Below are positions 1 to 61,043 of a stretch of DNA of 61,043 bases, in pieces. This DNA comes from Acidimicrobiaceae bacterium. GTDB taxonomy: Bacteria; Actinomycetota; Acidimicrobiia; Acidimicrobiales; RAAP-2. Made by a program: the position numbers and the translations under genes. The stretch is from NCBI GenBank assembly GCA_003133685.1, contig PKYQ01000025.1:29515-90557 (forward strand), given 5' to 3'. The notes under the pieces are model-generated. The model did not search any database. It had not been told where the DNA came from and saw only the letters and a program-made list of their open reading frames with translations. Every line of letters starts with the position of its first letter. The stretch's first letter is position 1.

Positions 1-237
1 GACCGATCCTTCGTGAGTCCCGAGCTGGAGAGCGAGCAGAACAGCACGCTGCTCGAGGCGATCGTCTCGCTCGGCCACAAACTTCATACCATCGTGCTCG
101 CCGAGGGTATCGAGACGCAAAAGCAACTTGAGCGCCTACGCAATCTCGACTGTCAGCTCGGCCAGGGTTTCCTCTTCTCACCCGCCGTGCCAGCCAGCGA
201 TGTGCAAATCGTGCGTAATAGGTTGGCCGGGAAGTAG
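1..237 (+). CDS. C-terminal end of an EAL-domain c-di-GMP phosphodiesterase (partial)
   Basis: Only the last 78 codons lie in the window; the reading frame is open through the left edge. The fragment begins in the conserved DRSFV block and contains AEGIET (the Glu-containing motif of the EAL active site) and the LGQGFLFS block that closes EAL domains. EAL enzymes hydrolyse cyclic di-GMP to pGpG and often end a longer sensor or GGDEF-EAL protein, but the sensory part is outside the window, so the signal sensed cannot be told. The next 385 bases carry no gene and the following gene is on the other strand, so this is the end of its transcription unit. Confidence 0.85.
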   Translation, partial: DRSFVSPELESEQNSTLLEAIVSLGHKLHTIVLAEGIETQKQLERLRNLDCQLGQGFLFSPAVPASDVQIVRNRLAGK

Positions 238-622
238 TAATCAAGGCATTCCTACTTGCGGTATCAACTGAACCTCCTCGCTACGCAGCGAAAGCCAGGC
301 TCAGGTGTAGCAACATCATTGTGAAAGTTCCAATTTGACTGCAGCGGATGCGGACCCTGCACTCGGTTGCAGGGCTGAAAGTCGGGACTATGCCGTGAGT
401 CAATCGTGATGATTCCAGCGATTGATGCTTCGACTATTGACTGTCGGGCGAACGTGGCACGAGCCCTTCGTTCGTTAGGTCCACGCGTTTTGAGAGTTGC
501 ACCGCGGTTTCCGCGGGGAGGACGTTCAAGATGTTCAAGTGCCAGGACAGTTTCGCGCGGGGGCCGCGACGATGATCCGTTTCATTAGGGGATATTGCAA
601 ATGTGTCCGGTCGCGGCGTAGA
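238..622. other. Intergenic stretch between convergent genes, no gene seen
   Basis: This gap separates the EAL gene (+) from the MBL-fold gene (-). Short open frames on the + strand here have no recognisable protein character and run on as antisense to the MBL gene. I see no convincing terminator hairpin or repeat. Confidence 0.6.
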
Positions 623-1348
623 TCAATCGATCGCTTCGGCAAGGCGAGCGTCGTACTCGTCAGCGAGTGCGAGCAGCGCCTTTGCCCCGTCGCCGGCAAA
701 GCACGAGCCATGCATCACGGCCAAGTTGTCGGGGGCGAGGCCGGCGAGGTTCCGAATGGTCGGCCCAGTCCGCGGTGTCAGGCATGTGGCCCCAAAGACA
801 TCTTCGGCCTGCGAGGCGGGTCCGACGATGTCATCGCTCGTAATGGCGGACGGGTCGCCGAGTTGGGTGAATAGATCGCCGCACAGGAGCGTCTTGGTCG
901 TCTCTTCAAACAACACCCGGGCTTCCCAGCCGTGGGGAACGTGCGGCGTGTCAATGTGGCGTACGCGGTGTTCTCCCAATTCGATGACTTGACCGTCGGC
1001 GAGCGGCACTGGCGCACGGTCGGCCAAGTCGTTGAACGACACCATGCACCCCAGAGCCCCGTGGGCCACCTCGGCGAGGGGCGCAGCAGCGAGCAGTTCA
1101 TTCATGGCGCCGCACTCGTCGGCCTCAAGGTGGCCGAAAGTGATCCAGCGAAGTCGCGCGAGGGGGGTGATCGTGGAAATGGCCGCGGCCACGAGAGGGA
1201 ACATAGTTCGGGGTCCGGTGTGGAACAGCAAGGGCTCATCGTCGTCGATGAGGTACTGGTTGAATGTGAAGCCGGTGGGTCCGACGCCGGGGACGAAGGT
1301 CGAAAGTCGATAGATGCGGTCCGCGACTTCATTGATGCGTGTTTCCAT
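623..1348 (-). CDS. MBL-fold metallo-hydrolase of the flavodiiron/ODP type
   Basis: A 241-residue protein with the metal-ligand pattern of the oxygen-binding MBL domain found in flavodiiron proteins. The sequence FGHLEADE gives the H-x-E-x-D set near residue 72, followed by His in VAHGALG, Asp in LCGDLFTQ and a final His in MHGSCFAGDG. There is no C-terminal flavodoxin domain, so it is a stand-alone ODP-like protein and not a complete FprA; a role in O2/NO handling or a hydrolytic role are both possible. It is the last gene of a three-gene minus-strand set (TetR, mycothiol-dependent enzyme, this gene), with a 33-base gap from its upstream neighbour. Function beyond the fold is an inference. 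Confidence 0.75.
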   Translation of the reverse strand: METRINEVADRIYRLSTFVPGVGPTGFTFNQYLIDDDEPLLFHTGPRTMFPLVAAAISTITPLARLRWITFGHLEADECGAMNELLAAAPLAEVAHGALGCMVSFNDLADRAPVPLADGQVIELGEHRVRHIDTPHVPHGWEARVLFEETTKTLLCGDLFTQLGDPSAITSDDIVGPASQAEDVFGATCLTPRTGPTIRNLAGLAPDNLAVMHGSCFAGDGAKALLALADEYDARLAEAID

Positions 1349-1381
1349 TGCTGTTCTCCTTGGTCGGTTCGCTGTGTTCGA

Positions 1382-2143
1382 TCAGAATGGGACGACGGTG
1401 GTGAGCAGACCGGTCGCGGGTACGCGGCCAGCGAGTGTGCGGCAGAATTCGACGGCGTCGATCGATAGGTGTTCTGTCCCGGGTAGGTCGGGCTCGTGGG
1501 CGTACGTCCGGCCGGCAGGGCCAGTGAGCTCGAGCACGAATGGCTGGCCATGGCGGCGCGCCCATTCAGCAACAACGTCGGCGATGATGCGAGCATCGTG
1601 GTCGGTGTTGAGCTCGAGTGACCGGCCGAGTGCGTGGGATAAGTCGACGCGGTGCATCCAAAGGTCACGTAGATATATGGTGTCAATGAGGTAGCCCATA
1701 TTCCAAGTTTCGAACACTGGGCCGTCGACAGCGAGTTTCGCATGATGGCGCACGAGCGCGGGTGTGCGCTCGCGTCCACGGACGGTCTTTGGCGCAACGG
1801 CCGCGAGACGCTCGACAATCTGCCGAGGACTGAGATCCATCCGCTCGTGTACCTGCACGGCTGACAATGCAGCTTCGAGCGGTCCGCCGTTTTGTTTGCG
1901 AAAGCTGCGAGCTCGCCGTAGTTGATGAATGTTCTCACGTAACGACGCGCCCGATTCACATGCGCCAAGCACGTGTTGATACATGGCCCGAACGTCCCAG
2001 GCGGGGCAGTCGGTGGCGGCTGACCACGCTCCATCGTCAAGGGATCGCAGCGATGCGAGCGTGTGCTCCAATTCGCGCGCCTGAAGGCTCATCGCCTCTG
2101 GATGACTTAACGATTCAATAGTTGCGACTTCGATCATCGTCAT
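1382..2143 (-). CDS. Maleylpyruvate isomerase / mycothiol-dependent enzyme family protein
   Basis: About 253 residues. The N-terminal half has the DinB-like four-helix pattern of mycothiol-dependent enzymes (DDGAWSAATDCPAWDVRAMYQHVLG, quoted in part: CPAWDVRAMYQHVLG), including the CPAWDVR segment and the metal-binding His typical of the family. The C-terminal half resembles the MDMPI C-terminal domain. The chosen ATG at 2143 overlaps the stop codon of the upstream TetR gene (ATGA), and an AAAGGGAT ribosome site lies just before it; the longer open frame would run 22 codons into the regulator. Coupling to TetR and to the MBL gene suggests a small detoxification unit. The substrate is unknown. 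Confidence 0.75.
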   Translation of the reverse strand: MTMIEVATIESLSHPEAMSLQARELEHTLASLRSLDDGAWSAATDCPAWDVRAMYQHVLGACESGASLRENIHQLRRARSFRKQNGGPLEAALSAVQVHERMDLSPRQIVERLAAVAPKTVRGRERTPALVRHHAKLAVDGPVFETWNMGYLIDTIYLRDLWMHRVDLSHALGRSLELNTDHDARIIADVVAEWARRHGQPFVLELTGPAGRTYAHEPDLPGTEHLSIDAVEFCRTLAGRVPATGLLTTVVPF

Positions 2144-2784
2144 GTTGAGATCCCTTTCGTTCGAGCCGGGCGAGATCCGGGTTTTCGCGAGCCACGTTTT
2201 GGCTGGCAATGGGCAATGAACATGTTCACCGATTCGTCGATGAGGCGTGTCCAGCGATCCCCTCCGGGGTCGTTAGAGATCTGCTGATCGACAAGACCGA
2301 TTATCAGTGCGGTCCATATGTCGCAATGGCGCTCTTCGGTGATTCCGTTGAGGACGAGCAGTTCGCGAACGCCCGCCAGTGCACGTACCGCGGGTGCGAA
2401 CGACTCGGGAGACGGTTCGAAGCCGGGGAGCGTACGTTGGAACAACAGTTGATACCGCGTTGGGGAACTGGTGCAGAACAGTGAAAACCGGTTTGCAATC
2501 GCCACGAGTAGTTCGCGTGGGTCGTCGCACTCGTACGGCTCGGCCATTTTTACTTCGAACTCGGTTGCCGCCCGGCCGAACATGGCGTCGTAAATGGCGT
2601 TCTTTGAATCAAAATAGGCGTACACCGTTGGCGCCGTTATTCCCGCCCGACCGGCCAAATCTCGTAGCGACAAACCAGCGAGGCCCTCTTCGATCACCAA
2701 TGACCAGGCGGCATCGATAATTGCCTCGTGAGCGGAGTGTCGGCGGCCTTCTCGCCAATCGGTTTTTGACGGTGTATTGATCAT
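2140..2784 (-). CDS. TetR/AcrR family transcriptional regulator
   Basis: About 214 residues with a typical N-terminal TetR DNA-binding domain: AHEAIIDAAW, then the helix-turn-helix LSLRDLAGRAGITAPTVYAYF, then DSKNAIYDAMF. The C-terminal ligand domain is of the type that reads like TetR_C_13/WHG families (LLFQRTLPGFEPS). An alternative GTG start exists at 2802. It heads an operon with a mycothiol-dependent enzyme (ATGA overlap) and an MBL protein, and probably represses them. A short inverted repeat at its own 5' end (2801-2818) is a candidate operator. Confidence 0.85.
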   Translation of the reverse strand: MINTPSKTDWREGRRHSAHEAIIDAAWSLVIEEGLAGLSLRDLAGRAGITAPTVYAYFDSKNAIYDAMFGRAATEFEVKMAEPYECDDPRELLVAIANRFSLFCTSSPTRYQLLFQRTLPGFEPSPESFAPAVRALAGVRELLVLNGITEERHCDIWTALIIGLVDQQISNDPGGDRWTRLIDESVNMFIAHCQPKRGSRKPGSRPARTKGIST

Positions 2785-2800
2785 CGTTCGTAATAGTTTC

Positions 2801-2818
2801 ACAATGTTAAAGTATTGT
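2801..2818. promoter_or_regulatory. Candidate TetR operator (ACAAT-N8-ATTGT)
   Basis: Five-base perfect inverted arms, ACAAT and ATTGT, flank an AT-rich 8-base spacer directly upstream of the TetR gene. Position and size fit TetR autoregulation, but the arms are short and chance cannot be excluded. Confidence 0.35.
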
Positions 2819-3021
2819 CAAGTACGGTTAAAGGATGGACGTTACGAAAGGGGGCGGCTGAAGGTTGGCCAGGTACTCAAGTCCCAATCCGCTGTCGCTC
2901 TGCACGATCCCGAGTGCGTTGTACCGACTGCTAGTGAACCTGGTAGCAACACCAAACCTCCGACGGTTCCGCTACTACTGTTCAACCGAAAGCGGACGCT
3001 ACCCGTCCCAACCGTAAGAGG

Positions 3022-3462
3022 ATGGATATGTTCGAACCGATAAAGTGCTCGCCAGGTCGACGGTTGCGCGACAAGACGACCGCACTCATCTTGACCGGGA
3101 TGGTTCTTTTTGGTGCGGTGGTGATGGTCTCCCCGGCCACGGCCAGTGCTGGCGCGGCGTCGAATACCTTCACGTTCAAGGGCGCCTACAGTGGAACGCT
3201 CAAACTCACACCCTCATCTTTTAACTGCTCTTTCGGCAAAGCGTACAGTGGCAAGGGGTTCCTGGTGACCCTCTCTCACATGAAGGGGACCATCACGGGC
3301 GCGGGGAAGGGTGCGTGGGCTTTTGGGGCCTACCCCTCCAAGAAGGGAACGACGCACGTGGGCGCGGCAAACGTGAAGTCGCTCACCGACGCGTCGTTCC
3401 AAAGCAGCGGCTTGATAGTCGTCGCGAGCAATTGCATCACTCCCATCTCACCCCAGGAGTAG
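3022..3462 (+). CDS. Small secreted protein of unknown function
   Basis: About 146 residues, not recognised. Residues 1-20 are basic (RRLRDK), followed by a hydrophobic stretch (ALILTGMVLFGAVVMV) and an A-x-A-like cleavage region (ATASAGA) near residue 45, so export by a Sec signal peptide is likely. The mature part is rich in Gly, Thr, Ser and Lys with two cysteines (NCSFGKAYSGKG and ASNCITP) that could form one disulfide. An AAGAGG ribosome site is better spaced for the in-frame ATG at 3028. It is transcribed alone, divergently from the TetR operon. Confidence 0.6.
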   Translation: MDMFEPIKCSPGRRLRDKTTALILTGMVLFGAVVMVSPATASAGAASNTFTFKGAYSGTLKLTPSSFNCSFGKAYSGKGFLVTLSHMKGTITGAGKGAWAFGAYPSKKGTTHVGAANVKSLTDASFQSSGLIVVASNCITPISPQE

Positions 3463-3512
3463 CGGTGCCCCGCAGCTCACAGACGAAGCAGTTAATGGTT
3501 AATTGACTCGTC

Positions 3513-4154
3513 TCACTCCGGCCGAAGTGACGCTTTGTGAGTCGCTAGAACCTTGTCGAGGCTCGCGGGGCTGAGAGCGCGGTGGGGGAGATCGGCGGCG
3601 GCGGGCCGCATGCCGGCGATCAAGAGGTCGAGGTGGCGTCGCCACGCATCCGGAGCGACGGGAAGCGTTGCTTCGAGGACGCCAAGCAAGGAAAACATTG
3701 CGAGTGACAGGTCGGTGCTGGTGAGGTCGTGGCGAATGAGGCCATGCTTCTTCGCGTCGACGAGAAGTCGGGCGATGAGTTGACGGACGGTCTTCACCAT
3801 TTCATGGTCGGTGTTCCAAAGTCGCCGCAGGTACCCCGCGTGCTCAGCTTGATAGGCGCTGGACGCCTCTAAAAACCTTTCGAGACCGACGCCGTCCGGT
3901 GACCTGACGGCGTCGCGGGCCATTTGAATGGTGGTACTGAGGATTTCGCGGATGAGGGCGTCGACGAGTGCTTCCTTGGTGGGAAAGCGCCGGTAGAGCG
4001 TACCGATACCGACACCCGCGACACGCGCAATCTCGGTGACACTGGCGTCCATGCCCTGTTCGTTAAATACCTGCACGGCCGCGGTGAGAAGTTGCTGGCG
4101 GTGTTGCGCGGCGTCCTTGCGCAGGGGTCGCTCCGCGTTGGTGATCTTGGTCAT
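3513..4154 (-). CDS. TetR/AcrR family regulator of the adjacent MFS exporter
   Basis: About 213 residues from the ATG at 4154 (a longer frame overlaps the MFS gene). The N-terminal helix-turn-helix block reads ASVTEIARVAGVGIGTLYRRF, followed by PTKEALVDAL; this GVGIGTLYRRFPT pattern matches the TetR subfamily also seen in the regulator at 44276-44845. It lies 7 bases downstream of the MFS stop codon, in the same transcription unit. Two copies of a 16-base palindrome sit ahead of the MFS gene, so autoregulated repression of the exporter by this protein is the simplest reading. Confidence 0.85.
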   Translation of the reverse strand: MTKITNAERPLRKDAAQHRQQLLTAAVQVFNEQGMDASVTEIARVAGVGIGTLYRRFPTKEALVDALIREILSTTIQMARDAVRSPDGVGLERFLEASSAYQAEHAGYLRRLWNTDHEMVKTVRQLIARLLVDAKKHGLIRHDLTSTDLSLAMFSLLGVLEATLPVAPDAWRRHLDLLIAGMRPAAADLPHRALSPASLDKVLATHKASLRPE

Positions 4155-4161
4155 GAGCAGG

Positions 4162-5631
4162 TCACTCGGATTCGTCGCCGACGAGCGTGCCACCAGCGAC
4201 CATGCCGAGTTCGGCGTGGGGCATCGTGGCCTCGGTCATTGACGCGGGCGGGCGCAGCCTTCCGGGAACGAAGAAGGCGGCGATCGTCGCGGCAATCGCG
4301 GCGACGGTCAACAGCGCAAAACCGTGGGTGTAGCCAGACTCACGGGGGTACGAACCCGCGCGCATGCCCGAGGTCACGATGCTGCTCATGACCGCTGCGC
4401 CAATCGAACCGCCAATGGTACGCACGTTGGCGTTCATGCCACTCGCGACGCCCGTCTGCTCCGGCGGAACCGCCACCACGACGAGGGCCGACATCGACGC
4501 GAAGGCGAGACCGAAGCCGATGCCTTCGACGACCATGGCCAGGAGAATCTGCCACTGGGCGGCGTGGGCGAAGGTGAGGAGTGCGAAGGTGATTATGCCG
4601 ACCAGAAGTCCGGTGACGAGCACGGACTTACTGCCGAAGCGCTTCGAGAGGGGTCCCGACAACATGCCAAAGGCGAACATGAACACGCTCGACGGCAGCA
4701 GGATCAGTCCCGAGTGGGTGATACTCACGCCGAAGCCGTAGCCCGCTGAGGTTGGAGTCTGCAGGAACTCGGGCAGGAACGCGAAGACCGCGTACATCCC
4801 GACACCGAGCAGCAGCGCCACGAGGTTCGTCGTCCACACGGCGGGAATCCTCATCATGTTCATGTCGATCAAGGGGTGTGCGGAACGTGCTTCGACGACG
4901 ACCCACACGACGGCGAGGACGACCGCGCCAATCAAGAGACCGATGACACTCGTCGACCCCCAGCCCCACGTTGGCGCCTCGCTGATGCCGAGTATCAGGG
5001 CGACGAGCCACGCCGAGAGCAGGACCACGCCCGGCCAGCTGATCTTTCCGAGGGTGCGAACTTGCGACTCCGGAATGACGAGATGCGCGGCGACCACGGT
5101 CAAGGCCATCACGATCATCGGAATCCAGAACAGCCAGTGGTAGTCGAGCGCGTCGACGATGGGTCCGGCCAGCACGATGCCGAGTCCGGCGCCCGCCGCG
5201 GCCAAGGCCGCGATGACGCCGATGGCGCCCATCACCTTCTCCTTCGGGAACTCGTCGCGGATGAGCCCGAAGGACAGGGGGAGGACACCACCACCGACGC
5301 CCTGGATGACTCGCGCCACGATCATCAACGTGATTGAGCTCGCGACCGCGGCTAAGAGAGATCCGACCGTGAGTGCCACCAACGTCATGACGAGCAGTCG
5401 TTCCTTGCCGTGCATGTCGCCGAGTCGGCCCATGATGGGCGTGAAGATGGCCGCCGACAATAGGTAGGCGGTGAGTACCCACGTGACGGAGTTCTGCGAG
5501 GTATGCAGTCCCGCTCGGATAGTGGGCAGCACCGGAATCACCAATGACTGCAGCAATGCGTAGCCCCCGACCGCGAGGGCCAATACGGCGTACGTGGCCT
5601 GATACGGCCTCCGGGACTTCTCTACCGCCAT
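4162..5631 (-). CDS. MFS drug exporter, DHA2 (14-TMS) family
   Basis: About 489 residues from the ATG at 5631. It carries the DHA2/EmrB-QacA signatures: VTWVLTAYLLSAAIFTPIMG in TM2, GRLGDMHGKERLLV (motif A loop), VIQGVGGGVLPLSFGLI (motif B/C region), and repeated hydrophobic spans to the end. The role is proton-driven export of small amphipathic compounds from the cytoplasmic membrane. The longer frame to 5700 runs through the operator region and is rejected as start. A TetR regulator follows 7 bases downstream, and paired palindromes precede the gene. Confidence 0.85.
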   Translation of the reverse strand: MAVEKSRRPYQATYAVLALAVGGYALLQSLVIPVLPTIRAGLHTSQNSVTWVLTAYLLSAAIFTPIMGRLGDMHGKERLLVMTLVALTVGSLLAAVASSITLMIVARVIQGVGGGVLPLSFGLIRDEFPKEKVMGAIGVIAALAAAGAGLGIVLAGPIVDALDYHWLFWIPMIVMALTVVAAHLVIPESQVRTLGKISWPGVVLLSAWLVALILGISEAPTWGWGSTSVIGLLIGAVVLAVVWVVVEARSAHPLIDMNMMRIPAVWTTNLVALLLGVGMYAVFAFLPEFLQTPTSAGYGFGVSITHSGLILLPSSVFMFAFGMLSGPLSKRFGSKSVLVTGLLVGIITFALLTFAHAAQWQILLAMVVEGIGFGLAFASMSALVVVAVPPEQTGVASGMNANVRTIGGSIGAAVMSSIVTSGMRAGSYPRESGYTHGFALLTVAAIAATIAAFFVPGRLRPPASMTEATMPHAELGMVAGGTLVGDESE

Positions 5632-5652
5632 GGCTGACCCCTGATGTCTAAG

Positions 5653-5707
5653 CGGAGTGATCGCTCCGTATAATGACACTATACGGTGAAACGGAGACAA
5701 CGCTCCG
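5653..5707. promoter_or_regulatory. Two copies of a CGGAG-N6-CTCCG operator flanking a CCGTATA-N7-TATACGG palindrome
   Basis: The sites at 5653-5668 and 5692-5707 share CGGAG-N6-CTCCG, with spacers TGATCG and ACAACG, and are centred 39 bases apart. Between them, CCGTATA (5666-5672) and TATACGG (5680-5686) form another perfect inverted repeat. The whole block lies 22-76 bases upstream of the MFS start codon. Paired sites of this kind fit cooperative binding by the TetR protein encoded downstream. Any promoter elements inside are not clear enough to name. Confidence 0.65.
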
Positions 5708-5964
5708 CTTAAGAATCACCAGTGTTGTGACTCGTCGCGCGCGAGCATTCGCTCAATCACGATCTGATGATTGCTCCAAGAGGATGAGGTGTAGAGCGAT
5801 CGTTGTCGTGATCGCCGGGCTCTCTTCGATGGGGTTCCGACAAGAAGAAGACATTCGTGGAAGTTGTCGTGGAGAAACAGGGGGACGGCGACCGGCTTTA
5901 AAGAGGAGCGGTCTCGCCGAGCGTCCTGATTGCCAGACGAACTAACTCAGATTAATCTCACTCC

Positions 5965-6834
5965 ATGCCGACTACAACAGCCAATGGGATCAGGATTGCG
6001 TACGACTCATTCGGCGACCCCGCGTCCCCACCGGTCTTATTGATCATGGGACTCGGCGCGCAGATGACGTTGTGGGATCCAGAGTTCTGCCAAGCGATAG
6101 CGGACCGAGGATATTACGTGATTCGATTTGACAATCGCGATATCGGACTGTCCACGTGGTTCGATGACGCCGGCTCAGTCGAACTCAGCGACGTCATGTC
6201 CGGCGCCGTCGGTGCGTCCTATTCACTCGCGGACATGGCGGCAGACACGGCTGGTCTCCTCGACGCACTCGGCATAGAATCGGCGCACATCGTCGGCGCC
6301 TCGATGGGCGGAATGATCGCCCAAAGCTTCGCAATTGATTACCCGACAAAGACTCGCACTCTCACTTCGATCATGTCGACGACCGGTGACCCGGCGGTTG
6401 GTCAACCGTCGCCCGAAGCGCTCGGTGCGTTATTGGCTCCGGCGCCGACTTCGCGCGAAGAGGCGATCGAGCGTGGGGTGTTGCTCTGGAAGGTGATCGG
6501 TTCGCCGGGTTACCCCTCTGATGAGTCCCGCACTCGTGAGCGTGCCGCATCGGACTATGACCGTGCATTCCATCCCGCTGGAGTGGTCCGCCAAGTCGCG
6601 GCAATCTTCACGCAGCCCGATCGCACCGCGGCCCTGCGATCGGTGAGTGCGCCGACGCTCGTCATCCACGGAGCTGAGGATCCGCTGGTCGATCCGTCGG
6701 GGGGCCACGCTACGGCCGACGCGGTCCCCAACGCGAAACTCAAGATCGTGCCTGGCATGGGTCACGATCTTCCCTCCGCGCTGAACAGTGAAATCATCGG
6801 CTCGCTCGCGGAGCACTTCGCACGCGTTGATTAG
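5965..6834 (+). CDS. Alpha/beta-hydrolase
   Basis: A 289-residue hydrolase. It opens with the beta-strand/oxyanion block LLIMGLGAQMTLWD. The nucleophile elbow is GASMGG (Ser near residue 114), the acidic residue is in VIHGAEDPLVD, and the catalytic His is in GMGHDLP near the C-terminus. Length and motif order match monomeric esterase / haloperoxidase-like hydrolases of the aromatic-degradation type. It stands alone on the + strand between a long leader and an oppositely oriented gene. The substrate cannot be inferred. Confidence 0.85.
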   Translation: MPTTTANGIRIAYDSFGDPASPPVLLIMGLGAQMTLWDPEFCQAIADRGYYVIRFDNRDIGLSTWFDDAGSVELSDVMSGAVGASYSLADMAADTAGLLDALGIESAHIVGASMGGMIAQSFAIDYPTKTRTLTSIMSTTGDPAVGQPSPEALGALLAPAPTSREEAIERGVLLWKVIGSPGYPSDESRTRERAASDYDRAFHPAGVVRQVAAIFTQPDRTAALRSVSAPTLVIHGAEDPLVDPSGGHATADAVPNAKLKIVPGMGHDLPSALNSEIIGSLAEHFARVD

Positions 6835-7055
6835 GTGCTCGAACAATTCAAGGTTGCTTCATCAATCGCCCTCGAGGTGCGAACGCGGGTCGAATGCCCT
6901 CGGCCAGAGCATTGCCAGTCGCCGGTACCACGATTATGCGTCGACGACGAGCGGGGTCGATATGAACGTTAAATGTGTGCCACCCTGCGCCAAAGAGTCT
7001 CAAATTTCGCGACTCGTCACTAATAAATGACTATCGGCACTGCCTTCGACACGAG

Positions 7056-8006
7056 TCAGGGAATCAAAATAATTTTGCCGTGCGCGTGACCGGCAGCGAG
7101 TTGCCGGTGAGCGGCGGCGGCCTCAATCAGCGGGTACGTCGCCGCAATAAACACTCGCAGGGAACCTTCCTCCACTCGTCGAATCAGTTCAAGTCGCGCC
7201 GCCGACCGGATCTCGACGCCGGCGTCCGCTCCGGGACCGCCACCGAGTGCCTGTACGCCATTCGAGCTACTTCGAGCAGAAGAAACAATCGTCGCGATCC
7301 GTTCGCGGTTCGCGACCAGTGCCACTGAAACGTCGACTGCTTCGTCAGTGCCGACCAGATCGATGGCGGCGGTGACGCCCGTCGGCGCGAGGGCGCGAAT
7401 TCGCTCGATCAGCCCATCGCCATAGACAACCGGCTCGACGCCCAGACTGCGAAGTCGTTCTTGCTGGCTCTCACTCGCGGTTCCGATCACTCGGACGCCG
7501 TCCGCTACCGCAATTTGCACGGCCATCAGGCCAACGCCCCCGGCCGCACCATGCACTAACAACGTGTCTCCAGCGGTCGATTTAGTCGCCCGCAGCGCGT
7601 GGATTGCGGTGACGCCCGTCAGCATCAATCCGCTCGCCTCTTCGAAGGACATTGTCGAGGGTTTCGCCAGCACACTGCTGGCCGGGCTCAGAAGACCGCT
7701 GGCGTAGGCGCCGGACGCGCTATAGACAATGACTTCGTCTCCAACAGCGATTCGCCCGCTCGGTCCTTCGAGTTCGCCACTAACCTCGGTGACGATTCCC
7801 GCAGCCTCAAAGCCAAGTGCGATAGGAAGATTGGATGGGTCGTCACCGTACGCACCGCTATAGAGCTTGTAGTCAACTGGATTGGTTCCCGCCGCGCGAA
7901 CCTCGATCAGTACCTGGTCGGGTCCTGGATCGTTGAGACTGGACTCGACCACCGAAAGGACTTCTGGTCCGCCGTAGGCGGCCGCGACGACCGAAGTTAT
8001 CTCCAT
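7056..8006 (-). CDS. NADP-dependent zinc-free alcohol dehydrogenase / quinone oxidoreductase
   Basis: About 316 residues from the ATG at 8006. This start places MEITSVVAAAYGGPEVL at the N-terminus, as in medium-chain quinone oxidoreductases; the longer frame to 8192 adds 62 residues without family character. The GroES-like domain (residues 1-120) has no catalytic zinc cysteines. The nucleotide-binding domain carries LLVHGAAGGVGLMAVQIA near residue 145. The role is likely NADPH-dependent reduction of quinones or enones. It is divergent from the epimerase gene, with 351 bases between. Confidence 0.85.
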   Translation of the reverse strand: MEITSVVAAAYGGPEVLSVVESSLNDPGPDQVLIEVRAAGTNPVDYKLYSGAYGDDPSNLPIALGFEAAGIVTEVSGELEGPSGRIAVGDEVIVYSASGAYASGLLSPASSVLAKPSTMSFEEASGLMLTGVTAIHALRATKSTAGDTLLVHGAAGGVGLMAVQIAVADGVRVIGTASESQQERLRSLGVEPVVYGDGLIERIRALAPTGVTAAIDLVGTDEAVDVSVALVANRERIATIVSSARSSSNGVQALGGGPGADAGVEIRSAARLELIRRVEEGSLRVFIAATYPLIEAAAAHRQLAAGHAHGKIILIP

Positions 8007-8357
8007 ACGGTGAAGGTTATAGGGAGCGACGCCGCCCGAGCGCAGTCCACCTTCGCGCTTCATGCAGTAATGGTCGCCACGATTGGGCTGAGTCGGCGCG
8101 CCGGTACACGCCGGACAATCGTGGAAGAAGGAGTTTGACTCAATCAACCTGGCAGTCGGGACTGTTCGGTGCGTCGCGCTCATAACGAGCACGATCCCGG
8201 GGGGAGATCGTCACTCCAGTGCCGCGCACTCGTGACCGTCCAACGGGCGCAGCGCATTGTGCTGACCACGCGAGGGCGCCATGTCGTCACCGCCTTGCGC
8301 AGGTGATAGGCCTTCATAGTGTAAATCCATGTTGAATTTTGATGAGGAGTGGTGGCC
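8007..8357. other. Divergent intergenic region
   Basis: It separates the start codons of the oxidoreductase (-) and the epimerase (+), so it must hold both promoters. A strong GAGGAG ribosome site at 8344-8349 serves the epimerase. I see no clear palindromic operator. Confidence 0.6.
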
Positions 8358-9236
8358 ATGGCGGTTTCGTCGATGCAGAGAATATGTGTAACGGGAGCAA
8401 GTGGGAAGGCGGGGCGTTCCGTGGTGCGCGACCTCCTCGAACATGGCTACGACGTCGTGGCGACTGACATTTCATCTTCAAGAAAAGATGTGGAGAACGG
8501 TGCCGTCCGTGCGGACTTAACCGATTACGGTCAAACGCTCCAAGTGCTGAAGGACGTCGACGCAGTTGTCCACCTCGCCAACATTCCGGCGCCCGGGATC
8601 TACACTCCGGCAGTCACGTTCAACACGAATATGGCAGTGAACTTCAACGTGTTTCACGCTGCCGCGAGTTGCGGCCTGAGCCGCGTGGTGTGGGCTTCAA
8701 GTGAGACGACACTCGGATTGCCGTTCACTGAGGGCGCTGGACTTTCGCCTCGGTACGCACCGGTGGACGAGGATCACTACCCAGTACCGACAACGACCTA
8801 CGCGCTCTCGAAGGTCGCGAGCGAGACAATCGCGGGACACATCTCGCAGTGGTCGGGGATAGCGTTCGTCGCGCTCCGCTTCTCCAACATCATGGATCCA
8901 GAGGACTACCGAGCGTTTCCCGCGATGTGGTCGGATCCACACGCTCGCAAGTGGAACTTGTGGGGCTACGTGGATGGTCGCGACGTCGCCGCCGCGTGCC
9001 GCCTCTCCCTTACGGCGCCATCCGAGGACATAGCGGGAAGCCCGGGTTTAATCATTGCGGCGGCCGACACGGTCATGAACCGACCGTCGGCGGCGCTCTT
9101 TGTCGAGGTGTTCCCCGGAGTCCCACTCACTCGCGAACTGGGAGAGTTTGAGACGTTGCTCGCCATCGACCGGGCTCGCGAAATTATTGGGTACGCACCA
9201 CGCCACTCTTGGCGCGATCATATTGCGGAGTCCTGA
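8358..9236 (+). CDS. NAD-dependent epimerase/dehydratase family protein
   Basis: About 292 residues; the ATG at 8358 is preceded at 8 bases by GAGGAG, better than the GTG at 8349. An extended-SDR fold is shown by the N-terminal CVTGASGKAGRSVV (Rossmann GxxGxxG), a D-to-DLTD acidic position for NAD(H) preference, the central Ser in WASSETT, and the catalytic YALSK (Y-x-x-x-K). Similar proteins act on nucleotide sugars or as uronate dehydrogenases. No sugar cluster surrounds it, so the substrate is open. Confidence 0.85.
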   Translation: MAVSSMQRICVTGASGKAGRSVVRDLLEHGYDVVATDISSSRKDVENGAVRADLTDYGQTLQVLKDVDAVVHLANIPAPGIYTPAVTFNTNMAVNFNVFHAAASCGLSRVVWASSETTLGLPFTEGAGLSPRYAPVDEDHYPVPTTTYALSKVASETIAGHISQWSGIAFVALRFSNIMDPEDYRAFPAMWSDPHARKWNLWGYVDGRDVAAACRLSLTAPSEDIAGSPGLIIAAADTVMNRPSAALFVEVFPGVPLTRELGEFETLLAIDRAREIIGYAPRHSWRDHIAES

Positions 9237-9498
9237 CTCGAAAGTGCTGTTGACACCAGAGCGGGCGGGCCGGGAACTCTCCTCGACAGATTTTCGTCCA
9301 TTTTCCAGGGACGTGGGCTGCGTTGAAGCGAACGGTGGAGTCATAACAACACCACACCGACTAGATCAGTCGTTCACGATCAATTGGTGGCCGAACACAA
9401 GGCATTATTCACATCGTGTGGAAGTATTTGGCGATGATCGCTCCGGGATCGCCAATGGTTGCTCGTGAGACGACCTCGCTCCGTGCCTTGGTCGATAG

Positions 9499-10458
9499 AT
9501 GACGAAGGACACCGGTCGATCGCGCGGCACTTCTGAGAGCAATGATCCTTCGACCTTCGTATCGCGTCGCCACCTTCTGCGGTGGATCGCGGGAGGAGTT
9601 GGCGCGGTGGTCGTGGCTGGCGCCACGGGCCTGGAATTGGTCAGTCACGGAGTCCTTCCGGGTACGCAGGTGCTTGACGAGATCGACGGGGCGTGCTCGT
9701 TGCCCGCGCCGAAGTTGTCGTTCGAGTCAGTTGGTCCGAGCGAATCCGGGAGTTTCTTCTCCGCCGCGCGTCACCGTCGCGTGGGGTACACGATCGCCTA
9801 TCCACCGGCGCATCGACCAGGCGACGCGCTTCCGCTCATTGTGATGCTCCACGGATACGGCCGGAATCACTCGACCGCCCTCGTGGGAATGACACCCGCC
9901 CAGGCGATGGCACTTCGCGGCAATGGCGCGGCGCTCACGCCGATGGCCATGGTCACCGTCGACGGTGGCAACGGGTACTGGAATCCCCATCGCGATGATG
10001 ATCCGATGGCAATGATCGTCGACGGACTCATCCCCTTCTGTCAGCGCAAGGGCCTCGGTGTCGCTCCGGAGAAAATCGGCTTGATGGGAATATCGATGGG
10101 CGGCTATGGCGCGCTCGCCATCGCCGAACGATTCCCGGGTCTGGTCTCGGCGGTCGCGGCAATCAGTCCTGCCGTCTGGACGTCGTACGCGCAGGCCCGT
10201 GCCGCGAACACCGGAGCCTTCGCGTCAGGGACGGCTTTCGGCAGCGGCGATGTCATCGCGCACGCGAGCTCCCTGCGGGGGATTGCGGTGAGGGTGGCGT
10301 CGGGCGTCGACGATCCTTTTCACCCGGGGGTCGAGCAGTTGGTGAGTGCTCTTCCGTCGAGCCGCACGGAGGTTTTCTCCGCGGGCTGTCACACGGATTC
10401 GTTTTTTCTGGAACAAGAGCCACTGTCGATTGCGTTTCTCGCTCGTCATCTCACGTGA
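9499..10458 (+). CDS. Exported esterase (alpha/beta hydrolase, esterase-D / PHB-depolymerase-like)
   Basis: A 319-residue protein. Its N-terminus has a twin-arginine-like motif (SRRHLLRW) ahead of a hydrophobic segment (IAGGVGAVVVAGATGLELV), so Tat export is likely. The hydrolase part has LPLIVMLHGYGRNHS (oxyanion region), the nucleophile elbow GISMGGYGA, and a C-terminal His in GCHTDSFF. Motif order fits the S-formylglutathione hydrolase/mycolyltransferase-like esterases. It is transcribed alone and faces another secreted hydrolase gene on the opposite strand. Confidence 0.8.
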   Translation: MTKDTGRSRGTSESNDPSTFVSRRHLLRWIAGGVGAVVVAGATGLELVSHGVLPGTQVLDEIDGACSLPAPKLSFESVGPSESGSFFSAARHRRVGYTIAYPPAHRPGDALPLIVMLHGYGRNHSTALVGMTPAQAMALRGNGAALTPMAMVTVDGGNGYWNPHRDDDPMAMIVDGLIPFCQRKGLGVAPEKIGLMGISMGGYGALAIAERFPGLVSAVAAISPAVWTSYAQARAANTGAFASGTAFGSGDVIAHASSLRGIAVRVASGVDDPFHPGVEQLVSALPSSRTEVFSAGCHTDSFFLEQEPLSIAFLARHLT

Positions 10459-10768
10459 GTCATCGTCAAAACGAGCATGTCAGTGAGGGACTCGCGACGT
10501 ATCCGTCACGTCCCGCGTGGTCGCCGGGCCCCTGCAACGGCAAGGGCTTACCTCGATGTCGTGGTTTCACGCGTTGACATAGCCTGCGAGGAGGAGCCGG
10601 AAACGACGAGAAGGTGAAGTCGAGATGAGTACGCGAACCATTGAAGACACGGCGCTCGGTGCATGGCGGATGGTGAAGCGAGACGCGTGATGGGCGCATG
10701 GTCTCTGATCGACTGATCCATCGAGGCTGACGTTCGACCTCGCAGAGCCCTTTCGTTGGAGTCGCAAC
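10459..10768. other. Convergent intergenic region, no gene seen
   Basis: It separates the stop codons of two secreted-hydrolase genes transcribed toward each other. Minor open frames here lack protein character. No clear rho-independent terminator was found. Confidence 0.55.
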
Positions 10769-11917
10769 CTAGTTGCGACCACAGCTCTCTCTGACCGGTG
10801 CTACGTGTTTCAACGAGGGTCCGTTGGCTCCGACGAACATTCGAGCGATCGCCGGACGTTCATTACCCACGACTACGAGGTTGTTGGGGGACACATCTCC
10901 TTGGAGCGACCACTGAAGGAAACGGATGGTCACAGCCGTTGCCACACCAAAGGCCGGAGCGTCCGCACCGTCGAACGGAGGGAGGTGATGCGCCGTGAGA
11001 AGTTCCAGGAACCATTTGTTCGGTTGTCGAATGGCGTCATAGAGATGCACACCAAAACGGGCGGGATTGCACTGGTCGGCCAGGCTCTGCACGACGAGGA
11101 GGTCCGGTCGGCTCGCTTCGTCAGCGTAGGACTGGGCGATATCTTCGGCGCCGGACAAGATGATGACCGATCTATACGAGATCCCCGTGCGCAGACTGGC
11201 GTAATTCTCGCCCTGGGGGTCGAGCCCGTGATCGTAGGCCAGCATCCCCACCGCTTGGGCACCGTCGGAGTGACCGGCGAGCGCGATCTCTGACGGATCC
11301 ACGAGGCCATTAAGTATCGGACAGGTTGACGATTCCACGTTCGACGTTTGAAGAACCTGTTTCGTGACGAAGACGAGATCACCAGGTTCGTTCGCGAGGT
11401 CGTCCTCCGTATTCGCTCCGTGTTGGGCCGCGACCTCGAACGCACTCTCGTCCGGAAATATCGGCGCCACGACGACGAATCCGGCTCGCGCCCACGCGTC
11501 CAACAGGGCCGCGTACGTATCGGGCGTCACGTCGTAGCCGTGGGCGAAGACGACCATCGGGTAGCCCCCACTTCGCGCGACCGGTAGCGCACCATGCACC
11601 TCGGCCGGTTCGCCGGCGTTCTGTTGCGTCGGATACCTGATCTCGGTGACCAACGTGCGGCTGGCGGACAGGACCCGGAACGGCCTCGACGAATAGTTGA
11701 GCACCGAGCGCGAGTGATCAACGAAGGTACAGCGAGCGATGCCGACGCCGAATTGCTGAGATGGAACTGCCTGACTGCGGTGGCCCGTCTCGGCGCCAAC
11801 GGGCGTGACGAGGACCGCCGCGAGAACCAGTACCGCCTCGATTGGAAACACCAGCCGACGCGAGAGGCTGCCGCGGTGTCGGCGCTTGAAACTTCGACCG
11901 CACGAGGTCGCATTCAT
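10769..11917 (-). CDS. Secreted alpha/beta-hydrolase (PAF-acetylhydrolase-like)
   Basis: A 382-residue protein with a basic N-terminus (KRRHRGSLSRRL), a hydrophobic span (EAVLVLAAVLVTPVGAE) and a likely cleavage after AxA near residue 43. The mature part has YPMVVFAHGYD (oxyanion region), the nucleophile elbow LAGHSDGAQAVG with Ser near residue 222, and a C-terminal His in TAHHLPPF. The order is that of bacterial chlorophyllase/PAF-acetylhydrolase-like lipases. The start could be an internal codon, but 11917 keeps an intact signal peptide. No operon partner is seen. Confidence 0.8.
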   Translation of the reverse strand: MNATSCGRSFKRRHRGSLSRRLVFPIEAVLVLAAVLVTPVGAETGHRSQAVPSQQFGVGIARCTFVDHSRSVLNYSSRPFRVLSASRTLVTEIRYPTQQNAGEPAEVHGALPVARSGGYPMVVFAHGYDVTPDTYAALLDAWARAGFVVVAPIFPDESAFEVAAQHGANTEDDLANEPGDLVFVTKQVLQTSNVESSTCPILNGLVDPSEIALAGHSDGAQAVGMLAYDHGLDPQGENYASLRTGISYRSVIILSGAEDIAQSYADEASRPDLLVVQSLADQCNPARFGVHLYDAIRQPNKWFLELLTAHHLPPFDGADAPAFGVATAVTIRFLQWSLQGDVSPNNLVVVGNERPAIARMFVGANGPSLKHVAPVRESCGRN

Positions 11918-12081
11918 CGATTTCGACCTCGCGTTTTGATTAGTTCAATGTTGGATCTGTCAGCGAACGGCTCAAACACCATTATTCCTCTTCTTTTACG
12001 ATCCACAATTCATCCGGGCCGGGGCGATTGAAATGGCTCATGGAATGATCTCAATTGGCGCCCCAGCCGTACTATCTGTTG

Positions 12082-12660
12082 ATGAGAGCGCGCGGTAGTT
12101 ACGACGACGAGACCTCCGATGAGTCTCTTCTCTCGGGCGCGGCGGTTGGCGACGACCGCGCGGTCCTCGCTTTCGTTCGACGTTATCAACGACGACTCTT
12201 CGGATTGGCCTTAGGTATTGTCGGCGACCCCGGTATGGCCGAAGACGTCGCCCAGGAAGCGTTCATACGAATTCTGCGCCATGCCGCGGTCTACGACGTT
12301 CGGCGCGGATCGGTTGCCACGTGGACGCTCACGATTACCCGCAATCTCGCCATCGACGCGCTGCGGGTTCGACGAGGTATTCCCACGGCCCCGGAGGATC
12401 GGGTCTTCCTCTCACTCGTCAGCGATGAGCGTGCTCCCGATGACGCCGCGGCGATGTCGGAATCGGTGACCCAAGCGCACTCCGCATTATCCACTCTGCC
12501 AATTGAACAACGTCGAGCGATCGTGCTGGCCGTGATGTACGGGAGGACGGTCGCCGAGGTCGCGATACTCGAAGCCATTCCACTCGGTACGGCGAAGAGT
12601 CGAATTCGATTGGGTCTGGCCAAACTTCGCGACGCCGGCGCGATGATGGAGGCCCCATGA
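12082..12660 (+). CDS. ECF RNA polymerase sigma factor
   Basis: About 192 residues from the ATG at 12082 (a TTG at 12055 would add nine residues). Region 2 is FVRRYQRRLFGLALGIVGDPGMAEDVAQEAFIRI (the DVAQEAF core is diagnostic), followed by GSVATWTLTITRNLAIDALR. Region 4 is ALSTLPIEQRRAIVLAVMYGRTVAEVA and the helix LGTAKSRIRLGLAKLR. It redirects RNA polymerase in answer to a signal relayed by the anti-sigma factor encoded next, which overlaps it by four bases (ATGA). The nearby COG4315 gene is a plausible target. Confidence 0.9.
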   Translation: MRARGSYDDETSDESLLSGAAVGDDRAVLAFVRRYQRRLFGLALGIVGDPGMAEDVAQEAFIRILRHAAVYDVRRGSVATWTLTITRNLAIDALRVRRGIPTAPEDRVFLSLVSDERAPDDAAAMSESVTQAHSALSTLPIEQRRAIVLAVMYGRTVAEVAILEAIPLGTAKSRIRLGLAKLRDAGAMMEAP

Positions 12661-13334
12661 GCCGTGTCCCAGAAAGATCAGAAGAGTGCGACGCGATCAG
12701 CGACGACCTGATCGAGTTCGCCCTTGGAACCCTTTCGGGTCGAAGCCGTTCATTGGTTCTCGATCACCTGGAGACCTGTGCGCACTGCAATGCGGAGTCC
12801 GTGGCTCTGGCCGACGTCGCGGACACTCTTTTGTGGCTCGCCCCTGAAGCCGAACCGCCGTTGGGATTCGAGACGCGCGTGATCGAAAGGTTCCGCGGCA
12901 GTGATGCTGAACGTCGAGTCGTTCGACGCCGACGGGTGAGCTCGTTCGCCGTCGCGGCAATGCTCGTCGCGGTACTCGGCGTCGGCGTCGGTGTCGTGGC
13001 GACGTCGCAGGGCGGTGCGCATCACCCCTCGGCGACGCAGCGACCCTCGACCGGTCGTCTGACGTTGGACGGACACGTCTTGGGCGAGGTCACCATCTCG
13101 TCGGGCAATCCCTCGTGGATGATCATGGACGTCGACACCGGGAAGTTGTCGGGTGTCGTGTGGTGCGAAGTTACCTTCGCGAATGGCCGGAGCGAGACGG
13201 TCGGGAAGTTCACGATCTCCCACGGTTACGGTTCCTGGATTGCCCCCATCAAGGCGTCGGGGAGTGACGTACGGTCCGCGCGCATCGTGAACGAGCACGG
13301 CACCGTGCTGGCCCAGACAACGTTCACGACGTAA
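12657..13334 (+). CDS. Membrane-anchored anti-sigma factor with zinc-binding motif
   Basis: A 225-residue protein translationally coupled to the sigma gene. The N-terminal cytoplasmic part has the ZAS signature H-x-x-x-C-x-x-C (DHLETCAHC, residues about 38-46). One transmembrane helix follows (SFAVAAMLVAVLGVGVGVVA, residues about 97-116), and the rest is an extracytoplasmic beta-rich domain. It should hold the sigma factor inactive at the membrane until an external or redox cue releases it. The extracellular domain resembles the anti-sigma-K (RskA) layout in order but I do not claim that identity. Confidence 0.85.
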   Translation: MSRVPERSEECDAISDDLIEFALGTLSGRSRSLVLDHLETCAHCNAESVALADVADTLLWLAPEAEPPLGFETRVIERFRGSDAERRVVRRRRVSSFAVAAMLVAVLGVGVGVVATSQGGAHHPSATQRPSTGRLTLDGHVLGEVTISSGNPSWMIMDVDTGKLSGVVWCEVTFANGRSETVGKFTISHGYGSWIAPIKASGSDVRSARIVNEHGTVLAQTTFTT

Positions 13335-13543
13335 CCGACGTGGGCGACGGGATATGACGATCCGTCAGCGACCAAGGATTGCGGCACAGAAGTTGCACCG
13401 TAGTGATCCGCTCGAGCACCTCGCCCGTAGTACTGAGCAAGAAAGTAAGTACAGCCGAATGCGACGATTCGTCGATCGGCGTTCCAAGCATTGTGCATCA
13501 TCAACCGCAAATCGATACCCGAATCCACGAGGAGACTTACGAA

Positions 13544-14068
13544 ATGACACAAGCAGCGAACTACTTCAAATCTCACGGGAACACCAAGGCGCGAATCGCG
13601 GCCACGTTCCTCGTCGCCGGCGGCCTGGCGACCACGCTCGGCGTGACGGGTGCGTTGGGTGCCGAGCACAGCCACGCCAAGAGCGTCGTCATCTCGACCT
13701 TCAAGAGCGCCAAAGTCGGTACGATCCTCGTCGACGGCAAGACGCTCTACACCTTGAAGCCGAACGCGACGGCCTGCACGTCCACCTGCCACCAGTACTG
13801 GATCGAAGTCCTGTTGCCAAAGGGCGTTACGCACGCCACGGCCGGCGCCGGGGTGAGTGCCGTCAAGCTCGGCACCGTGAAAGTCGCCGGTGGTCTTCAA
13901 GTCACCTACGGCGGCAAGGCCCTCTTCTGGTTCTTTCAGGACAAGTCGCTCGGACAGGTCAAGGGCAACGTCACCGACACCTGGGGCAAGTGGATCGACG
14001 TGGTGCTGGTGAAGCCCGCGGGCAAGCCGACCACGACGACGACCGTCAGCGGCGGCGGCGGTTATTAG
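13544..14068 (+). CDS. COG4315-type secreted protein
   Basis: About 174 residues from the ATG at 13544, preceded by a GGAG site; the longer frame to 13379 has no family character upstream. A hydrophobic N-terminal segment (IAATFLVAGGLATTLGVTGALGA) serves as signal peptide. The mature part shows the COG4315 pattern: GTILVDGKTLYTLKPN, the paired cysteines in ACTSTC, then KLGTVKVAGGLQVTYGGKALFWF and a Thr/Gly-rich tail. The biochemical function of the family is unknown. It follows the sigma/anti-sigma pair by 209 bases and may be their regulon member. Its stop codon overlaps that of the convergent methyltransferase gene by four bases. Confidence 0.8.
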   Translation: MTQAANYFKSHGNTKARIAATFLVAGGLATTLGVTGALGAEHSHAKSVVISTFKSAKVGTILVDGKTLYTLKPNATACTSTCHQYWIEVLLPKGVTHATAGAGVSAVKLGTVKVAGGLQVTYGGKALFWFFQDKSLGQVKGNVTDTWGKWIDVVLVKPAGKPTTTTTVSGGGGY

Positions 14069-14829
14069 TTCAGCGTCGCTTCGACGCCGCGAACGTCGCC
14101 CTCTTCATCCAAGAACGTCCGGACGTCCTCGAATCCACACCGTTGGAAGCAGTCCCGAAGTACGTCAGATTGTTCGCCGCCCACCTCCATGAGCAGAGCA
14201 CCACCGCCGCGAAGAAACCGAGGACTGTCGCGCACCACCCGGCGAAGGATGTCGGCGCCATCGGCGCCGCCGTCATAGGAGAGTGACGACTCGAACACGA
14301 AAGTGTCGCGCGCCAAGAGCGACAAGCTGTGTGTCGGGACATACGGCACCACGGCGACGATGACGTCGATCTCGCCCTCGAGATCGCGGGGAATTGGCGC
14401 GAAGAGATCGCCTTGGTAGGCCCGCACGCCATTCGACGTCGCACACCTCACGGCGCGATCGTCGAGGTCCGACGCGACGACGCGTGCATCTGGTCGTTCG
14501 AAGAGAAGCGTTCTCGCGATGGCCCCAGATCCCGTACAGAGGTCGACGGCGAATCCTCGTTGCGGCAGCCGCGACGCGGCTCGTCGGGCAAGCGGTTCGC
14601 TCTGCCATCGAGGTACGTACACACCAGGATCCACACGGATGCTCAATCCGCAGAAAGTGACGAATCCAGTGACCCAGGCGAGGGGCTCGCCTCGCAACCG
14701 TCGTTCGAGCAGCGACTCCAGGACGACGTCATCGCCATTCGAACGATGGCAAAGTTCTTGCGACTCTTCGCGCGCCGCAATGAAACCGGCGTCGACCAAG
14801 CGCGCCGTGACGTCATCGACAGTGATCAC
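14065..14829 (-). CDS. PrmC-like protein methyltransferase with degenerate NPPY motif
   Basis: A 254-residue class I SAM methyltransferase laid out like PrmC/HemK: an N-terminal helical domain (ESLLERRLRGEPLAWVTG, with YVPRWQSEPL further on) and a Rossmann domain with motif I DLCTGSGAIA. PrmC enzymes methylate the glutamine of release-factor GGQ loops using an NPPY motif. Here that position reads VAVVPYVPTHS, so Asn and the first Pro are missing. Actinobacteria carry a PrmC-related family with a similarly altered motif and unknown substrate, to which this likely belongs. It is therefore not the housekeeping prmC. It runs convergently with the COG4315 gene. Confidence 0.8.
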   Translation of the reverse strand: MITVDDVTARLVDAGFIAAREESQELCHRSNGDDVVLESLLERRLRGEPLAWVTGFVTFCGLSIRVDPGVYVPRWQSEPLARRAASRLPQRGFAVDLCTGSGAIARTLLFERPDARVVASDLDDRAVRCATSNGVRAYQGDLFAPIPRDLEGEIDVIVAVVPYVPTHSLSLLARDTFVFESSLSYDGGADGADILRRVVRDSPRFLRGGGALLMEVGGEQSDVLRDCFQRCGFEDVRTFLDEEGDVRGVEATLN

Positions 14830-14901
14830 CGCCCGCTCTCGATCGTCGCAAAAGATGTGGTGATGACGTGACGGGGGTCCACGTCACGTCCCGATGGCAT
14901 T

Positions 14902-16026
14902 TCAACCGTTCCTTGGCGCGCGCGAGTTTGGATTCACGCCTATTCCACCGTTCGCGCTGCTTTCGTACGCGGCGAGGGCAAATCGAAGTACGTCGAGTGC
15001 CTGGTCCGCGCTCCACATCAGTGGACCAATACCGTTTCGCAGTGCGCGCAGCCAATGGCGCCCCGAGTCGCGAAAGCAGCTCGCCCAGTCGTCGTCCAGT
15101 GCGTGAAAGGACCGCATCTCCCCATCGAGATAGATCTCAAAACTCGGTTCCTGGATTCCTCGACCGGTACAGCGATTCACCCGGGCGAAGCCTCGGCGTC
15201 CGGTGACCTCCCAGCGCTCGTCGTTCGTGTAGTAATCCGAACGAAGGTACATGTCAACGGCCAACGTGATGTCCCACACGCCGCGAACACCGTTTTCGTG
15301 TTCCCAGGTCATCGTGGTGGGCGCGTCTACTTCGATGCCGGGAACGACCTCCGTCGAACCGATCCAGGCGCGCACTTCCTTGACCGGTCCGAACAGCCAC
15401 AGGGCCGTCGAGAGTTTGTGCCAGCCGTCGTCGAAGAGGAGCTGACCTCGACCGTCGCGGGCCTGTTGGAATCGCCACTCGTACGAATCGCCGGGGACGT
15501 CCCAGCCGCCGCGTCCGCTCGCCACCATCTTCATGTGATAGCCACTGATCGGTCCAAGCTCACCCGAATCGATGGTCTGTTTCAACTTGATCAGCGGTTC
15601 ATAGAAGAGGTAGTTCTCCATCACTCGGAGTTGAAGACCCCTTCGATGAGCTTCATCGGCCATCGTCATAGCACTCTCGAGGTCGTTGGCGAAGGGCTTT
15701 TGTAGGTTGACGTGCCAGCCTTGGGCCAAACAGGCCATGACGAGCTCTTCGTTGAGCGTCGTCGGGAGCAACAACTCCGCGGCGTCGATCTCGGTGTTAC
15801 TGGCGATCAGTTCATCGACCGAGACAAAGGCTCGCGCGTGCGGCCACTGAACCTGGCGTTGCGCTCGGCGAAGGTCGCTGGGATCCACGATCGCCACGAC
15901 CTCGGCGTCGCGATTGTCGACGTAGGCGCGAATGTTGAGGTCATAGACACGTCCGAGACCGATGATGGCGCTGCGCACGGGACGTTCAATCCGAATGAAA
16001 GTATCGAACGAGTCGCTCTGGGCCAT
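14902..16026 (-). CDS. Gfo/Idh/MocA family oxidoreductase
   Basis: A 374-residue protein. The N-terminal Rossmann fold begins RSAIIGLGRVYDLNIRAY (G-x-G-x-x-x region), and the catalytic-region motif is LQKPFANDLESA (corresponding to E-K-P in the family, here QKP). The C-terminal alpha/beta domain carries FDDGWHKLSTALWLFG, matching the D-x-x-x-H motif. Family members oxidise or reduce sugars and cyclitols with NAD(P). The change from EKP to QKP is visible but also known in some members. It is divergent from the flippase-like gene and has no sugar cluster around it. Confidence 0.85.
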   Translation of the reverse strand: MAQSDSFDTFIRIERPVRSAIIGLGRVYDLNIRAYVDNRDAEVVAIVDPSDLRRAQRQVQWPHARAFVSVDELIASNTEIDAAELLLPTTLNEELVMACLAQGWHVNLQKPFANDLESAMTMADEAHRRGLQLRVMENYLFYEPLIKLKQTIDSGELGPISGYHMKMVASGRGGWDVPGDSYEWRFQQARDGRGQLLFDDGWHKLSTALWLFGPVKEVRAWIGSTEVVPGIEVDAPTTMTWEHENGVRGVWDITLAVDMYLRSDYYTNDERWEVTGRRGFARVNRCTGRGIQEPSFEIYLDGEMRSFHALDDDWASCFRDSGRHWLRALRNGIGPLMWSADQALDVLRFALAAYESSANGGIGVNPNSRAPRNG

Positions 16027-16113
16027 GGCAAATCGTAGTTGTTGAGGTTTTGCGAGGTTCCGAACAGGTGGTATCCGAGTCTTCTATGGTTTCGTCGTCG
16101 GTAGTGTGAACTC

Positions 16114-17181
16114 GTGACCGACGAGAGAGCGCCGTCGCGGAGTCGTCAAACCTTTTGGATGATCGTCCGGTACGCCGTCGGGGTCGGTCTCGGCGCCTTC
16201 ATCTTGTTGTTGCTCGTTGGCCAGCGTGGTGAGTTCTCCGGTGCGCTTCATCATTTGGACCATCTCAATTACGCCTGGGCATCGGGCGCGGTGCTCGCTG
16301 AGGTGTTGTCGATCGTGGGATACGGCTTCCTCCAGCAAAAGGTCCTGCAGTGGAGTGGCGCTGCGATTTCCTTGCGGTCGCTCACGCTCGTCTCGCTCGC
16401 CAACAACGCCATCGCCTACTCCGTGCCCGGAGAACCGGCGGTGTCGAGCGCGTATCGGTATCGGTTCTTTCGACGTCACGGTGCGAGCGGGGCCAGCGCC
16501 GGATGGACGATCCTGACGATATTGATCGCCCAGGCGCTCGGTATGTCACTCCTACTGCTGATCGGCGTGCTCGTCGCGTTGACCGGCCACACGGGGGTGC
16601 AAGCGAGAGGGACGGTCATCGTCGGTCTCTTCGTGGTCGTCATCGCGGGCGCGTTTCTGGTGCGTCGCGACCTGCTGCTGCGTTTCTTGGGACGGGTCGT
16701 GCGACTCTTCCGGCGTGTCACCGGTCACCCCCGTGGCGACGTCATGAAACGTATCGAGTCCACGTTGCAGAGGATGCACGAGATTCCACTCTCGAGCGGT
16801 GCCGCGATGGGGCTCGTGATCATGGCCACGGCGCTCTGGCTCATGGACTTCGTGATACTGCTGTGCTGTTTCGGCGCGGTTCACGCGCCAATCCCGTGGA
16901 GTGGCGTGTTGCTCGCGTTCGGCGTGTCTCAAATAGTTACGTCACTGCCGCTCATCCCGGGTGGCCTGGGCATCGTCGAGGGCAGTCTGGCCGTGATTCT
17001 CGTCGCCTACGGTGCTAAAAAGGTTCCCGCGTTGGCCGTCGTACTCGTGTATCGATTGCTGACGTTCTGGTTGGTGATCATCGTCGGATGGGTCAGTATC
17101 GGCGTCATTGAGTGGCGCGTTCGCCGGAGTGTCGATGGGGTTCCGGGTGATCGGACCGCGGTGACGGCGACCGAAATCTGA
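16114..17181 (+). CDS. Lysylphosphatidylglycerol synthase TM region / UPF0104 flippase-like membrane protein
   Basis: A 355-residue integral membrane protein starting with GTG, with about seven or eight hydrophobic segments. Recognisable family blocks are SLANNAIAYSVPGEPAVSSAYRYRFF and, near the C-terminus, SQIVTSLPLIPGGLGIVEGSL (the P-x-x-P-G-G-x-G-x-x-E signature). The soluble lysyl-transferase domain of MprF is absent, so it is the membrane half only, as in many actinobacterial proteins thought to translocate lipids or glycolipids. It precedes the cbs gene by 53 bases with no evident functional link. Confidence 0.8.
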   Translation: MTDERAPSRSRQTFWMIVRYAVGVGLGAFILLLLVGQRGEFSGALHHLDHLNYAWASGAVLAEVLSIVGYGFLQQKVLQWSGAAISLRSLTLVSLANNAIAYSVPGEPAVSSAYRYRFFRRHGASGASAGWTILTILIAQALGMSLLLLIGVLVALTGHTGVQARGTVIVGLFVVVIAGAFLVRRDLLLRFLGRVVRLFRRVTGHPRGDVMKRIESTLQRMHEIPLSSGAAMGLVIMATALWLMDFVILLCCFGAVHAPIPWSGVLLAFGVSQIVTSLPLIPGGLGIVEGSLAVILVAYGAKKVPALAVVLVYRLLTFWLVIIVGWVSIGVIEWRVRRSVDGVPGDRTAVTATEI

Positions 17182-17234
17182 GGCGGGGACCCCGTTCGCC
17201 GCGACGCGAGCATTTCCCCAAATAGGGTGGAGCC

Positions 17235-18614
17235 ATGCGTGTGGCGAACTCCTTGTTGGACCTCATCGGCGAGACACCCCTCGTGCGATTCAATCGGCTC
17301 GAAACGCCCAACGGCGTCGAGGTACTGGTGAAGTTGGAATCGATGAATCCCGGTGGGAGCTCGAAGGATCGACCGGCGCTCACGATGATCGACGCCGCCG
17401 AACGCGACGGACTCTTGAAGCCCGGCGGCGTCATTGTCGAACCGACCAGCGGGAACACCGGCGTCGGGTTGGCGATTGTCGCGGCGCAGCGCGGTTACCG
17501 GTGCATTTTCGTGATGAGCGACAAGATGGCCGTGGAGAAGGTTCGACTCCTCGAGGCCTACGGCGCCGAAGTGATCGTCTGTCCTACCGCGGTCGCCCCC
17601 GACGACCCCGATTCGTACTACTCAACCGCCGAACGACTGACCCGAGAGACGCCGGGTGCGTTCCGACCCGATCAGTACTCGAATCCCGCGAACCCGTACG
17701 CGCACTACACGACGACGGGGCCCGAGATCTGGCGCGACACCGACGGCACGGTGACGCACTTCGTCGCCGGGGCCGGCACCGGGGGCACCATCTGTGGGGT
17801 GGCGAAGTACCTCAAGGAACAGAATCCCGCGATCCGAATCGTGGCCGCCGATCCCGAAGGTTCGGTCTATTCCGGCGGCGAAGGTCGTCCGTATCTGACC
17901 GAAGGGGTGGGTGAGGACTTCTGGCCCGCGAACTACGACCCGAGCCTCGTTGACGAAGTCATCGCGGTGAGTGACGCCGATGCATTTGATATGGCGCGAC
18001 GCGTAACCCACGAAGAGGGGATGCTCATCGGCGGCTCGGGCGGGACCGCGGTCGTGGCGGCCCTTCGCGTCGCGCGTACAGCGCCCGCGGGGTCGTGCGT
18101 CGTGGTACTCGTACCCGATACGGGGCGCGGGTACATCTCCAAAATCTTCAACGACGACTGGATGCGCGGCTACGGCTTCTTGACGACCGAGAGCGGTCCG
18201 ACGGCCGGTGACATCCTCGACGTCAAGGGGGCGAACGCGACGGACCTGATTCTGGCGACGACCGATCAGAGTGTGCGCGAGGTGACCGGCCTCATGCGCG
18301 AGCGCGGCGTCTCTCAGGTCGTCATCGCAGTCACCGACGAGTTGCCGCTCGCGGCCAAAGAGGTCGTCGGTACGGCCATCGAACTGGACCTCATGGAGCT
18401 GGGATTCAAGGATCCCTCGATGCTCGATCGACCGATTGAAGCGGTCATGGGTCCGATCCTCGAGACGATCGGCGTGGGCGAGCCGCTCGAATCGGTGACT
18501 CGTCGACTGGCGACGACGCCGGCGTTGTTGGTGCTCGCTGACGGGCGACCCCGCGGGGTCATCACCGCCTCGGACGTGCTGCGCTTCCTCTCGAACAACG
18601 CACCTGATTCGTAA
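17235..18614 (+). CDS. Cystathionine beta-synthase with C-terminal CBS domain pair
   Basis: A 459-residue PLP enzyme that condenses serine and homocysteine to cystathionine. The fold-type II core has the PLP lysine K44 in GGSSKDRPA, the substrate loop PTSGNTGVGLA (about residues 75-85), and the phosphate-binding GAGTGGTICG (about residue 178). From about residue 325 two CBS modules follow (SVREVTGLMRERGVSQVV and ITASDVLRFLS), an arrangement found in actinobacterial Cbs and in the human enzyme. Fourteen bases downstream lies the cystathionine gamma-synthase/lyase gene, making a transsulfuration operon. Confidence 0.9.
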   Translation: MRVANSLLDLIGETPLVRFNRLETPNGVEVLVKLESMNPGGSSKDRPALTMIDAAERDGLLKPGGVIVEPTSGNTGVGLAIVAAQRGYRCIFVMSDKMAVEKVRLLEAYGAEVIVCPTAVAPDDPDSYYSTAERLTRETPGAFRPDQYSNPANPYAHYTTTGPEIWRDTDGTVTHFVAGAGTGGTICGVAKYLKEQNPAIRIVAADPEGSVYSGGEGRPYLTEGVGEDFWPANYDPSLVDEVIAVSDADAFDMARRVTHEEGMLIGGSGGTAVVAALRVARTAPAGSCVVVLVPDTGRGYISKIFNDDWMRGYGFLTTESGPTAGDILDVKGANATDLILATTDQSVREVTGLMRERGVSQVVIAVTDELPLAAKEVVGTAIELDLMELGFKDPSMLDRPIEAVMGPILETIGVGEPLESVTRRLATTPALLVLADGRPRGVITASDVLRFLSNNAPDS

Positions 18615-18628
18615 CTGAAGGGACAGTC

Positions 18629-19756
18629 GTGAAGTTTTCCACCCGGGCCATCCACGCGGGACAAGAGCCGGACCTAGAGACCGGGGCCGTCAACGTGCCG
18701 GTCTATCTCACGTCGACCTACGCCCAAGAGTCCGTCGGCGTCGTCAAGTTCGCCGATTACGGTCGAGGCGACAACCCGACGCGCGCTGCGCTCGAAGCGG
18801 TCGTGGCGAGCCTGGAAGTTGCGCAGTTCGCGGTGGCCTTCTCGTCGGGTCTCTCGGCGACGGACGCGATGTTGCGCACGTTGTCGCCGGGCGACCGAGT
18901 GATGCTCTCGGCCGACGCCTACGGCGGCACGTATCGCATGCTGACCAAGATCTTTAGCCCGTGGGGGATCGGGACCGACGTCGTCGACCTCTCGGACATC
19001 GATGCCGTCGCGTTGTCGTGGCGCGACGGAACGAAACTCGTGTGGGTCGAGACACCGAGCAATCCCTGGTTGCGAATATCCGACATCGCGGCCCTGGCTG
19101 AGGTGAGTCATCGTCGCGGTGCCACGTTGGTGGTCGACAATACGTTCGCCACGCCGTATCTGCAGACGCCCCTCACGCTCGGTGCCGACGTGGTCATGCA
19201 TTCGACCACGAAGTACCTCGGCGGGCACTCCGACGCCATCGGCGGAATGTTGGTCACGAATGACGCTGAACTCGCCGCGCGTTTGAAGTTCCTCCAGTAC
19301 GCCGTCGGAGCCATTCCCGGTCCACTGGACTGCTACTTGATCATGCGCGGGATCCGAACGCTCGCCGTGCGCATGGACCGTCATCAGGAGAACGCGGCCA
19401 CGGTGGCTGAAATGCTCGTCGGTCACGAAAAGATCGAGCGGGTCTGGTACCCGGGCTTAGAGACCCACCCGAATCACAAAGTCGCGCTCGATCAGATGCG
19501 GGGATTCGGCGGGATGGTCAGCGTTGAGGTGAAAGGTGGCGGCGCGCGCGCGAAGGCGTTCGTGGAGAAGACCAAGGTCTTCACCCTGGCGGAGTCGCTG
19601 GGCGGCGTCGAGAGCCTGATCGAAATACCGGCGCAGATGACGCACCTGTCAACTAGTGGCTCATTGTTGGAGATCCCGGACAACATCGTTCGATTGAGCG
19701 TCGGCATCGAAGACGCCGACGACTTACTGGAGGATCTCAAGCAGGCCCTGTCTTAA
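18629..19756 (+). CDS. metB: Cystathionine gamma-synthase / gamma-lyase
   Basis: A 375-residue Cys/Met-metabolism PLP enzyme, starting with GTG. PLP lysine is K195 in HSTTKYLGGHSD, the pyridine-nitrogen Asp is D170 in VVDNTFATPY, and the substrate arginine region ends the protein (IPDNIVRLSVGIED). The family includes gamma-synthase (forward) and gamma-lyase (reverse). Pairing with cystathionine beta-synthase suggests reverse transsulfuration of homocysteine to cysteine, where it would act as lyase; actinobacterial enzymes of this type often do both. It converges on the carboxypeptidase gene with 7 bases between stops. Confidence 0.88.
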   Translation: MKFSTRAIHAGQEPDLETGAVNVPVYLTSTYAQESVGVVKFADYGRGDNPTRAALEAVVASLEVAQFAVAFSSGLSATDAMLRTLSPGDRVMLSADAYGGTYRMLTKIFSPWGIGTDVVDLSDIDAVALSWRDGTKLVWVETPSNPWLRISDIAALAEVSHRRGATLVVDNTFATPYLQTPLTLGADVVMHSTTKYLGGHSDAIGGMLVTNDAELAARLKFLQYAVGAIPGPLDCYLIMRGIRTLAVRMDRHQENAATVAEMLVGHEKIERVWYPGLETHPNHKVALDQMRGFGGMVSVEVKGGGARAKAFVEKTKVFTLAESLGGVESLIEIPAQMTHLSTSGSLLEIPDNIVRLSVGIEDADDLLEDLKQALS

Positions 19757-19763
19757 ACGAACG

Positions 19764-20957
19764 TCAACCCTTCACGTCCGCGGCCGGTCCGACCCACTCG
19801 AGCTGAACGCCTGAGGGCGTACGTACCTGCTTGATCGATGAGCGCAGTGAGCGTGAAACCGTGAGTGCAGCGCTGCCCGCAACGTTCAGCGCGTTCCAAC
19901 CGTGTTGGCCTAGTACGACCGCGTAGGTCAAGAACGTGTTCGCGCCAATCGTGACCTTGACCGCCATGACGTCACAGCCGCCCGCCGGATTGGTGAAACC
20001 GGACTTGACGCCCACGACGTTGGCCACGCCGATATACGGCGTGTAGGAAACGACGACGCCGTTGTAGGGGAGTGCCACGTGCGTGAGCGCAACGATCTGA
20101 TCCACGATCGGCTCGTTGGTCATGAGAGTGACGGCCAGCGTCGCTTGATCGCCGGCGGTCGACTGGTCTCCGGGCAAGATGCCGGTCAGGTCGACGTAGT
20201 GCGTTCGCGACAGCCCCATCTTTCGTGCGTCGATGTTCATCATCCGCACGAAGGTGGCCGGACTCCAGCCGATCATGCTCTGGAGCAACTGTGAATAGTC
20301 GCCGGCCGAGTGCACCAGTAGTCCGCGCAGCAGTGTCCCTTCACAGATCCTCTCACCCAGCGCAATGCGGGCGTTCGACTGACCAGTGGCGACGTCGTAG
20401 TCGTACAGCGCGACGTCGTGCGCGTTGACGACGAGACAGGGCCCGCGTTGTTGAAAGGTCAGCGGTAGTTCATGCAGCACAACCCAGACCGTCATCATCT
20501 TGGTCAAGCTCGCGATGGGAACTCGTGGCTGACGCGACGACGTGGCCGACACGCAAAGTCGCGGGATCGCTACCGCCGCGGTATCGTCAATCGGCCAAGC
20601 AATCGCCGTTTTCTTCGGAACGGTCGTCGTCGTAGTGCTCGTCGTCGTGGTGGTCGATGTCGTCGTGGAGTTCGTCGTGGTCGTAACCGGAATGGTCGTC
20701 GTTGGGACGACCGTCGTCGTTGGGACGATCGTCGTCGTTGATGGCACCGTGGTCGTCGTGGTCGTAACCGGAATGGTCGTAGTGGTCGGCGAAGTGCTGG
20801 CCGAACAGGTTGTCGGAACGGTCGTCGTCGTCGTTGTTGTTGCTAGCGCCGGGTCGTTGTGGGCGGACGTCGTCGAGGCGGTCGTCGAGACGACGAGTGT
20901 GCTGAGCACGGCAGAAAGGAGCACACAGCGTCGTAACCAATGTGTACGCGGGGCCAT
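19764..20957 (-). CDS. Secreted D-alanyl-D-alanine carboxypeptidase (S11) with Thr-rich linker
   Basis: A 397-residue penicillin-binding-type protein. An N-terminal signal segment (VLLSAVLSTLVVSTT) is followed by a very Thr-rich low-complexity linker (about residues 40-114). The catalytic domain has the S-x-x-K motif SLTK (S150, K153) and the K-S-G triad GVKSGFTNP near residue 322. The middle S-x-N motif of the family is replaced by SAGD (HSAGDYSQ, about residue 226), which is unusual and may affect activity. The expected role is trimming stem peptides in the cell wall; the linker probably lets the domain reach through the envelope. Confidence 0.8.
   Translation of the reverse strand: MAPRTHWLRRCVLLSAVLSTLVVSTTASTTSAHNDPALATTTTTTTVPTTCSASTSPTTTTIPVTTTTTTVPSTTTIVPTTTVVPTTTIPVTTTTNSTTTSTTTTTSTTTTTVPKKTAIAWPIDDTAAVAIPRLCVSATSSRQPRVPIASLTKMMTVWVVLHELPLTFQQRGPCLVVNAHDVALYDYDVATGQSNARIALGERICEGTLLRGLLVHSAGDYSQLLQSMIGWSPATFVRMMNIDARKMGLSRTHYVDLTGILPGDQSTAGDQATLAVTLMTNEPIVDQIVALTHVALPYNGVVVSYTPYIGVANVVGVKSGFTNPAGGCDVMAVKVTIGANTFLTYAVVLGQHGWNALNVAGSAALTVSRSLRSSIKQVRTPSGVQLEWVGPAADVKG
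20630..20840. repeat. Low-complexity GTCGTC/GTCGTT tract coding the Thr-rich linker
   Basis: Short imperfect repeats such as GTCGTCGTTGGGACGA recur within the D,D-carboxypeptidase gene and code on the minus strand for Thr/Pro/Val repeats. Such tracts change length easily by slippage. This is coding low-complexity DNA, not a CRISPR array: units are short, unequal and without unique spacers. Confidence 0.75.
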
Positions 20958-21094
20958 CCAGAGAATTTACAGCGCCTCGAGAACCTCGTCGCGAGGCTGA
21001 TTGCTTTGAAGTGACGTCGACCCTCGAAAGGGCGACTTTTTCGGTGCTCGGGTGACGTACGAACAGTCGGGGACCGCGCGAAGTCAGTGCAACA

Positions 21095-21298
21095 TTGACG
21101 ATGACCGCGCTCATTCGAGGCACGGACTTCGGTCACTTGAACTTGACCGACTACGCCACGTTCGCCTTGAAGAATCTCCCGGTCCCGTGCGAACCGGAGA
21201 GCGGGTCGACGGCCGAGACCTTAAAGACGCTGCACGGCACCTTCGCCTGGACCGGTAGTCCGCTGTTCAACTTCATGGCGGAGTACTACTACTGGTAG
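21095..21298 (+). CDS. Small hypothetical protein
   Basis: A 67-residue open frame with the same G/C-rich third positions as the neighbouring genes, which favours real coding. No family is recognised. It has no signal peptide or membrane segment and ends in an aromatic-rich tail (NFMAEYYYW). A second ATG is two codons in (21101). It is divergent from the carboxypeptidase and convergent with the enoyl-CoA hydratase gene. A fragment of a longer lost gene is possible. Confidence 0.45.
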   Translation: MTMTALIRGTDFGHLNLTDYATFALKNLPVPCEPESGSTAETLKTLHGTFAWTGSPLFNFMAEYYYW

Positions 21299-21379
21299 AG
21301 AATCACCCGGAGGCACTCGGTAACATCGATCGTGCCACTCGAGTTCCGGACTATTCCAACCGGGCTCGGGTGGCATTGA

Positions 21380-22153
21380 TCATTTGTTGAAGCTGCCGTG
21401 TCGCCCTTCGCCGGACACGAAACGACGCACGTGTTCGTGCATGTCGGCTCCGAGTGACGTCATTCCGTGAGCGAACTCGATTTCCATGGCCTCAGCTTCG
21501 GGGCGACCAATGCCTTCGTACATCGAAAGCCGGTCTTGGCGCATACAGACGTCGGGAAACGAGGCGATCTCTTCGGCCAAATCCAGTGCCGCGGCTCGCA
21601 CGAAGCCTCGCTCGACGACCCGGTTCACGAGGCCCATGGCGAGCGCCTCGGTCGCGCCGACTGCCCGGCCGGTGAGTATCAGGTCCAGTGCCCTTCCGGC
21701 ACCGACGATTCGCGGGAGTCGGACCGTTCCGCCGTCGATGAGCGGCACGCCCCATCGTCGACAGAAGACGCCGAGTGTCGCGTCTTCTTCCATGACGCGC
21801 AGGTCGCACCACAGCGCGAGTTCCATTCCGCCGGCGACGGCGAACCCGTCGATCGCGGCGATGACCGGCTTGGACAGGATCATCCGTGTCGGCCCCATCG
21901 GAGCGTCGCCGTCGCTCGTCACCCGATTGGCGTCGGAGGTGCCGATGGCCAGCAGGTCAGCCCCGGCACAGAACGTGCCGCCCTCGCCGGCCAGGACCGC
22001 GACCTTGGCGTTGTCACTCTCTTCAAACGTGCGAAACGCTTCGGCCAGGGCGTTGGCGACCGCTCCGTTGACGGCGTTTCGAACTTCGGGTCGATTGATC
22101 GCGACCACGAACGTGGTGCCGATCAGTTCCGTGATGACGGGTTCTTGGCTCAT
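21380..22153 (-). CDS. Enoyl-CoA hydratase/isomerase (crotonase) family protein
   Basis: About 257 residues from the ATG at 22153 (MSQEPVITELIG). Crotonase-fold signatures are NRPEVRNAVNG, the first oxyanion loop GEGGTFCAGADLLAI and the second PVIAAIDGFAVAGGMELALWCDLRV. The catalytic-glutamate positions fall in the segment AGGMELAL and the following helix; the region corresponding to the second Glu reads FCRRWGVPLIDGG, so hydratase activity proper is uncertain. The usual role is hydration or isomerisation of enoyl-CoA in fatty-acid or aromatic breakdown. No beta-oxidation partners adjoin it. Confidence 0.85.
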   Translation of the reverse strand: MSQEPVITELIGTTFVVAINRPEVRNAVNGAVANALAEAFRTFEESDNAKVAVLAGEGGTFCAGADLLAIGTSDANRVTSDGDAPMGPTRMILSKPVIAAIDGFAVAGGMELALWCDLRVMEEDATLGVFCRRWGVPLIDGGTVRLPRIVGAGRALDLILTGRAVGATEALAMGLVNRVVERGFVRAAALDLAEEIASFPDVCMRQDRLSMYEGIGRPEAEAMEIEFAHGMTSLGADMHEHVRRFVSGEGRHGSFNK

Positions 22154-22222
22154 GGACCCCAGCCTGTCACGCGACGTTGTCGAGTGCACGCGTCGGGTCA
22201 CTCCGTGGGGTACTCGTCGACG

Positions 22223-22716
22223 TTACGCCGGGGGCGGCGATCCGCCCGGGGGAAACCTTCCGGCGCCGGGGCTGAGTGCGGCGACGTGACGGTGGATCTC
22301 GTCGAGCAGGTCGGTGGCTAGTTTGACTTGCCTGGTCATTTTGGTGTTTTCATCCAAGAGGGCGCGGATGTCGTCGGTGTTCTTCACCGTGTGCAGCGCG
22401 ATCTCCGAAGCGATTGAGTCGGTGCGCTTGCGGCGATCAGCAGCGCGGCCGCCTGCACGCCGGCCAACATCGAGAGGAAGAGGTTCAAAAGGATGTACGG
22501 GTACGGGTCAAAGGCTTTGTGGTGGATCACACGTTGCAAGAAGTAGGTGTTGCCAGCGGCCCAAAGAATCATGACCCCGAAGAAGCTGAAGACGAAGGGC
22601 CACGAGCCCATGATGTTGCGCATGCGATCGGCGGCCCGCTCGCCGAGCGTGAGCTCCTCGCGCGTTCGCACCCCGGGGTGCAGGTGCCAGAACGTGGGCC
22701 AGGCGACTTTGCTCAT
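22223..22716 (-). pseudogene. DUF1003 membrane protein, interrupted by a frameshift
   Basis: The first part (22716 to about 22432) codes ERAADRMRNIMGSWPFVFSF and two hydrophobic spans ending LLNLFLSMLAGVQAAALLIAA, the DUF1003 pattern. The frame then leaves family sequence, but the next frame continues with RKRTDSIASEIALHTVKNT and a coiled tail to a stop at 22223-22225, matching the family's usual R-x-x-D...E...L ending. One base lost or gained near 22430 therefore splits the gene. It may be a true mutation or a sequencing error. The function of DUF1003 proteins is unknown. Confidence 0.75.
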
Positions 22717-22851
22717 GGTCAAATCATTCCACTGGCCGTGAGCGGATTATGGAATCCCCGGATGGGGGCCCGCGGCGAACGCATCGTCAAATAACCTTGA
22801 GGGAGATCGAAACGACCTCGGGACTTCAGGGTCTCCGTCGAAAAGGACAAC

Positions 22852-23916
22852 TTGGAACCATCACCGACGAGTACACCGCTGAGCGAGATGGTGCTCGCGG
22901 TGCTTCGGACCCTGGGACTCGACAGCTCGTCAGCGGTCGACTTTTCGGCCGACTCGAATCCGGGCCGAGTCGGCATCGTGCACGGCACGACCGCTGACGT
23001 GATCTGGTGTGACGAGTCCGGCCACGAGACCACCTCGACGAGCCAGTTCGCCACGACGCTCAATTTGAGTCCCGTGGCGGGCGATTGGGTGAGCATTCGC
23101 GACGGGTACATCGTTGCGGTGTCACCACGAACGACGGAGTTGCGCCGCCCCGGCGCGACGCCCGGCGACGTCCAGGTGCTGGCAGCGAATATTGACGTCG
23201 TCCTCGTGGTGCTGCCGATCGATCGAGAGTTGAACGTCCTCATGCTCGAACGGCTTGCGGTTATGGCTTTTGACAGTGGTGCCGTACCGATCATCGTTCT
23301 CACCAAGTCTGACGGCTCGCACGTGGTCGATTCGATCGTACGCGAGGCCGAAGAGAACGTTCCCGGCGTCGACGTGATGACCACGAGTTCCCAGAGCGGT
23401 CGCGGTATTGAAGAACTGCGATCGACCCTCCATCAGGGGGTCACGGCGGTCATGCTCGGCGCGTCGGGTGCCGGCAAGACGTCACTGCTCAACGCGTTGG
23501 AGGGATCACACGAGTTGACCGCGGAGGTGAGCCGCAGTGGCGAAGGACGTCACGCCACCACCACGCGACGGTTGTACCGATTGTCGAGTGGGGGAGTCTT
23601 GCTCGACATCCCCGGAATCCGACTGCTCGACCTCACCATCGGCCAACAAGGTCTCGACGACGCCTTCGCGGACATCACCGAACTCGCCAAGAACTGCCGG
23701 TTCACGGACTGTTCGCATAGCGGTGACGAGGGATGCGCCGTCGAGGCGGCGGTCGTGAGCGGTGCACTGTCGGCGCGGCGACTCGAAAGCTGGCGCACCA
23801 TTCGCGACGAGATGATCCAACAAGAGTTGAGTCGAGAGCAAGAAGTCTCCGCGCGAAAGAAGAAGGGTCGTGGCGCGAAACCCAAGCCCGCTCCGTCCTT
23901 CGACGACGAGGACTAA
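22852..23916 (+). CDS. rsgA: Ribosome small subunit-dependent GTPase A
   Basis: A 354-residue circularly permuted GTPase that assists late 30S maturation. It has an N-terminal OB-like domain (GDWVSIRDGYIV, about residues 78-89). The permuted order follows: G4 TKSD (151-154), G1 GASGAGKTS (203-211) and G3 DIPG (about 259). The C-terminal zinc knuckle is C-x-x-x-x-C-S-H-x-x-x-x-x-C (CRFTDCSHSGDEGC). The start is TTG with an AAAAGGA ribosome site. The tail is Lys-rich and acidic. It is convergent with trpE, with 19 bases between stops. Confidence 0.92.
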   Translation: MEPSPTSTPLSEMVLAVLRTLGLDSSSAVDFSADSNPGRVGIVHGTTADVIWCDESGHETTSTSQFATTLNLSPVAGDWVSIRDGYIVAVSPRTTELRRPGATPGDVQVLAANIDVVLVVLPIDRELNVLMLERLAVMAFDSGAVPIIVLTKSDGSHVVDSIVREAEENVPGVDVMTTSSQSGRGIEELRSTLHQGVTAVMLGASGAGKTSLLNALEGSHELTAEVSRSGEGRHATTTRRLYRLSSGGVLLDIPGIRLLDLTIGQQGLDDAFADITELAKNCRFTDCSHSGDEGCAVEAAVVSGALSARRLESWRTIRDEMIQQELSREQEVSARKKKGRGAKPKPAPSFDDED

Positions 23917-23935
23917 TGGGACTGGAAAGTCTCGA

Positions 23936-25447
23936 TTATTGCGCGATCGGGTCGGCGATCTCCAGGGCGAGGAGCGGTGCGGAGGCCTTGTTGATCGACT
24001 CCTCGTACTCGAGCTCCGGCTGACTGTCGGCGACGACGCCGCCGCCGGCCTGCACGGTGGCGACGCCCCCTCGTAACGACACGGTCCGGATAGTGATCGC
24101 GAAGTCTGCGTTACCGGAGAGCGAGAAGTAGCCCACCGCTCCGCCGTAGGGCCCCCGAAAGACCGGTTCGAAATCGTCGATCAGTTCCATCGCCCGGACC
24201 TTGGGGGCGCCCGTCAAGGTGCCCGCCGGAAAGAGCGCGTCGAAGGCGTCGAAGGCGTCGAGGCCCTCGTTGAGCTGACCTTCGACGTGCGAGACCAAGT
24301 GCATGAGGTGTGAGTAGCGCTCGATGTGGGCGAGTCGATCGACGCGCACCGTCCCCGGAGTCGCGACGCGACCGACGTCGTTGCGCCCGAGGTCGACGAG
24401 CATGACGTGCTCGGCGATCTCCTTCTCGTCGTGCAGCAGTTCGTACTCGAGTTCGAGGTCTTCCGCCTCGTTGACGCCGCGAGCTCGCGTACCCGCGATG
24501 GGTCGGTAACTGACCAGTCCGTCGTGCACGCGCATCAACATCTCGGGCGACGCACCGACGATCTGAATCTCTCCCGAATCGAGAAGGTACATGTAGGGAG
24601 AGGGATTGAGGGCCCGCAACACGCGATAGAGCGTGAGGGGATTGACTGAGCTCGCCCGTTGGAACTGTTGACTCGGCACGACCTGAAAGACGTCGCCAGC
24701 GAAGACGTGTTCTCGGGCCCGCTCGACGACGTCGCCGTAGGCCGCGCCGGTGAAATTGGAAAGACTCTTGGCGATTGTTCGAACGTCAATCCGTGCGCGC
24801 TGACTCGGTGCCGTCGCCACGAGGCGCTCGGTCGCGGGGTCACTCGCCGGCTCGGGGCCGAGTAGGACCTCGACAATGGCCCGGAGCTGATCGCGGGCGC
24901 GATCGAAGACCGCCGCTGCGTCCTCTCCTTCGTCGATCACCGTGTTCACGACGGCGGTGGTCGAGTGCTGCACGTGGTCACAAATCAGGACCGCACCGGG
25001 GAACGAGAAGTCGACGTCGGGCCACATGTTGGCGACCGCGTCGCGCGGGAGGCGTTCGAGTCGGCGAACGTAGTCGTAGGTCACGAACCCGACGGCGCCG
25101 CCGAAGAAGTCCGGAAGATTGCGAGGCGTGTGCGTGCGATAGCGAGCCAGGATGTGACGAAGCGCGTCCAGTGGCGCGAGCGACGGATCGCCGCCGTCGG
25201 TCCCTTCGACGACGGTTGTCCCATCGTGGGTCGTCACCCGCCATCGACGATCGAGTCCGATGAAGGAGTAGCGGCCGGTGGCTTCACCCAGCGCGGCGCT
25301 CTCCAGCAGGAAAATCGCTCGGGGACTGAACCTCTGGTACAGCGAGACGGGCGTCTCGCGGTCCAACTGGAGTGTCTCGGAAAGGGGCACCACGTTGAAG
25401 CCCTGAGCGATGAGCCCAAGATACGACGCGAGGTCATTCGGCTCCAT
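23936..25447 (-). CDS. trpE: Anthranilate synthase component I
   Basis: A 503-residue chorismate-utilising enzyme. The N-terminal domain begins with ETPVSLYQRF and FLLESAALGEATGRYSFIGL. The catalytic domain has VFQVVPSQQF, SPYMYLLDSGEIQIVGASPEMLMR, PIAGTRARG and the metal-binding EHVMLVDLGRNDVGR, followed by SHVEGQL and FPAGTLTGAPKVRAMELI. With an amidotransferase subunit it converts chorismate and glutamine to anthranilate, the first step of tryptophan synthesis. The trpG-like gene lies divergently 40 bases away. Family members also include PabB, but the full N-terminal leucine-rich LLES regulatory block fits TrpE. Confidence 0.9.
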   Translation of the reverse strand: MEPNDLASYLGLIAQGFNVVPLSETLQLDRETPVSLYQRFSPRAIFLLESAALGEATGRYSFIGLDRRWRVTTHDGTTVVEGTDGGDPSLAPLDALRHILARYRTHTPRNLPDFFGGAVGFVTYDYVRRLERLPRDAVANMWPDVDFSFPGAVLICDHVQHSTTAVVNTVIDEGEDAAAVFDRARDQLRAIVEVLLGPEPASDPATERLVATAPSQRARIDVRTIAKSLSNFTGAAYGDVVERAREHVFAGDVFQVVPSQQFQRASSVNPLTLYRVLRALNPSPYMYLLDSGEIQIVGASPEMLMRVHDGLVSYRPIAGTRARGVNEAEDLELEYELLHDEKEIAEHVMLVDLGRNDVGRVATPGTVRVDRLAHIERYSHLMHLVSHVEGQLNEGLDAFDAFDALFPAGTLTGAPKVRAMELIDDFEPVFRGPYGGAVGYFSLSGNADFAITIRTVSLRGGVATVQAGGGVVADSQPELEYEESINKASAPLLALEIADPIAQ

Positions 25448-25487
25448 CGAAGAATGCTAGTTACTGGCTCGGGCCTAGAATTTCCCA

Positions 25488-26153
25488 ATGAGCACCGCGC
25501 CGTCAATCCTGGTGGTCGACAACTACGACTCGTTTGTCTACAACCTCGTTCAGTACATGGCCGAGCTCGGCGCCCAGGTGACGGTCCTTCGCAACGACGA
25601 GGTGAGCGCCGCACAGGTCGCGGCGATGGCCCCCGATGGCGTGCTGGTGTCACCGGGTCCCGGTCACCCGCGCGACGCGGGCAACTGCGTCGAGATCATT
25701 CGATACTGCGGCGAAGAACGTATTCCGATGTTCGGGGTCTGTCTCGGCCACCAGGCACTCGGCGAAGCGTTTGGCGCGACGATTGACCGAGCGCCGGAAT
25801 TGCTGCACGGGCGTTCGAGCCTCGTCGACCATGGGGGCGAAGGAGTGTTCGCGGGCGTCAGTAATCCGCTCGTGGTCGGTCGCTACCACTCACTGGTCGT
25901 TCAAGACGAGGGACTTCCGTCGGAGTTCGCGGTCACGGCGCGCTCGCATGGTCTCATCATGGGCATGCGTCATCGGACGTTGCCGCTCGAAGGGGTGCAG
26001 TTCCATCCGGAGTCGGTGCTCACGCAAGACGGATACCGGATGCTGGCGAACTGGCTCGAAGAGTGCGGATCGACCGACGCGAAAGAGAAGGCGACGTCAC
26101 TGTCGATTCGGATGGACATCGTGCGCGCCGCCCTACCGCAACCAACGCGCTGA
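25488..26153 (+). CDS. trpG: Anthranilate/aminodeoxychorismate synthase component II (glutamine amidotransferase)
   Basis: A 221-residue class I glutamine amidotransferase. It opens ILVVDNYDSFVYNLVQY; the oxyanion/substrate region is VSPGPGHPRDAG; the nucleophile is C85 in FGVCLGHQA; the catalytic His/Glu pair is in VQFHPESVL. It supplies ammonia to TrpE or PabB; one such subunit often serves both pathways. It is divergently arranged with trpE with only 40 bases between, so the promoters overlap. The last 25 residues, after WLEECG, extend past the usual family end. Confidence 0.88.
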   Translation: MSTAPSILVVDNYDSFVYNLVQYMAELGAQVTVLRNDEVSAAQVAAMAPDGVLVSPGPGHPRDAGNCVEIIRYCGEERIPMFGVCLGHQALGEAFGATIDRAPELLHGRSSLVDHGGEGVFAGVSNPLVVGRYHSLVVQDEGLPSEFAVTARSHGLIMGMRHRTLPLEGVQFHPESVLTQDGYRMLANWLEECGSTDAKEKATSLSIRMDIVRAALPQPTR

Positions 26154-26160
26154 TCGATAT

Positions 26161-26802
26161 CTATTCGACCAGTGGTGCCTGAAGACCGGTGCGCGGATTG
26201 TTCTGGATTCGGTGTCGTGAGGCCTGCACGAAGATGATGAACGCTGCGGGCAGCATCACGAAGCTCGGTATCGCGAGCGGCGGCTGGTGAATCAAGAATC
26301 CGTAGACGAGCCACCCAAGTGACGTGAGACACGCGAGGCACCAACTGATGATGGAAACGCCACTGAGGTCCTTCGGTCGAATGACCAACGCCAGTTGCGG
26401 AAGGTAGATGATGATGGAGCTCCCGACGGCCACGGTCGACAACACCCAACGCAGGTCGTGAAAAGAACCGGCGAAAGTGGCGAGAATGGTCACTACCGTC
26501 ACCGTGAGGTAGCCCATGACGCTGCGTGTCATCTTCTCCTGGCTCTGCGCGGCGAGGAAGGCGACGACGAGTGACACGATGATTGCCGGGATGTTCGCCA
26601 CGACTTCGGCGGTGACGTGAAAGATGATCCCGTAGCAGAACCAGATTTGTGAGACGAAGGCCGACAGGATCCACGTCGCGAGTGACACACCCTTGGCGCC
26701 GGTCGTGCGAATGCGATTGGCCTGCGCGAGACATTGAAGGATGGTCAGCGTCGGGGCAATGATCCCGAACGTTCGAGTGATCGTGGAGGCGGCGAGGATC
26801 AT
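26161..26802 (-). CDS. PQ-loop / SWEET-like membrane protein
   Basis: About 213 residues from the ATG at 26802, which has AGAAGAGAAG before it; an upstream start at 26868 is less likely. Seven or so hydrophobic segments are seen. Two related blocks, LAQANRIRTTGAKGVSLATW and PQLALVIRPKDLSGVSIISW, show the internal duplication of PQ-loop proteins, the second with the actual PQ dipeptide. Family members move sugars or amino acids, or act as lysosomal/vacuolar-type carriers. The substrate is unknown. It runs convergently with trpG, 7 bases from its stop. Confidence 0.7.
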   Translation of the reverse strand: MILAASTITRTFGIIAPTLTILQCLAQANRIRTTGAKGVSLATWILSAFVSQIWFCYGIIFHVTAEVVANIPAIIVSLVVAFLAAQSQEKMTRSVMGYLTVTVVTILATFAGSFHDLRWVLSTVAVGSSIIIYLPQLALVIRPKDLSGVSIISWCLACLTSLGWLVYGFLIHQPPLAIPSFVMLPAAFIIFVQASRHRIQNNPRTGLQAPLVE

Positions 26803-26889
26803 TGCAGTGCTTCTCTTCTGGTCGGGACTCGCAGTGAACCAATCAAATAACGAGTGTTGCGAGACCAATTCTATCGGTCGACAAAATCC

Positions 26890-27627
26890 TCACCGCAACT
26901 GACTCCCGACACCGAAACGCGTTTCCACGACTTCGCCATCGATGAGTTCGACCTTGTAGGCAGCCGGGCCCGTCGTCGGATCGACCGAGGCGTCAGAGAC
27001 CACCGTTGTCGCTTCGATTCCTTCGTACCAAATGCCGACGGTGTTATCCGTCGCGTACGCCAGCGGCGCGAGCACCTCACTCTTCATGAGTTGGTGCAGC
27101 AGGGGTCGACGCTGTGTCTCGGCGTCGTAGTGGACCCCGTTGGCGTACGGCAAGAAGCCCAGTCCATTGGTGACCGGTTGAAGAATCTGACCGAACGAGT
27201 CCGTCGTCCCGCCGAGATGCCAACAGAGGCTGCCCGCCGAGACGCCGCCCAAGATCACGCCCTGTTCCCACGCGCTTCGCATGGCCGTATCGATGTCGTG
27301 CAGTCGCCAGAGCGCGAGCAGGTTCGCGACCGAGCCGCCACCGACCCACACGAGGTCGCTGCCACCGAGTCGCTCTTCGGGGTCCGCCGACGGTTGTGGG
27401 AAGACCTTGAGTTCAGTGACGTCACAGCCGGCCTCGTTGAACGCTTCGTAGGCGATTGCGTAGTACGTGAGGTTGTCACCCATCGCGGTATTGACGAGAC
27501 AGACGCGCGGACGAACTTTCTCGGTTGAAGCGAGGGCGTCGATGACCATCGCGCCGAGACGCCAGGACATCTGCACGGGTCCTTCGACGAAACCGCCCGA
27601 AGTGGCCAGGATTCTTGGTGTTTTCAT
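26890..27627 (-). CDS. Peptidase E-like (S51 family, class I glutamine amidotransferase-like) protein
   Basis: A 245-residue protein of the Asp-dipeptidase/cyanophycinase-like group. The nucleophile elbow is GGVSAGSLCW (Ser near residue 130) and the preceding strand VWVGGGSVANLLA supplies the oxyanion region. The catalytic His is in YANGVHYD near residue 165. Peptidase E releases N-terminal aspartyl residues, but related actinobacterial proteins have untested substrates. It is transcribed alone between a PQ-loop gene (same strand) and an acyl-CoA dehydrogenase (divergent). Confidence 0.82.
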   Translation of the reverse strand: MKTPRILATSGGFVEGPVQMSWRLGAMVIDALASTEKVRPRVCLVNTAMGDNLTYYAIAYEAFNEAGCDVTELKVFPQPSADPEERLGGSDLVWVGGGSVANLLALWRLHDIDTAMRSAWEQGVILGGVSAGSLCWHLGGTTDSFGQILQPVTNGLGFLPYANGVHYDAETQRRPLLHQLMKSEVLAPLAYATDNTVGIWYEGIEATTVVSDASVDPTTGPAAYKVELIDGEVVETRFGVGSQLR

Positions 27628-27720
27628 CCACTCGTTCTACCTGACGGACGAAGGAACTCCGGCGTCGTCGGCGTTACTCTTTAGTATTCGAACGTCCGTC
27701 GATGTTTTCCGAGGAGTCCC

Positions 27721-28920
27721 ATGGCCACGAGTGAAGCCCACATTGATGAACTGATTGACGACCTGGTGGCGTCCTTCCCGCCGAAAGAGACCGAGCCGGT
27801 CAAATTCCTGGGCGAGCAGTTTGACCGCGGACTCGCCTGGGTCCATTTTCCGATGGGCGAAGGCGGACTCGGCGGCACGCCGTCTGATCAGTTGTACGCG
27901 CTACGCAAGATCTCGAAGTCGGGCGCGCCCTCGGCCGTAGGTCGCAACGTCATTGGCTACGGCATGGTCGCCCCGACGGTCGTGACCCACGGCACCAAGG
28001 AGCAGAAGGGTCGCTTCCTTCGTCCACTCTTCACGGGAGAGGAGATCTGGTGCCAGCTCTTCTCAGAGCCGGGCGCCGGTTCCGACGTCGCCGGATTGGC
28101 CTGTCGCGCCGAAAAAGACGGCGACGAGTGGATCTTGAACGGACAAAAGGTGTGGACGACGTTGGCCCACGAATCGGCCTTCGGTCTGATCCTCGCGCGT
28201 TCGAATCCCGACGTGCCCAAGCACCGCGGCATCACCGCATTCCTCGTCGACATGCGCGCCCCCGGTGTCGAGATTCGACCACTCTTTCAAGCGACCGGCG
28301 AGGCCGAGTTCAACGAGTGCTTCTTCGTCGACGCGCGCGTGCCCGATAGCCAACGCCTCGGGGGCGTCGGCGAGGGCTGGGGCGTCTCGATCACGACGTT
28401 GATGAACGAGCGCGTGTCGATTGGCGGCACGGTGCCGCCGCGCGGTTCGGGACTCATCGGCGAAGCGCTGAAGATCTGGAAGAAGCACTGGACCGGTCGC
28501 CAAGACGCCCACGCGATGGCGGTACGCAGCGAGCTGATGCAGTCCTGGGTTCGCAACGAAGTCGGGCGCCTCACGAACTGGCGCGCGAGTGACCTGCGCA
28601 AGGCCGGCACGCCCGGGCCCGAAGGATCGGTCGCGAAGTTGGCCTTCGCCGAGGAGAACCAGAAGACGAGCGAACTCTGCGTGGATCTCATGGGGAGCGA
28701 GGGAATGCTATACGGATCGACGTACCCACAGATTCGCCCGACCGAGTCGGCGATGACCGGGGGCGATATGCGCAAGGCCTTCATTCGAATGCGGGCGAAC
28801 TCCATCGAGGGCGGCACCAGCGAAGTGATGCGCAACATCATCGGCGAACGAGTCCTCGGACTGCCGGGCGAACCTCGAAACGACAAGGACGTCTCGTGGA
28901 AGGACGTGCCGCGCAGCTAG
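27721..28920 (+). CDS. Acyl-CoA dehydrogenase
   Basis: A 399-residue flavoenzyme preceded by a GAGGAG ribosome site. Blocks typical of the family are GYGMVAPTVVTHGTKEQKGRF, CQLFSEPGAGSDVAGLAC (FAD-binding), WILNGQKVWTT, and the C-terminal ANSIEGGTSEVMRNIIGERVLGLP, where the Glu of IEGG is at the position of the catalytic base. Such dehydrogenases introduce a 2,3-double bond into acyl-CoA; actinobacteria have many with steroid, branched or long-chain substrates. No electron-transfer or thiolase gene adjoins it. Its stop codon abuts that of the convergent dienelactone hydrolase. Confidence 0.9.
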   Translation: MATSEAHIDELIDDLVASFPPKETEPVKFLGEQFDRGLAWVHFPMGEGGLGGTPSDQLYALRKISKSGAPSAVGRNVIGYGMVAPTVVTHGTKEQKGRFLRPLFTGEEIWCQLFSEPGAGSDVAGLACRAEKDGDEWILNGQKVWTTLAHESAFGLILARSNPDVPKHRGITAFLVDMRAPGVEIRPLFQATGEAEFNECFFVDARVPDSQRLGGVGEGWGVSITTLMNERVSIGGTVPPRGSGLIGEALKIWKKHWTGRQDAHAMAVRSELMQSWVRNEVGRLTNWRASDLRKAGTPGPEGSVAKLAFAEENQKTSELCVDLMGSEGMLYGSTYPQIRPTESAMTGGDMRKAFIRMRANSIEGGTSEVMRNIIGERVLGLPGEPRNDKDVSWKDVPRS

Positions 28921-29622
28921 CTATTTGTCGCGGAGGTGCTCGGCGAAGAAGGCGAGCGCACGACGTCGGGCATCCATTGCCGCGGCCTCGTTGAACGAGT
29001 CGGGACGCGCGTCGCAGTGGAATCCGTGCTTTGCCTCGGGATAGCGCACGATCTCAGTCGTTACCGATGCCACGTCCGTCGCTTCTCGCAGCGCCTCGAC
29101 TTGCTCGACCGGGATGCTTTGGTCCAGGTCGCCGTAGAGACCGAGCCACGGACACTTGAGGTCGGCGGCGAGTTCCACCAACGGCGGGAGTCCGAATCGA
29201 CCGGTGGCGACACCACCGCCGTAGAAGCTGGCGGCGGCGCCCACGTTGCCGAGTGTCGCGGCGAAAAACGACACCGTCCCGCCCATGCAGAAACCGACCG
29301 CGGCAATGCTCGGCGCGTGAAAACCAAGCGTGGCGAGAAAATCAGTCGTGGCGTTCAGGTCGTTGGTGAGGCCCTGCTTGGTCAGGTTGGCCATAAGGGG
29401 CATGGCCGAGGCGAAGTCGTCGTAGGGGATCTCCGGAGATCCGTCACGGTGGAACAGTTGCGGCGCGACGGCGAGGTAACCCTCGTCGGCCAACAGGTCG
29501 GCGACGCCGCGAATGTGATCGTTGACGCCGAAGGCTTCCTGCAGGACGATGATGGCCCGCGCGGCGTCGGTCTTTCCTGATGCGTAGATGGGAAATCCGG
29601 CGGGCGCCGTCGAGCCGCTCAT
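28921..29622 (-). CDS. Dienelactone hydrolase family protein
   Basis: A 233-residue alpha/beta hydrolase with the family's cysteine nucleophile in GFCMGGTVSF (Cys near residue 120), the acid in GLYGDLDQSIP and the His in AKHGFHCDARP. The N-terminal half has RAIIVLQEAFGVNDHIRGVADLLADEGY. The classic reaction is hydrolysis of dienelactone to maleylacetate, but many homologues are general esterases. It overlaps the upstream DsbA gene by four bases (ATGA), so the two are translated together, after an M20 peptidase gene. Confidence 0.87.
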   Translation of the reverse strand: MSGSTAPAGFPIYASGKTDAARAIIVLQEAFGVNDHIRGVADLLADEGYLAVAPQLFHRDGSPEIPYDDFASAMPLMANLTKQGLTNDLNATTDFLATLGFHAPSIAAVGFCMGGTVSFFAATLGNVGAAASFYGGGVATGRFGLPPLVELAADLKCPWLGLYGDLDQSIPVEQVEALREATDVASVTTEIVRYPEAKHGFHCDARPDSFNEAAAMDARRRALAFFAEHLRDK

Positions 29623-30221
29623 TCGAAGGAAGGTTCGGCGACGCGCGAGCGCTTGATTTCGTAGAACCCCGGAGTACTGGCGACCATCATCACGCCGTCG
29701 AAGAGTCGGCCCGCCGCCTCGCTCTTGGGCGCCGGTGTGACCACGGGTCCGAAAAATGCGATGTCGTTCACGTGGATGACCGGCGTGCCCACGTCGTAAC
29801 CCACGGGGTCCATGCCTTCGGCGTGACTGGTTCGCAGTCGGGCGTCGAACGAGGTGTCGTCGGCCGCTGCGGCGAGTTCGACTTCGAGGCCGACGTCGGC
29901 GAGTGACTTGGCGATGATGTCGTCCCAGTCCTTCTCTTGGCGAACGTGACGGCGCGTTCCCATCGCTGAATAGAGCGGCTCGACGACGCTATTGCCGTGA
30001 CGCTCTTCAGCGGCGATCAGCACTCGCACTGGTCGATAGGCCGTGGTCAGGAATTCGGTGTACTCCGGTGTGAGTTCACGATTTTCATTCAGTACCGCGA
30101 GGCTCATGACGTGGAAACGGAGGTCGAGGTCGCGCACCGCCGCCGCTTCGAGTAACCATCGCGACGTGATCCAGGCCCAGGGGCAGGCCGGGTCCACCCA
30201 GAGATCGACTTGCTGGCTCAT
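29619..30221 (-). CDS. DsbA-family protein resembling mycothiol-dependent nitroreductase
   Basis: About 200 residues from the ATG at 30221. The active-site motif is CPWA in DPACPWAWITSRWLLE near the N-terminus, in a DsbA-like fold with a helical insert, as in the mycobacterial mycothiol-dependent reductase group (Rv2466c type). The cis-Pro region is GTPVIHV. It has no signal peptide, so it acts in the cytoplasm. It lies 7 bases after the M20 peptidase and overlaps the dienelactone hydrolase gene. It supports a mycothiol-using host. Confidence 0.82.
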   Translation of the reverse strand: MSQQVDLWVDPACPWAWITSRWLLEAAAVRDLDLRFHVMSLAVLNENRELTPEYTEFLTTAYRPVRVLIAAEERHGNSVVEPLYSAMGTRRHVRQEKDWDDIIAKSLADVGLEVELAAAADDTSFDARLRTSHAEGMDPVGYDVGTPVIHVNDIAFFGPVVTPAPKSEAAGRLFDGVMMVASTPGFYEIKRSRVAEPSFE

Positions 30222-30228
30222 GTTGTTC

Positions 30229-31626
30229 CTAGCTCTTGGCGTATTCACTCAACACGGTAATAACCGAATTGGTGATGCCAACCGTCATGGGCAGGTCGAG
30301 AAACTCGTCAATCGCGTGCGCGTTGGACTGGGGTCCCATGACACCAGTCGCGACGAACTGCACGTCGGGATAGCGTTTGCCCAAAGAGGCGAGGAAGGGA
30401 ATCGATCCACCCTCGCCGGTGAAACCGGGCGCGCGACCAAAGGCATCGTTGGAGGCGACGTCGAGTGCCTCGGCGAGCCACGGCGCCAAGGGAGGCGAGT
30501 TCCAGCCACTGCCGATTTCCCAGTTCTTCAACGTGACCCGGGCCGAGGACGGTACGTCGCTCGTCAACACCGGAATCAGGGCTTCGCGCGCAGTCTCAGC
30601 GTCAACACTGGGCGGCAGTCGAAATGAGAGTTTCGCCGTCGTCGAGGGTCGAAGGACATTGCCGGCAATCTCGGGCACCGGCGCGCCGCCGAGTCCGACG
30701 ATCGAGAGCGTGGGGTACCACGTCCGGCGAAGAATCCGCTCTTCGGCACTCGCGCCCATCAACTCCACACCTTCTAAGGTCGGGAGTTCGCGCCCGATGA
30801 CGTCGCCAAACTCCGCAGCGAGCGCCGACGCGGCGCGTACGTCAGCGTCCGGGATCGCGGCGGCCAACTGCGGGACCAAGACCTCGCCGGTGGTGGCGTC
30901 TTCGACGCGGTCGAGCAGTTCGCGAAGAATTCGAAAGGACGACGGCACGACACCGCTCGCCGATCCACTGTGCTGACCCTGGGTCAAGACTTCGACTTCG
31001 AGGTCGACGTTCACCACACCGCGTAGTGACGTCGTCACCCAAAGTCGGTCGTAGGTGAGAGCTCCCGAGTCGAGACAGATCATCAATTCAACATTGGCGA
31101 GGTGGTCCTTGAGATGATCGAGGTAGGCCTCCAAGTCCGGGCTGCCGCTCTCTTCACTGGCTTCGATCAGCAAGACGCAGCGACTGTGCGGAATGTTATT
31201 CGCCTCCATGGCTTCGACGGCGAGCAACGCCGAAAATGTGGAGTAGCCGTCGTCGCCGACGCCGCGCGCAAAGAGCCGGTCATCGCGGCGAACCGGTTCG
31301 TAGGGCCCGAGACCGTCGGACCAGTTGCCGAGCGGCGGCTGCTTGTCGAGGTGTCCGTAAAGCACGGCCGTGCCGTCGCCCGGGGCGGTGGCCGCGATCG
31401 TCACGACGAGCACCGGCGTACGACCTTCGAGACGGTGAATTTCGACTTCGAAATCGGCGAAACGTCGCGCCAGGGCCCAGTCCGAAAGCAGTTCTATCGC
31501 CCGATCGATGTGTCCGTGTAGGACCCATTCCGTGTCGAAGCCTGGTGAGAGGCAAGGGATGGTGGCAAAGGTCGTGAGCGTTTCGAGGGCGTCACGTTCG
31601 AAGTCAGCGAGGTCAAGTAGTGGCAT
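30229..31626 (-). CDS. M20-family metallopeptidase / dipeptidase
   Basis: A 465-residue zinc peptidase. Metal ligands and catalytic residues follow M20 order: His in LYGHLDKQPP with the bridging Asp in GVGDDGYST, catalytic Glu pair in IEASEESGSPD, Asp in LICLDSGAL, and the C-terminal His in PQSNAHAIDEF. The lid domain lies at about residues 210-340. The role is likely hydrolysis of dipeptides or acylated amino acids in the cytoplasm. It is the first gene of a three-gene minus-strand operon with the DsbA protein and dienelactone hydrolase; the glycosylase gene ends 9 bases upstream, so the unit may start earlier. Confidence 0.88.
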   Translation of the reverse strand: MPLLDLADFERDALETLTTFATIPCLSPGFDTEWVLHGHIDRAIELLSDWALARRFADFEVEIHRLEGRTPVLVVTIAATAPGDGTAVLYGHLDKQPPLGNWSDGLGPYEPVRRDDRLFARGVGDDGYSTFSALLAVEAMEANNIPHSRCVLLIEASEESGSPDLEAYLDHLKDHLANVELMICLDSGALTYDRLWVTTSLRGVVNVDLEVEVLTQGQHSGSASGVVPSSFRILRELLDRVEDATTGEVLVPQLAAAIPDADVRAASALAAEFGDVIGRELPTLEGVELMGASAEERILRRTWYPTLSIVGLGGAPVPEIAGNVLRPSTTAKLSFRLPPSVDAETAREALIPVLTSDVPSSARVTLKNWEIGSGWNSPPLAPWLAEALDVASNDAFGRAPGFTGEGGSIPFLASLGKRYPDVQFVATGVMGPQSNAHAIDEFLDLPMTVGITNSVITVLSEYAKS

Positions 31627-31635
31627 TCATCGAGG

Positions 31636-32268
31636 TTACTTCGCCACTTTGGCCCAGTGGACGGCCTCCCAGCAATACCAGGCGACGGAAGTTCGCGCGC
31701 CGACGAATCGCTCGCCCGCGACGAGCAGGTCTTTCTCGCTGATCGTCTCATCGAGGCCGTGGAGGAGTGTCCAGCCAACGCGCACGCCGTAGTCACCGAT
31801 CGGCCAGACGTCCGGACGCGACATCGTGCTGATGAGATACATCTGCGCGGTCCAGGGACCAATGCCGCGCACCGACGCGACGTCGCGAACGATCTCGTCG
31901 TCACTCATGCGTCCGTGTCGCGAGAGGTTGACGCGACGGTCGCGTACGTCGTGGGCGAGGTCGACCATGGCTTGTGCTTTGGTGCGATTAATACCGGCGT
32001 CGCGAAGCCTCTCGGGGCCGGTCGCGATGATGGTGTGCACGTTCACCACGCCGCCACAGGCGTCAACGACACGTCCGTGAATCGTCGTGGCGGCGCTCGT
32101 CGCGAGCAGCTGATGGGTGATCGATCGCACGAGCGAGGGAAAGCGGTTGTCGACGGCGGCCGCGCGACTTCGAAGTGGCGGCGGCCCGGCAAGGGCGATG
32201 ATCGGCCTGAAGGCCTGGTCGCGTTTGGCGATGAACGCGGCGACCTCTTCGGGCTTTTGATTGGGCAC
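31636..32268 (-). CDS. DNA-3-methyladenine glycosylase II (AlkA-type HhH-GPD)
   Basis: A 210-residue base-excision repair enzyme. The helix-hairpin-helix is ASVRGIGPWTAQMYLI, and the catalytic Asp follows in PDVWPIGDYGVR. The N-terminal part has FPSLVRSITHQLLATSAATTIHGRV, typical of the glycosylase core. It removes alkylated purines from DNA. It lacks the N-terminal Ada regulatory domain. It sits between the LysR gene (10 bases upstream) and the M20 peptidase gene on the same strand. Confidence 0.88.
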   Translation of the reverse strand: MPNQKPEEVAAFIAKRDQAFRPIIALAGPPPLRSRAAAVDNRFPSLVRSITHQLLATSAATTIHGRVVDACGGVVNVHTIIATGPERLRDAGINRTKAQAMVDLAHDVRDRRVNLSRHGRMSDDEIVRDVASVRGIGPWTAQMYLISTMSRPDVWPIGDYGVRVGWTLLHGLDETISEKDLLVAGERFVGARTSVAWYCWEAVHWAKVAK

Positions 32269-32277
32269 GCAAGAACC

Positions 32278-33204
32278 CTAGTGAGGGGGTGTCTTGCCGA
32301 GATACACGCCGTCGGGCACGTTGGTGGCGTGGCGCACGACGTCGATGAGCAACGCGTGAATGGCTCGCACCGGCGCCGCCGGAAATCCGAATCGACGCAT
32401 CGCCAACAACACCCGACGCTTGGCGATCTTGTCGATCGGTCGAGCGACGAACTTGTCGCGCAAGTGCCGCGACAGCATGGTCGCCGGAAGGATCGATGGT
32501 CCGTAGCCGTCAAAGGTGAGCGACGCGATGGTACGCAGGCCGTCCAGTTCGATAATCGGTTTCAACTCGACGCCTTGGAGACGGCTGGCCTCATCGATCT
32601 CTCGACGAATCGGCGTACCGCGAAAGGGTAGGAGAATCTCGTATTCAGCGAGGGTCGCGAACGTCAACGGACCGGGAAGATTGGCGAGCGGATGATCCTT
32701 GGCGACGATCAAGACCAGGTCCTCGCTGAAGATGTCGACGCCATTGAGTTCCGGGGCGTTGATCGGCCACGCCACGACGGCCAAATCGAGCTGACCCTTC
32801 ACCAACTGTGGTTCGATGACTGAGTTGGTGCCCTCCACGATGTGCAGGACGATGTGGGGATAGTTCTCCTTCAACGCCTCGAGGAGTAACGGCACGATCC
32901 AGCGTCCGGCCGATCCGATCATGCCGAGTACGACTTGGCCGTGAATCTCGGCGTTCAACTCCGAGACGTCCGAGGCGATGCCACGAAGTTCACCGAGAAT
33001 TCGACGAGCCCGGTCGACGACAATCTCGCCTGATTCGGTGAGCAGACCATTCGAGCGATTGACCAATTCGGTGCCGAGTTCGGTCTCCAAATGCGCGATC
33101 CGGTTCGAGATATTCGACTGGACCGTACCGAGAACCTCCGCGGCGCCGGAGAACGATCCGTGGTCGGCGATCCCAATGAGGGCCTCAAGTTGGCGTATCT
33201 CCAC
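32278..33204 (-). CDS. LysR-family transcriptional regulator
   Basis: A 308-residue regulator with the N-terminal winged helix MEIRQLEALIGIADHGSFSGAAEVLG (quoted to DHGSFSGAAEVLG) and the recognition helix VQSNISNRIAHLE. The C-terminal substrate-binding domain (about residues 90-295) has GMIGSAGRWIVPLLLEAL and VDIFSEDLVLIVAKDHPLA. The effector is unknown. It is divergent from the murT-gatD operon, with the 182-base region between containing a strong hairpin terminator. It could control its own operon (glycosylase, peptidase) more readily than murT. Confidence 0.88.
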   Translation of the reverse strand: MEIRQLEALIGIADHGSFSGAAEVLGTVQSNISNRIAHLETELGTELVNRSNGLLTESGEIVVDRARRILGELRGIASDVSELNAEIHGQVVLGMIGSAGRWIVPLLLEALKENYPHIVLHIVEGTNSVIEPQLVKGQLDLAVVAWPINAPELNGVDIFSEDLVLIVAKDHPLANLPGPLTFATLAEYEILLPFRGTPIRREIDEASRLQGVELKPIIELDGLRTIASLTFDGYGPSILPATMLSRHLRDKFVARPIDKIAKRRVLLAMRRFGFPAAPVRAIHALLIDVVRHATNVPDGVYLGKTPPH

Positions 33205-33325
33205 GTATCGACTATACAGATAAGAAGTATCTGTTCCATGCTGTTGTGTGATACGGACCCGAACGGCATACTGGTATCAGCCTGCTTTCATCAATACCCC
33301 CTGATTGTTGAAGCACTGGTTTTGC

Positions 33326-33358
33326 AAAAGGGCCAACCACCCCCCGGTTGGCCCTTTT
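33326..33358 (+). terminator. Rho-independent terminator upstream of murT
   Basis: AAAAGGGCCAACC (33326-33338) pairs perfectly with GGTTGGCCCTTTT (33346-33358), with a 7-base loop of mostly C and a 3' T-run. It ends 28 bases before the murT ATG, with no gene upstream on this strand. It may end an unannotated small RNA, act as an attenuator in the murT leader, or stop antisense transcription toward LysR. Confidence 0.8.
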
Positions 33359-33386
33359 GTGTTTCTCGGGACGTAACGTTGAATTG

Positions 33387-34604
33387 ATGGGAAAATCCTC
33401 ACCAGTACGTGACCAGGTCGCTTCAGTGGCCGTGCGAACGGTCAACCGACTCTCACGCATAATGGGAAAGGGATCCGGCACGGTGGTGGGCGGTCGTGTG
33501 GGCATGAAAATCGCACCCGACTTGGTTTCTTCGCTCGCGCGAGGGCGAATGGTCATTCTCGTCAGCGGCACCAACGGCAAGACGACGACGACGGCGATGG
33601 TCGTGGCGGGTTGGGGCGGTGCAGTCACGACCAACGAAACCGGCGCCAACATGCCCGCGGGACACGTCGCGGCACTGGCGGAGTCGAAGGTAGAGCATGT
33701 CGCGCTGGAAGTTGACGAGGCGTGGCTCGCCGACACGCTGGCGTCGACGCACCCCAGTGTCGTCGTGCTCTTAAATCTCTCACGCGATCAACTGGACCGC
33801 GCCAACGAAGTTCGCCACCTGGCCGAACGGTGGCGCAAAGCTCTCGAGGCGCACCACGATGACAATCTCGTCGTGGTCGCGAACGCGAACGATCCACTGG
33901 TCGTCTACGCGGGTGAAGTTCGCGCGAACACCGTGTGGTGTGACGTGCCGACGTCGTGGCTCGCCGACGCCCTCTCGTGTCCTAAGTGCACGCTCGCGAT
34001 CAGTCATGTCGGGAGTGCGTGGCATTGTGCCTGCGGCTTCGCCAAACCCGTCCAGGTCACCACGACTCTGGGCGACGATCTCGTCATTGACGGGGCTTGC
34101 GTGACTTTGGATCTCTCGATGCCTGGCGAATTCAATCGATCGAACGCGGCGATGGCGCTCAGCGCGCTTCGCTGCGTCGACGTCAATCTCGAAGAGGCGG
34201 TCCGACGGGTCAACGCCATCCAAAGTGTCGTCGGACGCTTCAGTGTCCGGCGTTGGCACGGTCACGTGCTGCGACTCCTGTTGGCCAAGAATCCTTCGGG
34301 CTTCGCCGCGATGATGGCGACGTTGGCGGAGGACGGATCGGACGTGTGGGTGGCGATCAACGCCCGCGTGGCCGACGGACACGACCCGTCGTGGCTGTAC
34401 GACGTGCCCTTCGAGATGTTGCGGGGACATCGGGTCTACTGCTTCGGCGATCGCCGCCTCGACTTGGCGACGCGTCTTGACTACGGACAGGTTGACTTCG
34501 TCGTCGTCGACAATGACGAGTTGGTGCCGACGTCGAAGGAGACCATTTCACTGTTGGCGAACTACACGGCCTTCAGCGACTGGTTGGCGAGGTCCGAACC
34601 GTGA
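33387..34604 (+). CDS. murT: Lipid II isoglutaminyl synthase, MurT subunit
   Basis: About 405 residues from the ATG at 33387; earlier in-frame starts fall inside the terminator hairpin. The Mur-ligase ATP site is SGTNGKTTTTA (about residues 60-70). A four-cysteine ribbon, CPKC plus WHCAC, interrupts the central domain, as in MurT. The C-terminal DUF1727-like domain has SVVGRFSVRRWHG and LLLAKNPSGFAAMM. With GatD it amidates the D-glutamate of lipid II to D-isoglutamine on the cytoplasmic face of the membrane. The gatD gene overlaps by four bases. Confidence 0.93.
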   Translation: MGKSSPVRDQVASVAVRTVNRLSRIMGKGSGTVVGGRVGMKIAPDLVSSLARGRMVILVSGTNGKTTTTAMVVAGWGGAVTTNETGANMPAGHVAALAESKVEHVALEVDEAWLADTLASTHPSVVVLLNLSRDQLDRANEVRHLAERWRKALEAHHDDNLVVVANANDPLVVYAGEVRANTVWCDVPTSWLADALSCPKCTLAISHVGSAWHCACGFAKPVQVTTTLGDDLVIDGACVTLDLSMPGEFNRSNAAMALSALRCVDVNLEEAVRRVNAIQSVVGRFSVRRWHGHVLRLLLAKNPSGFAAMMATLAEDGSDVWVAINARVADGHDPSWLYDVPFEMLRGHRVYCFGDRRLDLATRLDYGQVDFVVVDNDELVPTSKETISLLANYTAFSDWLARSEP

Positions 34605-35278
34605 CGACGTTCTGCGTGCTCTATCCCGATCTCCTGGGAACCTACGGTGACGGCGGCAACGGCCTCGCCGTCACCCAACGCGCCCGACGACGCGGCCTCG
34701 ACGTCGAGCTCGTCAGCGTGGGGCTGAATGATGAGGTCCCCGACGCCGCGCTCTATCTGCTCGGTGGGGGAGAAGACGGCCCGCAACGCCTCGCCGCGGA
34801 CCTCCTGCGAAAGTCGTCGTTCGTGTCGCGCGTGCGAGACGGCGCCACCGTTGTGGCGGTCTGTGCCGGTCTCCAGATTCTGGGTTCGACGTTTTGCGTC
34901 GAGGGCGATGACGAATACGAAGGACTGGGTCTCGTCGACGTCGTGACCAGTCGCGGCGAACGTCGTTCGGTGGGAGAACTCGCGACTCGGGTCGAGGGCC
35001 AACTGCTCGTCGGCTTCGAGAACCACGGCGGTCGGACGACGCTCCACGGCGGCCTCGACGCGCTGGGCATCGTCGTGAAGGGACGCGGCAATGACGGAAA
35101 GCTCGACGGCTATCGCACGAAGAACATTTGGGCGACGTACGCGCACGGACCGGTGCTCGCGATGAACCCCTGGTTCTGCGATGAGATCCTGGCTGCGGTG
35201 TTCGAAGTCGAGCTGGAGCCACTTGCGAGCGTGGCTGACTTGCTCTATCACGAGCGCTGCCGCGTGCTCAGTGCCTAG
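34601..35278 (+). CDS. gatD: Lipid II isoglutaminyl synthase, GatD glutaminase subunit
   Basis: A 225-residue CobB/CobQ-type glutamine amidotransferase starting with GTG and coupled to murT by a GTGA overlap. The nucleophile is C88 in VVAVCAGLQILG; the catalytic His lies in IWATYAHGPVLAMNP. The N-terminal YPDLLGTYGDGGN block is typical of GatD. It provides ammonia to MurT. Its stop codon overlaps that of the convergent acyltransferase gene by four bases. Confidence 0.93.
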   Translation: MTTFCVLYPDLLGTYGDGGNGLAVTQRARRRGLDVELVSVGLNDEVPDAALYLLGGGEDGPQRLAADLLRKSSFVSRVRDGATVVAVCAGLQILGSTFCVEGDDEYEGLGLVDVVTSRGERRSVGELATRVEGQLLVGFENHGGRTTLHGGLDALGIVVKGRGNDGKLDGYRTKNIWATYAHGPVLAMNPWFCDEILAAVFEVELEPLASVADLLYHERCRVLSA

Positions 35279-36012
35279 AGTCCCTCGACTGGCTTGATGC
35301 CGTAGGTGGCGTCGCCGCTCACTTCGCGGCCGAGTTGTTCAACGGCGTCGACGATTCGATTGTTGAAACGGCGGATGTTCTCACCGTCTTCTACCCGCAT
35401 GGCGTCGCCGAAGATCACGACGACGTGATGACGATGCTGATCGGGGGCCGAGGCGAATTTTGCGGCTTTGGCGTACTTGGGACCCTGGAGCCAGCCCGAT
35501 TCGTGGATGTACATCGGGATGACGGTCTTCATGGAGCGCTCGGCGAGATACGCCGCGCCGCCCTTGAACTCATGGAGTGCGCCGTCGGGCGAACGACCAC
35601 CTTCGGGGTAGATGAGCAGATTCCAATTCTCCTGGACCAGATCGAACGCGATCTGTGCGCTGCGACGATTCACCTTGTGCCGGTCAATCGGGATGGCGTT
35701 GAAGACCAGCACCGTGCGAAAGGCGCGGCCCGAATCCATGAAGAAGTTGTCCATCGCGGCCGCGACGACCAGGCGCCGACGGATCCTGCTCGGTAACGCG
35801 GCGATGACCAGGGGCGTATCCATGTTGCTCGTGTGGTTCGCGACGAAGATGAACGGACCGTTGCCTTCAATCTTCTCCAGTCCGCGAACGTCGATCGTCG
35901 AGAGATAGCGCGTGTAGGGGACCAGGAACGTTGAGTGGATCAGATTACGGACGACTCGAATGCCGGGGGAACGACCCCACTTGGTTGAATAGTCCAGTCC
36001 GAGTTTTGGCAC
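35275..36012 (-). CDS. plsC: 1-acyl-sn-glycerol-3-phosphate acyltransferase (PlsC family)
   Basis: A 245-residue acyltransferase. The catalytic H-x4-D motif is NHTSNMDTP, followed by a G-rich/PAF region FNAIPIDRHKVN, the substrate-binding YPEGGRSPDG and VIPMYIHESG. It transfers an acyl chain to lysophosphatidate at the inner membrane face. Actinobacteria have several paralogues, so its exact lipid substrate may differ. It follows the small membrane-protein gene by 3 bases on the same strand. Confidence 0.88.
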   Translation of the reverse strand: MPKLGLDYSTKWGRSPGIRVVRNLIHSTFLVPYTRYLSTIDVRGLEKIEGNGPFIFVANHTSNMDTPLVIAALPSRIRRRLVVAAAMDNFFMDSGRAFRTVLVFNAIPIDRHKVNRRSAQIAFDLVQENWNLLIYPEGGRSPDGALHEFKGGAAYLAERSMKTVIPMYIHESGWLQGPKYAKAAKFASAPDQHRHHVVVIFGDAMRVEDGENIRRFNNRIVDAVEQLGREVSGDATYGIKPVEGL

Positions 36013-36015
36013 GGT

Positions 36016-36693
36016 TCAACGCTTGCGCGGTTTCTGTTTCGGGGTGTAACGCTTCGAAGCGGACGGCGGTGCCACGGGTCCTGGTGGTGGTGCCGATGCC
36101 GATCCCGATTCCGATGCCGGTATCACGGTTGATTTGGTGACCGGTGCGCGGCCCTCTTTCTTCGCTTGCGCGATCTCTCTCGCCGCTTTATTCGATCCGG
36201 ACCACGATGCCTCGCCGTAACGCTGCAGTCGAAAGGCGCGCACGATCAACCACACACCCAAGAAGAGGAAGACGATCCCTTCGATCTGAAGGGCGACGCC
36301 CAAGAAACAGGCGAAACATGCAACGCCCGCCCTCTTGCGGCGCAGCGCGAAGAACAAGATGATGAGCGCAATGGCGAAAATGAAGACAAATTGGGTGGCC
36401 CAGTGACTTTGGGCATTCTTCAAAACATGTTCGCATTGACCCTTGACCAGGTGGTACAAGGTGGGACAGGTATTGCCTTTGGTGGGTTTTTGCGTGGTGG
36501 TCCACGGTGTATTTTTGACCCAAAACATGACGTTGATGAGTGCGACGAGCATCGCGACTCCGGCGGCGTAGAGACTTACTTTGCGTTCAATGCTGTCCAT
36601 CCCGAAGACAACTTCGCGCGGCACCATGGATGGTCTCCGTCCCTGACGCTGGAACCGAGAGCGTTTGGGCGGTGACACATCGTTGTCTGGCAC
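36016..36693 (-). CDS. Membrane protein of unknown function
   Basis: A 225-residue protein, not recognised. A basic N-terminus (KRSRFQRQGRRP) precedes one transmembrane helix (AAGVAMLVALINVMFW), then a short outside loop with two cysteines. Two or three more helices follow (FVFIFAIALIILFFAL; ACFACFLGVALQIEGIVFLFLGVWLIV). The C-terminal cytoplasmic tail is rich in Ala, Pro, Ser and ends in a Lys/Arg-rich segment (KRYTPKQKPRKR). It is the first gene of a two-gene unit with plsC. A link to lipid or envelope work is only positional. Confidence 0.7.
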   Translation of the reverse strand: MPDNDVSPPKRSRFQRQGRRPSMVPREVVFGMDSIERKVSLYAAGVAMLVALINVMFWVKNTPWTTTQKPTKGNTCPTLYHLVKGQCEHVLKNAQSHWATQFVFIFAIALIILFFALRRKRAGVACFACFLGVALQIEGIVFLFLGVWLIVRAFRLQRYGEASWSGSNKAAREIAQAKKEGRAPVTKSTVIPASESGSASAPPPGPVAPPSASKRYTPKQKPRKR

Positions 36694-36756
36694 AGACGAA
36701 GGTTACAACGAAGGGCAAAAGCAGGTGACCACGGTGCGAACTAGCATTGCTCCTCC

Positions 36757-36830
36757 GGGCGCTTAGCTCAGTTGGTTAGAGCGCAGCCTTCACACGGCTG
36801 AGGTCGCAGGTTCGAGTCCTGCAGCGCCCA
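36757..36830 (+). tRNA. tRNA-Val (anticodon CAC)
   Basis: A 74-base cloverleaf. The acceptor stem is GGGCGCT/AGCGCCC with discriminator A. The D arm is AGCTCAGTTGGTTAGAGC. The anticodon stem is CAGCC/GGCTG around loop TTCACAC (anticodon CAC). The T arm is GCAGG-TTCGAGT-CCTGC. No CCA is encoded. Its 3' half is the attachment site of the genomic island that follows. Confidence 0.95.
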
Positions 36831-36835
36831 CTGCA
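36789..36835 (+). repeat. Left attachment repeat (attL-like) within tRNA-Val
   Basis: These 47 bases, running from the anticodon loop (TTCACACGG) through the 3' end of the tRNA to CCCACTGCA, recur without mismatch at 52074-52120. Two imperfect copies lie between, at 42437 and 49113. This is the pattern left by site-specific integration into a tRNA 3' end. Confidence 0.85.
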
Positions 36836-37003
36836 CGCCCACTGCGGCGCCCACGTACGCATACGCGTTCACGGATTGTTGAAAAGAGCGGGGCATGTAT
36901 TGATTTTGATTCGTTCGTGAGGTGCTGCCTTTATGCAAGGTCGTGAGTCATCTGGTGGTGGAGCAGACCAGAGTTCACTACAAGCCGAAAGTGTGGCCAC
37001 CTT

Positions 37004-37609
37004 TCACGTTTCAATACCGAAGTCACGACTCCGGTTTATCTCAGCCTCAGGACCCGATTGACTTTGCTCGGTGCGGAGTGAACGCTCTCGTTCCCTAATG
37101 TCAATCAGTTCGGGAAGAGCCTCGCGGTCCTTATCACGATTGGCGAAGGTCTTTGCCGCGATGATGTCGTCAACCGAGGCGACATGAACTACGAAACCGT
37201 CACCATGAACAGCTATCGAACGGGAAAGCAATTCTTCAAAAGGTACGGATCGCCCTTCGAAATCCTTCAAATCGGCCAATACGTCAAAGGGTCCTGCGTC
37301 GGTCGTCCAGGTCGAGTTCCCGGTCGTCTCGAGCATCGTTCCGTCAACTTTCACCGGCAGCGCTTTCGCTTCCTCGTCGGTCATTCGCGCGACACGCAGT
37401 CGCGCGTGGAGTTCTCGGAGGGCCGAGGCGAGTCTCTCAAGATTGGCGCGTTCGCGACGCACTACGCAATCCGCATCCTCGGTTAGACGCGACGCCCCTA
37501 GAAATCCTGCGGCCGAACCGCCGACGACCACAAAGTCGACGTCGTTTCGCGTGAGTACCTCAAGCAGTCGGTTGAGATCAAGCGGAGGCCCGCTAGTGGG
37601 TAGCGTCAC
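37004..37609 (-). CDS. Nucleotidyltransferase (AbiEii/DUF6036-like)
   Basis: About 201 residues from a GTG at 37609 that overlaps the end of the small upstream gene. The pol-beta nucleotidyltransferase core shows as FVVVGGSAAGFLGASRLTED and ADCVV (G-G-S and D-x-D-like acidic pair). The segment VHVASVDDIIAAKTFANRDKD near the C-terminus, with KDREALPEL, matches the family's conserved helix. Such proteins occur as toxins or antitoxin-like modifiers in two-gene modules; the 64-residue partner upstream fits. It is the first gene after the tRNA in the island. Confidence 0.7.
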   Translation of the reverse strand: MTLPTSGPPLDLNRLLEVLTRNDVDFVVVGGSAAGFLGASRLTEDADCVVRRERANLERLASALRELHARLRVARMTDEEAKALPVKVDGTMLETTGNSTWTTDAGPFDVLADLKDFEGRSVPFEELLSRSIAVHGDGFVVHVASVDDIIAAKTFANRDKDREALPELIDIRERERSLRTEQSQSGPEAEINRSRDFGIET

Positions 37610-37787
37610 GGGTTGCGGCTTCCAGTACCCGAAGGGCCTCAACCTCTTGAAGCCAGGCCTCAACTGACTCTCTCGAGTCCAGGCGACGCCCATCTAGGAG
37701 TACCGTGACGTCGTCCTCCGTGGGGGGTTCCGCGGAATGCATCCGCTCCGCCCATTCGGCAACTGTTGTCGCGCGCTGTCTAATCAC
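37593..37787 (-). CDS. Small partner of the nucleotidyltransferase (putative antitoxin)
   Basis: A 64-residue acidic protein (TVAEWAERMHSAEPPTEDDV, then DGRRLDSRESVEAWLQE). I recognise it only by context: short proteins of this look commonly precede AbiEii/DUF6036-type nucleotidyltransferases in actinobacteria. It overlaps its partner by about 17 bases, implying coupled translation. No DNA-binding motif is evident. Confidence 0.55.
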   Translation of the reverse strand: MIRQRATTVAEWAERMHSAEPPTEDDVTVLLDGRRLDSRESVEAWLQEVEALRVLEAATRDATH

Positions 37788-37971
37788 GCCTCCATATTAG
37801 GAGGCTGTGGCCTGCGATGATGCTGAATGCTGTCGGCCCAGATCGATCGGTGCGGCGCCCTTATGACGTTGAAGGTCGAAAGTCACCGCGTCGTCCATGG
37901 GGTGTGTACATCACCGCCTAAGTCGTGGGTAATGTCGAACATCTGCGATGGGGAGGAGCGTCGGGATCGGC

Positions 37972-40328
37972 ATGAACGAGGAAGAACTTCAAACTGACGC
38001 TGATCTTCGCCGCCAAATCGAGGAATTGAAGCGAGAAAATGAACGCCTCATCGAGATTCTCGGGTTGAAGTCCTCGAGGAATCTCGAGCGCCCACAAGTC
38101 AACCAAAGTGGACCGGTCGAACATGAGGCTCCGCTCTCTCTGGTTGATCGCTCTTCGTCACCAGAGTCGAAGGTTGCACTCTTTCAGTCGCTTTTTGTCG
38201 GTCGTGACGATGTTTATGCGCTCCGGTGGGAGAGCGGAAGAACGGGAAAGCATGGATGGTCGCCCGCGGTGCGGGAGGTTTTGCCAACGCTCGATCGACA
38301 GGCAAGGAGTATGTGTCATTGACGCCGAGTGTGATCGCTGATCACTTGGCGGGCAAGATTCACGCCGGGCTCTATCCGATGCACGGTGACGACACCTGCC
38401 GCCTGGTTGTGTGCGATTTCGACGGGCCGGGCTGGGCGCTCGAGGCGCTCGCCTACTTCGACTCGGCACAGTCGATGGGGGTACCTTCGGCGCTCGAACG
38501 TTCGCGCTCGGGCGACGGCGCACACGTGTGGATTTTCTTTCGCGACGCGGTGCCCGCGACGATGGCTCGGCGACTCGGCACGCTGCTCCTTCGTGAGGCG
38601 ATGAACCTGAGAGGAGAGCTCGACCTCGCGAGCTACGACCGTTTGTTTCCCGCGCAGGACTTCATGCCGAAGGGGTCGTTCGGTAACTTGATCGCGCTAC
38701 CTCTCCAGAAGGAATGTCGAGATCGCGGAACCACCGTATTTCTTGATCCGAGCACCATGAAACCAATGGGGGATCAGTGGGCCTGTCTGTCGACCCTGCA
38801 GCGAATTTCGCGGATTGAAGTCGAGTCGATCCTTGCGACGTCGCCCGAGGTGAGAGCGGGACCCGAAGAAAGAACGTTTCAGCGTCCTCGCGACGTCGCT
38901 CCCATCGCAATGCCCGAGACGGTCGCCGGCGTCGCGAAAGCGATGTTGGAGATTGAGCGGTCCGGCCTTCCACCGGCGCTACTCGCGGGACTCAAGCATC
39001 TCGCGTCACTGCATAACCCTGCGTTCTATGAGAAGGAGCGGCTCAGGTTCTCCACGTGGGATACACCGAGGATGATCCGTTGTTACGGAGAGAACCTCGA
39101 GTCGTTGCTGCTTCCTCGAGGTCTCACCGAGAAAGCAGTCAGTGTTGTCTCGGAGGCGGGCAGCCGATTGGTCATCCACGAGAATCGCTCGGATCCCGAA
39201 CCAATTGAATTCGCGCCCACTTTCCAGCTTCGAGAAGACCAAGAAGCTGCGCTGCGAGCGCTCCGCGATCACGAACTGGGCGTCCTCGTCGCCCCGCCCG
39301 GGTCTGGAAAGACCGTGGTCGCCTGTGCACTCATTGCGCACCACAAACGGCCCACCCTCATCATCGTCGATCGCAAACCACTGGTGGAGCAATGGACTGA
39401 GCGACTGGCAACGCACCTGGGCCTCGCCGCAAAGGAGATCGGTCAGATTGGCGGGGGCCGGAACAAGACGACCGGTATCGTCGACGTCGCCATGGCACAG
39501 AGCCTTGCTCGACGAGAAGATCTCAACGAGATCTCAGACCGTTACGGGCTCGTGGTTGTCGACGAATGCCACCACGTGCCGGCCGTGACGTTCGAGCGAT
39601 GTGTCAAACAAATCTGTGTCCGGCGGTGGCTGGGACTCACCGCTACGCCCTACCGGCGCGATGGCCTCCAAGGCCTCATCGCCATGTACTGCGGACCAAT
39701 TCGCCACCGAATGCACGAAGAGGTGGACATGGAGAACGACTTCCGTCGAGAACTTATTGTGCACCACACCAATCTCGACGTGAGTGACGACGGTGCACAC
39801 ATCCAGGACCTGTTTCGCGCATTGGTGGATGACGAAGCTCGAACCACGGCAATCTGTGAAGACGTAGTCGCCGCAGCCGCCAACGGCAGAAATTGTCTGG
39901 TCCTGACGCAGTGGACTGAGCACCTTTCGTCAGTGGTGTCGGTACTTGGTGCGAGGGGAGTAACCCCTCTCGTCCTTCAAGGCGGAATGGGGAAGAAGGC
40001 TCGCGCGAAAGTCATGGCGGATCTGGACGCCGCGTCGAAGCAAGGGGGACTGGTGCTTGTCGCGACCGGCAGTTTCCTCGGCGAAGGGTTCGATTGTCCA
40101 CCGCTCGATACGGTGTTTATGGCCTTTCCGATCGCCTTTCGAGGGAGAGTTGTCCAGTACGTTGGCCGAATCTTGCGACCATTGGACGGCAAATCCTCCG
40201 TTGAGGTTCACGATTACGTCGACGCTCAGATCCCGGTGCTAGCAAGTATGCACCGGAAGAGAGTTCCAGGGTACGCCGCTCTCGGATTCGATGTCGGTAA
40301 GAATCGCAAGAGTCGAAATACCACGTAG
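37972..40328 (+). pseudogene. TOTE-type archaeo-eukaryotic primase-helicase, split by a one-base deletion
   Basis: The 5' part (frame of 37972) has a coiled coil (LRRQIEELKRENERLIEILG) and LFQSLFVGRDDVYALRWES, the usual start of TOTE conflict-system primases. The frame breaks at the GGG run 38273-38275; one more G would read straight into RGGFANARSTGKEYVSL in the frame that stays open to 40328. The 3' part has primase motifs (VVCDFDG; SGDGAHVWIFF) and FGNLIALPLQ. An SF2 helicase follows, with Walker A APPGSGKT, DECH box, SAT-like TATPYRRDG and motif VI QYVGRILRP. It is predicted to act on nucleic acid in inter-element conflict or defence. It is broken unless the gap is a sequencing error. Confidence 0.85.
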
Positions 40329-40953
40329 CAACTGGTCAGCGGTCATCATCAGACGAGTGACCTGAGATTCTCATCGATAGTGTGCTCCGTCGCCACTCTG
40401 AGGGAAGTTGCCGACTTCGCGATTGAGACAATGGACTGGCGTGCGTCTTCGGCGTTACGCGTCTCCCATGGGTCCTATTTTGCCCCACAAAATGCTCCAC
40501 AAATCGAGTCGTGTGCAGTTTTGTCGTGTCGATTCGCGTCGTCATCATTCCTGGCCAAGTGGTTTGCGGTCAGCCGTCGTAGTGCGTGAAAAGTAGGCGA
40601 GCACTTTACCTGAGCGCGATCGGGACGCCGCTGGCATTTTGGGGCGTGCGCTTAACTGATGAGCAGGCGCCTACCAAATTGAGGCCACTATTTCGTACCG
40701 AGACGTGTCCTTGTAGTTGTTCCGAACCCAAGTGGAGTCCGACGGCTGTCTGAGTCCACAATTTGGAAAGGCAAGAGGATTGGAACCCTTGAACCTGCAC
40801 ATATAGATAAAGGTTCGTATTGGCGCAAGTTCGCGGACGACCAACTCACCCCTTTTCAAGAGGTACGTCGCAGCAACTTCGTGCTCGGCGGTCGCTACGT
40901 GTCACTGGAAGGGCTCTGAGGACATTTACATATCACCTGATATAATCATTGTC
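40329..40953. other. Gene-free stretch holding a decayed attachment arm
   Basis: No credible gene. It contains the decayed arm copy at 40480-40608 (separate entry). Near 40740-40800, on the minus strand, a T-arm-like string (GGGTTCCAATCCTC) may be a relic of another tRNA end, but no full cloverleaf can be drawn. The last 60 bases are AT-rich and probably hold the promoter for the HTH-MNT gene. Confidence 0.55.
40480..40608 (+). repeat. Decayed attachment-arm copy (a)
   Basis: It begins TTGCCCCACAAAATGCTCC as in the other arms and keeps the same distance (113 bases) from CTCCACAAAT to CACTTT. The tRNA half that should follow CACTTT has degenerated beyond clear recognition. It marks the likely end of an older insertion containing the TOTE gene. 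Confidence 0.6.
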
Positions 40954-41403
40954 ATGGCTTTTTCGACTCAACTCCGTAGCGCCAGGCTTGCGGCACGGCT
41001 GACCCAGGCGGCGTTGGCGCATCGTGCGGGGACCAGCCAATCTCGACTTTCGTCGTACGAAAATGGTTCTATTACCCCCAACCCGTCAACCAAGAAGCGG
41101 TTGCTTCAAGCAACTCGGCGCTTGCCTTCAGAGATTGTCGATGAGAAGCGCGCCAAGATTATCGAGGTCGCTTCAAAAAATGGACTGGGCAATGTGCGCG
41201 TATTCGGATCAGTCGCCCGCCTCGACGACACCTTTGAAAGCGACATCGACTTGCTGGTGACGCCGTCGTCAGAGACTTCGCTGCTAGAGCTCTCCGCATT
41301 TCTGCTGGAGGTTAAGGACATCACCGGGCGAGAGGTCGACGTAGTTTCAGATCGCACGGTGCCTCAGGAGTCAGAGATTCTGAGGGAAGCTCTGACACTG
41401 TGA
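40954..41403 (+). CDS. mntA: HTH-fused MNT nucleotidyltransferase antitoxin
   Basis: A 149-residue fusion. Residues 5-55 are a Cro/C1-type helix-turn-helix (LTQAALAHRAGTSQSRLSSYENG). Residues 75-148 are a minimal nucleotidyltransferase with G85-S86 and the D-x-D pair D97/D99 (FGSVARLDDTFESDIDLLV). In MNT-HEPN modules the MNT protein inactivates the HEPN RNase by adding nucleotides to a tyrosine. The fused DNA-binding domain suggests it also represses its own operon. The partner gene overlaps by four bases (GTGA). Confidence 0.85.
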   Translation: MAFSTQLRSARLAARLTQAALAHRAGTSQSRLSSYENGSITPNPSTKKRLLQATRRLPSEIVDEKRAKIIEVASKNGLGNVRVFGSVARLDDTFESDIDLLVTPSSETSLLELSAFLLEVKDITGREVDVVSDRTVPQESEILREALTL

Positions 41404-41858
41404 CGGATAATCAACCACGCGACCCTAAGGAACTTGCGTCAGATGGACGATTCAAACCGCGCATGAATCAAGAGTCTGACGTGACGCTGGAGCAAGACGA
41501 GGATCTTGAATTGTCGAGATTCGAAGAGAAGGCGTCGAGGAACCTTCAGAATACGCTCGCGGCGATGCGTTCTTCTCTCGACAAAGGGAAGATACTCGTC
41601 GAGATGGGTAGACGGAAATTCGATGAAGACTGGATAGTCCAAGACGCCGCCATCAACACGGTCATTCAACTTGCCGAGGAAGCGAAGCGACTTCCTAGCT
41701 CGTTTCGAGAGGAGCGAGATGACATTGCGTGGCATCAATTGATCGGAATGAGAAACATCTTGGCGCACGAATACGCGGACGTTGACATCTCAACCGTCTG
41801 GACTGTTCTTCGTGACAAATTTCCGAGTGTCGAACGCAGCGTCTTCCCCGACGATTGA
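41400..41858 (+). CDS. hepT: HEPN-domain toxin (HepT/DUF86-like)
   Basis: A 152-residue protein with the DUF86/HepT core in residues 45-145. The RNase motif R-x4-H is R118...H123 in GMRNILAHEY, with Y125 at the position modified by MNT antitoxins (R-x4-H-x-Y). A charged 40-residue N-terminal extension (PKELASDGRFKPRMNQESD) is longer than usual for the family. Translation is coupled to the MNT gene. The pair should form a type VII toxin-antitoxin module. Confidence 0.85.
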   Translation: MTDNQPRDPKELASDGRFKPRMNQESDVTLEQDEDLELSRFEEKASRNLQNTLAAMRSSLDKGKILVEMGRRKFDEDWIVQDAAINTVIQLAEEAKRLPSSFREERDDIAWHQLIGMRNILAHEYADVDISTVWTVLRDKFPSVERSVFPDD

Positions 41859-41987
41859 TGACGTGGCGAACAATGCGAAGTGGGCCCGCAGACGGGACGA
41901 TTCGCCAAATTGAGGGGGCCGGTATCGCGTGGTCTTCGTTCGACGTCGAGCGGATACATCTCAGCCTGTCGAACGAGTCCGACGCTC

Positions 41988-42090
41988 TTTCGGGCCGACC
42001 TGCTGGATTTGATCTGGAACACGGCCGCCCTTGAAGGTAACAACTTCTCGCTGGCTGGAGTGGGGGTGCTTCTCGATCGAGCGCGCTTGA
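41988..42090 (+). pseudogene. Fic-family protein N-terminal fragment
   Basis: The frame codes LLDLIWNTAALEGNNFSLAG followed by a VGVLLD-like end, matching the N-terminal helix of Fic proteins (W-x-x-A-A-x-E-G-N-x-x-T/S-L-x-x-V-x-x-L-L). The catalytic HPFxxGNGR core is missing, because the sequence is cut after 42090 by an insertion-sequence end. The fragment is too short to function. Confidence 0.55.
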
Positions 42091-42135
42091 TGGGGCCAAA
42101 TCAAATGACCACGCTGGGGCCAAATTGACTTGACA
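42091..42135. mobile_element. Terminal remnant of an IS21-like insertion sequence
   Basis: TGGGGCCAAAT occurs at 42091-42101 and again at 42115-42125, 24 bases apart, and is followed by TGACTTGACA. Repeated GGCCCCA-type units next to a TGTCAAGTCA-like tip are characteristic of IS21-family ends. No transposase gene remains. Confidence 0.5.
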
Positions 42136-42249
42136 TTCCCATCCATGGATGATTCAGAGATTGGATCGCAGTACGAGCCACTCCGAGTGAGTCGATTGTG
42201 AGATTGAGATTCGATGTCGTATCGCAAACTCCGAAGGACTGGAAGCGAG

Positions 42250-42480
42250 ATTCTCAGGCTCTCGTGTAGGTGAATTACCATCTCAGCCGTTTACGAGCTA
42301 CGTCCATCTTGCCCCACAAAATGCTCCACAAATCGCGTCGTGCGCAGTTGTCTCGCGTTGTCTCATGTTGCCATTAGTCCTGGTCAAAGTGGTCTGTCGT
42401 CGTGTCGAGTCGTCTGGTGAAAAGCGTATAAACACTTTCACACGGCTGAGGTCGAGGGTTCGAGTCCCCCAGCGCCCACT
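42250..42480 (+). repeat. Attachment-arm plus tRNA-Val 3' half, copy (b)
   Basis: It shares with copy (d) the sequence from TTCTCAGGCT through CCCCACAAAATGCTCCACAA to the tRNA half at 42437-42480. In the tRNA half the T stem reads GAGGG/CCCCC in place of GCAGG/CCTGC, leaving a mismatch. No tRNA 5' half is present, so it is an att-type remnant and not a tRNA gene. Confidence 0.8.
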
Positions 42481-42551
42481 CCGGAACAGTCACGAACCCA
42501 GATCACAAAGGTCGCTGGTACGACCAAGATTGTCGACAAGAATCCAGCTTC

Positions 42552-43512
42552 CTAAAGGTCGCGGGCGTTGGCGTGCACACGTTCGACGACATCGTCGAGT
42601 GAAGGCCGAGGAGCTTCCGGGAAGATCAACTGTGCACACATCTTGTCGTATGACTTTCGCACCGCTTCGAACACCGACGCGGTGAAAATCGAACTAGCGG
42701 CAAAACCTTGACTCGGTCGTTTTGGGAGACTTCCATAGAACCGCTCCGTGATCTGCGCGCAGTCACCAAAGATTTCGGGCACATGATCGATGGTGCGCAG
42801 GTGCTCCAACGCCGGCGAGCGCTCCTCATCCAATAAGCACCAAATGTCGTAGAAGTGACGGGCCTCTCTCGAACGAACCATAACGTTGCCGTCTTCGATT
42901 CGTCGTCCGATCGACGAGACTATGCACAATTTCTCGACGAGAGTTCGCGCCGGGTGCAGCATGGGAACCATGAACGGCGCCAGATCCTCGAACTCCTCGC
43001 GCTCTCGGACTTCTCCAAAGGCCGATGCCAGGAGTGCGTGAACCTCTCGCGACTCACTCGGCAAGGGACCTCCGGGCACGCCGTGGTCGACGCGCACCTC
43101 CTGGGCTGGAGTTCGCGAAGTAATTGTCGAGAACGCCCGAATAGGGAACAATCGTGATCATCGCGACTCCTTCTTCTGCCTTCGCTCGCCTGGTGTCGAT
43201 CCCGGTTGTGTTTCGCGCGGTCTGCTCGATCGCGATCATCAGTTCTTCGACGCGAGTGCCGTCGTCGTCACCACTTTGCGGAATGAGAAGTAGGTCGACG
43301 TCCTCGGAGAACCTTTGGATCAGGTCGTATCCCTTGGACAAACTCGTCCCGCCCTTCATGATGAACCGCCCGTAGTGTGCGCCGCGAATCTCGCGCAATA
43401 GTTGCGTAATCCAGTAGTCCTTCTCGACAACCTGGCTAGGAATCTTGAGCTTCGCAGCTGCAGTAAGGACAGCCTGTCGCAGCTCCCGAGGGTTTTCGCG
43501 TAGAAGTCCCAT
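42552..43512 (-). pseudogene. abiEii: AbiEii nucleotidyltransferase toxin gene, frameshifted
   Basis: The N-terminal frame (43512 to about 43100) has EKDYWITQLLREIRG, MKGGTSLSKGYDLIQRFSED and VDLLL, the AbiEii core. It goes off-frame after NYFANSSPG. The neighbouring frame carries on with QEVRVDHGVPGGPLPSESRE, MLHPARTLVEKLC, VRSREARHFYDIWCLL and a normal C-terminus at 42552. The break is near 43095-43110, in a GGGCTGGAG region. AbiEii is the toxin of type IV AbiE systems. The start codon overlaps the abiEi stop (TGATG). One base change would restore it. Confidence 0.8.
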
Positions 43513-44144
43513 CAGACCGAAGCGAGTTCGCGATCACCAACGACACCGAGCCGGGCAAGCCCATCCCGTACCGCCCTTGACTCGGCGCGCGCAGCCTTCG
43601 CAATGGCGGCCGGCCGTAATGAGCCCTGTTCAACGAGAGTCTCTACGCGGCGTCGAGCGGACTCAAGATCGAGTTCGACGACGTCGTCCCACTCCGGCAT
43701 AACTTCAAGTAAGGCAAACTCTTCGGCACGCAGACGCTGGCGGGCTTGACCACGGCGGCCTGATCGGACAACGAAACGGATCAACAGATCCTCCAGGTCC
43801 CGCGGTGCTCCACCAGCGACGGCGATCGTTGTGATGGCAGGCACCTGGCTCGAGAGTCCGAGAGCGTTCGCGGCGCTGAAGGAGGTCAGACCGTAGCTCA
43901 TCCCCTTGAGAACGTGATTCACGACCTGAGTCGACGAGGGACGTGTCATGCCGAACCGCGACTTCGAACCCCGCCAGTACAAACCTTTGCGCACGCGCCT
44001 CAAATCGCCGCCAGCCTCGAGTCGACTCAACGTGCGCTCCACGGCGGTGCGTGAGCCTTCGAAGTCGTCCGCCTCAAAGAAACGATGGCGTGCTTGGCGG
44101 ACCGTCTCCGTGACCGATTTAGCGACTGAATCTCGAACTTTCAT
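43512..44144 (-). CDS. abiEi: AbiEi-type antitoxin/regulator
   Basis: About 210 residues from the ATG at 44144. The N-terminal winged helix (FEGSRTAVERTLSRLEAGGDLRRVRKGLYWRG) is the AbiEi DNA-binding domain. The middle carries YGLTSFSAANALGLSSQVP and TIAVAGGAPR, conserved in the AbiEi C-terminal domain. The protein represses the operon and offsets AbiEii. It is complete although the partner toxin gene is frameshifted. Confidence 0.8.
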   Translation of the reverse strand: MKVRDSVAKSVTETVRQARHRFFEADDFEGSRTAVERTLSRLEAGGDLRRVRKGLYWRGSKSRFGMTRPSSTQVVNHVLKGMSYGLTSFSAANALGLSSQVPAITTIAVAGGAPRDLEDLLIRFVVRSGRRGQARQRLRAEEFALLEVMPEWDDVVELDLESARRRVETLVEQGSLRPAAIAKAARAESRAVRDGLARLGVVGDRELASV

Positions 44145-44275
44145 AGTTCCCATCTTAGTCGGCATCGCTCTTGCAATCCAGACAAAATGACTTCTTATGG
44201 CACTACGAATATACATCTATTAATCAGGTATTATATTCCCAAAGTGACGGCGCTGCTTCAATCATGAGTTTGATC

Positions 44276-44845
44276 TCACGTGAGAACCAGACCGGCGAGC
44301 AGCAGGTCAATCAGCCGCGATGCGAGTTCCCGCTCGCTCTCGTGCTTGGCGATGAGAGTGATTCCTCCGAGCGCCATCATGACGTCGTTTGCCGGAACGC
44401 CCTCGCGCAGCGCTCCGTCTTCGATGCAGGCATCGAGGAGAGCTTGAATCGCATCCCTCAACAGGTCTCGACTATGAGCTCGGAGGCCGTCGCGCGACGC
44501 GAGAATTGCGGGCAGCACATCTGTCACGCCGTTCTTATTCAGGATGTAGTCGACGAAGCCCTCCATCCAGACGCGCATTGCTTCGTGCGGCGATAACTCG
44601 GCGAGTAGCGCGGGCGCGCTTTCGCACAGGCGCGCGGTTTCGTTTCGATACGTGGCTTCGACCAGGTCATCGCGTGTCGGAAAGCGACGATAGAGAGTGC
44701 CGATGCCGACGCCGGCGTTCATGGCGATTGCCTTGAGGGAGGTGTCGGCTCCGTGGCGAGCGAACGCCTGGGCGGCGGCCTCAAGGATGCGATCGTGATT
44801 TATTTGCGCGTCAGCGCGCAGAGTGCGCGAGGTGGGAATAGTCAT
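44276..44845 (-). CDS. TetR/AcrR family regulator
   Basis: About 189 residues from the ATG at 44845, which has an AAGAGGAG ribosome site; the longer frame covers the promoter region. The helix-turn-helix is TSLKAIAMNAGVGIGTLYRRFPT, and the C-terminal domain is of the same type as in the regulator at 3513-4154. It lies divergently from the SDR gene, which it probably represses. A CGGAG-N4-CTCCG palindrome sits 21 bases upstream of its start. Confidence 0.87.
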   Translation of the reverse strand: MTIPTSRTLRADAQINHDRILEAAAQAFARHGADTSLKAIAMNAGVGIGTLYRRFPTRDDLVEATYRNETARLCESAPALLAELSPHEAMRVWMEGFVDYILNKNGVTDVLPAILASRDGLRAHSRDLLRDAIQALLDACIEDGALREGVPANDVMMALGGITLIAKHESERELASRLIDLLLAGLVLT

Positions 44846-44865
44846 TGTCAGTCTCCTCTTGCAAT

Positions 44866-44879
44866 CGGAGCCGCCTCCG
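44866..44879. promoter_or_regulatory. Candidate TetR operator CGGAG-N4-CTCCG
   Basis: CGGAG (44866-44870) and CTCCG (44875-44879) lie between the divergent TetR and SDR genes. The half-sites equal those before the MFS exporter at 5653-5707, where the spacer is six bases. The two TetR proteins share a near-identical recognition helix, which supports related operators. Confidence 0.5.
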
Positions 44880-44950
44880 CTTACAGTATAAGAATAAACG
44901 GATGCCACTCCACATAACAGTGTAGAGCTCACATAATAAGGAGTCTTTTT

Positions 44951-45892
44951 ATGTCGAATCGAATATCTACCCCCTTCACCGCTGAAACTACGGCGGCTGA
45001 AGTCATCGCGGGTATCGATCTCAGCGGAAAACGCGCCATCGTCACCGGGGGATCCTCAGGTATCGGAACTGAGACGGCGCGGGCCCTGACCTCAGCCGGA
45101 GCCGAAGTAACGCTGGCCGTCCGCGACATTGAAGCGGGCAATCGCGTGTCTGGGAATATCATTGCGGCCACAGGAAACACGAACGTCCTCGTCGAGAGGC
45201 TCGACCTTTCCGACCAAAGGTCCGTTGCGGGTTTCGTCGCCCGATGGTCAGGACCACTCGACATTCTGGTCAACAACGCGGGTATCATGGCGACGCCAGA
45301 ACTACGCACAAAGGAGGGCTGGGAGCTCCAATTCGCCACCAACCACCTGGGGCACTTCGCTCTCACGACAGGACTGCACGACGTCCTCAAGGTTGCCGGA
45401 CAGTCTCGAGTCGTCGTCGTTAGTTCGGTCGGCCACGTCAACGGCGAGGTGCTTTTCGACGACCTCGACTTCACACAGCACCCGTACGACGCGTGGGCCG
45501 CCTACAGCCAGTCCAAGACAGCGAACATTCTCTTCGCGGTCGAGGCGGCGAGGCGATGGGCCTGCGATGAGATCGCCGTCAACGCGCTCAACCCGGGGCG
45601 CATTGCGGACACCAATCTGAGTCGCCACATGGAGACACCACCGGCAACCTTCGATCCGAAGGGCAGCACCGGAGTATCGGTGAAGACCATTGAACAGGGA
45701 GCGGCAACATCCGTACTCCTGGCCGCCTCACCACTGGTCGACGGGGTCACCGGGCGATACTTCGAGGACTGCCAGGAAGCTGTCCCCTTCGAGACCGGTG
45801 TTCGCCGTGGAGTCACCGAGTACGCGCTGGACCCCGCGAAGGCCGAGCGGCTCTGGCAGGTCTCGATCCACAAGATTGCGGGCGCCCGATGA
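44951..45892 (+). CDS. Short-chain dehydrogenase/reductase
   Basis: A 313-residue SDR with TGGSSGIG (cofactor loop, about residues 32-39), NNAGIM, the catalytic Ser in VVVSSVGH and YSQSK (Tyr/Lys). Length and the NPG-R-adT segment fit the retinol-dehydrogenase/WWOX-like SDRs common beside TetR genes in actinobacteria. It is divergent from the TetR gene, with AAGGAG just ahead of its ATG. Immediately downstream a second SDR-like start overlaps its stop but is cut short. Confidence 0.87.
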   Translation: MSNRISTPFTAETTAAEVIAGIDLSGKRAIVTGGSSGIGTETARALTSAGAEVTLAVRDIEAGNRVSGNIIAATGNTNVLVERLDLSDQRSVAGFVARWSGPLDILVNNAGIMATPELRTKEGWELQFATNHLGHFALTTGLHDVLKVAGQSRVVVVSSVGHVNGEVLFDDLDFTQHPYDAWAAYSQSKTANILFAVEAARRWACDEIAVNALNPGRIADTNLSRHMETPPATFDPKGSTGVSVKTIEQGAATSVLLAASPLVDGVTGRYFEDCQEAVPFETGVRRGVTEYALDPAKAERLWQVSIHKIAGAR

Positions 45893-45972
45893 GTTCAGTA
45901 CTGGACGGCACAAGCGCTTTCATCACCAGCGGAAGAACCGGCATGGAAATGTCGTGCAGCCGATTCAGCTGA
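45889..45972 (+). pseudogene. Truncated start of a second SDR gene
   Basis: An ATG overlapping the SDR stop (ATGA) opens a 27-codon frame, MSSVLDGTSAFITSGRTG and onward, that imitates the usual SDR start (VLDG-x-x-AFITGG-x-x-GIG). It then loses similarity and stops. Its placement implies the SDR was once followed by a co-translated paralogue, now deleted. Confidence 0.4.
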
Positions 45973-46205
45973 ACACGAATTCAGTCTTGGAAGGATAATT
46001 GAAGGCCGCGTCCAAAATACGAATTGACCAAGATGGCTAAAAGCGCGGAAGTGGTTCTCCACGCTGTCTCAACTGTGAGGAACCAATCACTTCGCGACGT
46101 TGAGTTCGACTTTGGGTCGTTCACGTAACTGCTCTTCGTCCAATCATGGTGTTTCTTTCAGCTGGCTTGATTCAGACCGTCTCACCCGCGAATCTCCTGA
46201 CTGGT
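45973..46205. other. Intergenic region before marR
   Basis: No gene seen. The region ends in the long palindrome at 46206-46245. Confidence 0.5.
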
Positions 46206-46245
46206 AAGTCTAGCCTTGCTAGTTTACTCTAGCAAGGCTAGACTT
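46206..46245. promoter_or_regulatory. 17-bp perfect inverted repeat ahead of marR
   Basis: AAGTCTAGCCTTGCTAG (46206-46222), spacer TTTACT, then CTAGCAAGGCTAGACTT (46229-46245). Each arm is itself a small palindrome (CTAGC-N3-GCTAG), giving four half-sites. It ends 5 bases before the marR ATG, so it covers the place of the ribosome site and the transcription start. The most likely role is a MarR operator; in RNA it could also fold into a strong hairpin. Confidence 0.75.
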
Positions 46246-46250
46246 GGTAT

Positions 46251-46688
46251 ATGCCTCTGGATCCAGATGTCGACGACGTTGCCGCGGCTCTTCAGATGAG
46301 CATCGGCTTGTGCATACGACAGCTTCGTCAGTTGCAAGCTGAAGGCGAGCTGAGCTTGTCAGAGGCTTCGGCCCTCAAGCGATTGGATCGAAACGGACTG
46401 ACCACGGTGACCGAGTTGGCTCAGGCCGAGCAGATCAGCGTGCAGTCGATGGGAACGACGTTGCGGGCGCTCGAGGCGCGTGGATTCGTCAAGCGACGTC
46501 CTCATCCGAGCGACGGGCGGCGCGTGGTTCTTGCAATCACCAAATCCGGCACGCGAGTGCTGGGCGACAAGCACAACGCGCGGGCCGAGCAGCTGGCAAA
46601 GGTCCTATCGACTGGGTTTAGCCCTTTGGAACGTCGACAGCTGATGATCGCCGCGCCCTTGATTGAGCGGCTGGCGCAAAACCTGTGA
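46251..46688 (+). CDS. MarR-family transcriptional regulator
   Basis: A 145-residue winged-helix protein with LSEASALKRLDRNGLTTVTELAQAEQIS and the wing LEARGFVKRRPHPSDGRRVVLAIT (DGRR wing tip is diagnostic). It probably represses its own operon by binding the large palindrome five bases upstream and lets go on binding a drug-like ligand. The MFS exporter gene overlaps its end by four bases (GTGA), so both are translated together. No Shine-Dalgarno site fits between palindrome and ATG. Confidence 0.9.
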   Translation: MPLDPDVDDVAAALQMSIGLCIRQLRQLQAEGELSLSEASALKRLDRNGLTTVTELAQAEQISVQSMGTTLRALEARGFVKRRPHPSDGRRVVLAITKSGTRVLGDKHNARAEQLAKVLSTGFSPLERRQLMIAAPLIERLAQNL

Positions 46689-48115
46689 TCGCTGTGACCG
46701 AGCCGGAGCAAACGTCCGGTAAAGAGGACCGCTACCGGAGGGTGGTGCTGGCTACGTGTTGTCTGAGCGTGTTCATGGCGGGTCTCGACGTGACGATTGT
46801 CAATGTCGCCTTGCCGTCGATCCAGCACACACTGCACGCGTCGGTGAGTGATCTGCAGTGGACGATTGATGCCTACACCCTCGTTATTGCGTGCCTACTC
46901 ATGCTGTCGGGCTCGCTCGCGGACCGCTTTGGTCGGCGTCGGGTTTTTCAGATCGGGCTGGCCGCGTTCTCGCTGGGGTCGTTGTTATGTAGCGTGGCTC
47001 CGTCGCTCGGGTGGCTGATCGCCTTTCGTGGACTACAGGCCATCGGCGGTTCGATGCTCAACCCGGTGGCGATGTCGATCATCCGAAACGTCTTTGAGGA
47101 CCCGAAGGAACGCGCGAAGGCGATCGGCATGTGGGGATCCGTCGCCGGACTCAGCCTCGCGAGCGGTCCGGTGATCGGTGGCTTGCTGGTGAGCGGTCTC
47201 GGGTGGCGTTCGATTTTCTGGATCAACGTTCCCGTCGGCCTAATTGCGATTGCGCTCACGCAACGATTCGTGCTCGAGTCGCGGGCCGAGCGGCCTCGTC
47301 GACTTGATCCTCCCGGTCAGCTGGCGGTCATCGCTCTGCTTGGCTGCCTGACCGCCGGGATCATCGAGGGGCCACGCAGCGGATGGAGTTCGGCACCAAT
47401 CGTCGCGCTGTTCGGGGTTGCCGCGCTCGCGGCAATCGTGCTGGTCATACTCGAGTCTCGACGCCGTGAGCCGTTGATCGACATGCGATATTTCCGCAGT
47501 GTGCCGTTCTCGGGTGCGGCGTTGATTGGGGTCGTCGCGTTGGCGACTCTTGGCGGCTTTCTGTTCCTCAACACGCTGTATCTGCAGGACGTCCGTGGCT
47601 ACAGCGCGCTGCACGCCGGATTACTCACGATCCCGATGGCGGCAATGCTCGGCGTGTTCTCCACCGTCTCGGGCCGATTGGTAGCCAGCCGCGGACCGAG
47701 GCCTGCTCTGATGATGTCCGGAGCGTTGATCGGTGTCGGCGCCGTCATGTTGATCGGCCTTAGCGCTCACACCGCTGTGTGGTATCTGATCGTCGCCTAT
47801 CTCATTTACGGTGCCGGAGCGGGTCTAGTCAGCGCTCCTATTACCAATACTGCACTTTCGGGCATGCCCCGAGACCAGGCCGGTGTCGCGGGAGCGATTG
47901 CCTCCACTTTTCGCCAGACCGGCGCGGCCGTCGGGGTTGCGGTCACCGGTGCGATCGTCGCTTCCAGCTCGGTCGGCTTCGTGCACGCCAGCCACGCGGC
48001 GTGGTCGGTGGTCGCCGGCTGTGGGGTCATCGTCGTGCTGCTGGGCATGTTCTCGACCGGACGCTGGGCGCTGGCGACTGCCGAGCGAAACGGCGGGCGC
48101 TTGGCCACGACATGA
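46685..48115 (+). CDS. MFS drug exporter, DHA2 (EmrB/QacA) family
   Basis: A 476-residue, 14-helix transporter. Signatures: LDVTIVNVALPSIQ (motif D1), SDLQWTIDAYTLVIACLLML, GSLADRFGRRRVFQIG (motif A) and AIGMWGSVAGLSLASGPVIGGLLV (motif C). It exports hydrophobic compounds using the proton gradient. The start is GTG at 46685, with another GTG nine bases further. It is the output gene of the MarR regulator upstream. Confidence 0.9.
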   Translation: MIAVTEPEQTSGKEDRYRRVVLATCCLSVFMAGLDVTIVNVALPSIQHTLHASVSDLQWTIDAYTLVIACLLMLSGSLADRFGRRRVFQIGLAAFSLGSLLCSVAPSLGWLIAFRGLQAIGGSMLNPVAMSIIRNVFEDPKERAKAIGMWGSVAGLSLASGPVIGGLLVSGLGWRSIFWINVPVGLIAIALTQRFVLESRAERPRRLDPPGQLAVIALLGCLTAGIIEGPRSGWSSAPIVALFGVAALAAIVLVILESRRREPLIDMRYFRSVPFSGAALIGVVALATLGGFLFLNTLYLQDVRGYSALHAGLLTIPMAAMLGVFSTVSGRLVASRGPRPALMMSGALIGVGAVMLIGLSAHTAVWYLIVAYLIYGAGAGLVSAPITNTALSGMPRDQAGVAGAIASTFRQTGAAVGVAVTGAIVASSSVGFVHASHAAWSVVAGCGVIVVLLGMFSTGRWALATAERNGGRLATT

Positions 48116-48137
48116 ACCGCGCCACCGAAGGACCGCG

Positions 48138-48299
48138 ATGACCAACCGGTTGGCCACGCCGCCCGACATCGCCTCCCGAGTGTGGATCGTCTTGCATGAA
48201 TTCATCGCCGGACGGGAACGCCAGGTTGGCCTCGACTCATCCCATTCGATCTTCGGCCGCAGACTCCGCAGCCCCGCCAACCGCATCCGCCAAATATAG
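48138..48299 (+). CDS. Small open frame, unknown
   Basis: A 53-codon frame (MTNRLATPPDIASRVWIVLH and on) beginning 22 bases after the MFS stop. I do not recognise it. It could be a truncated regulator start or noise. The same direction and small gaps to both neighbours are its only support. Confidence 0.3.
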   Translation: MTNRLATPPDIASRVWIVLHEFIAGRERQVGLDSSHSIFGRRLRSPANRIRQI

Positions 48300-48316
48300 A
48301 AAGAAGAAGCAAGACC

Positions 48317-48883
48317 ATGCCCGCAAACCCCCTCGGCCTCGCACTGCGCAACCGACACGCCGGACACCACACGCTCGTCTGGGCTCGTCCCGACTTTCAA
48401 GCGCCTGAGAACTTCACCCTCACCAGCTCGGCCTTCGACCACGGCACCCCCATCCCCGAGCGGCACCGCGGGAGGTTCTTCGGGGCCAACATTTCACCCG
48501 CCCTCGCCTGGACAACGCCGCCAGCCGAAACAGCGGAACTCGTGCTCATCGTCCAAGACCCCGACGTCCCCTTCGCGAAACCCGCCACCCATGCGCTCAC
48601 GCTCGGCATCGACCCTTCGCTAAGCGGCATTCCCGAGAACGGCCTCACCGACCCGAGCCCGATCCCCGGGCTCAAACACGGCAAAGGCCCTTTTGGCCAC
48701 CGCGGCTGGGCCGGTCCCAAGCCCCCGCGCTCGCACGGGCCACACTCCTACGTCTTCCAACTCTTCGCATTGGACTCCCAGGTCGACCTGCCCGACAAGT
48801 TCACCCTCGGCGATGCACTCCACGCCATGGCCGGACATGTCGTCGCACGCGCTCGCCTCGACGGCACCTACGAAATCCAGTAA
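48317..48883 (+). CDS. YbhB/YbcL-type phosphatidylethanolamine-binding (PEBP) family protein
   Basis: A 188-residue PEBP-fold protein. The ligand-site motif is VQDPDVPFAKPATHAL (D-P-D-x-P) and the second conserved block is GPFGHRGWAGPKPPRSHGPHSYVFQLFAL (G-x-x-P-P-x-x-x-H-x-Y). It is cytoplasmic, with no signal peptide. Bacterial members are of unclear function. It is the last gene of the MarR-MFS unit before an att repeat. Confidence 0.85.
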   Translation: MPANPLGLALRNRHAGHHTLVWARPDFQAPENFTLTSSAFDHGTPIPERHRGRFFGANISPALAWTTPPAETAELVLIVQDPDVPFAKPATHALTLGIDPSLSGIPENGLTDPSPIPGLKHGKGPFGHRGWAGPKPPRSHGPHSYVFQLFALDSQVDLPDKFTLGDALHAMAGHVVARARLDGTYEIQ

Positions 48884-48983
48884 CCGCGCACCAACAGAGA
48901 GCGCAAGGGATGACATTGAGTTGATTAGCAGAGCTCTCGTTGGTTTGAAGCTGTTTGATTCATTCGGGACTGTTGACGCTTCA

Positions 48984-49155
48984 TCTTGCCCCACAAAATG
49001 CTCCACAAATCGCGTCGCGTGTAGTTTTCTCACGTCGTCTCGCGTTGTCATTGTTCCTCGTCAAGTGCCATGTCGTCGTGTCGCGTCGTCTGGTTGAAAG
49101 GTTCTTAACACTTTCACATGGCTGAGGTCGCAGGTTCGAGTCCTGCAGCGCCCAC
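48984..49155 (+). repeat. Attachment-arm plus tRNA-Val 3' half, copy (c)
   Basis: The arm from CTTGCCCCACAAAATGCTCC runs to CACTTTCACATGGC. The tRNA half (49113-49155) differs from the tRNA gene by one base (CACATGG for CACACGG). A further short arm fragment, TTGCTCCACAAATCGCGTCG, follows at about 49248-49267. Confidence 0.82.
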
Positions 49156-49430
49156 GGATCGTAGTGTTGTTAACGCCCCGGGACCAGGTATAAAGGGTGT
49201 CGAACACGAAGCGACGCAACCTCATCCCTATTAGCGCTGCGCTCATCTTGCTCCACAAATCGCGTCGCGTGCAGCGTCAGTGCTCAACCTTAAGTCGGTG
49301 TCCCGTTTCCGGGTCCGCTTCAGTGAAGGCGGTGTCGTGGTAGATCGCCTCTCGATGTTAGACACCTTGCTCGTTGAAGTCCCGAGCGCGAGCGCGACAT
49401 AGCCGCATCTCTCCCGAACATTCGAGAGAA
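49156..49430. other. Intergenic region between att copy (c) and the AbiEii relic
   Basis: Holds the partial arm fragment near 49248-49267 and no credible gene. Confidence 0.5.
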
Positions 49431-50277
49431 CTACAAATGACTCGCATTCGTGCGAACTCGATCAACGACAGCTTGAAGGCTTGGGCAATTCGAGCCCGGA
49501 AAGACTAACTCGCCACACATCTTCGCATAGGCCTTCGTAACAACGCCGACGACTTCGGGAGCGAAAGCAACGCTTGAAGCGAAGCCCCCTTCGGGACGCT
49601 CGGGCGAGCTTCCGTAGAACCGTTGGGTGATCCGAACACAGTCGTCGTAGAGTAGTTCGACATCACCGTGCTCTTGAAGATACTGGATTGCCGGAGACTT
49701 ATCTGTGTCCAGCAAGTGCCATAGGTCGTAGTAGTGACGCGCTTCCCTGGAGCGGACCGCATTGTTTCCGCCAGCGATTCTTCGACCGATACCGTCAACT
49801 ACGCAAAGCTTCTCGACGAGCGTTCGAGTTGGATGGAGCATCATGATCTGACATGGCTGCAGATCCTGCGAAGCGCAGGAAGTCCTGCTGTGCCTGGACG
49901 AAATGGTCAACAAGCATGGTAACCAGTTCGCGAGACTCGCAAGGAATGGGACCGCCCGGAACGCCGTGATCGACTCTGATCTGTGGCTGATGCTCTTTGG
50001 GGTACTCGGATAGTACCCCTGGATATGGAGCAACAGAGATGGTTGCAACCCCCCCCTCGGCCTTCTCCCTCGTGATCTCAAGTCCCGTCAGGTTGGAGAT
50101 GGTCCGCTCGACTTGTTCAAGCAGTTGTTCGACGCCGCTCTCCTCGTCCCTCGCTTGAGGAATAAGCAAAAGATCCACGTCTTCAGAGAAACGACTAATC
50201 AATCGGTATCCCTTGGAGAGGCTGGTCCCTCCCTTGAGTACGTACTGTCCGTAGTGGTTCACTACTCCAATATCCAC
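49431..50277 (-). pseudogene. Second AbiEii nucleotidyltransferase, multiply broken relic
   Basis: The 5' part codes LKGGTSLSKGYRLISRFSED, VDLLLIPQ and RVDHGVPGGPIPCESREL. Near 49860 the frame shifts and the adjacent frame carries MLHPTRTLVEKLC, VRSREARHYYDLWHLL and an intact C-terminus. Upstream, at 50300-50390, a third frame holds what looks like the N-terminal YYLMRTSEMAREM piece. There is thus more than one frameshift, and no AbiEi partner is left. It is clearly homologous to, but diverged from, the copy at 42552-43512, so it came with a separate insertion. Confidence 0.75.
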
Positions 50278-50693
50278 ACGATCTTTGAAGATACCTGGGA
50301 GATTCAGCGCCTGATCATTTCACGCGCCATCTCTGACGTGCGCATCAGGTAGTAGAAGGCGCAATCTAACTGGCTTTGGGATTCACCGCGACTCAAAGTC
50401 ATCCATAGAACACTCCCTCGGAAATTCCACCTGGGGGCCCTGTTGGACCCATCACTGATTCGTGGGTCAATGGAACGAGCCAAGTCGGTGCAACACGTGC
50501 AGGAGAAATGGTGCGCATCCACCGGCGACTCGGCTTTCGAGCCTCCTTGGACCCACAGATAATTTGTGGGTCATCACTGACGTGCTATCAATTTTCAATG
50601 GTTGAACTCACCGCCAGCGATCTCGAAGGTGTGCTCTTGGCGGCGCAGTCGGTGAGCATCGCTCAGGACCCCAGTCGGCGAAGATGGTCTGGA
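50278..50693. other. Gene-poor stretch with possible AbiEii 5' debris
   Basis: The part up to about 50400 may contain the out-of-frame N-terminus of the AbiEii relic. Near 50448-50465 and 50550-50575 the strings GGACCCA..TGATTCGTGGGTC and TGGACCCACAGAT..GTGGGTC resemble each other and suggest a short decayed repeat. No gene is seen. Confidence 0.4.
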
Positions 50694-51083
50694 CTACGCG
50701 CCCGGCGTCTCGACGCTAACGCCGATCCGAAGACTCGCCTCGCGAAGGCGCGCGTCGTAAGTGAGCATCACCAAAGAACCGTCGTTGATCGACAGCGCGC
50801 TCGCGAGATGAATCGCATCGAGACTCCGGACGTGATCAAGTTCGCTCGCGACGTCGATCACGACGGCGCTGATCGGAATCACATCAATACCCGCAAGCAA
50901 GGCTGTGGCAATACCAACCGGCGACGAATCGAGTCGCCGTGTTGCCTGAAGTAGTTCAACTCGAGTCAGCGCGCTAGTAATTTTTGGCAAGTCAACTCGT
51001 TCGAGCAGCCAAGCCGAAAGTGCATCGGTCTCGGCCTCCCTACAAACCAGTTTGAATAGCGCGGATGTGTCGAGATAAATCAA
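50694..51083 (-). CDS. vapC: PIN-domain ribonuclease toxin (VapC)
   Basis: A 129-residue PIN protein. The acidic metal site is formed by D5 (MIYLDTSAL), E43 (RVELLQ), D89 (SLDAIHLASAL) and D110 (TYDARL). VapC toxins cut specific tRNAs or rRNA. The gene overlaps the upstream antitoxin gene by four bases, so the antitoxin is made first. All catalytic acids are present, so the toxin is likely active. Confidence 0.9.
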   Translation of the reverse strand: MIYLDTSALFKLVCREAETDALSAWLLERVDLPKITSALTRVELLQATRRLDSSPVGIATALLAGIDVIPISAVVIDVASELDHVRSLDAIHLASALSINDGSLVMLTYDARLREASLRIGVSVETPGA

Positions 51084-51355
51084 AACCGCTCGCTGCGTAC
51101 CTCATCGAGAATGTGGGCGTTACTCGGCGACCCCACCTTCGCAGGAAGGGGAGTTGGTATTTGAAACGAGCGCTGCGCGGCGATCAGTTGCCCGTCACGG
51201 AGCAGTCGTTCGCGCACGGTACGTGCTTCGCCGACCGGGATGAGTTCAGCCACTAACGTCCCGTTGTCAGTGACCTGGATCGTCTCACCCTGGCGTACCT
51301 GCTCAATGTAACGGCTGGCGTGTTGGCGGAGTTCACGGATTCCAATGCGTGGCAT
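51080..51355 (-). CDS. vapB: Phd/YefM-type antitoxin (VapB)
   Basis: About 91 residues from the ATG at 51355; the longer frame to 51430 crosses the operator. The N-terminal Phd/YefM fold shows as IGIRELRQHASRYIEQVRQG, then IQVTDNGTLVAELIPV. The C-terminal region should wrap the toxin. With VapC it forms an autoregulated toxin-antitoxin pair, probably through the palindrome at 51364-51386. Confidence 0.88.
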   Translation of the reverse strand: MPRIGIRELRQHASRYIEQVRQGETIQVTDNGTLVAELIPVGEARTVRERLLRDGQLIAAQRSFQIPTPLPAKVGSPSNAHILDEVRSERF

Positions 51356-51363
51356 GTGAAGTA

Positions 51364-51386
51364 GTGTAGCACGCCACGTGCTACAC
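51364..51386. promoter_or_regulatory. VapBC operator, GTGTAGCAC-N5-GTGCTACAC
   Basis: A perfect 9-base inverted repeat (51364-51372 and 51378-51386) lies 8 bases upstream of the vapB start. Size and position fit conditional autorepression by the VapBC complex. Confidence 0.75.
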
Positions 51387-51467
51387 AAATAGGAGGTCCA
51401 GAGTTTCGAAAGTGACCGCGAACAAGACAATGAAAACCAGAAAGATCATCGCGACTCCTCCAAATAG

Positions 51468-51674
51468 CTATTGAACTTCTCGGCGTCGCCGAGTTCCTCG
51501 ACGAGCTTTCGGATCAATTCGGGTTCTGTGAATTTCAAGTAGTACCCGCGATTTACATTCCAGAACATGCTCGAAACTCTCGCTAGCCATTAGTTGAAGC
51601 TCTTTCCGCACATCGGGCGAGTGATACCTCGTCTTCTTCGTATTTCCCAATTTTCGGTTTGACTCGCGGCTCAC
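51468..51674 (-). pseudogene. Fragment of unknown gene following DUF6788 relic
   Basis: A GTG start overlaps the DUF6788 stop (GTGA). The frame codes SRESNRKLGNTKKTRYHSPD and on to a helical piece. Near 51565 the neighbouring frame takes over with TEPELIRKLVEELGDAEKF and ends at an in-frame TGA near 51450, which looks like the true C-terminus. A frameshift is therefore likely. I do not recognise the family; the position suggests the second gene of a transposon-related pair. Confidence 0.35.
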
Positions 51675-51919
51675 AGTGAGAGCTCCTTGAGTTCACTCAC
51701 CAGACTGCGCAGGCGCCGGGCATCATCAAGCCAGGAGGCGTAGCGTTCATCTTGTTCCTCTGTGAGATTGCGGGTCACCGTTTGTCCGTGGACCGTGCGC
51801 GTTCATGTCTGGTGGGGGCTGTGGAGTTTGGATGGTTTGTCGTGACAAGAACAGCCAGGATTCGCGCAGCGTGAGCGCCGCGAGGTGACTCTCAGGCTTT
51901 CGTGTATCTGAATTGTCAT
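51671..51919 (-). pseudogene. DUF6788-like gene with internal stop codon
   Basis: An 83-codon frame is interrupted only by TGA at 51803-51805. Before it: RCANPGCSCHDKPSKLHSPH, the cysteine-rich start of DUF6788 proteins. After it: HGQTVTRNLTEEQDERYASW and DDARRLRSLVSELKELSL, their usual end. The TGA stands where the family has Trp (W-T-R-x-V), so a TGG-to-TGA change fits. DUF6788 genes accompany mobile elements. Its 5' end lies inside the arm repeat (d). Confidence 0.65.
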
Positions 51920-52120
51920 CTCAGCCGCTTTCAAGCCGAGTTCATCTGCTCCACAAAATGCTCCACAAATCGCGTCGTGCGCAGTTGTCCCACGTCGTCT
52001 CGCGTTGTCATTAGTCCTGGTCAAAGTGGTCTGTCGTCGTCTCGAGTCGTCTGGTGAAAAGGGTGTTAACACTTTCACACGGCTGAGGTCGCAGGTTCGA
52101 GTCCTGCAGCGCCCACTGCA
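51888..52120 (+). repeat. Right attachment repeat (attR-like), copy (d)
   Basis: The arm from ACTCTCAGGCTTTCG through CTCCACAAATCGCGTCGTGC to CACTTT is followed by the 47-base tRNA-Val 3' end at 52074-52120, identical to 36789-36835. It is the outermost copy, so 36789-52120 (15.3 kb) is the whole island. Confidence 0.85.
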
Positions 52121-52469
52121 GCGCTCACTCGGATGTGAGAGCGGTATAGCGTGGGCTGTTAGCCAAGAAGGACGGGGTGTTGGTATGAACCCGCGCTTGG
52201 AAGCCGCAGACCACGAGGACATCTTTGTCGCACCACAGCAGGACGTTGCTGCGAGGCGAATCACATAGGGCTTGACAGGCCGATCCCTCTGTGTGATTCC
52301 GGGAAGATAAACCAATCTCTCATCCTCTCGCCAATCGAGTAGCCCACGATGCGTGAGGTGTAGATGTCCTCGGGCGAGCAGGGGTTGTGCTTGCCGGTCG
52401 CCGCTTGGAATTCAGTGGGCGTTGCAACACCCGTTGACCAACGCAGGAGAAGTCCCCTCGCAGCGAGTT
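52121..52469. other. Intergenic region beyond the island
   Basis: Contains a 28-codon frame at 52185-52268 (MNPRLEAADHEDIF and on), probably noise, and the 3' flank of the alpha-galactosidase gene. No RNA gene or operator recognised. Confidence 0.5.
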
Positions 52470-53936
52470 TTAACCTAAAGGAGTGACGCGAAGCAAGGCC
52501 ACGCCTTCCGAGGGGACGCTCACGCTGATCTTGCCCGCTGCCGATATCGCGCTCACCTGCCCAGTCCAAAGATTTTGGACTTTGTATCCAGAGCTGTCAC
52601 CGCGAAGCCCGATCGCCGATGCCCTTGTCGTGATGGTCTCGTTCGCGGCACTTAAATCTGTTTTCGTGTCGAAAAGTCCGACGATCCCGTCAGCGCTGGG
52701 TTCTACCTTGGCGAACATCTGCGTGTGGTCCACGTCGAAGATCCGTTTTGCGGGAATCGAATCCTGATCCACCTCGATCACTTGCTTGTTCGTCAGTAAT
52801 TTGAGATCCGTCGGGTCAAGACTGCTTCGAGACCCGTAAGCGTTGGTCACCGCGCTTGTCAGATCAACGCCGAGGACCAACGGCGCTGAGCCAAGCGACC
52901 ACAGGCTCAACTCACTCTCTTCTGCGTGAAACGACATTCCACTCTTCGTGGTACCGTCGCCAACCCCGATTGAGTCGTAGTCATTGAAACCACCCGGACC
53001 GCTAAAGGACTGCCATTTGGCGACGTCGTTGAATCGGTCCTCCCAGTGCGAATAGCTCGTCAGTGGAAAGACACTCAAGCAACCCTTAAAGGTCGCGGTA
53101 TAACAACTTTTTGGAAGCCCCTCATCTGGACCGTTGATCTCAATGTCGGGGGCGAACTCCCATTGGTTTGAATACAACTTGAGACTCGGGGCAATTTTCA
53201 CGGTGAAGCTGCCCTCGGTGGTGTCGAGGACCATCGAACGACCGGACTGCTTTATCGCACGTGACCAGGCCTCGATGTCGGGCACATTTTGGTTGGTAAT
53301 GCCGTCGAGTTTGATGTAGTCCACACCCCACGACGCAAGTTCATCGACGATCGAATCCACGTACGCTTGAGCGCCTGGTGCTTTGTCGTTGATTCTCTCC
53401 ATACCCGCGCAGTTGTAATTATTCTGCGGGGCCTTCGTGGCAATTTCATCGGCAGTGTACTTAGCACCAAGAATTGGGGTGTTCTTCGCGACGGCTTGTT
53501 TTGAGATTCCAGCCGTTTCGTAGATACCGAACTTCAGTCCCAGACTATGCACGTATTTGGCCACGGCCTCGATACCATTTTCTGATCCAGCGTCTGGGAA
53601 TTCCTTGCTGTTGATAATCCACCGACCGTACTGATCAACGTTGGGGCCCTGCGGTCCAGGACACTGATACCAGTTGTCGTCGATGTTGACGTACTTGTAG
53701 CCATCTGCGGCGAGGCCCGTCGTGACTAGTGCTTTCGCCTCCCCCTTGATTCTGGCGGCGCTGAGGCCCATGCGCAGAAAACTCCAACTGCTCCAGCCCA
53801 TCACCGGCGTTTGGTCAACACCACCGGTCTCCGCTTGGGCGGGCGCACTCGTTGCCACCAACGGTGCAACGGTCATGGCGAGCGTGACCGACAGCACGCA
53901 GAAGATTGACACCGACTTGGGGGTGACGTGTTTCAC
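52470..53936 (-). CDS. Secreted alpha-galactosidase, GH27
   Basis: A 488-residue glycoside hydrolase. The N-terminal signal peptide (SIFCVLSVTLAMTVAPLVATSAPAQA) is cut after AQA near residue 35. GH27 blocks: TPVMGWSSWSF, GYKYVNIDDNWYQ, LKFGIYETAG and the nucleophile Asp in GVDYIKLDG; a C-terminal beta domain starts near residue 395. It releases terminal alpha-galactose (or, in some relatives, beta-arabinose or alpha-N-acetylgalactosamine) outside the cell. No anchor is seen, so it is freely secreted. It is transcribed away from the ABC sugar operon but probably feeds it. Confidence 0.88.
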   Translation of the reverse strand: MKHVTPKSVSIFCVLSVTLAMTVAPLVATSAPAQAETGGVDQTPVMGWSSWSFLRMGLSAARIKGEAKALVTTGLAADGYKYVNIDDNWYQCPGPQGPNVDQYGRWIINSKEFPDAGSENGIEAVAKYVHSLGLKFGIYETAGISKQAVAKNTPILGAKYTADEIATKAPQNNYNCAGMERINDKAPGAQAYVDSIVDELASWGVDYIKLDGITNQNVPDIEAWSRAIKQSGRSMVLDTTEGSFTVKIAPSLKLYSNQWEFAPDIEINGPDEGLPKSCYTATFKGCLSVFPLTSYSHWEDRFNDVAKWQSFSGPGGFNDYDSIGVGDGTTKSGMSFHAEESELSLWSLGSAPLVLGVDLTSAVTNAYGSRSSLDPTDLKLLTNKQVIEVDQDSIPAKRIFDVDHTQMFAKVEPSADGIVGLFDTKTDLSAANETITTRASAIGLRGDSSGYKVQNLWTGQVSAISAAGKISVSVPSEGVALLRVTPLG

Positions 53937-54112
53937 ACCGACGACCGCATACGAGTTGAGACTGATGGATCATTTGCTGATTGTTTCAAATTCATACTGC
54001 CCCCATGGTCGTCAGTACTGAGCGACAATTTCCCGAATGGTAGCACGACGAATGGTGCCCATAGTCACTGGTTGCGTATCAAACAACCGTGTTCTAATTG
54101 CCAAAACTCGCG
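53937..54112. other. Upstream region of the alpha-galactosidase gene
   Basis: AT-richer than its surroundings and probably containing the gene's promoter; no named site. Confidence 0.4.
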
Positions 54113-54298
54113 TCACCTATTGAGGCCCAACCAGTTCCACATAACCCCGGGTTCCGCATAATGAGCATTGCAAAGTTGGTGTGCGACGCCGTCGCAGTGA
54201 CGATAGGGCACCCAATCGTCGTGGACCAGTACTCCGTGAGGTGTTCGAGAACTCCCACGTCGTCCATGGCCGTGGTGATGTCGATGTGGGTGTCAGGT
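54113..54298 (-). pseudogene. IS66-family transposase fragment
   Basis: The frame DTHIDITTAMDDVGVLEHL, followed after a one-base shift near 54230 by VHDDWVPYRHCDGVAHQLCN and AHY, matches the IS66 transposase block (MDD-x-G-x-L-x-x-F/L-T ... VHD-x-W-x-PY ... HALCNAHHLREL). Only about 60 codons survive. It shows that a transposon once lay between the alpha-galactosidase gene and the sugar operon. Confidence 0.6.
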
Positions 54299-54650
54299 TT
54301 TGTTCCATAGTTCTAGGCCACGCCAAGATTCGTCAACGATGTCAACCAAGGCTTCGTATTCGACCGGCGCGAGGCAACAGGTCGGTTCACGAAAATTCGC
54401 GCTCACGACCTCGACCGGCTGTATCTCGGCTTAATCAATGCTGTCGGATTCGCGCCAGCATTTCATTGGTTGCGGATTGCCGGCAAGTCATGGGGACGAG
54501 ACGGTGTATCCAGGCTTAATTGTTTGGAGCGTGTCGTGCGTTCTAAGAAACTCGAACGTTTGGGACGTTCGGCCCTTTTGCGAACTGCCCGTTACGTGCC
54601 TATGGTTGCGTTTATGACGACGCAGAACGTACGTGTGCGAAATTGACGTT
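54299..54650. other. Intergenic region before the sugar operon
   Basis: A possible transposase C-terminal scrap (CCLAPVEYEALVDIV, minus strand, about 54310-54380) lies at the left. The right part contains the palindrome at 54553-54571 and must hold the operon promoter; a TTGCGA-N17-TATGGT pair near 54579-54607 is one candidate. Confidence 0.4.
54553..54571. promoter_or_regulatory. Palindrome CGAACGT-N5-ACGTTCG upstream of sugar operon
   Basis: Perfect 7-base arms around TTGGG, 80 bases before the SIS gene start. It fits a dimeric sugar-responsive repressor (LacI, GntR or ROK type), but no regulator gene is in the window. Confidence 0.55.
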
Positions 54651-55523
54651 ATGAGCCATTTCTCTGAGGAGTTGAGAAGCCAACCCGAGTTTTGGCGTCG
54701 TGCCGCGCGTCTTGCTCGCGACGGCACCCCGCTACCCGCCGTAGGCGAGAGGGTCGCTCTCATCGGATGCGGAACCTCGTTGTACGTAGCGCAGGCGGTA
54801 GCCAGATATCGGGAAGCACAGGGACTCGGAGAGACCGACGCGTTTCCCGCGTCGGAGTTCCCGGCCCATCGCGCTTACGACACACTGGTCGCCGTCTCGC
54901 GTTCGGGCACGACGACGGAAGTAGTCCGAGCGGTCGCGTCCGTCTCGCCTCAGACGCGCGTCGTCGTGGTCACTGCCACCGAGGACAGTCCCCTTGCCAG
55001 GGCGGCAAGCGATTTAATCCTCCTTTCATTCGCCGACGAAGAGTCGATCGTCCAGACGCGCTTTGCGACGAGCACCTTGGCACTCATCCTCACGTCGCTC
55101 GGCTGGGATATCGAGACATCGGCAGAGCAGGCAGTAGCGCAGCTCGCTATCGGGGCACCGCGCGTGGCAGAGGACACCTTGCAGTTCGTTTTCCTCGGTC
55201 GAGGGATGGCCGCGGCGATCGCGAGCGAGGCGGCCCTCAAGATGCGCGAGGTGCTCGGTGCCTGGACTGAGGCGTACCCGACGATGGAGTTTCGGCACGG
55301 TCCGATCTCCGCGCTCACTGAACGCTCCCTGGTCTGGGTTCTCGACCACGAAGAACCGAGCATCGACGAGCAGATCGAACGCACGGGTGCTCGCCTGTTT
55401 CGACCAGAAGGAGATCCGCTGGTGGAGCTCGTACGGATTCACCTCGTCGCCGAACATCTTGCGTCCGTTCGCGGCATCGATGTCGACCGGCCTCGGTTCT
55501 TGACGCGCTCGGTCGTCCTCTAG
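54651..55523 (+). CDS. SIS-domain sugar-phosphate isomerase/deaminase (AgaS/GlmS-like)
   Basis: About 290 residues from the ATG at 54651 (MSHFSEELRSQPEFWRRA, a start typical of AgaS-like proteins). Two SIS domains are present: the first with VALIGCGTSLYVAQAVARY and the phosphosugar Ser loop SRSGTTTEV, the second with VFLGRGMAAAIASEAALKMREV (catalytic Glu region) and EFRHGPISALT. It lacks the glutaminase domain of GlmS. It likely isomerises, with or without deamination, a 6-phospho-aldose to a ketose phosphate. It is first in the operon, 9 bases before the ROK gene. Confidence 0.85.
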   Translation: MSHFSEELRSQPEFWRRAARLARDGTPLPAVGERVALIGCGTSLYVAQAVARYREAQGLGETDAFPASEFPAHRAYDTLVAVSRSGTTTEVVRAVASVSPQTRVVVVTATEDSPLARAASDLILLSFADEESIVQTRFATSTLALILTSLGWDIETSAEQAVAQLAIGAPRVAEDTLQFVFLGRGMAAAIASEAALKMREVLGAWTEAYPTMEFRHGPISALTERSLVWVLDHEEPSIDEQIERTGARLFRPEGDPLVELVRIHLVAEHLASVRGIDVDRPRFLTRSVVL

Positions 55524-55532
55524 AGGTATCGC

Positions 55533-56495
55533 GTGATAATTCCGACTGACGCCGTCGGCTGTACAGCGCTGGTGCTCGACATTGGCGGAACAAAGCTCGC
55601 CGCCGCGGTGGGAGATACCAATGGAGAACTTCGCCGCGTATGCTTCGCTCCGACATCAGCGTCAGATGGTGGCGTCCGCGTTCTCGAGCGCGCGATCGCG
55701 CTCGCACAAGAGGTACTGGTTCAAGAGCGAGAGGCGGGAGGCGACGTTGTGGCACTCGGTGTCTCAACGATGGGCCTTACTCGCACCGACCACGTCGAGC
55801 TTGCCCCAAACGTTCCCGGCTGGAGCGGCCTCTCGATTCCCGCGACGCTCGCCGAGGCTTTCACTGATCTCGTAGTGACGGTGGGGAATGACGTCAAGGC
55901 AGCCACACTCGCCGAACTCTTCTGGGGGGCCCTGGTCGGCGTCGAGCAGGGCATCTATCTCAATCTTGGAACCGGCGTTGCCGCCGGGCTCGTCGTGGGT
56001 GGTCAGCTCGTTGACGGCGCTCACGGTGCCGCCGGCGAGATCGGCTACTGCTTATTGCGGGGCGCCGACGAGCCGCTCATGGCTGCGGACGGCGCCGCAC
56101 CCGCCGAAGAGGCCCTCGGCGGAAGGGGCGTCGAGAGCCGGGCGCGATCGGTACTCGGTCGCCCGATGAATGTGGCTGAACTTATGGATCTAGCACCGCG
56201 AGACGAGCGGGCTCGCCAACTAGCCGATGAGATCTGGGACGGCATCGCGGCGCTCACCGCGAACCTCGCGATCATCTGCGACCCGGAGGTGATCGTCGTT
56301 GGCGGCGGCTACGTCCGATCCGGGGACGCCTCGCTCGAGCGTGTCACCAAAATCGTGAACCGCGCCACGCCCTTTCCGCCGGTCGTGACCGTCGGGCACT
56401 TCCGGGCCGACGCCTCGCTCTACGGCGCCCTCGCGCTGGCACAACGTGAATCCTTCGATCGCGTCGTTCCTCGTCGTGAAGGCTATGAACGCTGA
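55533..56495 (+). CDS. ROK-family sugar kinase
   Basis: A 320-residue kinase starting with GTG. The ATP phosphate loop is VLDIGGTKLAAAVGD, the catalytic Asp lies in VTVGNDVKAATLAE, and the adenosine region is IYLNLGTGVAAGLVVGG. The cysteine-rich zinc motif usual in ROK kinases (C-G-x-x-G-C-x-E) is absent; the place reads HGAAGEIGY. No N-terminal helix-turn-helix, so it is an enzyme and not a ROK repressor. It likely phosphorylates the incoming sugar, giving the substrate of the SIS protein. It overlaps the PfkB gene by one base (TGATG). Confidence 0.87.
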   Translation: MIIPTDAVGCTALVLDIGGTKLAAAVGDTNGELRRVCFAPTSASDGGVRVLERAIALAQEVLVQEREAGGDVVALGVSTMGLTRTDHVELAPNVPGWSGLSIPATLAEAFTDLVVTVGNDVKAATLAELFWGALVGVEQGIYLNLGTGVAAGLVVGGQLVDGAHGAAGEIGYCLLRGADEPLMAADGAAPAEEALGGRGVESRARSVLGRPMNVAELMDLAPRDERARQLADEIWDGIAALTANLAIICDPEVIVVGGGYVRSGDASLERVTKIVNRATPFPPVVTVGHFRADASLYGALALAQRESFDRVVPRREGYER

Positions 56496-57451
56496 TGGCG
56501 ACGATCGTGACCGTCACGCCAAACCCCGCAATCGACCGAACCTATCGAGTCCAGCACCTCGACCTCGGCAACTCTCATCGGGTCGAGACCATGCACGCAC
56601 AGGCAGGAGGAAAGGGGATCAATGTCGCTCGGATCCTCACCTCGTTCGGGTTTCCGGTGATCGCGGCCGCCATCGTCGGTGGCACCAACGGGGACTGGAT
56701 CGAGCACGAGCTCAGCAACTCTGGTGTCGCGGGACAGTTCGTTACGAGCGGCGGCGACTCGCGCCAAACGATCACGGCGGTGACTAATGGGGGTGATGCC
56801 TGGATTGAATTCGACGAGAGTGGATCAGAGGTGGACGCCGGCACCTGGCGTGATTTCCTCAACCTCGTCTCGAGCCTGATGGAGCCGGCCGACGTTGTTG
56901 TACTCTCGGGAAGCCTGCCGCCCGGCGTGCCGCTTGATGGATATCGCGAACTCGTTGAGATTGCGCACAACGCCCAGGTGCGGGTCGTCCTCGATACGTC
57001 GGGATTACCCCTTCGCGAGGCCCTTGTCGCACGTCCTGACGTCATCAAACCGAACCGCTTCGAACTCGCGGCCATCTCCGAGATGTCCTGCGATTCCGTT
57101 GAGAGTGTGCTTGCCGCATGCCGACACCTTCGTGTCCTCGGTGCCCAGGCGATCGTCGCGACACTTGGCGCCGAGGGAATTGTGGTCTTCGGCGACGAGT
57201 CCGTTTGGCGTGTGCGGCATCCACAGCGCTCGGGCAATCCGGTCGGTGCTGGTGACGCCACAACTGCGGGAATCGCGGCTGGCTACTTCGAGGGACTAGA
57301 GCTCATGGATGCAGTCCGAAGGGGAGCGACGTGGGCGCTGGCGAGCATGGCCAGTCCCTTCGCAGGCCATATCGAGGTTTCCGAGGTCGCCGCGTGCGCC
57401 ACCGTAATCGAAGTCGAGCGCTTGGACTCACACGAGGATCACGGGCAGTGA
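56495..57451 (+). CDS. PfkB-family 1-phosphofructokinase / tagatose-6-phosphate kinase
   Basis: A 318-residue ribokinase-fold enzyme of the hexose-phosphate kinase (FruK/LacC/PfkB) subgroup. The N-terminal VTPNPAIDRTY and AGGKGINVARIL blocks bind the sugar phosphate; GNPVGAGDATTAGIAAG holds the catalytic Asp and anion hole. It should add the second phosphate, giving a ketohexose bisphosphate. FruK, LacC and YihV-like roles cannot be told apart by these motifs alone. The following gene overlaps by four bases (GTGA). Confidence 0.87.
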   Translation: MATIVTVTPNPAIDRTYRVQHLDLGNSHRVETMHAQAGGKGINVARILTSFGFPVIAAAIVGGTNGDWIEHELSNSGVAGQFVTSGGDSRQTITAVTNGGDAWIEFDESGSEVDAGTWRDFLNLVSSLMEPADVVVLSGSLPPGVPLDGYRELVEIAHNAQVRVVLDTSGLPLREALVARPDVIKPNRFELAAISEMSCDSVESVLAACRHLRVLGAQAIVATLGAEGIVVFGDESVWRVRHPQRSGNPVGAGDATTAGIAAGYFEGLELMDAVRRGATWALASMASPFAGHIEVSEVAACATVIEVERLDSHEDHGQ

Positions 57452-58341
57452 CGGACTACTTCGTCTTCGCCTTCGACCACCGGAACTCGCTGCGGAACTT
57501 GCTGTCGTCACTCGACATCGCACCAAGCGAGCAAACTGCCATTGCAACCTTGGCCAAGAGTCTCGCACTCGAGGGATTGAGCGAGGCGTTGCGGTCGCTC
57601 ACAGTGAACGAGGTCGGGATGTTGCTCGTCGATGATGAATACGGCTCGGCCGCGATTGCACGGGCGCGTACGCTCGGTGTCCCCACGGTCGTGCCAGTGG
57701 AGCGGAGCGGTCAACCGGAGTTCATCTTTGAGCACGGCGAGGACGATTTTTGGGCGAGGTTCGTCGAGACCGGCGCGGACACCGTTAAGGCACTCGTGCG
57801 CTACAACCCCGAAGGCGACGCCAGCGCGAACGCTCGAAGCCGGGACCGCCTGGCGAAGCTCGCGGTAGCCGCCGCGAGGGCCGGTACGGATCTGATGCTC
57901 GAACTGCTGGTTCCTCCGTCTGCGGCCCAGCTCGAAGTCGCCGGTGGTGTGGTCGAGCGATACGACGAGACCGTTCGAGCCGATCTCGTCCTCGAGGCGA
58001 TGGCGCAACTCTCCGCCGCGGACATCCGACCTCGGTGGTGGAAGCTCGAGCCCTACCAAGCCGTTGAGCCAGCGCGACGCGTCGCTGCGTATGGCGCTGC
58101 GCACGCACGCAGCGGCTGTCTGGTTCTTGGACGGGGTGCTGACCGCGAGCTCGTCGCCGAGTGGGTGGCAACCGCCGCGGGCGTGCCTGGCTACTCGGGC
58201 TTTGCGATCGGGCGCACGCTCTGGGTCGAGCCACTGCACGAGTTCCTGCAGCACCGCTGCGACGAACGCGATGTGGCTGCGAAGATGGCGGCGAATTATC
58301 TTTACTTCGTAAACGTGTACCGACAACAGAAAGGAAGTTGA
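57448..58341 (+). CDS. DUF2090 (IolC C-terminal-like) aldolase
   Basis: About 297 residues from the GTG at 57448; the longer frame runs inside the PfkB gene. DUF2090 blocks: FAFDHRNSL at the start, LLVDDEYGSAA, VPVERSGQPEF, VKALVRYNPEGD, MLELLVPPS, RWWKLEP and FAIGRTLW. In IolC fusion proteins this domain is tied to aldol cleavage in inositol breakdown. Here it stands alone after a PfkB kinase, so cleavage of a ketohexose bisphosphate (tagatose- or related) into two trioses is a reasonable inference. The SBP gene starts one base after its stop. Confidence 0.8.
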   Translation: MTDYFVFAFDHRNSLRNLLSSLDIAPSEQTAIATLAKSLALEGLSEALRSLTVNEVGMLLVDDEYGSAAIARARTLGVPTVVPVERSGQPEFIFEHGEDDFWARFVETGADTVKALVRYNPEGDASANARSRDRLAKLAVAAARAGTDLMLELLVPPSAAQLEVAGGVVERYDETVRADLVLEAMAQLSAADIRPRWWKLEPYQAVEPARRVAAYGAAHARSGCLVLGRGADRELVAEWVATAAGVPGYSGFAIGRTLWVEPLHEFLQHRCDERDVAAKMAANYLYFVNVYRQQKGS

Positions 58342-58342
58342 T

Positions 58343-59656
58343 ATGACGAGAACATACAGGAGGCACGTCGGCGTATTTGCCGTCGTGGCGATGGTGGGCG
58401 CGACGCTGGCCGTGGGTGTCGGCAACGCGGCGTCGGCGAAAACGCTTGCAGGTACGACGATCAACGTCGCGATCGCCTACCCCGCGCCCCCGAAGGCAAC
58501 GCTCGCGAAGTTCACGAAGCAGACCGGTATCAAGGTCAACTGGTCCTATATCCAGTGGGACGACCTGCAGACGAAGATCGCCGCCGCAGCGGAGGCTAAT
58601 ACCTACTTCGCTGATGTCACCGACGTCGACTGGTCAAAGGTCGGTGAGTACTACCAAACGAAGTGGTTCCTGCCGCTCAACAAGTACTTCAGCCCGAAGT
58701 CGATTGCCTCGCAGTACCCGCAGCTCAGCTCCTTTGTGCGCAACGGGACCTTGATGGGCATGCCCATGGACGTGTCGCTGCTCGTTACGACAGTCAATAA
58801 GGCCGACTTTTCGCGCGCTGGGATCACGACGATGCCAACGACACTCACTAAGTACACGAGCGACCTTCAGCTGATCGCAAAGAAGGGCATCGTTGCGCAC
58901 CCGCTCGACATTCCCTTCTCCGCTGCCGAAGGGCTCTCAACGTACTGGTACGAGGTCACCGCGGCGATGGGCGGGCAGGTCCTCAGCTCGTCGTACGCCC
59001 CGTTGTTCACCTCTAAGTCGTCTCCTGGGTACAAGGCGTTGGCGTGGATGGTCAATGCCTACAAGACAGGCCTCGTGCCGAAGGCCAATCTCGGATACGA
59101 GGACTACCAGGGTTTTGAGACCGACATGGCCCACAACCTCACGGCGAGCGTCTTCTCGGATTACGCGGGCGACCTCGGCACGATCTATCAGGTTCCGAGC
59201 CAGTCGAAGGTGGTGAGCGACGTCGAGTACATCCCGACGCCCGGCACTACGGGCCTCGCGTCGAACCTCGCCAACCCAGATGGAATCGGCATCCCGGCAA
59301 AGGCGAAGCACGTCGCGGCGGCGGTGCAATTCATCAAGTGGATGGAGGAGCCGGCCAACCAGGCCGCGTTCGCTGGAGCTACGGGATCGGCAAACGTCAT
59401 CAGCACCTTCCCGCTGCCCTCGAACGTCGGAGGTCTCAACCAGCTGGCGGCCTCCGGCAAGGTCCCCGGCGGTGCCGCCCTCGTCAACCTCGTCGAGCAC
59501 CACTCCCGTTCGGTGTTCCCGGCCGGGGCGCCACCGTGGTACCCGGCCTTTAGCAATGCGGTCTACACCAACATCCACAGCGTCGTCGCGGGAAGCGAGA
59601 GCGTCGCGAGCGCCATCTCCGCGATTGCCTCGGAAATCGCGAGTCTGAAGAGCTAG
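58343..59656 (+). CDS. ABC transporter sugar-binding protein
   Basis: A 437-residue extracellular solute-binding protein (family 1) with AAAGGAAG ahead of its ATG. The signal peptide ends in GNAASAKT near residue 33. Unlike most Gram-positive SBPs there is no lipobox cysteine, so the mode of anchoring is unclear. Family features are NVAIAYPAPPKATLAKFTKQ, IAAAAEANTYFADVTDVDW, and the closing KHVAAAVQFIKWMEEPANQAAF. It captures the sugar for the permeases encoded next. A GC-rich hairpin separates it from the permease genes. Confidence 0.87.
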   Translation: MTRTYRRHVGVFAVVAMVGATLAVGVGNAASAKTLAGTTINVAIAYPAPPKATLAKFTKQTGIKVNWSYIQWDDLQTKIAAAAEANTYFADVTDVDWSKVGEYYQTKWFLPLNKYFSPKSIASQYPQLSSFVRNGTLMGMPMDVSLLVTTVNKADFSRAGITTMPTTLTKYTSDLQLIAKKGIVAHPLDIPFSAAEGLSTYWYEVTAAMGGQVLSSSYAPLFTSKSSPGYKALAWMVNAYKTGLVPKANLGYEDYQGFETDMAHNLTASVFSDYAGDLGTIYQVPSQSKVVSDVEYIPTPGTTGLASNLANPDGIGIPAKAKHVAAAVQFIKWMEEPANQAAFAGATGSANVISTFPLPSNVGGLNQLAASGKVPGGAALVNLVEHHSRSVFPAGAPPWYPAFSNAVYTNIHSVVAGSESVASAISAIASEIASLKS

Positions 59657-59673
59657 ATGCCGATCTTGGGGGC

Positions 59674-59711
59674 CCTCGCGCCCCGTCGTCTGATGACGAC
59701 GGGGCGCGAGG
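59674..59711 (+). terminator. Strong intercistronic hairpin after the SBP gene
   Basis: CCTCGCGCCCCGTCGTC (59674-59690) and GACGACGGGGCGCGAGG (59695-59711) form a perfect 17-bp stem with a TGAT loop. No T-run follows, and the permease gene starts 14 bases later. It therefore looks like a partial terminator or RNA-stabilising stem that raises SBP over permease output. Confidence 0.7.
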
Positions 59712-59724
59712 TTGAAGAGTTGTC

Positions 59725-60660
59725 GTGTCGCTAGCGACTCGGTTGCATTCGCCGCGAAAGCCAGGGGGCGCGACGGCCCACCGTCGCCGGGTGGGCCGTT
59801 CAGGTCCGCTGCCCTATGTGATGGTCGCGCCGCTCGTGGTCTTCATCGGCGCCCTGGCCATCTACCCGACGGTCCTCACTGTGATCGAGGCGTTCTTTCA
59901 CAACGACCCGTTGACGCCGCCCAATCACTTCGTCGGCCTCGGTAACTTCCGCGGCATTTTTTCGAACCCGCAAGTCGTGTCGGCATTCGAGAACACCGGC
60001 TGGTACGTGCTCTTTGGAGTCGCACTGACCGTTGCGTTCGGCACCTCGATCGCGATATTGCTGCAGAAGAAGTTCCGCGGGCGGGGCATCGTCCTCGCCA
60101 TCATGATCCTGCCTTGGGCGCTGCCCGGGGTCGTCGAGGGAGTCATCTGGTCGTGGATCTACGACCCGACATTCGGCCTGCTCAATTCTCTCTTGAAGAG
60201 CCTGCATTTCCTCTCCCAATACCAGATCTTCGTCGGGACTCGCCAGCTCGAGAGCATCTTTCTGATCTCGCTCGTACAGGTCTGGCAGATCACGCCGCTC
60301 GCAGCCTTGCTGATCCTCGCGTCACTCCAGAGCATTCCCGCGGAGCTGTACGAAGCAGCTCGCGTCGACGGCGCGGGCTGGTGGCAGGTGATCAGGAAGG
60401 TCACGCTCCCGCTGATCCGGCCGGGACTGGCGATTGCCACCGTGGAGGCGCTCGTGCTATCGATCAACATCTTCGATCAGGTCTACGTGCTGAACGCCGG
60501 TGCCACGACTGCTTCGTCGGTCATGAACACCACCTACTTCATCACCTTCCAGAACCTGAACTTCGGTCAGGGATACGCCCTCTCGCTATTGACAACCGTG
60601 GTCACGGTTGCTCTTTCGGTCGGTGCCTTGAAGGTCCTCTATAGAAAGGTCGACTTCTAG
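59725..60660 (+). CDS. ABC sugar permease (MalF/UgpA type)
   Basis: A 311-residue membrane protein beginning with GTG. Six helices are seen; the first is LPYVMVAPLVVFIGALAIYP. The EAA loop that contacts the ATPase is EAARVDGAGWWQVIRKVTLPLIRP (about residues 213-236). It pairs with the second permease that starts directly after its stop codon. No ATPase gene is in the window; many actinobacterial systems share one MsiK-like ATPase encoded elsewhere. Confidence 0.9.
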   Translation: MSLATRLHSPRKPGGATAHRRRVGRSGPLPYVMVAPLVVFIGALAIYPTVLTVIEAFFHNDPLTPPNHFVGLGNFRGIFSNPQVVSAFENTGWYVLFGVALTVAFGTSIAILLQKKFRGRGIVLAIMILPWALPGVVEGVIWSWIYDPTFGLLNSLLKSLHFLSQYQIFVGTRQLESIFLISLVQVWQITPLAALLILASLQSIPAELYEAARVDGAGWWQVIRKVTLPLIRPGLAIATVEALVLSINIFDQVYVLNAGATTASSVMNTTYFITFQNLNFGQGYALSLLTTVVTVALSVGALKVLYRKVDF

Positions 60661-61043
60661 ATGATCCAGAGAATCCGACGATCGGGACGCGCCGTCGGCG
60701 TGGGTGTGGTGGTCCTCTGGTCACTCGTGCCGGTGTACTGGGCCCTCAATACGAGCCTGATGACCAACTCCGAGGCTCAGAGCACGCCCGTCCACTTCTT
60801 CCCGACTCACCCCGTGTTCGCGAACTACGAGGCCCTCTTCGGCGCTGGCCCGCAGAGCGCCAATGCCGGCGGTGGTATCGGTCGCTCCGTCATCAACATC
60901 GCGGTCGAAAGCGCTGGGGCGACGATTCTCACTCTGATCGTGGCGGTACTCGGCGCGTACGCGTTCGCGAGGCTCCGTTTTCGACTAAAGAATTTCCTGT
61001 TCTACACCGTGCTGTTGACGCTGACGTTGCCCATTTACGCGAC
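60661..61043 (+). CDS. ABC sugar permease (MalG type), partial
   Basis: It begins at the ATG just after the MalF-type stop and stays open to the window edge (127 codons seen). A first helix (VGVGVVVLWSLVPVYWALNTSL) is followed by HFFPTHPVFANYEALF, a typical MalG-family loop, then LTLIVAVLGAYAFARLRF. The EAA loop is beyond the edge. It completes the permease pair for the sugar-binding protein. Confidence 0.9.
   Translation, partial: MIQRIRRSGRAVGVGVVVLWSLVPVYWALNTSLMTNSEAQSTPVHFFPTHPVFANYEALFGAGPQSANAGGGIGRSVINIAVESAGATILTLIVAVLGAYAFARLRFRLKNFLFYTVLLTLTLPIYA

Follow-up and report, generated by a model that had tools for sequence, protein, structure and literature searches.

Organization of the operon

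The window, a stretch of 61,043 nucleotides, ends in a tight and nearly gapless operon (54651–61043) with all of the named genes transcribed from the forward strand (Table 1). A sugar operon combining a SIS-domain gene, ROK and PfkB kinase genes and a stand-alone DUF2090 gene had been predicted originally, and is confirmed: the genes are present in the order claimed, each with a Pfam match to its family. The same four genes recur together at two other loci (L108 and L167), there with an added deacetylase gene, and the cluster is thus not a chance arrangement. Because the window ends where the contig ends, the operon is incomplete; the fragment of the second permease has by itself no Pfam match. 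The interval separating the GH27 and SIS genes showed no regulator-like open reading frame, and the opposite flank is lost at the contig end.

Table 1. Genes of the operon and its divergent neighbour, with the matches supporting each assignment.
Feature	Coordinates	Strand	Support
GH27-type secreted glycosidase, divergent neighbour	52470..53936	-	PF16499 83.7 bits, PF17801 35.3 bits
SIS-domain hexosamine-6-phosphate deaminase/isomerase candidate, GlmS-isomerase/GlmD-like	54651..55523	+	PF01380 63.8 bits
ROK-family sugar kinase	55533..56495	+	PF00480 121.9 bits
PfkB hexose-phosphate kinase, tagatose-6-P kinase / 1-phosphofructokinase type	56495..57451	+	PF00294 158.7 bits
Stand-alone DUF2090, class I ketose-bisphosphate aldolase candidate	57448..58341	+	PF09863 122.0 bits (cut-off 27)
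ABC sugar-binding protein (SBP)	58343..59656	+	PF01547 93.9 bits
ABC sugar permease 1	59725..60660	+	PF00528 56 bits
ABC sugar permease 2, open frame at contig end	60661..61043	+	L108 second permease region, 31% identity over 107 aa

The SIS gene is assigned an ATG start, with the longest open reading frame opening earlier at a GTG (54633). Among NCBIfam models its product scores best with GlmD (94.8 bits, below the cut-off of 580), and reaches 36.2 with the AgaS model TIGR02815 (cut-off 529.2); the best PDB match is 2cb0 (E 3.2e-21), and it is 47% identical to the SIS protein of L108, whose operon also contains nagA. None of the NCBIfam models tried with the ROK protein exceeds its cut-off. 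The PfkB protein passes the wider hexose-kinase model TIGR03168 (279.3, cut-off 216.4) and falls below the cut-offs of the LacC model TIGR01231 (181.9 against 409.55) and the IolC model (36.7 bits against 300); its closest solved structures are the tagatose-6-phosphate kinases 2awd and 2jg1. The DUF2090 gene begins with a GTG that overlaps the PfkB stop codon.

The GH27 gene noted in the original prediction is real and divergent, with some 0.7 kb separating it from the start of the SIS gene. The closest solved relatives of its product are alpha-galactosidases and a GH27 beta-L-arabinopyranosidase, and a pairwise HMMER alignment places one of its Glu residues, within a low-scoring stretch, on the Glu of an alpha-galactosidase CEW motif. 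The genome also encodes a galactokinase (290.7, cut-off 226.65), which would serve galactose. The suggested link of this neighbour to N-acetylgalactosamine is correspondingly weak, and we have dropped it as evidence for that sugar.

The DUF2090 protein

On sequence and structural modelling the DUF2090 protein is a homologue of LacD, although the NCBIfam cut-offs do not class it as such, the tagatose-diphosphate aldolase models giving 46.8 against 184 (PRK12858), 21.1 against 458, and 18.4 against 519. Three residues, Lys113, Glu151 and Lys198 (numbered from 57451), are invariant in all 105 sequences compared and match LacD catalytic residues in the HMMER alignment. The third of these, Lys198, is presumably the Schiff-base lysine. 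The AF2 model (pLDDT 94.3) matches LacD best among solved structures, with Z 28.8 and an rmsd of 2.6 Å over 274 aligned residues, and ties with the DUF2090-domain structure 8tnf (Z 28.5), a common fold that is no proof of function. A class II-like or new fold was considered and rejected in view of the LacD-like fold. The available text of PMC9007349 already describes DUF2090 as a LacD-related class I aldolase, and Price et al. name Lys126 and Glu164 as LacD catalytic residues there. It is very probable that the window protein is an aldolase acting on a ketose 1,6-bisphosphate.

The same source proposes that DUF2090 domains fused to IolC are inositol aldolases, and by analogy the window protein could be a 5-dehydro-2-deoxyphosphogluconate aldolase. 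It is, however, an unfused, separate open reading frame scoring 65 bits with the IolC fusion model (cut-off 600), the PfkB protein is of the 1-phosphofructokinase/LacC type, and iol-type genes number zero among the seven operon genes seen. With neither fusion nor iol genes, we reject this role as highly improbable.

The window genome has a single DUF2090 copy, and none was found in the 36 genomes of the same genus searched. A single-sequence search of genome contigs with the window protein found no relatives, and a DUF2090 alignment used as the query found 443; the 80 best-scoring ones were retained. In a FastTree phylogeny of 105 sequences the window protein groups with those of L167 and L108 in one clade (support 0.96), and the DUF2090 proteins of three further loci (L170, L171 and L174) fall outside it.

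Exchange of the aldolase among sister operons

Comparison of 18 sister loci shows what occupies the aldolase position. In L108, a metagenome-assembled genome labelled Acidimicrobiia, a regulator is followed by SIS-ROK-NagA-PfkB-DUF2090-SBP-permeases; the NagA passes its cut-off (295.8, cut-off 225.65), and AgaR is the best NCBIfam model for the regulator (191.4, below the cut-off of 260). L167, from a genome in the window's own family, has SIS-ROK-NagA-PfkB-DUF2090. In L168, SIS-ROK-NagA is followed by GatZ/KbaZ, a tagatose-bisphosphate aldolase subunit (PF08013, E 3.9e-161), where PfkB-DUF2090 would stand. Kitasatospora (L189) and Arthrobacter (L191) have the same SIS-ROK-PfkB order with a class II aldolase in the DUF2090 slot; L189 also has nagA and a regulator with AgaR as its best model (186.7, again below 260).

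Overall, DUF2090 is found at five of the 18 loci, a class II aldolase at seven, KbaZ at one, and none of the three near the SIS gene at five (L166, L169, L172, L173 and L175); at no locus does DUF2090 occur together with either of the others. DUF2090 thus stands where the SIS-ROK-PfkB-aldolase operons of Kitasatospora and Arthrobacter have a class II aldolase unrelated to it. The original description of a non-homologous replacement therefore holds with respect to the GatY/KbaY-type class II enzymes and not with respect to LacD, with which DUF2090 shares ancestry and aligned catalytic residues. Three class II aldolases from sister operons score somewhat higher with fructose-bisphosphate than with tagatose-bisphosphate models, all below cut-off, and two of the three pass the general ketose-bisphosphate model. 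A nagA gene accompanies the SIS relative at ten of the 18 loci (L108, L166–L168, L170, L171, L173, L174, L189 and L195), counting the distant SIS relatives of L173 and L174. The window ROK shares just 30–32% identity with those of L108, L167 and L168, and in a small SIS tree the window does not fall together with L108 and L167, the SIS, PfkB and ROK trees having too few rows for firm placement of the window.

Predicted pathway and substrate

Homology and gene order support the route predicted originally, from uptake through ROK phosphorylation, SIS isomerisation and PfkB phosphorylation to cleavage by DUF2090, for a galactosamine-type sugar, and from them we infer that the operon is probably of the aga type and serves an amino sugar of the galactosamine class. 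The ABC transporter would import the sugar, the ROK kinase would convert it to the 6-phosphate, and deamination and isomerisation by the SIS enzyme would give a ketohexose 6-phosphate, with tagatose 6-phosphate the most likely product. PfkB would then add the second phosphate, and DUF2090, as a Schiff-base class I aldolase, would split the 1,6-bisphosphate into dihydroxyacetone phosphate and glyceraldehyde 3-phosphate. We favour the tagatose-6-phosphate branch, for galactosamine or N-acetylgalactosamine, with reasonable though not strong confidence because of the sister loci with nagA and AgaR-type regulators. In the available text of PMC3668189, knock-outs lead to the proposal that AgaS of E. 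coli is a galactosamine-6-phosphate deaminase yielding tagatose 6-phosphate, and an annotation rule given in that of PMC5583593 assigns galactosamine use where AgaS occurs and AgaA does not. The deacetylase gene that the original prediction proposed to look for is absent from the position occupied in L108 and L167, and no protein of the genome (95% complete, with the operon ending at a contig end) reaches the NagA cut-off; unless nagA lies beyond the contig end, galactosamine is thus the likelier substrate in this organism.

Several observations count against the aga-type reading. First, the SIS protein scores far below the AgaS cut-off and is nearer to the glucosamine-6-phosphate deaminase GlmD, and the three sister class II aldolases are somewhat nearer to the fructose- than the tagatose-bisphosphate type. 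Secondly, the window ROK is of low identity to its counterparts, and neither a NagA above cut-off nor a regulator-like frame between GH27 and SIS was found. Thirdly, five sister loci have none of the three aldolase types near SIS, the DUF2090 proteins of L170, L171 and L174 lie outside the window clade, and the window is not grouped with L108 and L167 in the small SIS tree.

Some of these observations suit a glucosamine-type operon, in which a GlmD-like deaminase would yield fructose 6-phosphate, PfkB would phosphorylate it, and DUF2090 would be a fructose-1,6-bisphosphate aldolase. GlmD and GlmS are the top SIS models, with the nearest solved structures likewise; the SIS gene of L172 has as neighbours two PfkB kinase genes and one encoding a GH35 protein that carries a GLMA-like domain; the sister class II aldolases favour fructose models; and solo DUF2090 genes lie beside those for fructose-bisphosphatase and phosphofructokinase (see below). 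However, the organism also encodes an FbaB aldolase (587.8, cut-off 327), so that DUF2090 is dispensable for house-keeping fructose-bisphosphate cleavage and a dedicated enzyme would be redundant, and the KbaZ in the L168 slot and the AgaR-type regulators of L108 and L189 point to tagatose; we regard the glucosamine alternative as unlikely. Galactose itself could enter the pathway if the GH27 enzyme freed it, ROK made galactose 6-phosphate, and SIS acted as a plain aldose-ketose isomerase to give tagatose 6-phosphate for PfkB and DUF2090. The adjoining GH27 gene, the lack of a nagA above cut-off and a ROK unlike those of nagA operons are consistent with this, but the genome's galactokinase and the frequency of nagA beside SIS relatives make it less probable still.

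Solo DUF2090 genes elsewhere

Neighbours of solo DUF2090 genes were counted with tblastn, since a simple gene caller gave over-long reading frames in places. The genes adjoin a GlpX fructose-bisphosphatase gene in ten archaeal loci, phosphofructokinase in three loci and glucose-phosphate isomerase in three. Four family searches, run within the window's phylum, found no recognised fructose-bisphosphate aldolase in 19 of its 36 DUF2090 carriers. It may be that an aldolase of glycolysis has gone unnoticed in solo DUF2090. More specifically, we speculate, at about even odds, that stand-alone DUF2090 proteins form an unrecognised family of class I ketose-bisphosphate aldolases related to LacD, and that they carry out most fructose-1,6-bisphosphate cleavage in glycolysis or gluconeogenesis where the canonical aldolase is missing, including in Bathyarchaeota-type archaea (directly upstream of GlpX) and in several lineages of the window's phylum (beside PfkA), and that the window operon recruited one branch for amino-sugar breakdown. 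If so, this offers a testable answer to how some archaea and some relatives of the window's phylum that lack a recognised fructose-bisphosphate aldolase might perform that step, and DUF2090 relatives may hold a central metabolic role in many other microbes.

A literature search on missing aldolases in Bathyarchaeota gave nothing usable among titles and abstract openings, and other literature searches gave no title or abstract opening on this type of operon with DUF2090. The two papers found to mention DUF2090 or PF09863 both concern inositol in the portions available, and one solved structure, 8tnf, takes its name from a sulfosugar. The little-studied DUF2090 family most likely supplies the last, sugar-splitting enzyme of a probable galactosamine-type operon in place of the usual aldolase; a 'domain of unknown function' is linked to a second kind of pathway by its exchange, without overlap, for an aldolase to which it is not related.

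Comparison with known systems

The window protein resembles the LacD class I tagatose-1,6-bisphosphate aldolases of Streptococcus and Staphylococcus (3mhg, 5f2l, 5hjl) in full-length fold and in the aligned Lys/Glu/Lys, but identity is about 20% and the operon is of a different type, with ABC uptake and a ROK kinase. With the IolC-DUF2090 fusion, a proposed 5-dehydro-2-deoxyphosphogluconate aldolase in the available text of PMC9007349, it has PF09863 in common, and differs in standing alone in an amino-sugar-type operon with no iol genes seen nearby. The 8tnf protein, a 'sulfohexulose-1-phosphate aldolase' of Paracoccus strain Merri, is likewise a DUF2090 protein with a solved structure, about 21% identical to that of the window and named for a sulfosugar. 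A literature search for 8TNF returned unrelated papers only, and because the main text of PMC12421959, on the same strain, names neither DUF2090 nor 8TNF, we do not take it as functional proof. The Kitasatospora (NZ_CP108290.1) and Arthrobacter Rue61a (NC_018532.1) operons have homologous SIS, ROK and hexose kinase genes in the same order as the window, but their aldolase is a class II (metal) enzyme and sugar ABC genes do not directly follow. The E. coli aga/gam operon (AgaS, AgaA, KbaYZ and AgaR; available text of PMC3668189) is alike in chemical logic, and AgaR- and NagA-type genes occur in the sister operons of the window; however, E. coli uses a PTS where the window has ABC uptake and a ROK kinase, the window SIS protein is GlmS-like and outside the AgaS model, and the class I DUF2090 protein replaces the class II KbaY/KbaZ.

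Organization of the operon

All of the genes named in the original prediction are borne out in the window (table), and the operon continues into a sugar ABC transporter (a binding protein and two permeases), with the contig ending within the second permease. The SIS gene starts at 54651, with 54633 less likely, the ROK and PfkB genes share one base at their junction, and the GTG start codon of the DUF2090 gene overlaps the PfkB stop. A VapBC-like pair of PIN-domain-like and antitoxin-like open reading frames was recognized by eye elsewhere in the window.

Coordinates of features in the window and in fetched loci
Feature	Source	Position	Strand
SIS to second permease operon	window	54651-61043	+
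DUF2090 gene	window	57448-58341	+
VapBC-like pair	window	50694-51430	-
DUF2090-GlpX pair	L073	4391-6272	same strand
DUF2090-GlpX pair	L086	8001-9886	same strand
DUF2090, then at once PfkA-type phosphofructokinase	L063	7598-9518	
DUF2090, then at once PfkA-type phosphofructokinase	L053	7522-9442	
Two DUF2090 genes and PfkB kinase	L074 (Dormibacteraeota)	1501-8189	
Sulfatase, transporter and SIS operon	L191 (Arthrobacter Rue61a plasmid)	6068-11610	
SIS relative and neighbors	L172	5080-10559	

Relationship of the DUF2090 protein to LacD

The DUF2090 protein matches PF09863 well above cut-off and the DeoC/LacD family weakly, under cut-off. Among solved structures, a profile built from 20 relatives picks out 8tnf (itself a DUF2090 protein) as well as LacD tagatose-bisphosphate aldolases. 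The AlphaFold2 model is confident (mean pLDDT 94.3, pTM 0.91), and its top structural matches by Foldseek and VIA-align are LacD structures (Z 28.8, 2.6 A, 274 residues), tied with 8tnf (Z 28.5) and followed by the sulfofructose-phosphate aldolase YihT (Z 25.7) and then class I fructose-bisphosphate (FBP) aldolases (Z 23.4). Residues K113, E151 and K198 (counted from 57451) are present in 105/105 sequences, including that of the window, and align with the LacD active site. DUF2090-LacD homology is already described by Price et al. (PMC9007349), who also propose IolC-DUF2090 as the inositol aldolase. Because DUF2090 is a LacD homologue, as seen from the fold, the aligned active-site residues and the published homology, the proposal of a non-homologous replacement fails with respect to LacD.

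Distribution and neighbors of DUF2090

Stand-alone DUF2090 is widespread: matches occur in 57 of 396 genomes of the phylum and are strong (E below 1e-45) in 35 besides the window; the weaker ones, partly in long frames, may be IolC fusions. In the named genome collection, 443 loci encode relatives, the best 80 of which derive, by title, from Actinomycetota and its groups, Chloroflexi-type bacteria, Armatimonadota, Acidobacteria, Bathyarchaeota-type archaea and others.

Neighbors within 4 kb were surveyed by tblastn at 97 distinct loci drawn from the best DUF2090 matches, with family identity checked by Pfam for L086, L124, L063, L097 (PFK) and L117. GlpX fructose-bisphosphatase adjoins DUF2090 on the same strand at ten loci whose record titles are all archaeal (L073, L086, L104, L113, L124, L126, L129, L136, L137 and L139; eight are titled Bathyarchaeota or Bathycorpusculum, and one each Nitrososphaerota and Crenarchaeota), with a gap of a few bases or an overlap; it lies on the opposite strand once (L097). 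PfkA is nearby at three loci (L053, L063, L097), as is glucose-6-phosphate isomerase (L058, L117, L150), and most of the 97 have none of these three. The commonest neighbor is PurA (adenylosuccinate synthase, named by reading), at 16 loci and on the same strand in 14 (e.g. L048, L050), with no metabolic link to DUF2090 apparent. By reading, the L074 cluster also contains another PfkB-like kinase as well as one of FGGY type, together with a SorC-like regulator.

FBP aldolases in DUF2090 carriers

Among 36 DUF2090-positive genomes of the phylum (the 35 strong matches and one found separately), 21 match neither PF00274 (class I) nor PF01116 (class II). PF01950 is found in two of these, and the other 19 have no PF01791 match above 129 bits, whereas three identified FbaB proteins reach 184-213 bits; FbaB was thus judged by score. 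PF01791 proteins of 107-128 bits in five of the 19 (G272, G067, G208, G293, G120) could be aldolases; the two scanned proteins and a weaker one from G388 show a resemblance to ADTH synthase that stays under its cut-offs. Of 27 DUF2090-negative genomes belonging to genera other than the window's, 2 lack all of these families (the PF01950 search covering all except G070 and G075), or four once three weak PF00274 matches are left out of account. With kinship ignored, one-sided Fisher tests give p 0.0001 (19/36 against 2/27), or p 0.0009 (20/36 against 4/27) with the weak G104 match also discounted; for genomes at least 90% complete, p is 0.006 (9/21 against 2/26), or 0.018 (10/21 against 4/26) with weak matches discounted. 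The single-contig genome G076 (99% complete) has no match to PF00274, PF01116, PF01950 or PF01791, and G388, the genome of L063, has none to the first three but does hold PF01791 proteins. The ten archaeal genomes with GlpX pairs, searched for PF01950 and PF01791, all lack the former and all match the latter; in the one examined (G799), both PF01791 proteins score over cut-off elsewhere, as ADTH synthase and a PRK08227-type thiolase.

Several observations argue against a missing aldolase: 15 of the 36 carriers also match PF00274 (one weakly) or PF01116, two Armatimonadota carriers have PF01950, and two others, G811 (confirmed as FbaB) and G813, have FbaB-strength PF01791 matches. The wider DUF2090 family is the surprising part, and it may supply the missing FBP aldolase of several lineages.

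Sister operons and exchange of the aldolase

An alignment of two SIS sequences, those of the window and of L108 (an Acidimicrobiia MAG locus reached through DUF2090), was searched against 395 genomes of the class and matched 11 of them, counting that of the window, at E 1e-20 or better; the other ten loci were fetched and compared with L108. L108 is the window operon plus a NagA deacetylase gene between ROK and PfkB, and its divergent regulator scores best with AgaR, below that model's cut-off. In L167, which comes from the same family as the window, the order is SIS-ROK-NagA-PfkB-DUF2090, with no sugar ABC genes behind. L170, L171 and L174 carry SIS, ROK, NagA and DUF2090 together in orders differing from the window's, with a distant, divergent PfkB in the first two and a more distant SIS relative (33%) in L174; their DUF2090 proteins fall outside the clade uniting window, L167 and L108 (support 0.96). 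In L168 a GatZ/KbaZ gene (PF08013; TIGR02810 555.7 against a cut-off of 568.8) fills the slot after SIS-ROK-NagA. The SIS relative of L172 adjoins a GH35/GLMA-like enzyme and two PfkB kinases, with no nagA detected in that stretch, possibly a glucosamine variant.

Seven plasmid loci were taken from the first 11 matches listed of 305 records with a SIS match, four of them (L190, L193-L195) unannotated and read by tblastn. Kitasatospora L189 and Arthrobacter L191 have SIS-ROK-hexose kinase-class II aldolase, the same order as the window; SIS, PfkB and class II aldolase are present in Arthrobacter L192 and Nonomuraea L195, and Streptomyces-type L190, L193 and L194 combine SIS with a class II aldolase, no PfkB being detected, the L190 aldolase lying about 4 kb off on the opposite strand. 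Directly upstream of the L191 operon are a sulfatase and an alkanesulfonate-type transporter, suggesting a sulfated sugar as its substrate.

Across 18 loci (L108, L166-L175, L189-L195), DUF2090 is found in five, class II aldolase in seven and KbaZ in one, none of these three types in five (L166, L169, L172, L173, L175), and DUF2090 together with either other type in none. Because these loci are related and come from two search routes, and the survey covered just the three aldolase types, the counts amount to a pattern and do not serve as a test of significance.

Substrate of the operon

The sister loci point to N-acetylgalactosamine or galactosamine, via tagatose-6-phosphate, because they contain AgaR-type regulators, NagA and KbaZ. 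In the window genome, the NagA model yields just two short stretches, both under its cut-off, although at 95% completeness and with the operon truncated the data may lack nagA. Counting against the tagatose reading, the window SIS protein scores best with GlmD, a GH35/GLMA-like enzyme adjoins the related SIS gene of L172, and three class II aldolases from sister operons score somewhat higher as fructose type. The window genome also encodes FbaB, which argues against a house-keeping FBP role for its DUF2090 protein, and galactokinase, which argues, weakly, against the galactose route. Under the annotation rule published in PMC5583593, AgaS without AgaA is read as galactosamine use; the window SIS protein, however, falls outside the AgaS model. 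The reading that best accounts for the operon is an aga-pathway variant with a LacD-related DUF2090 enzyme in the aldolase position.
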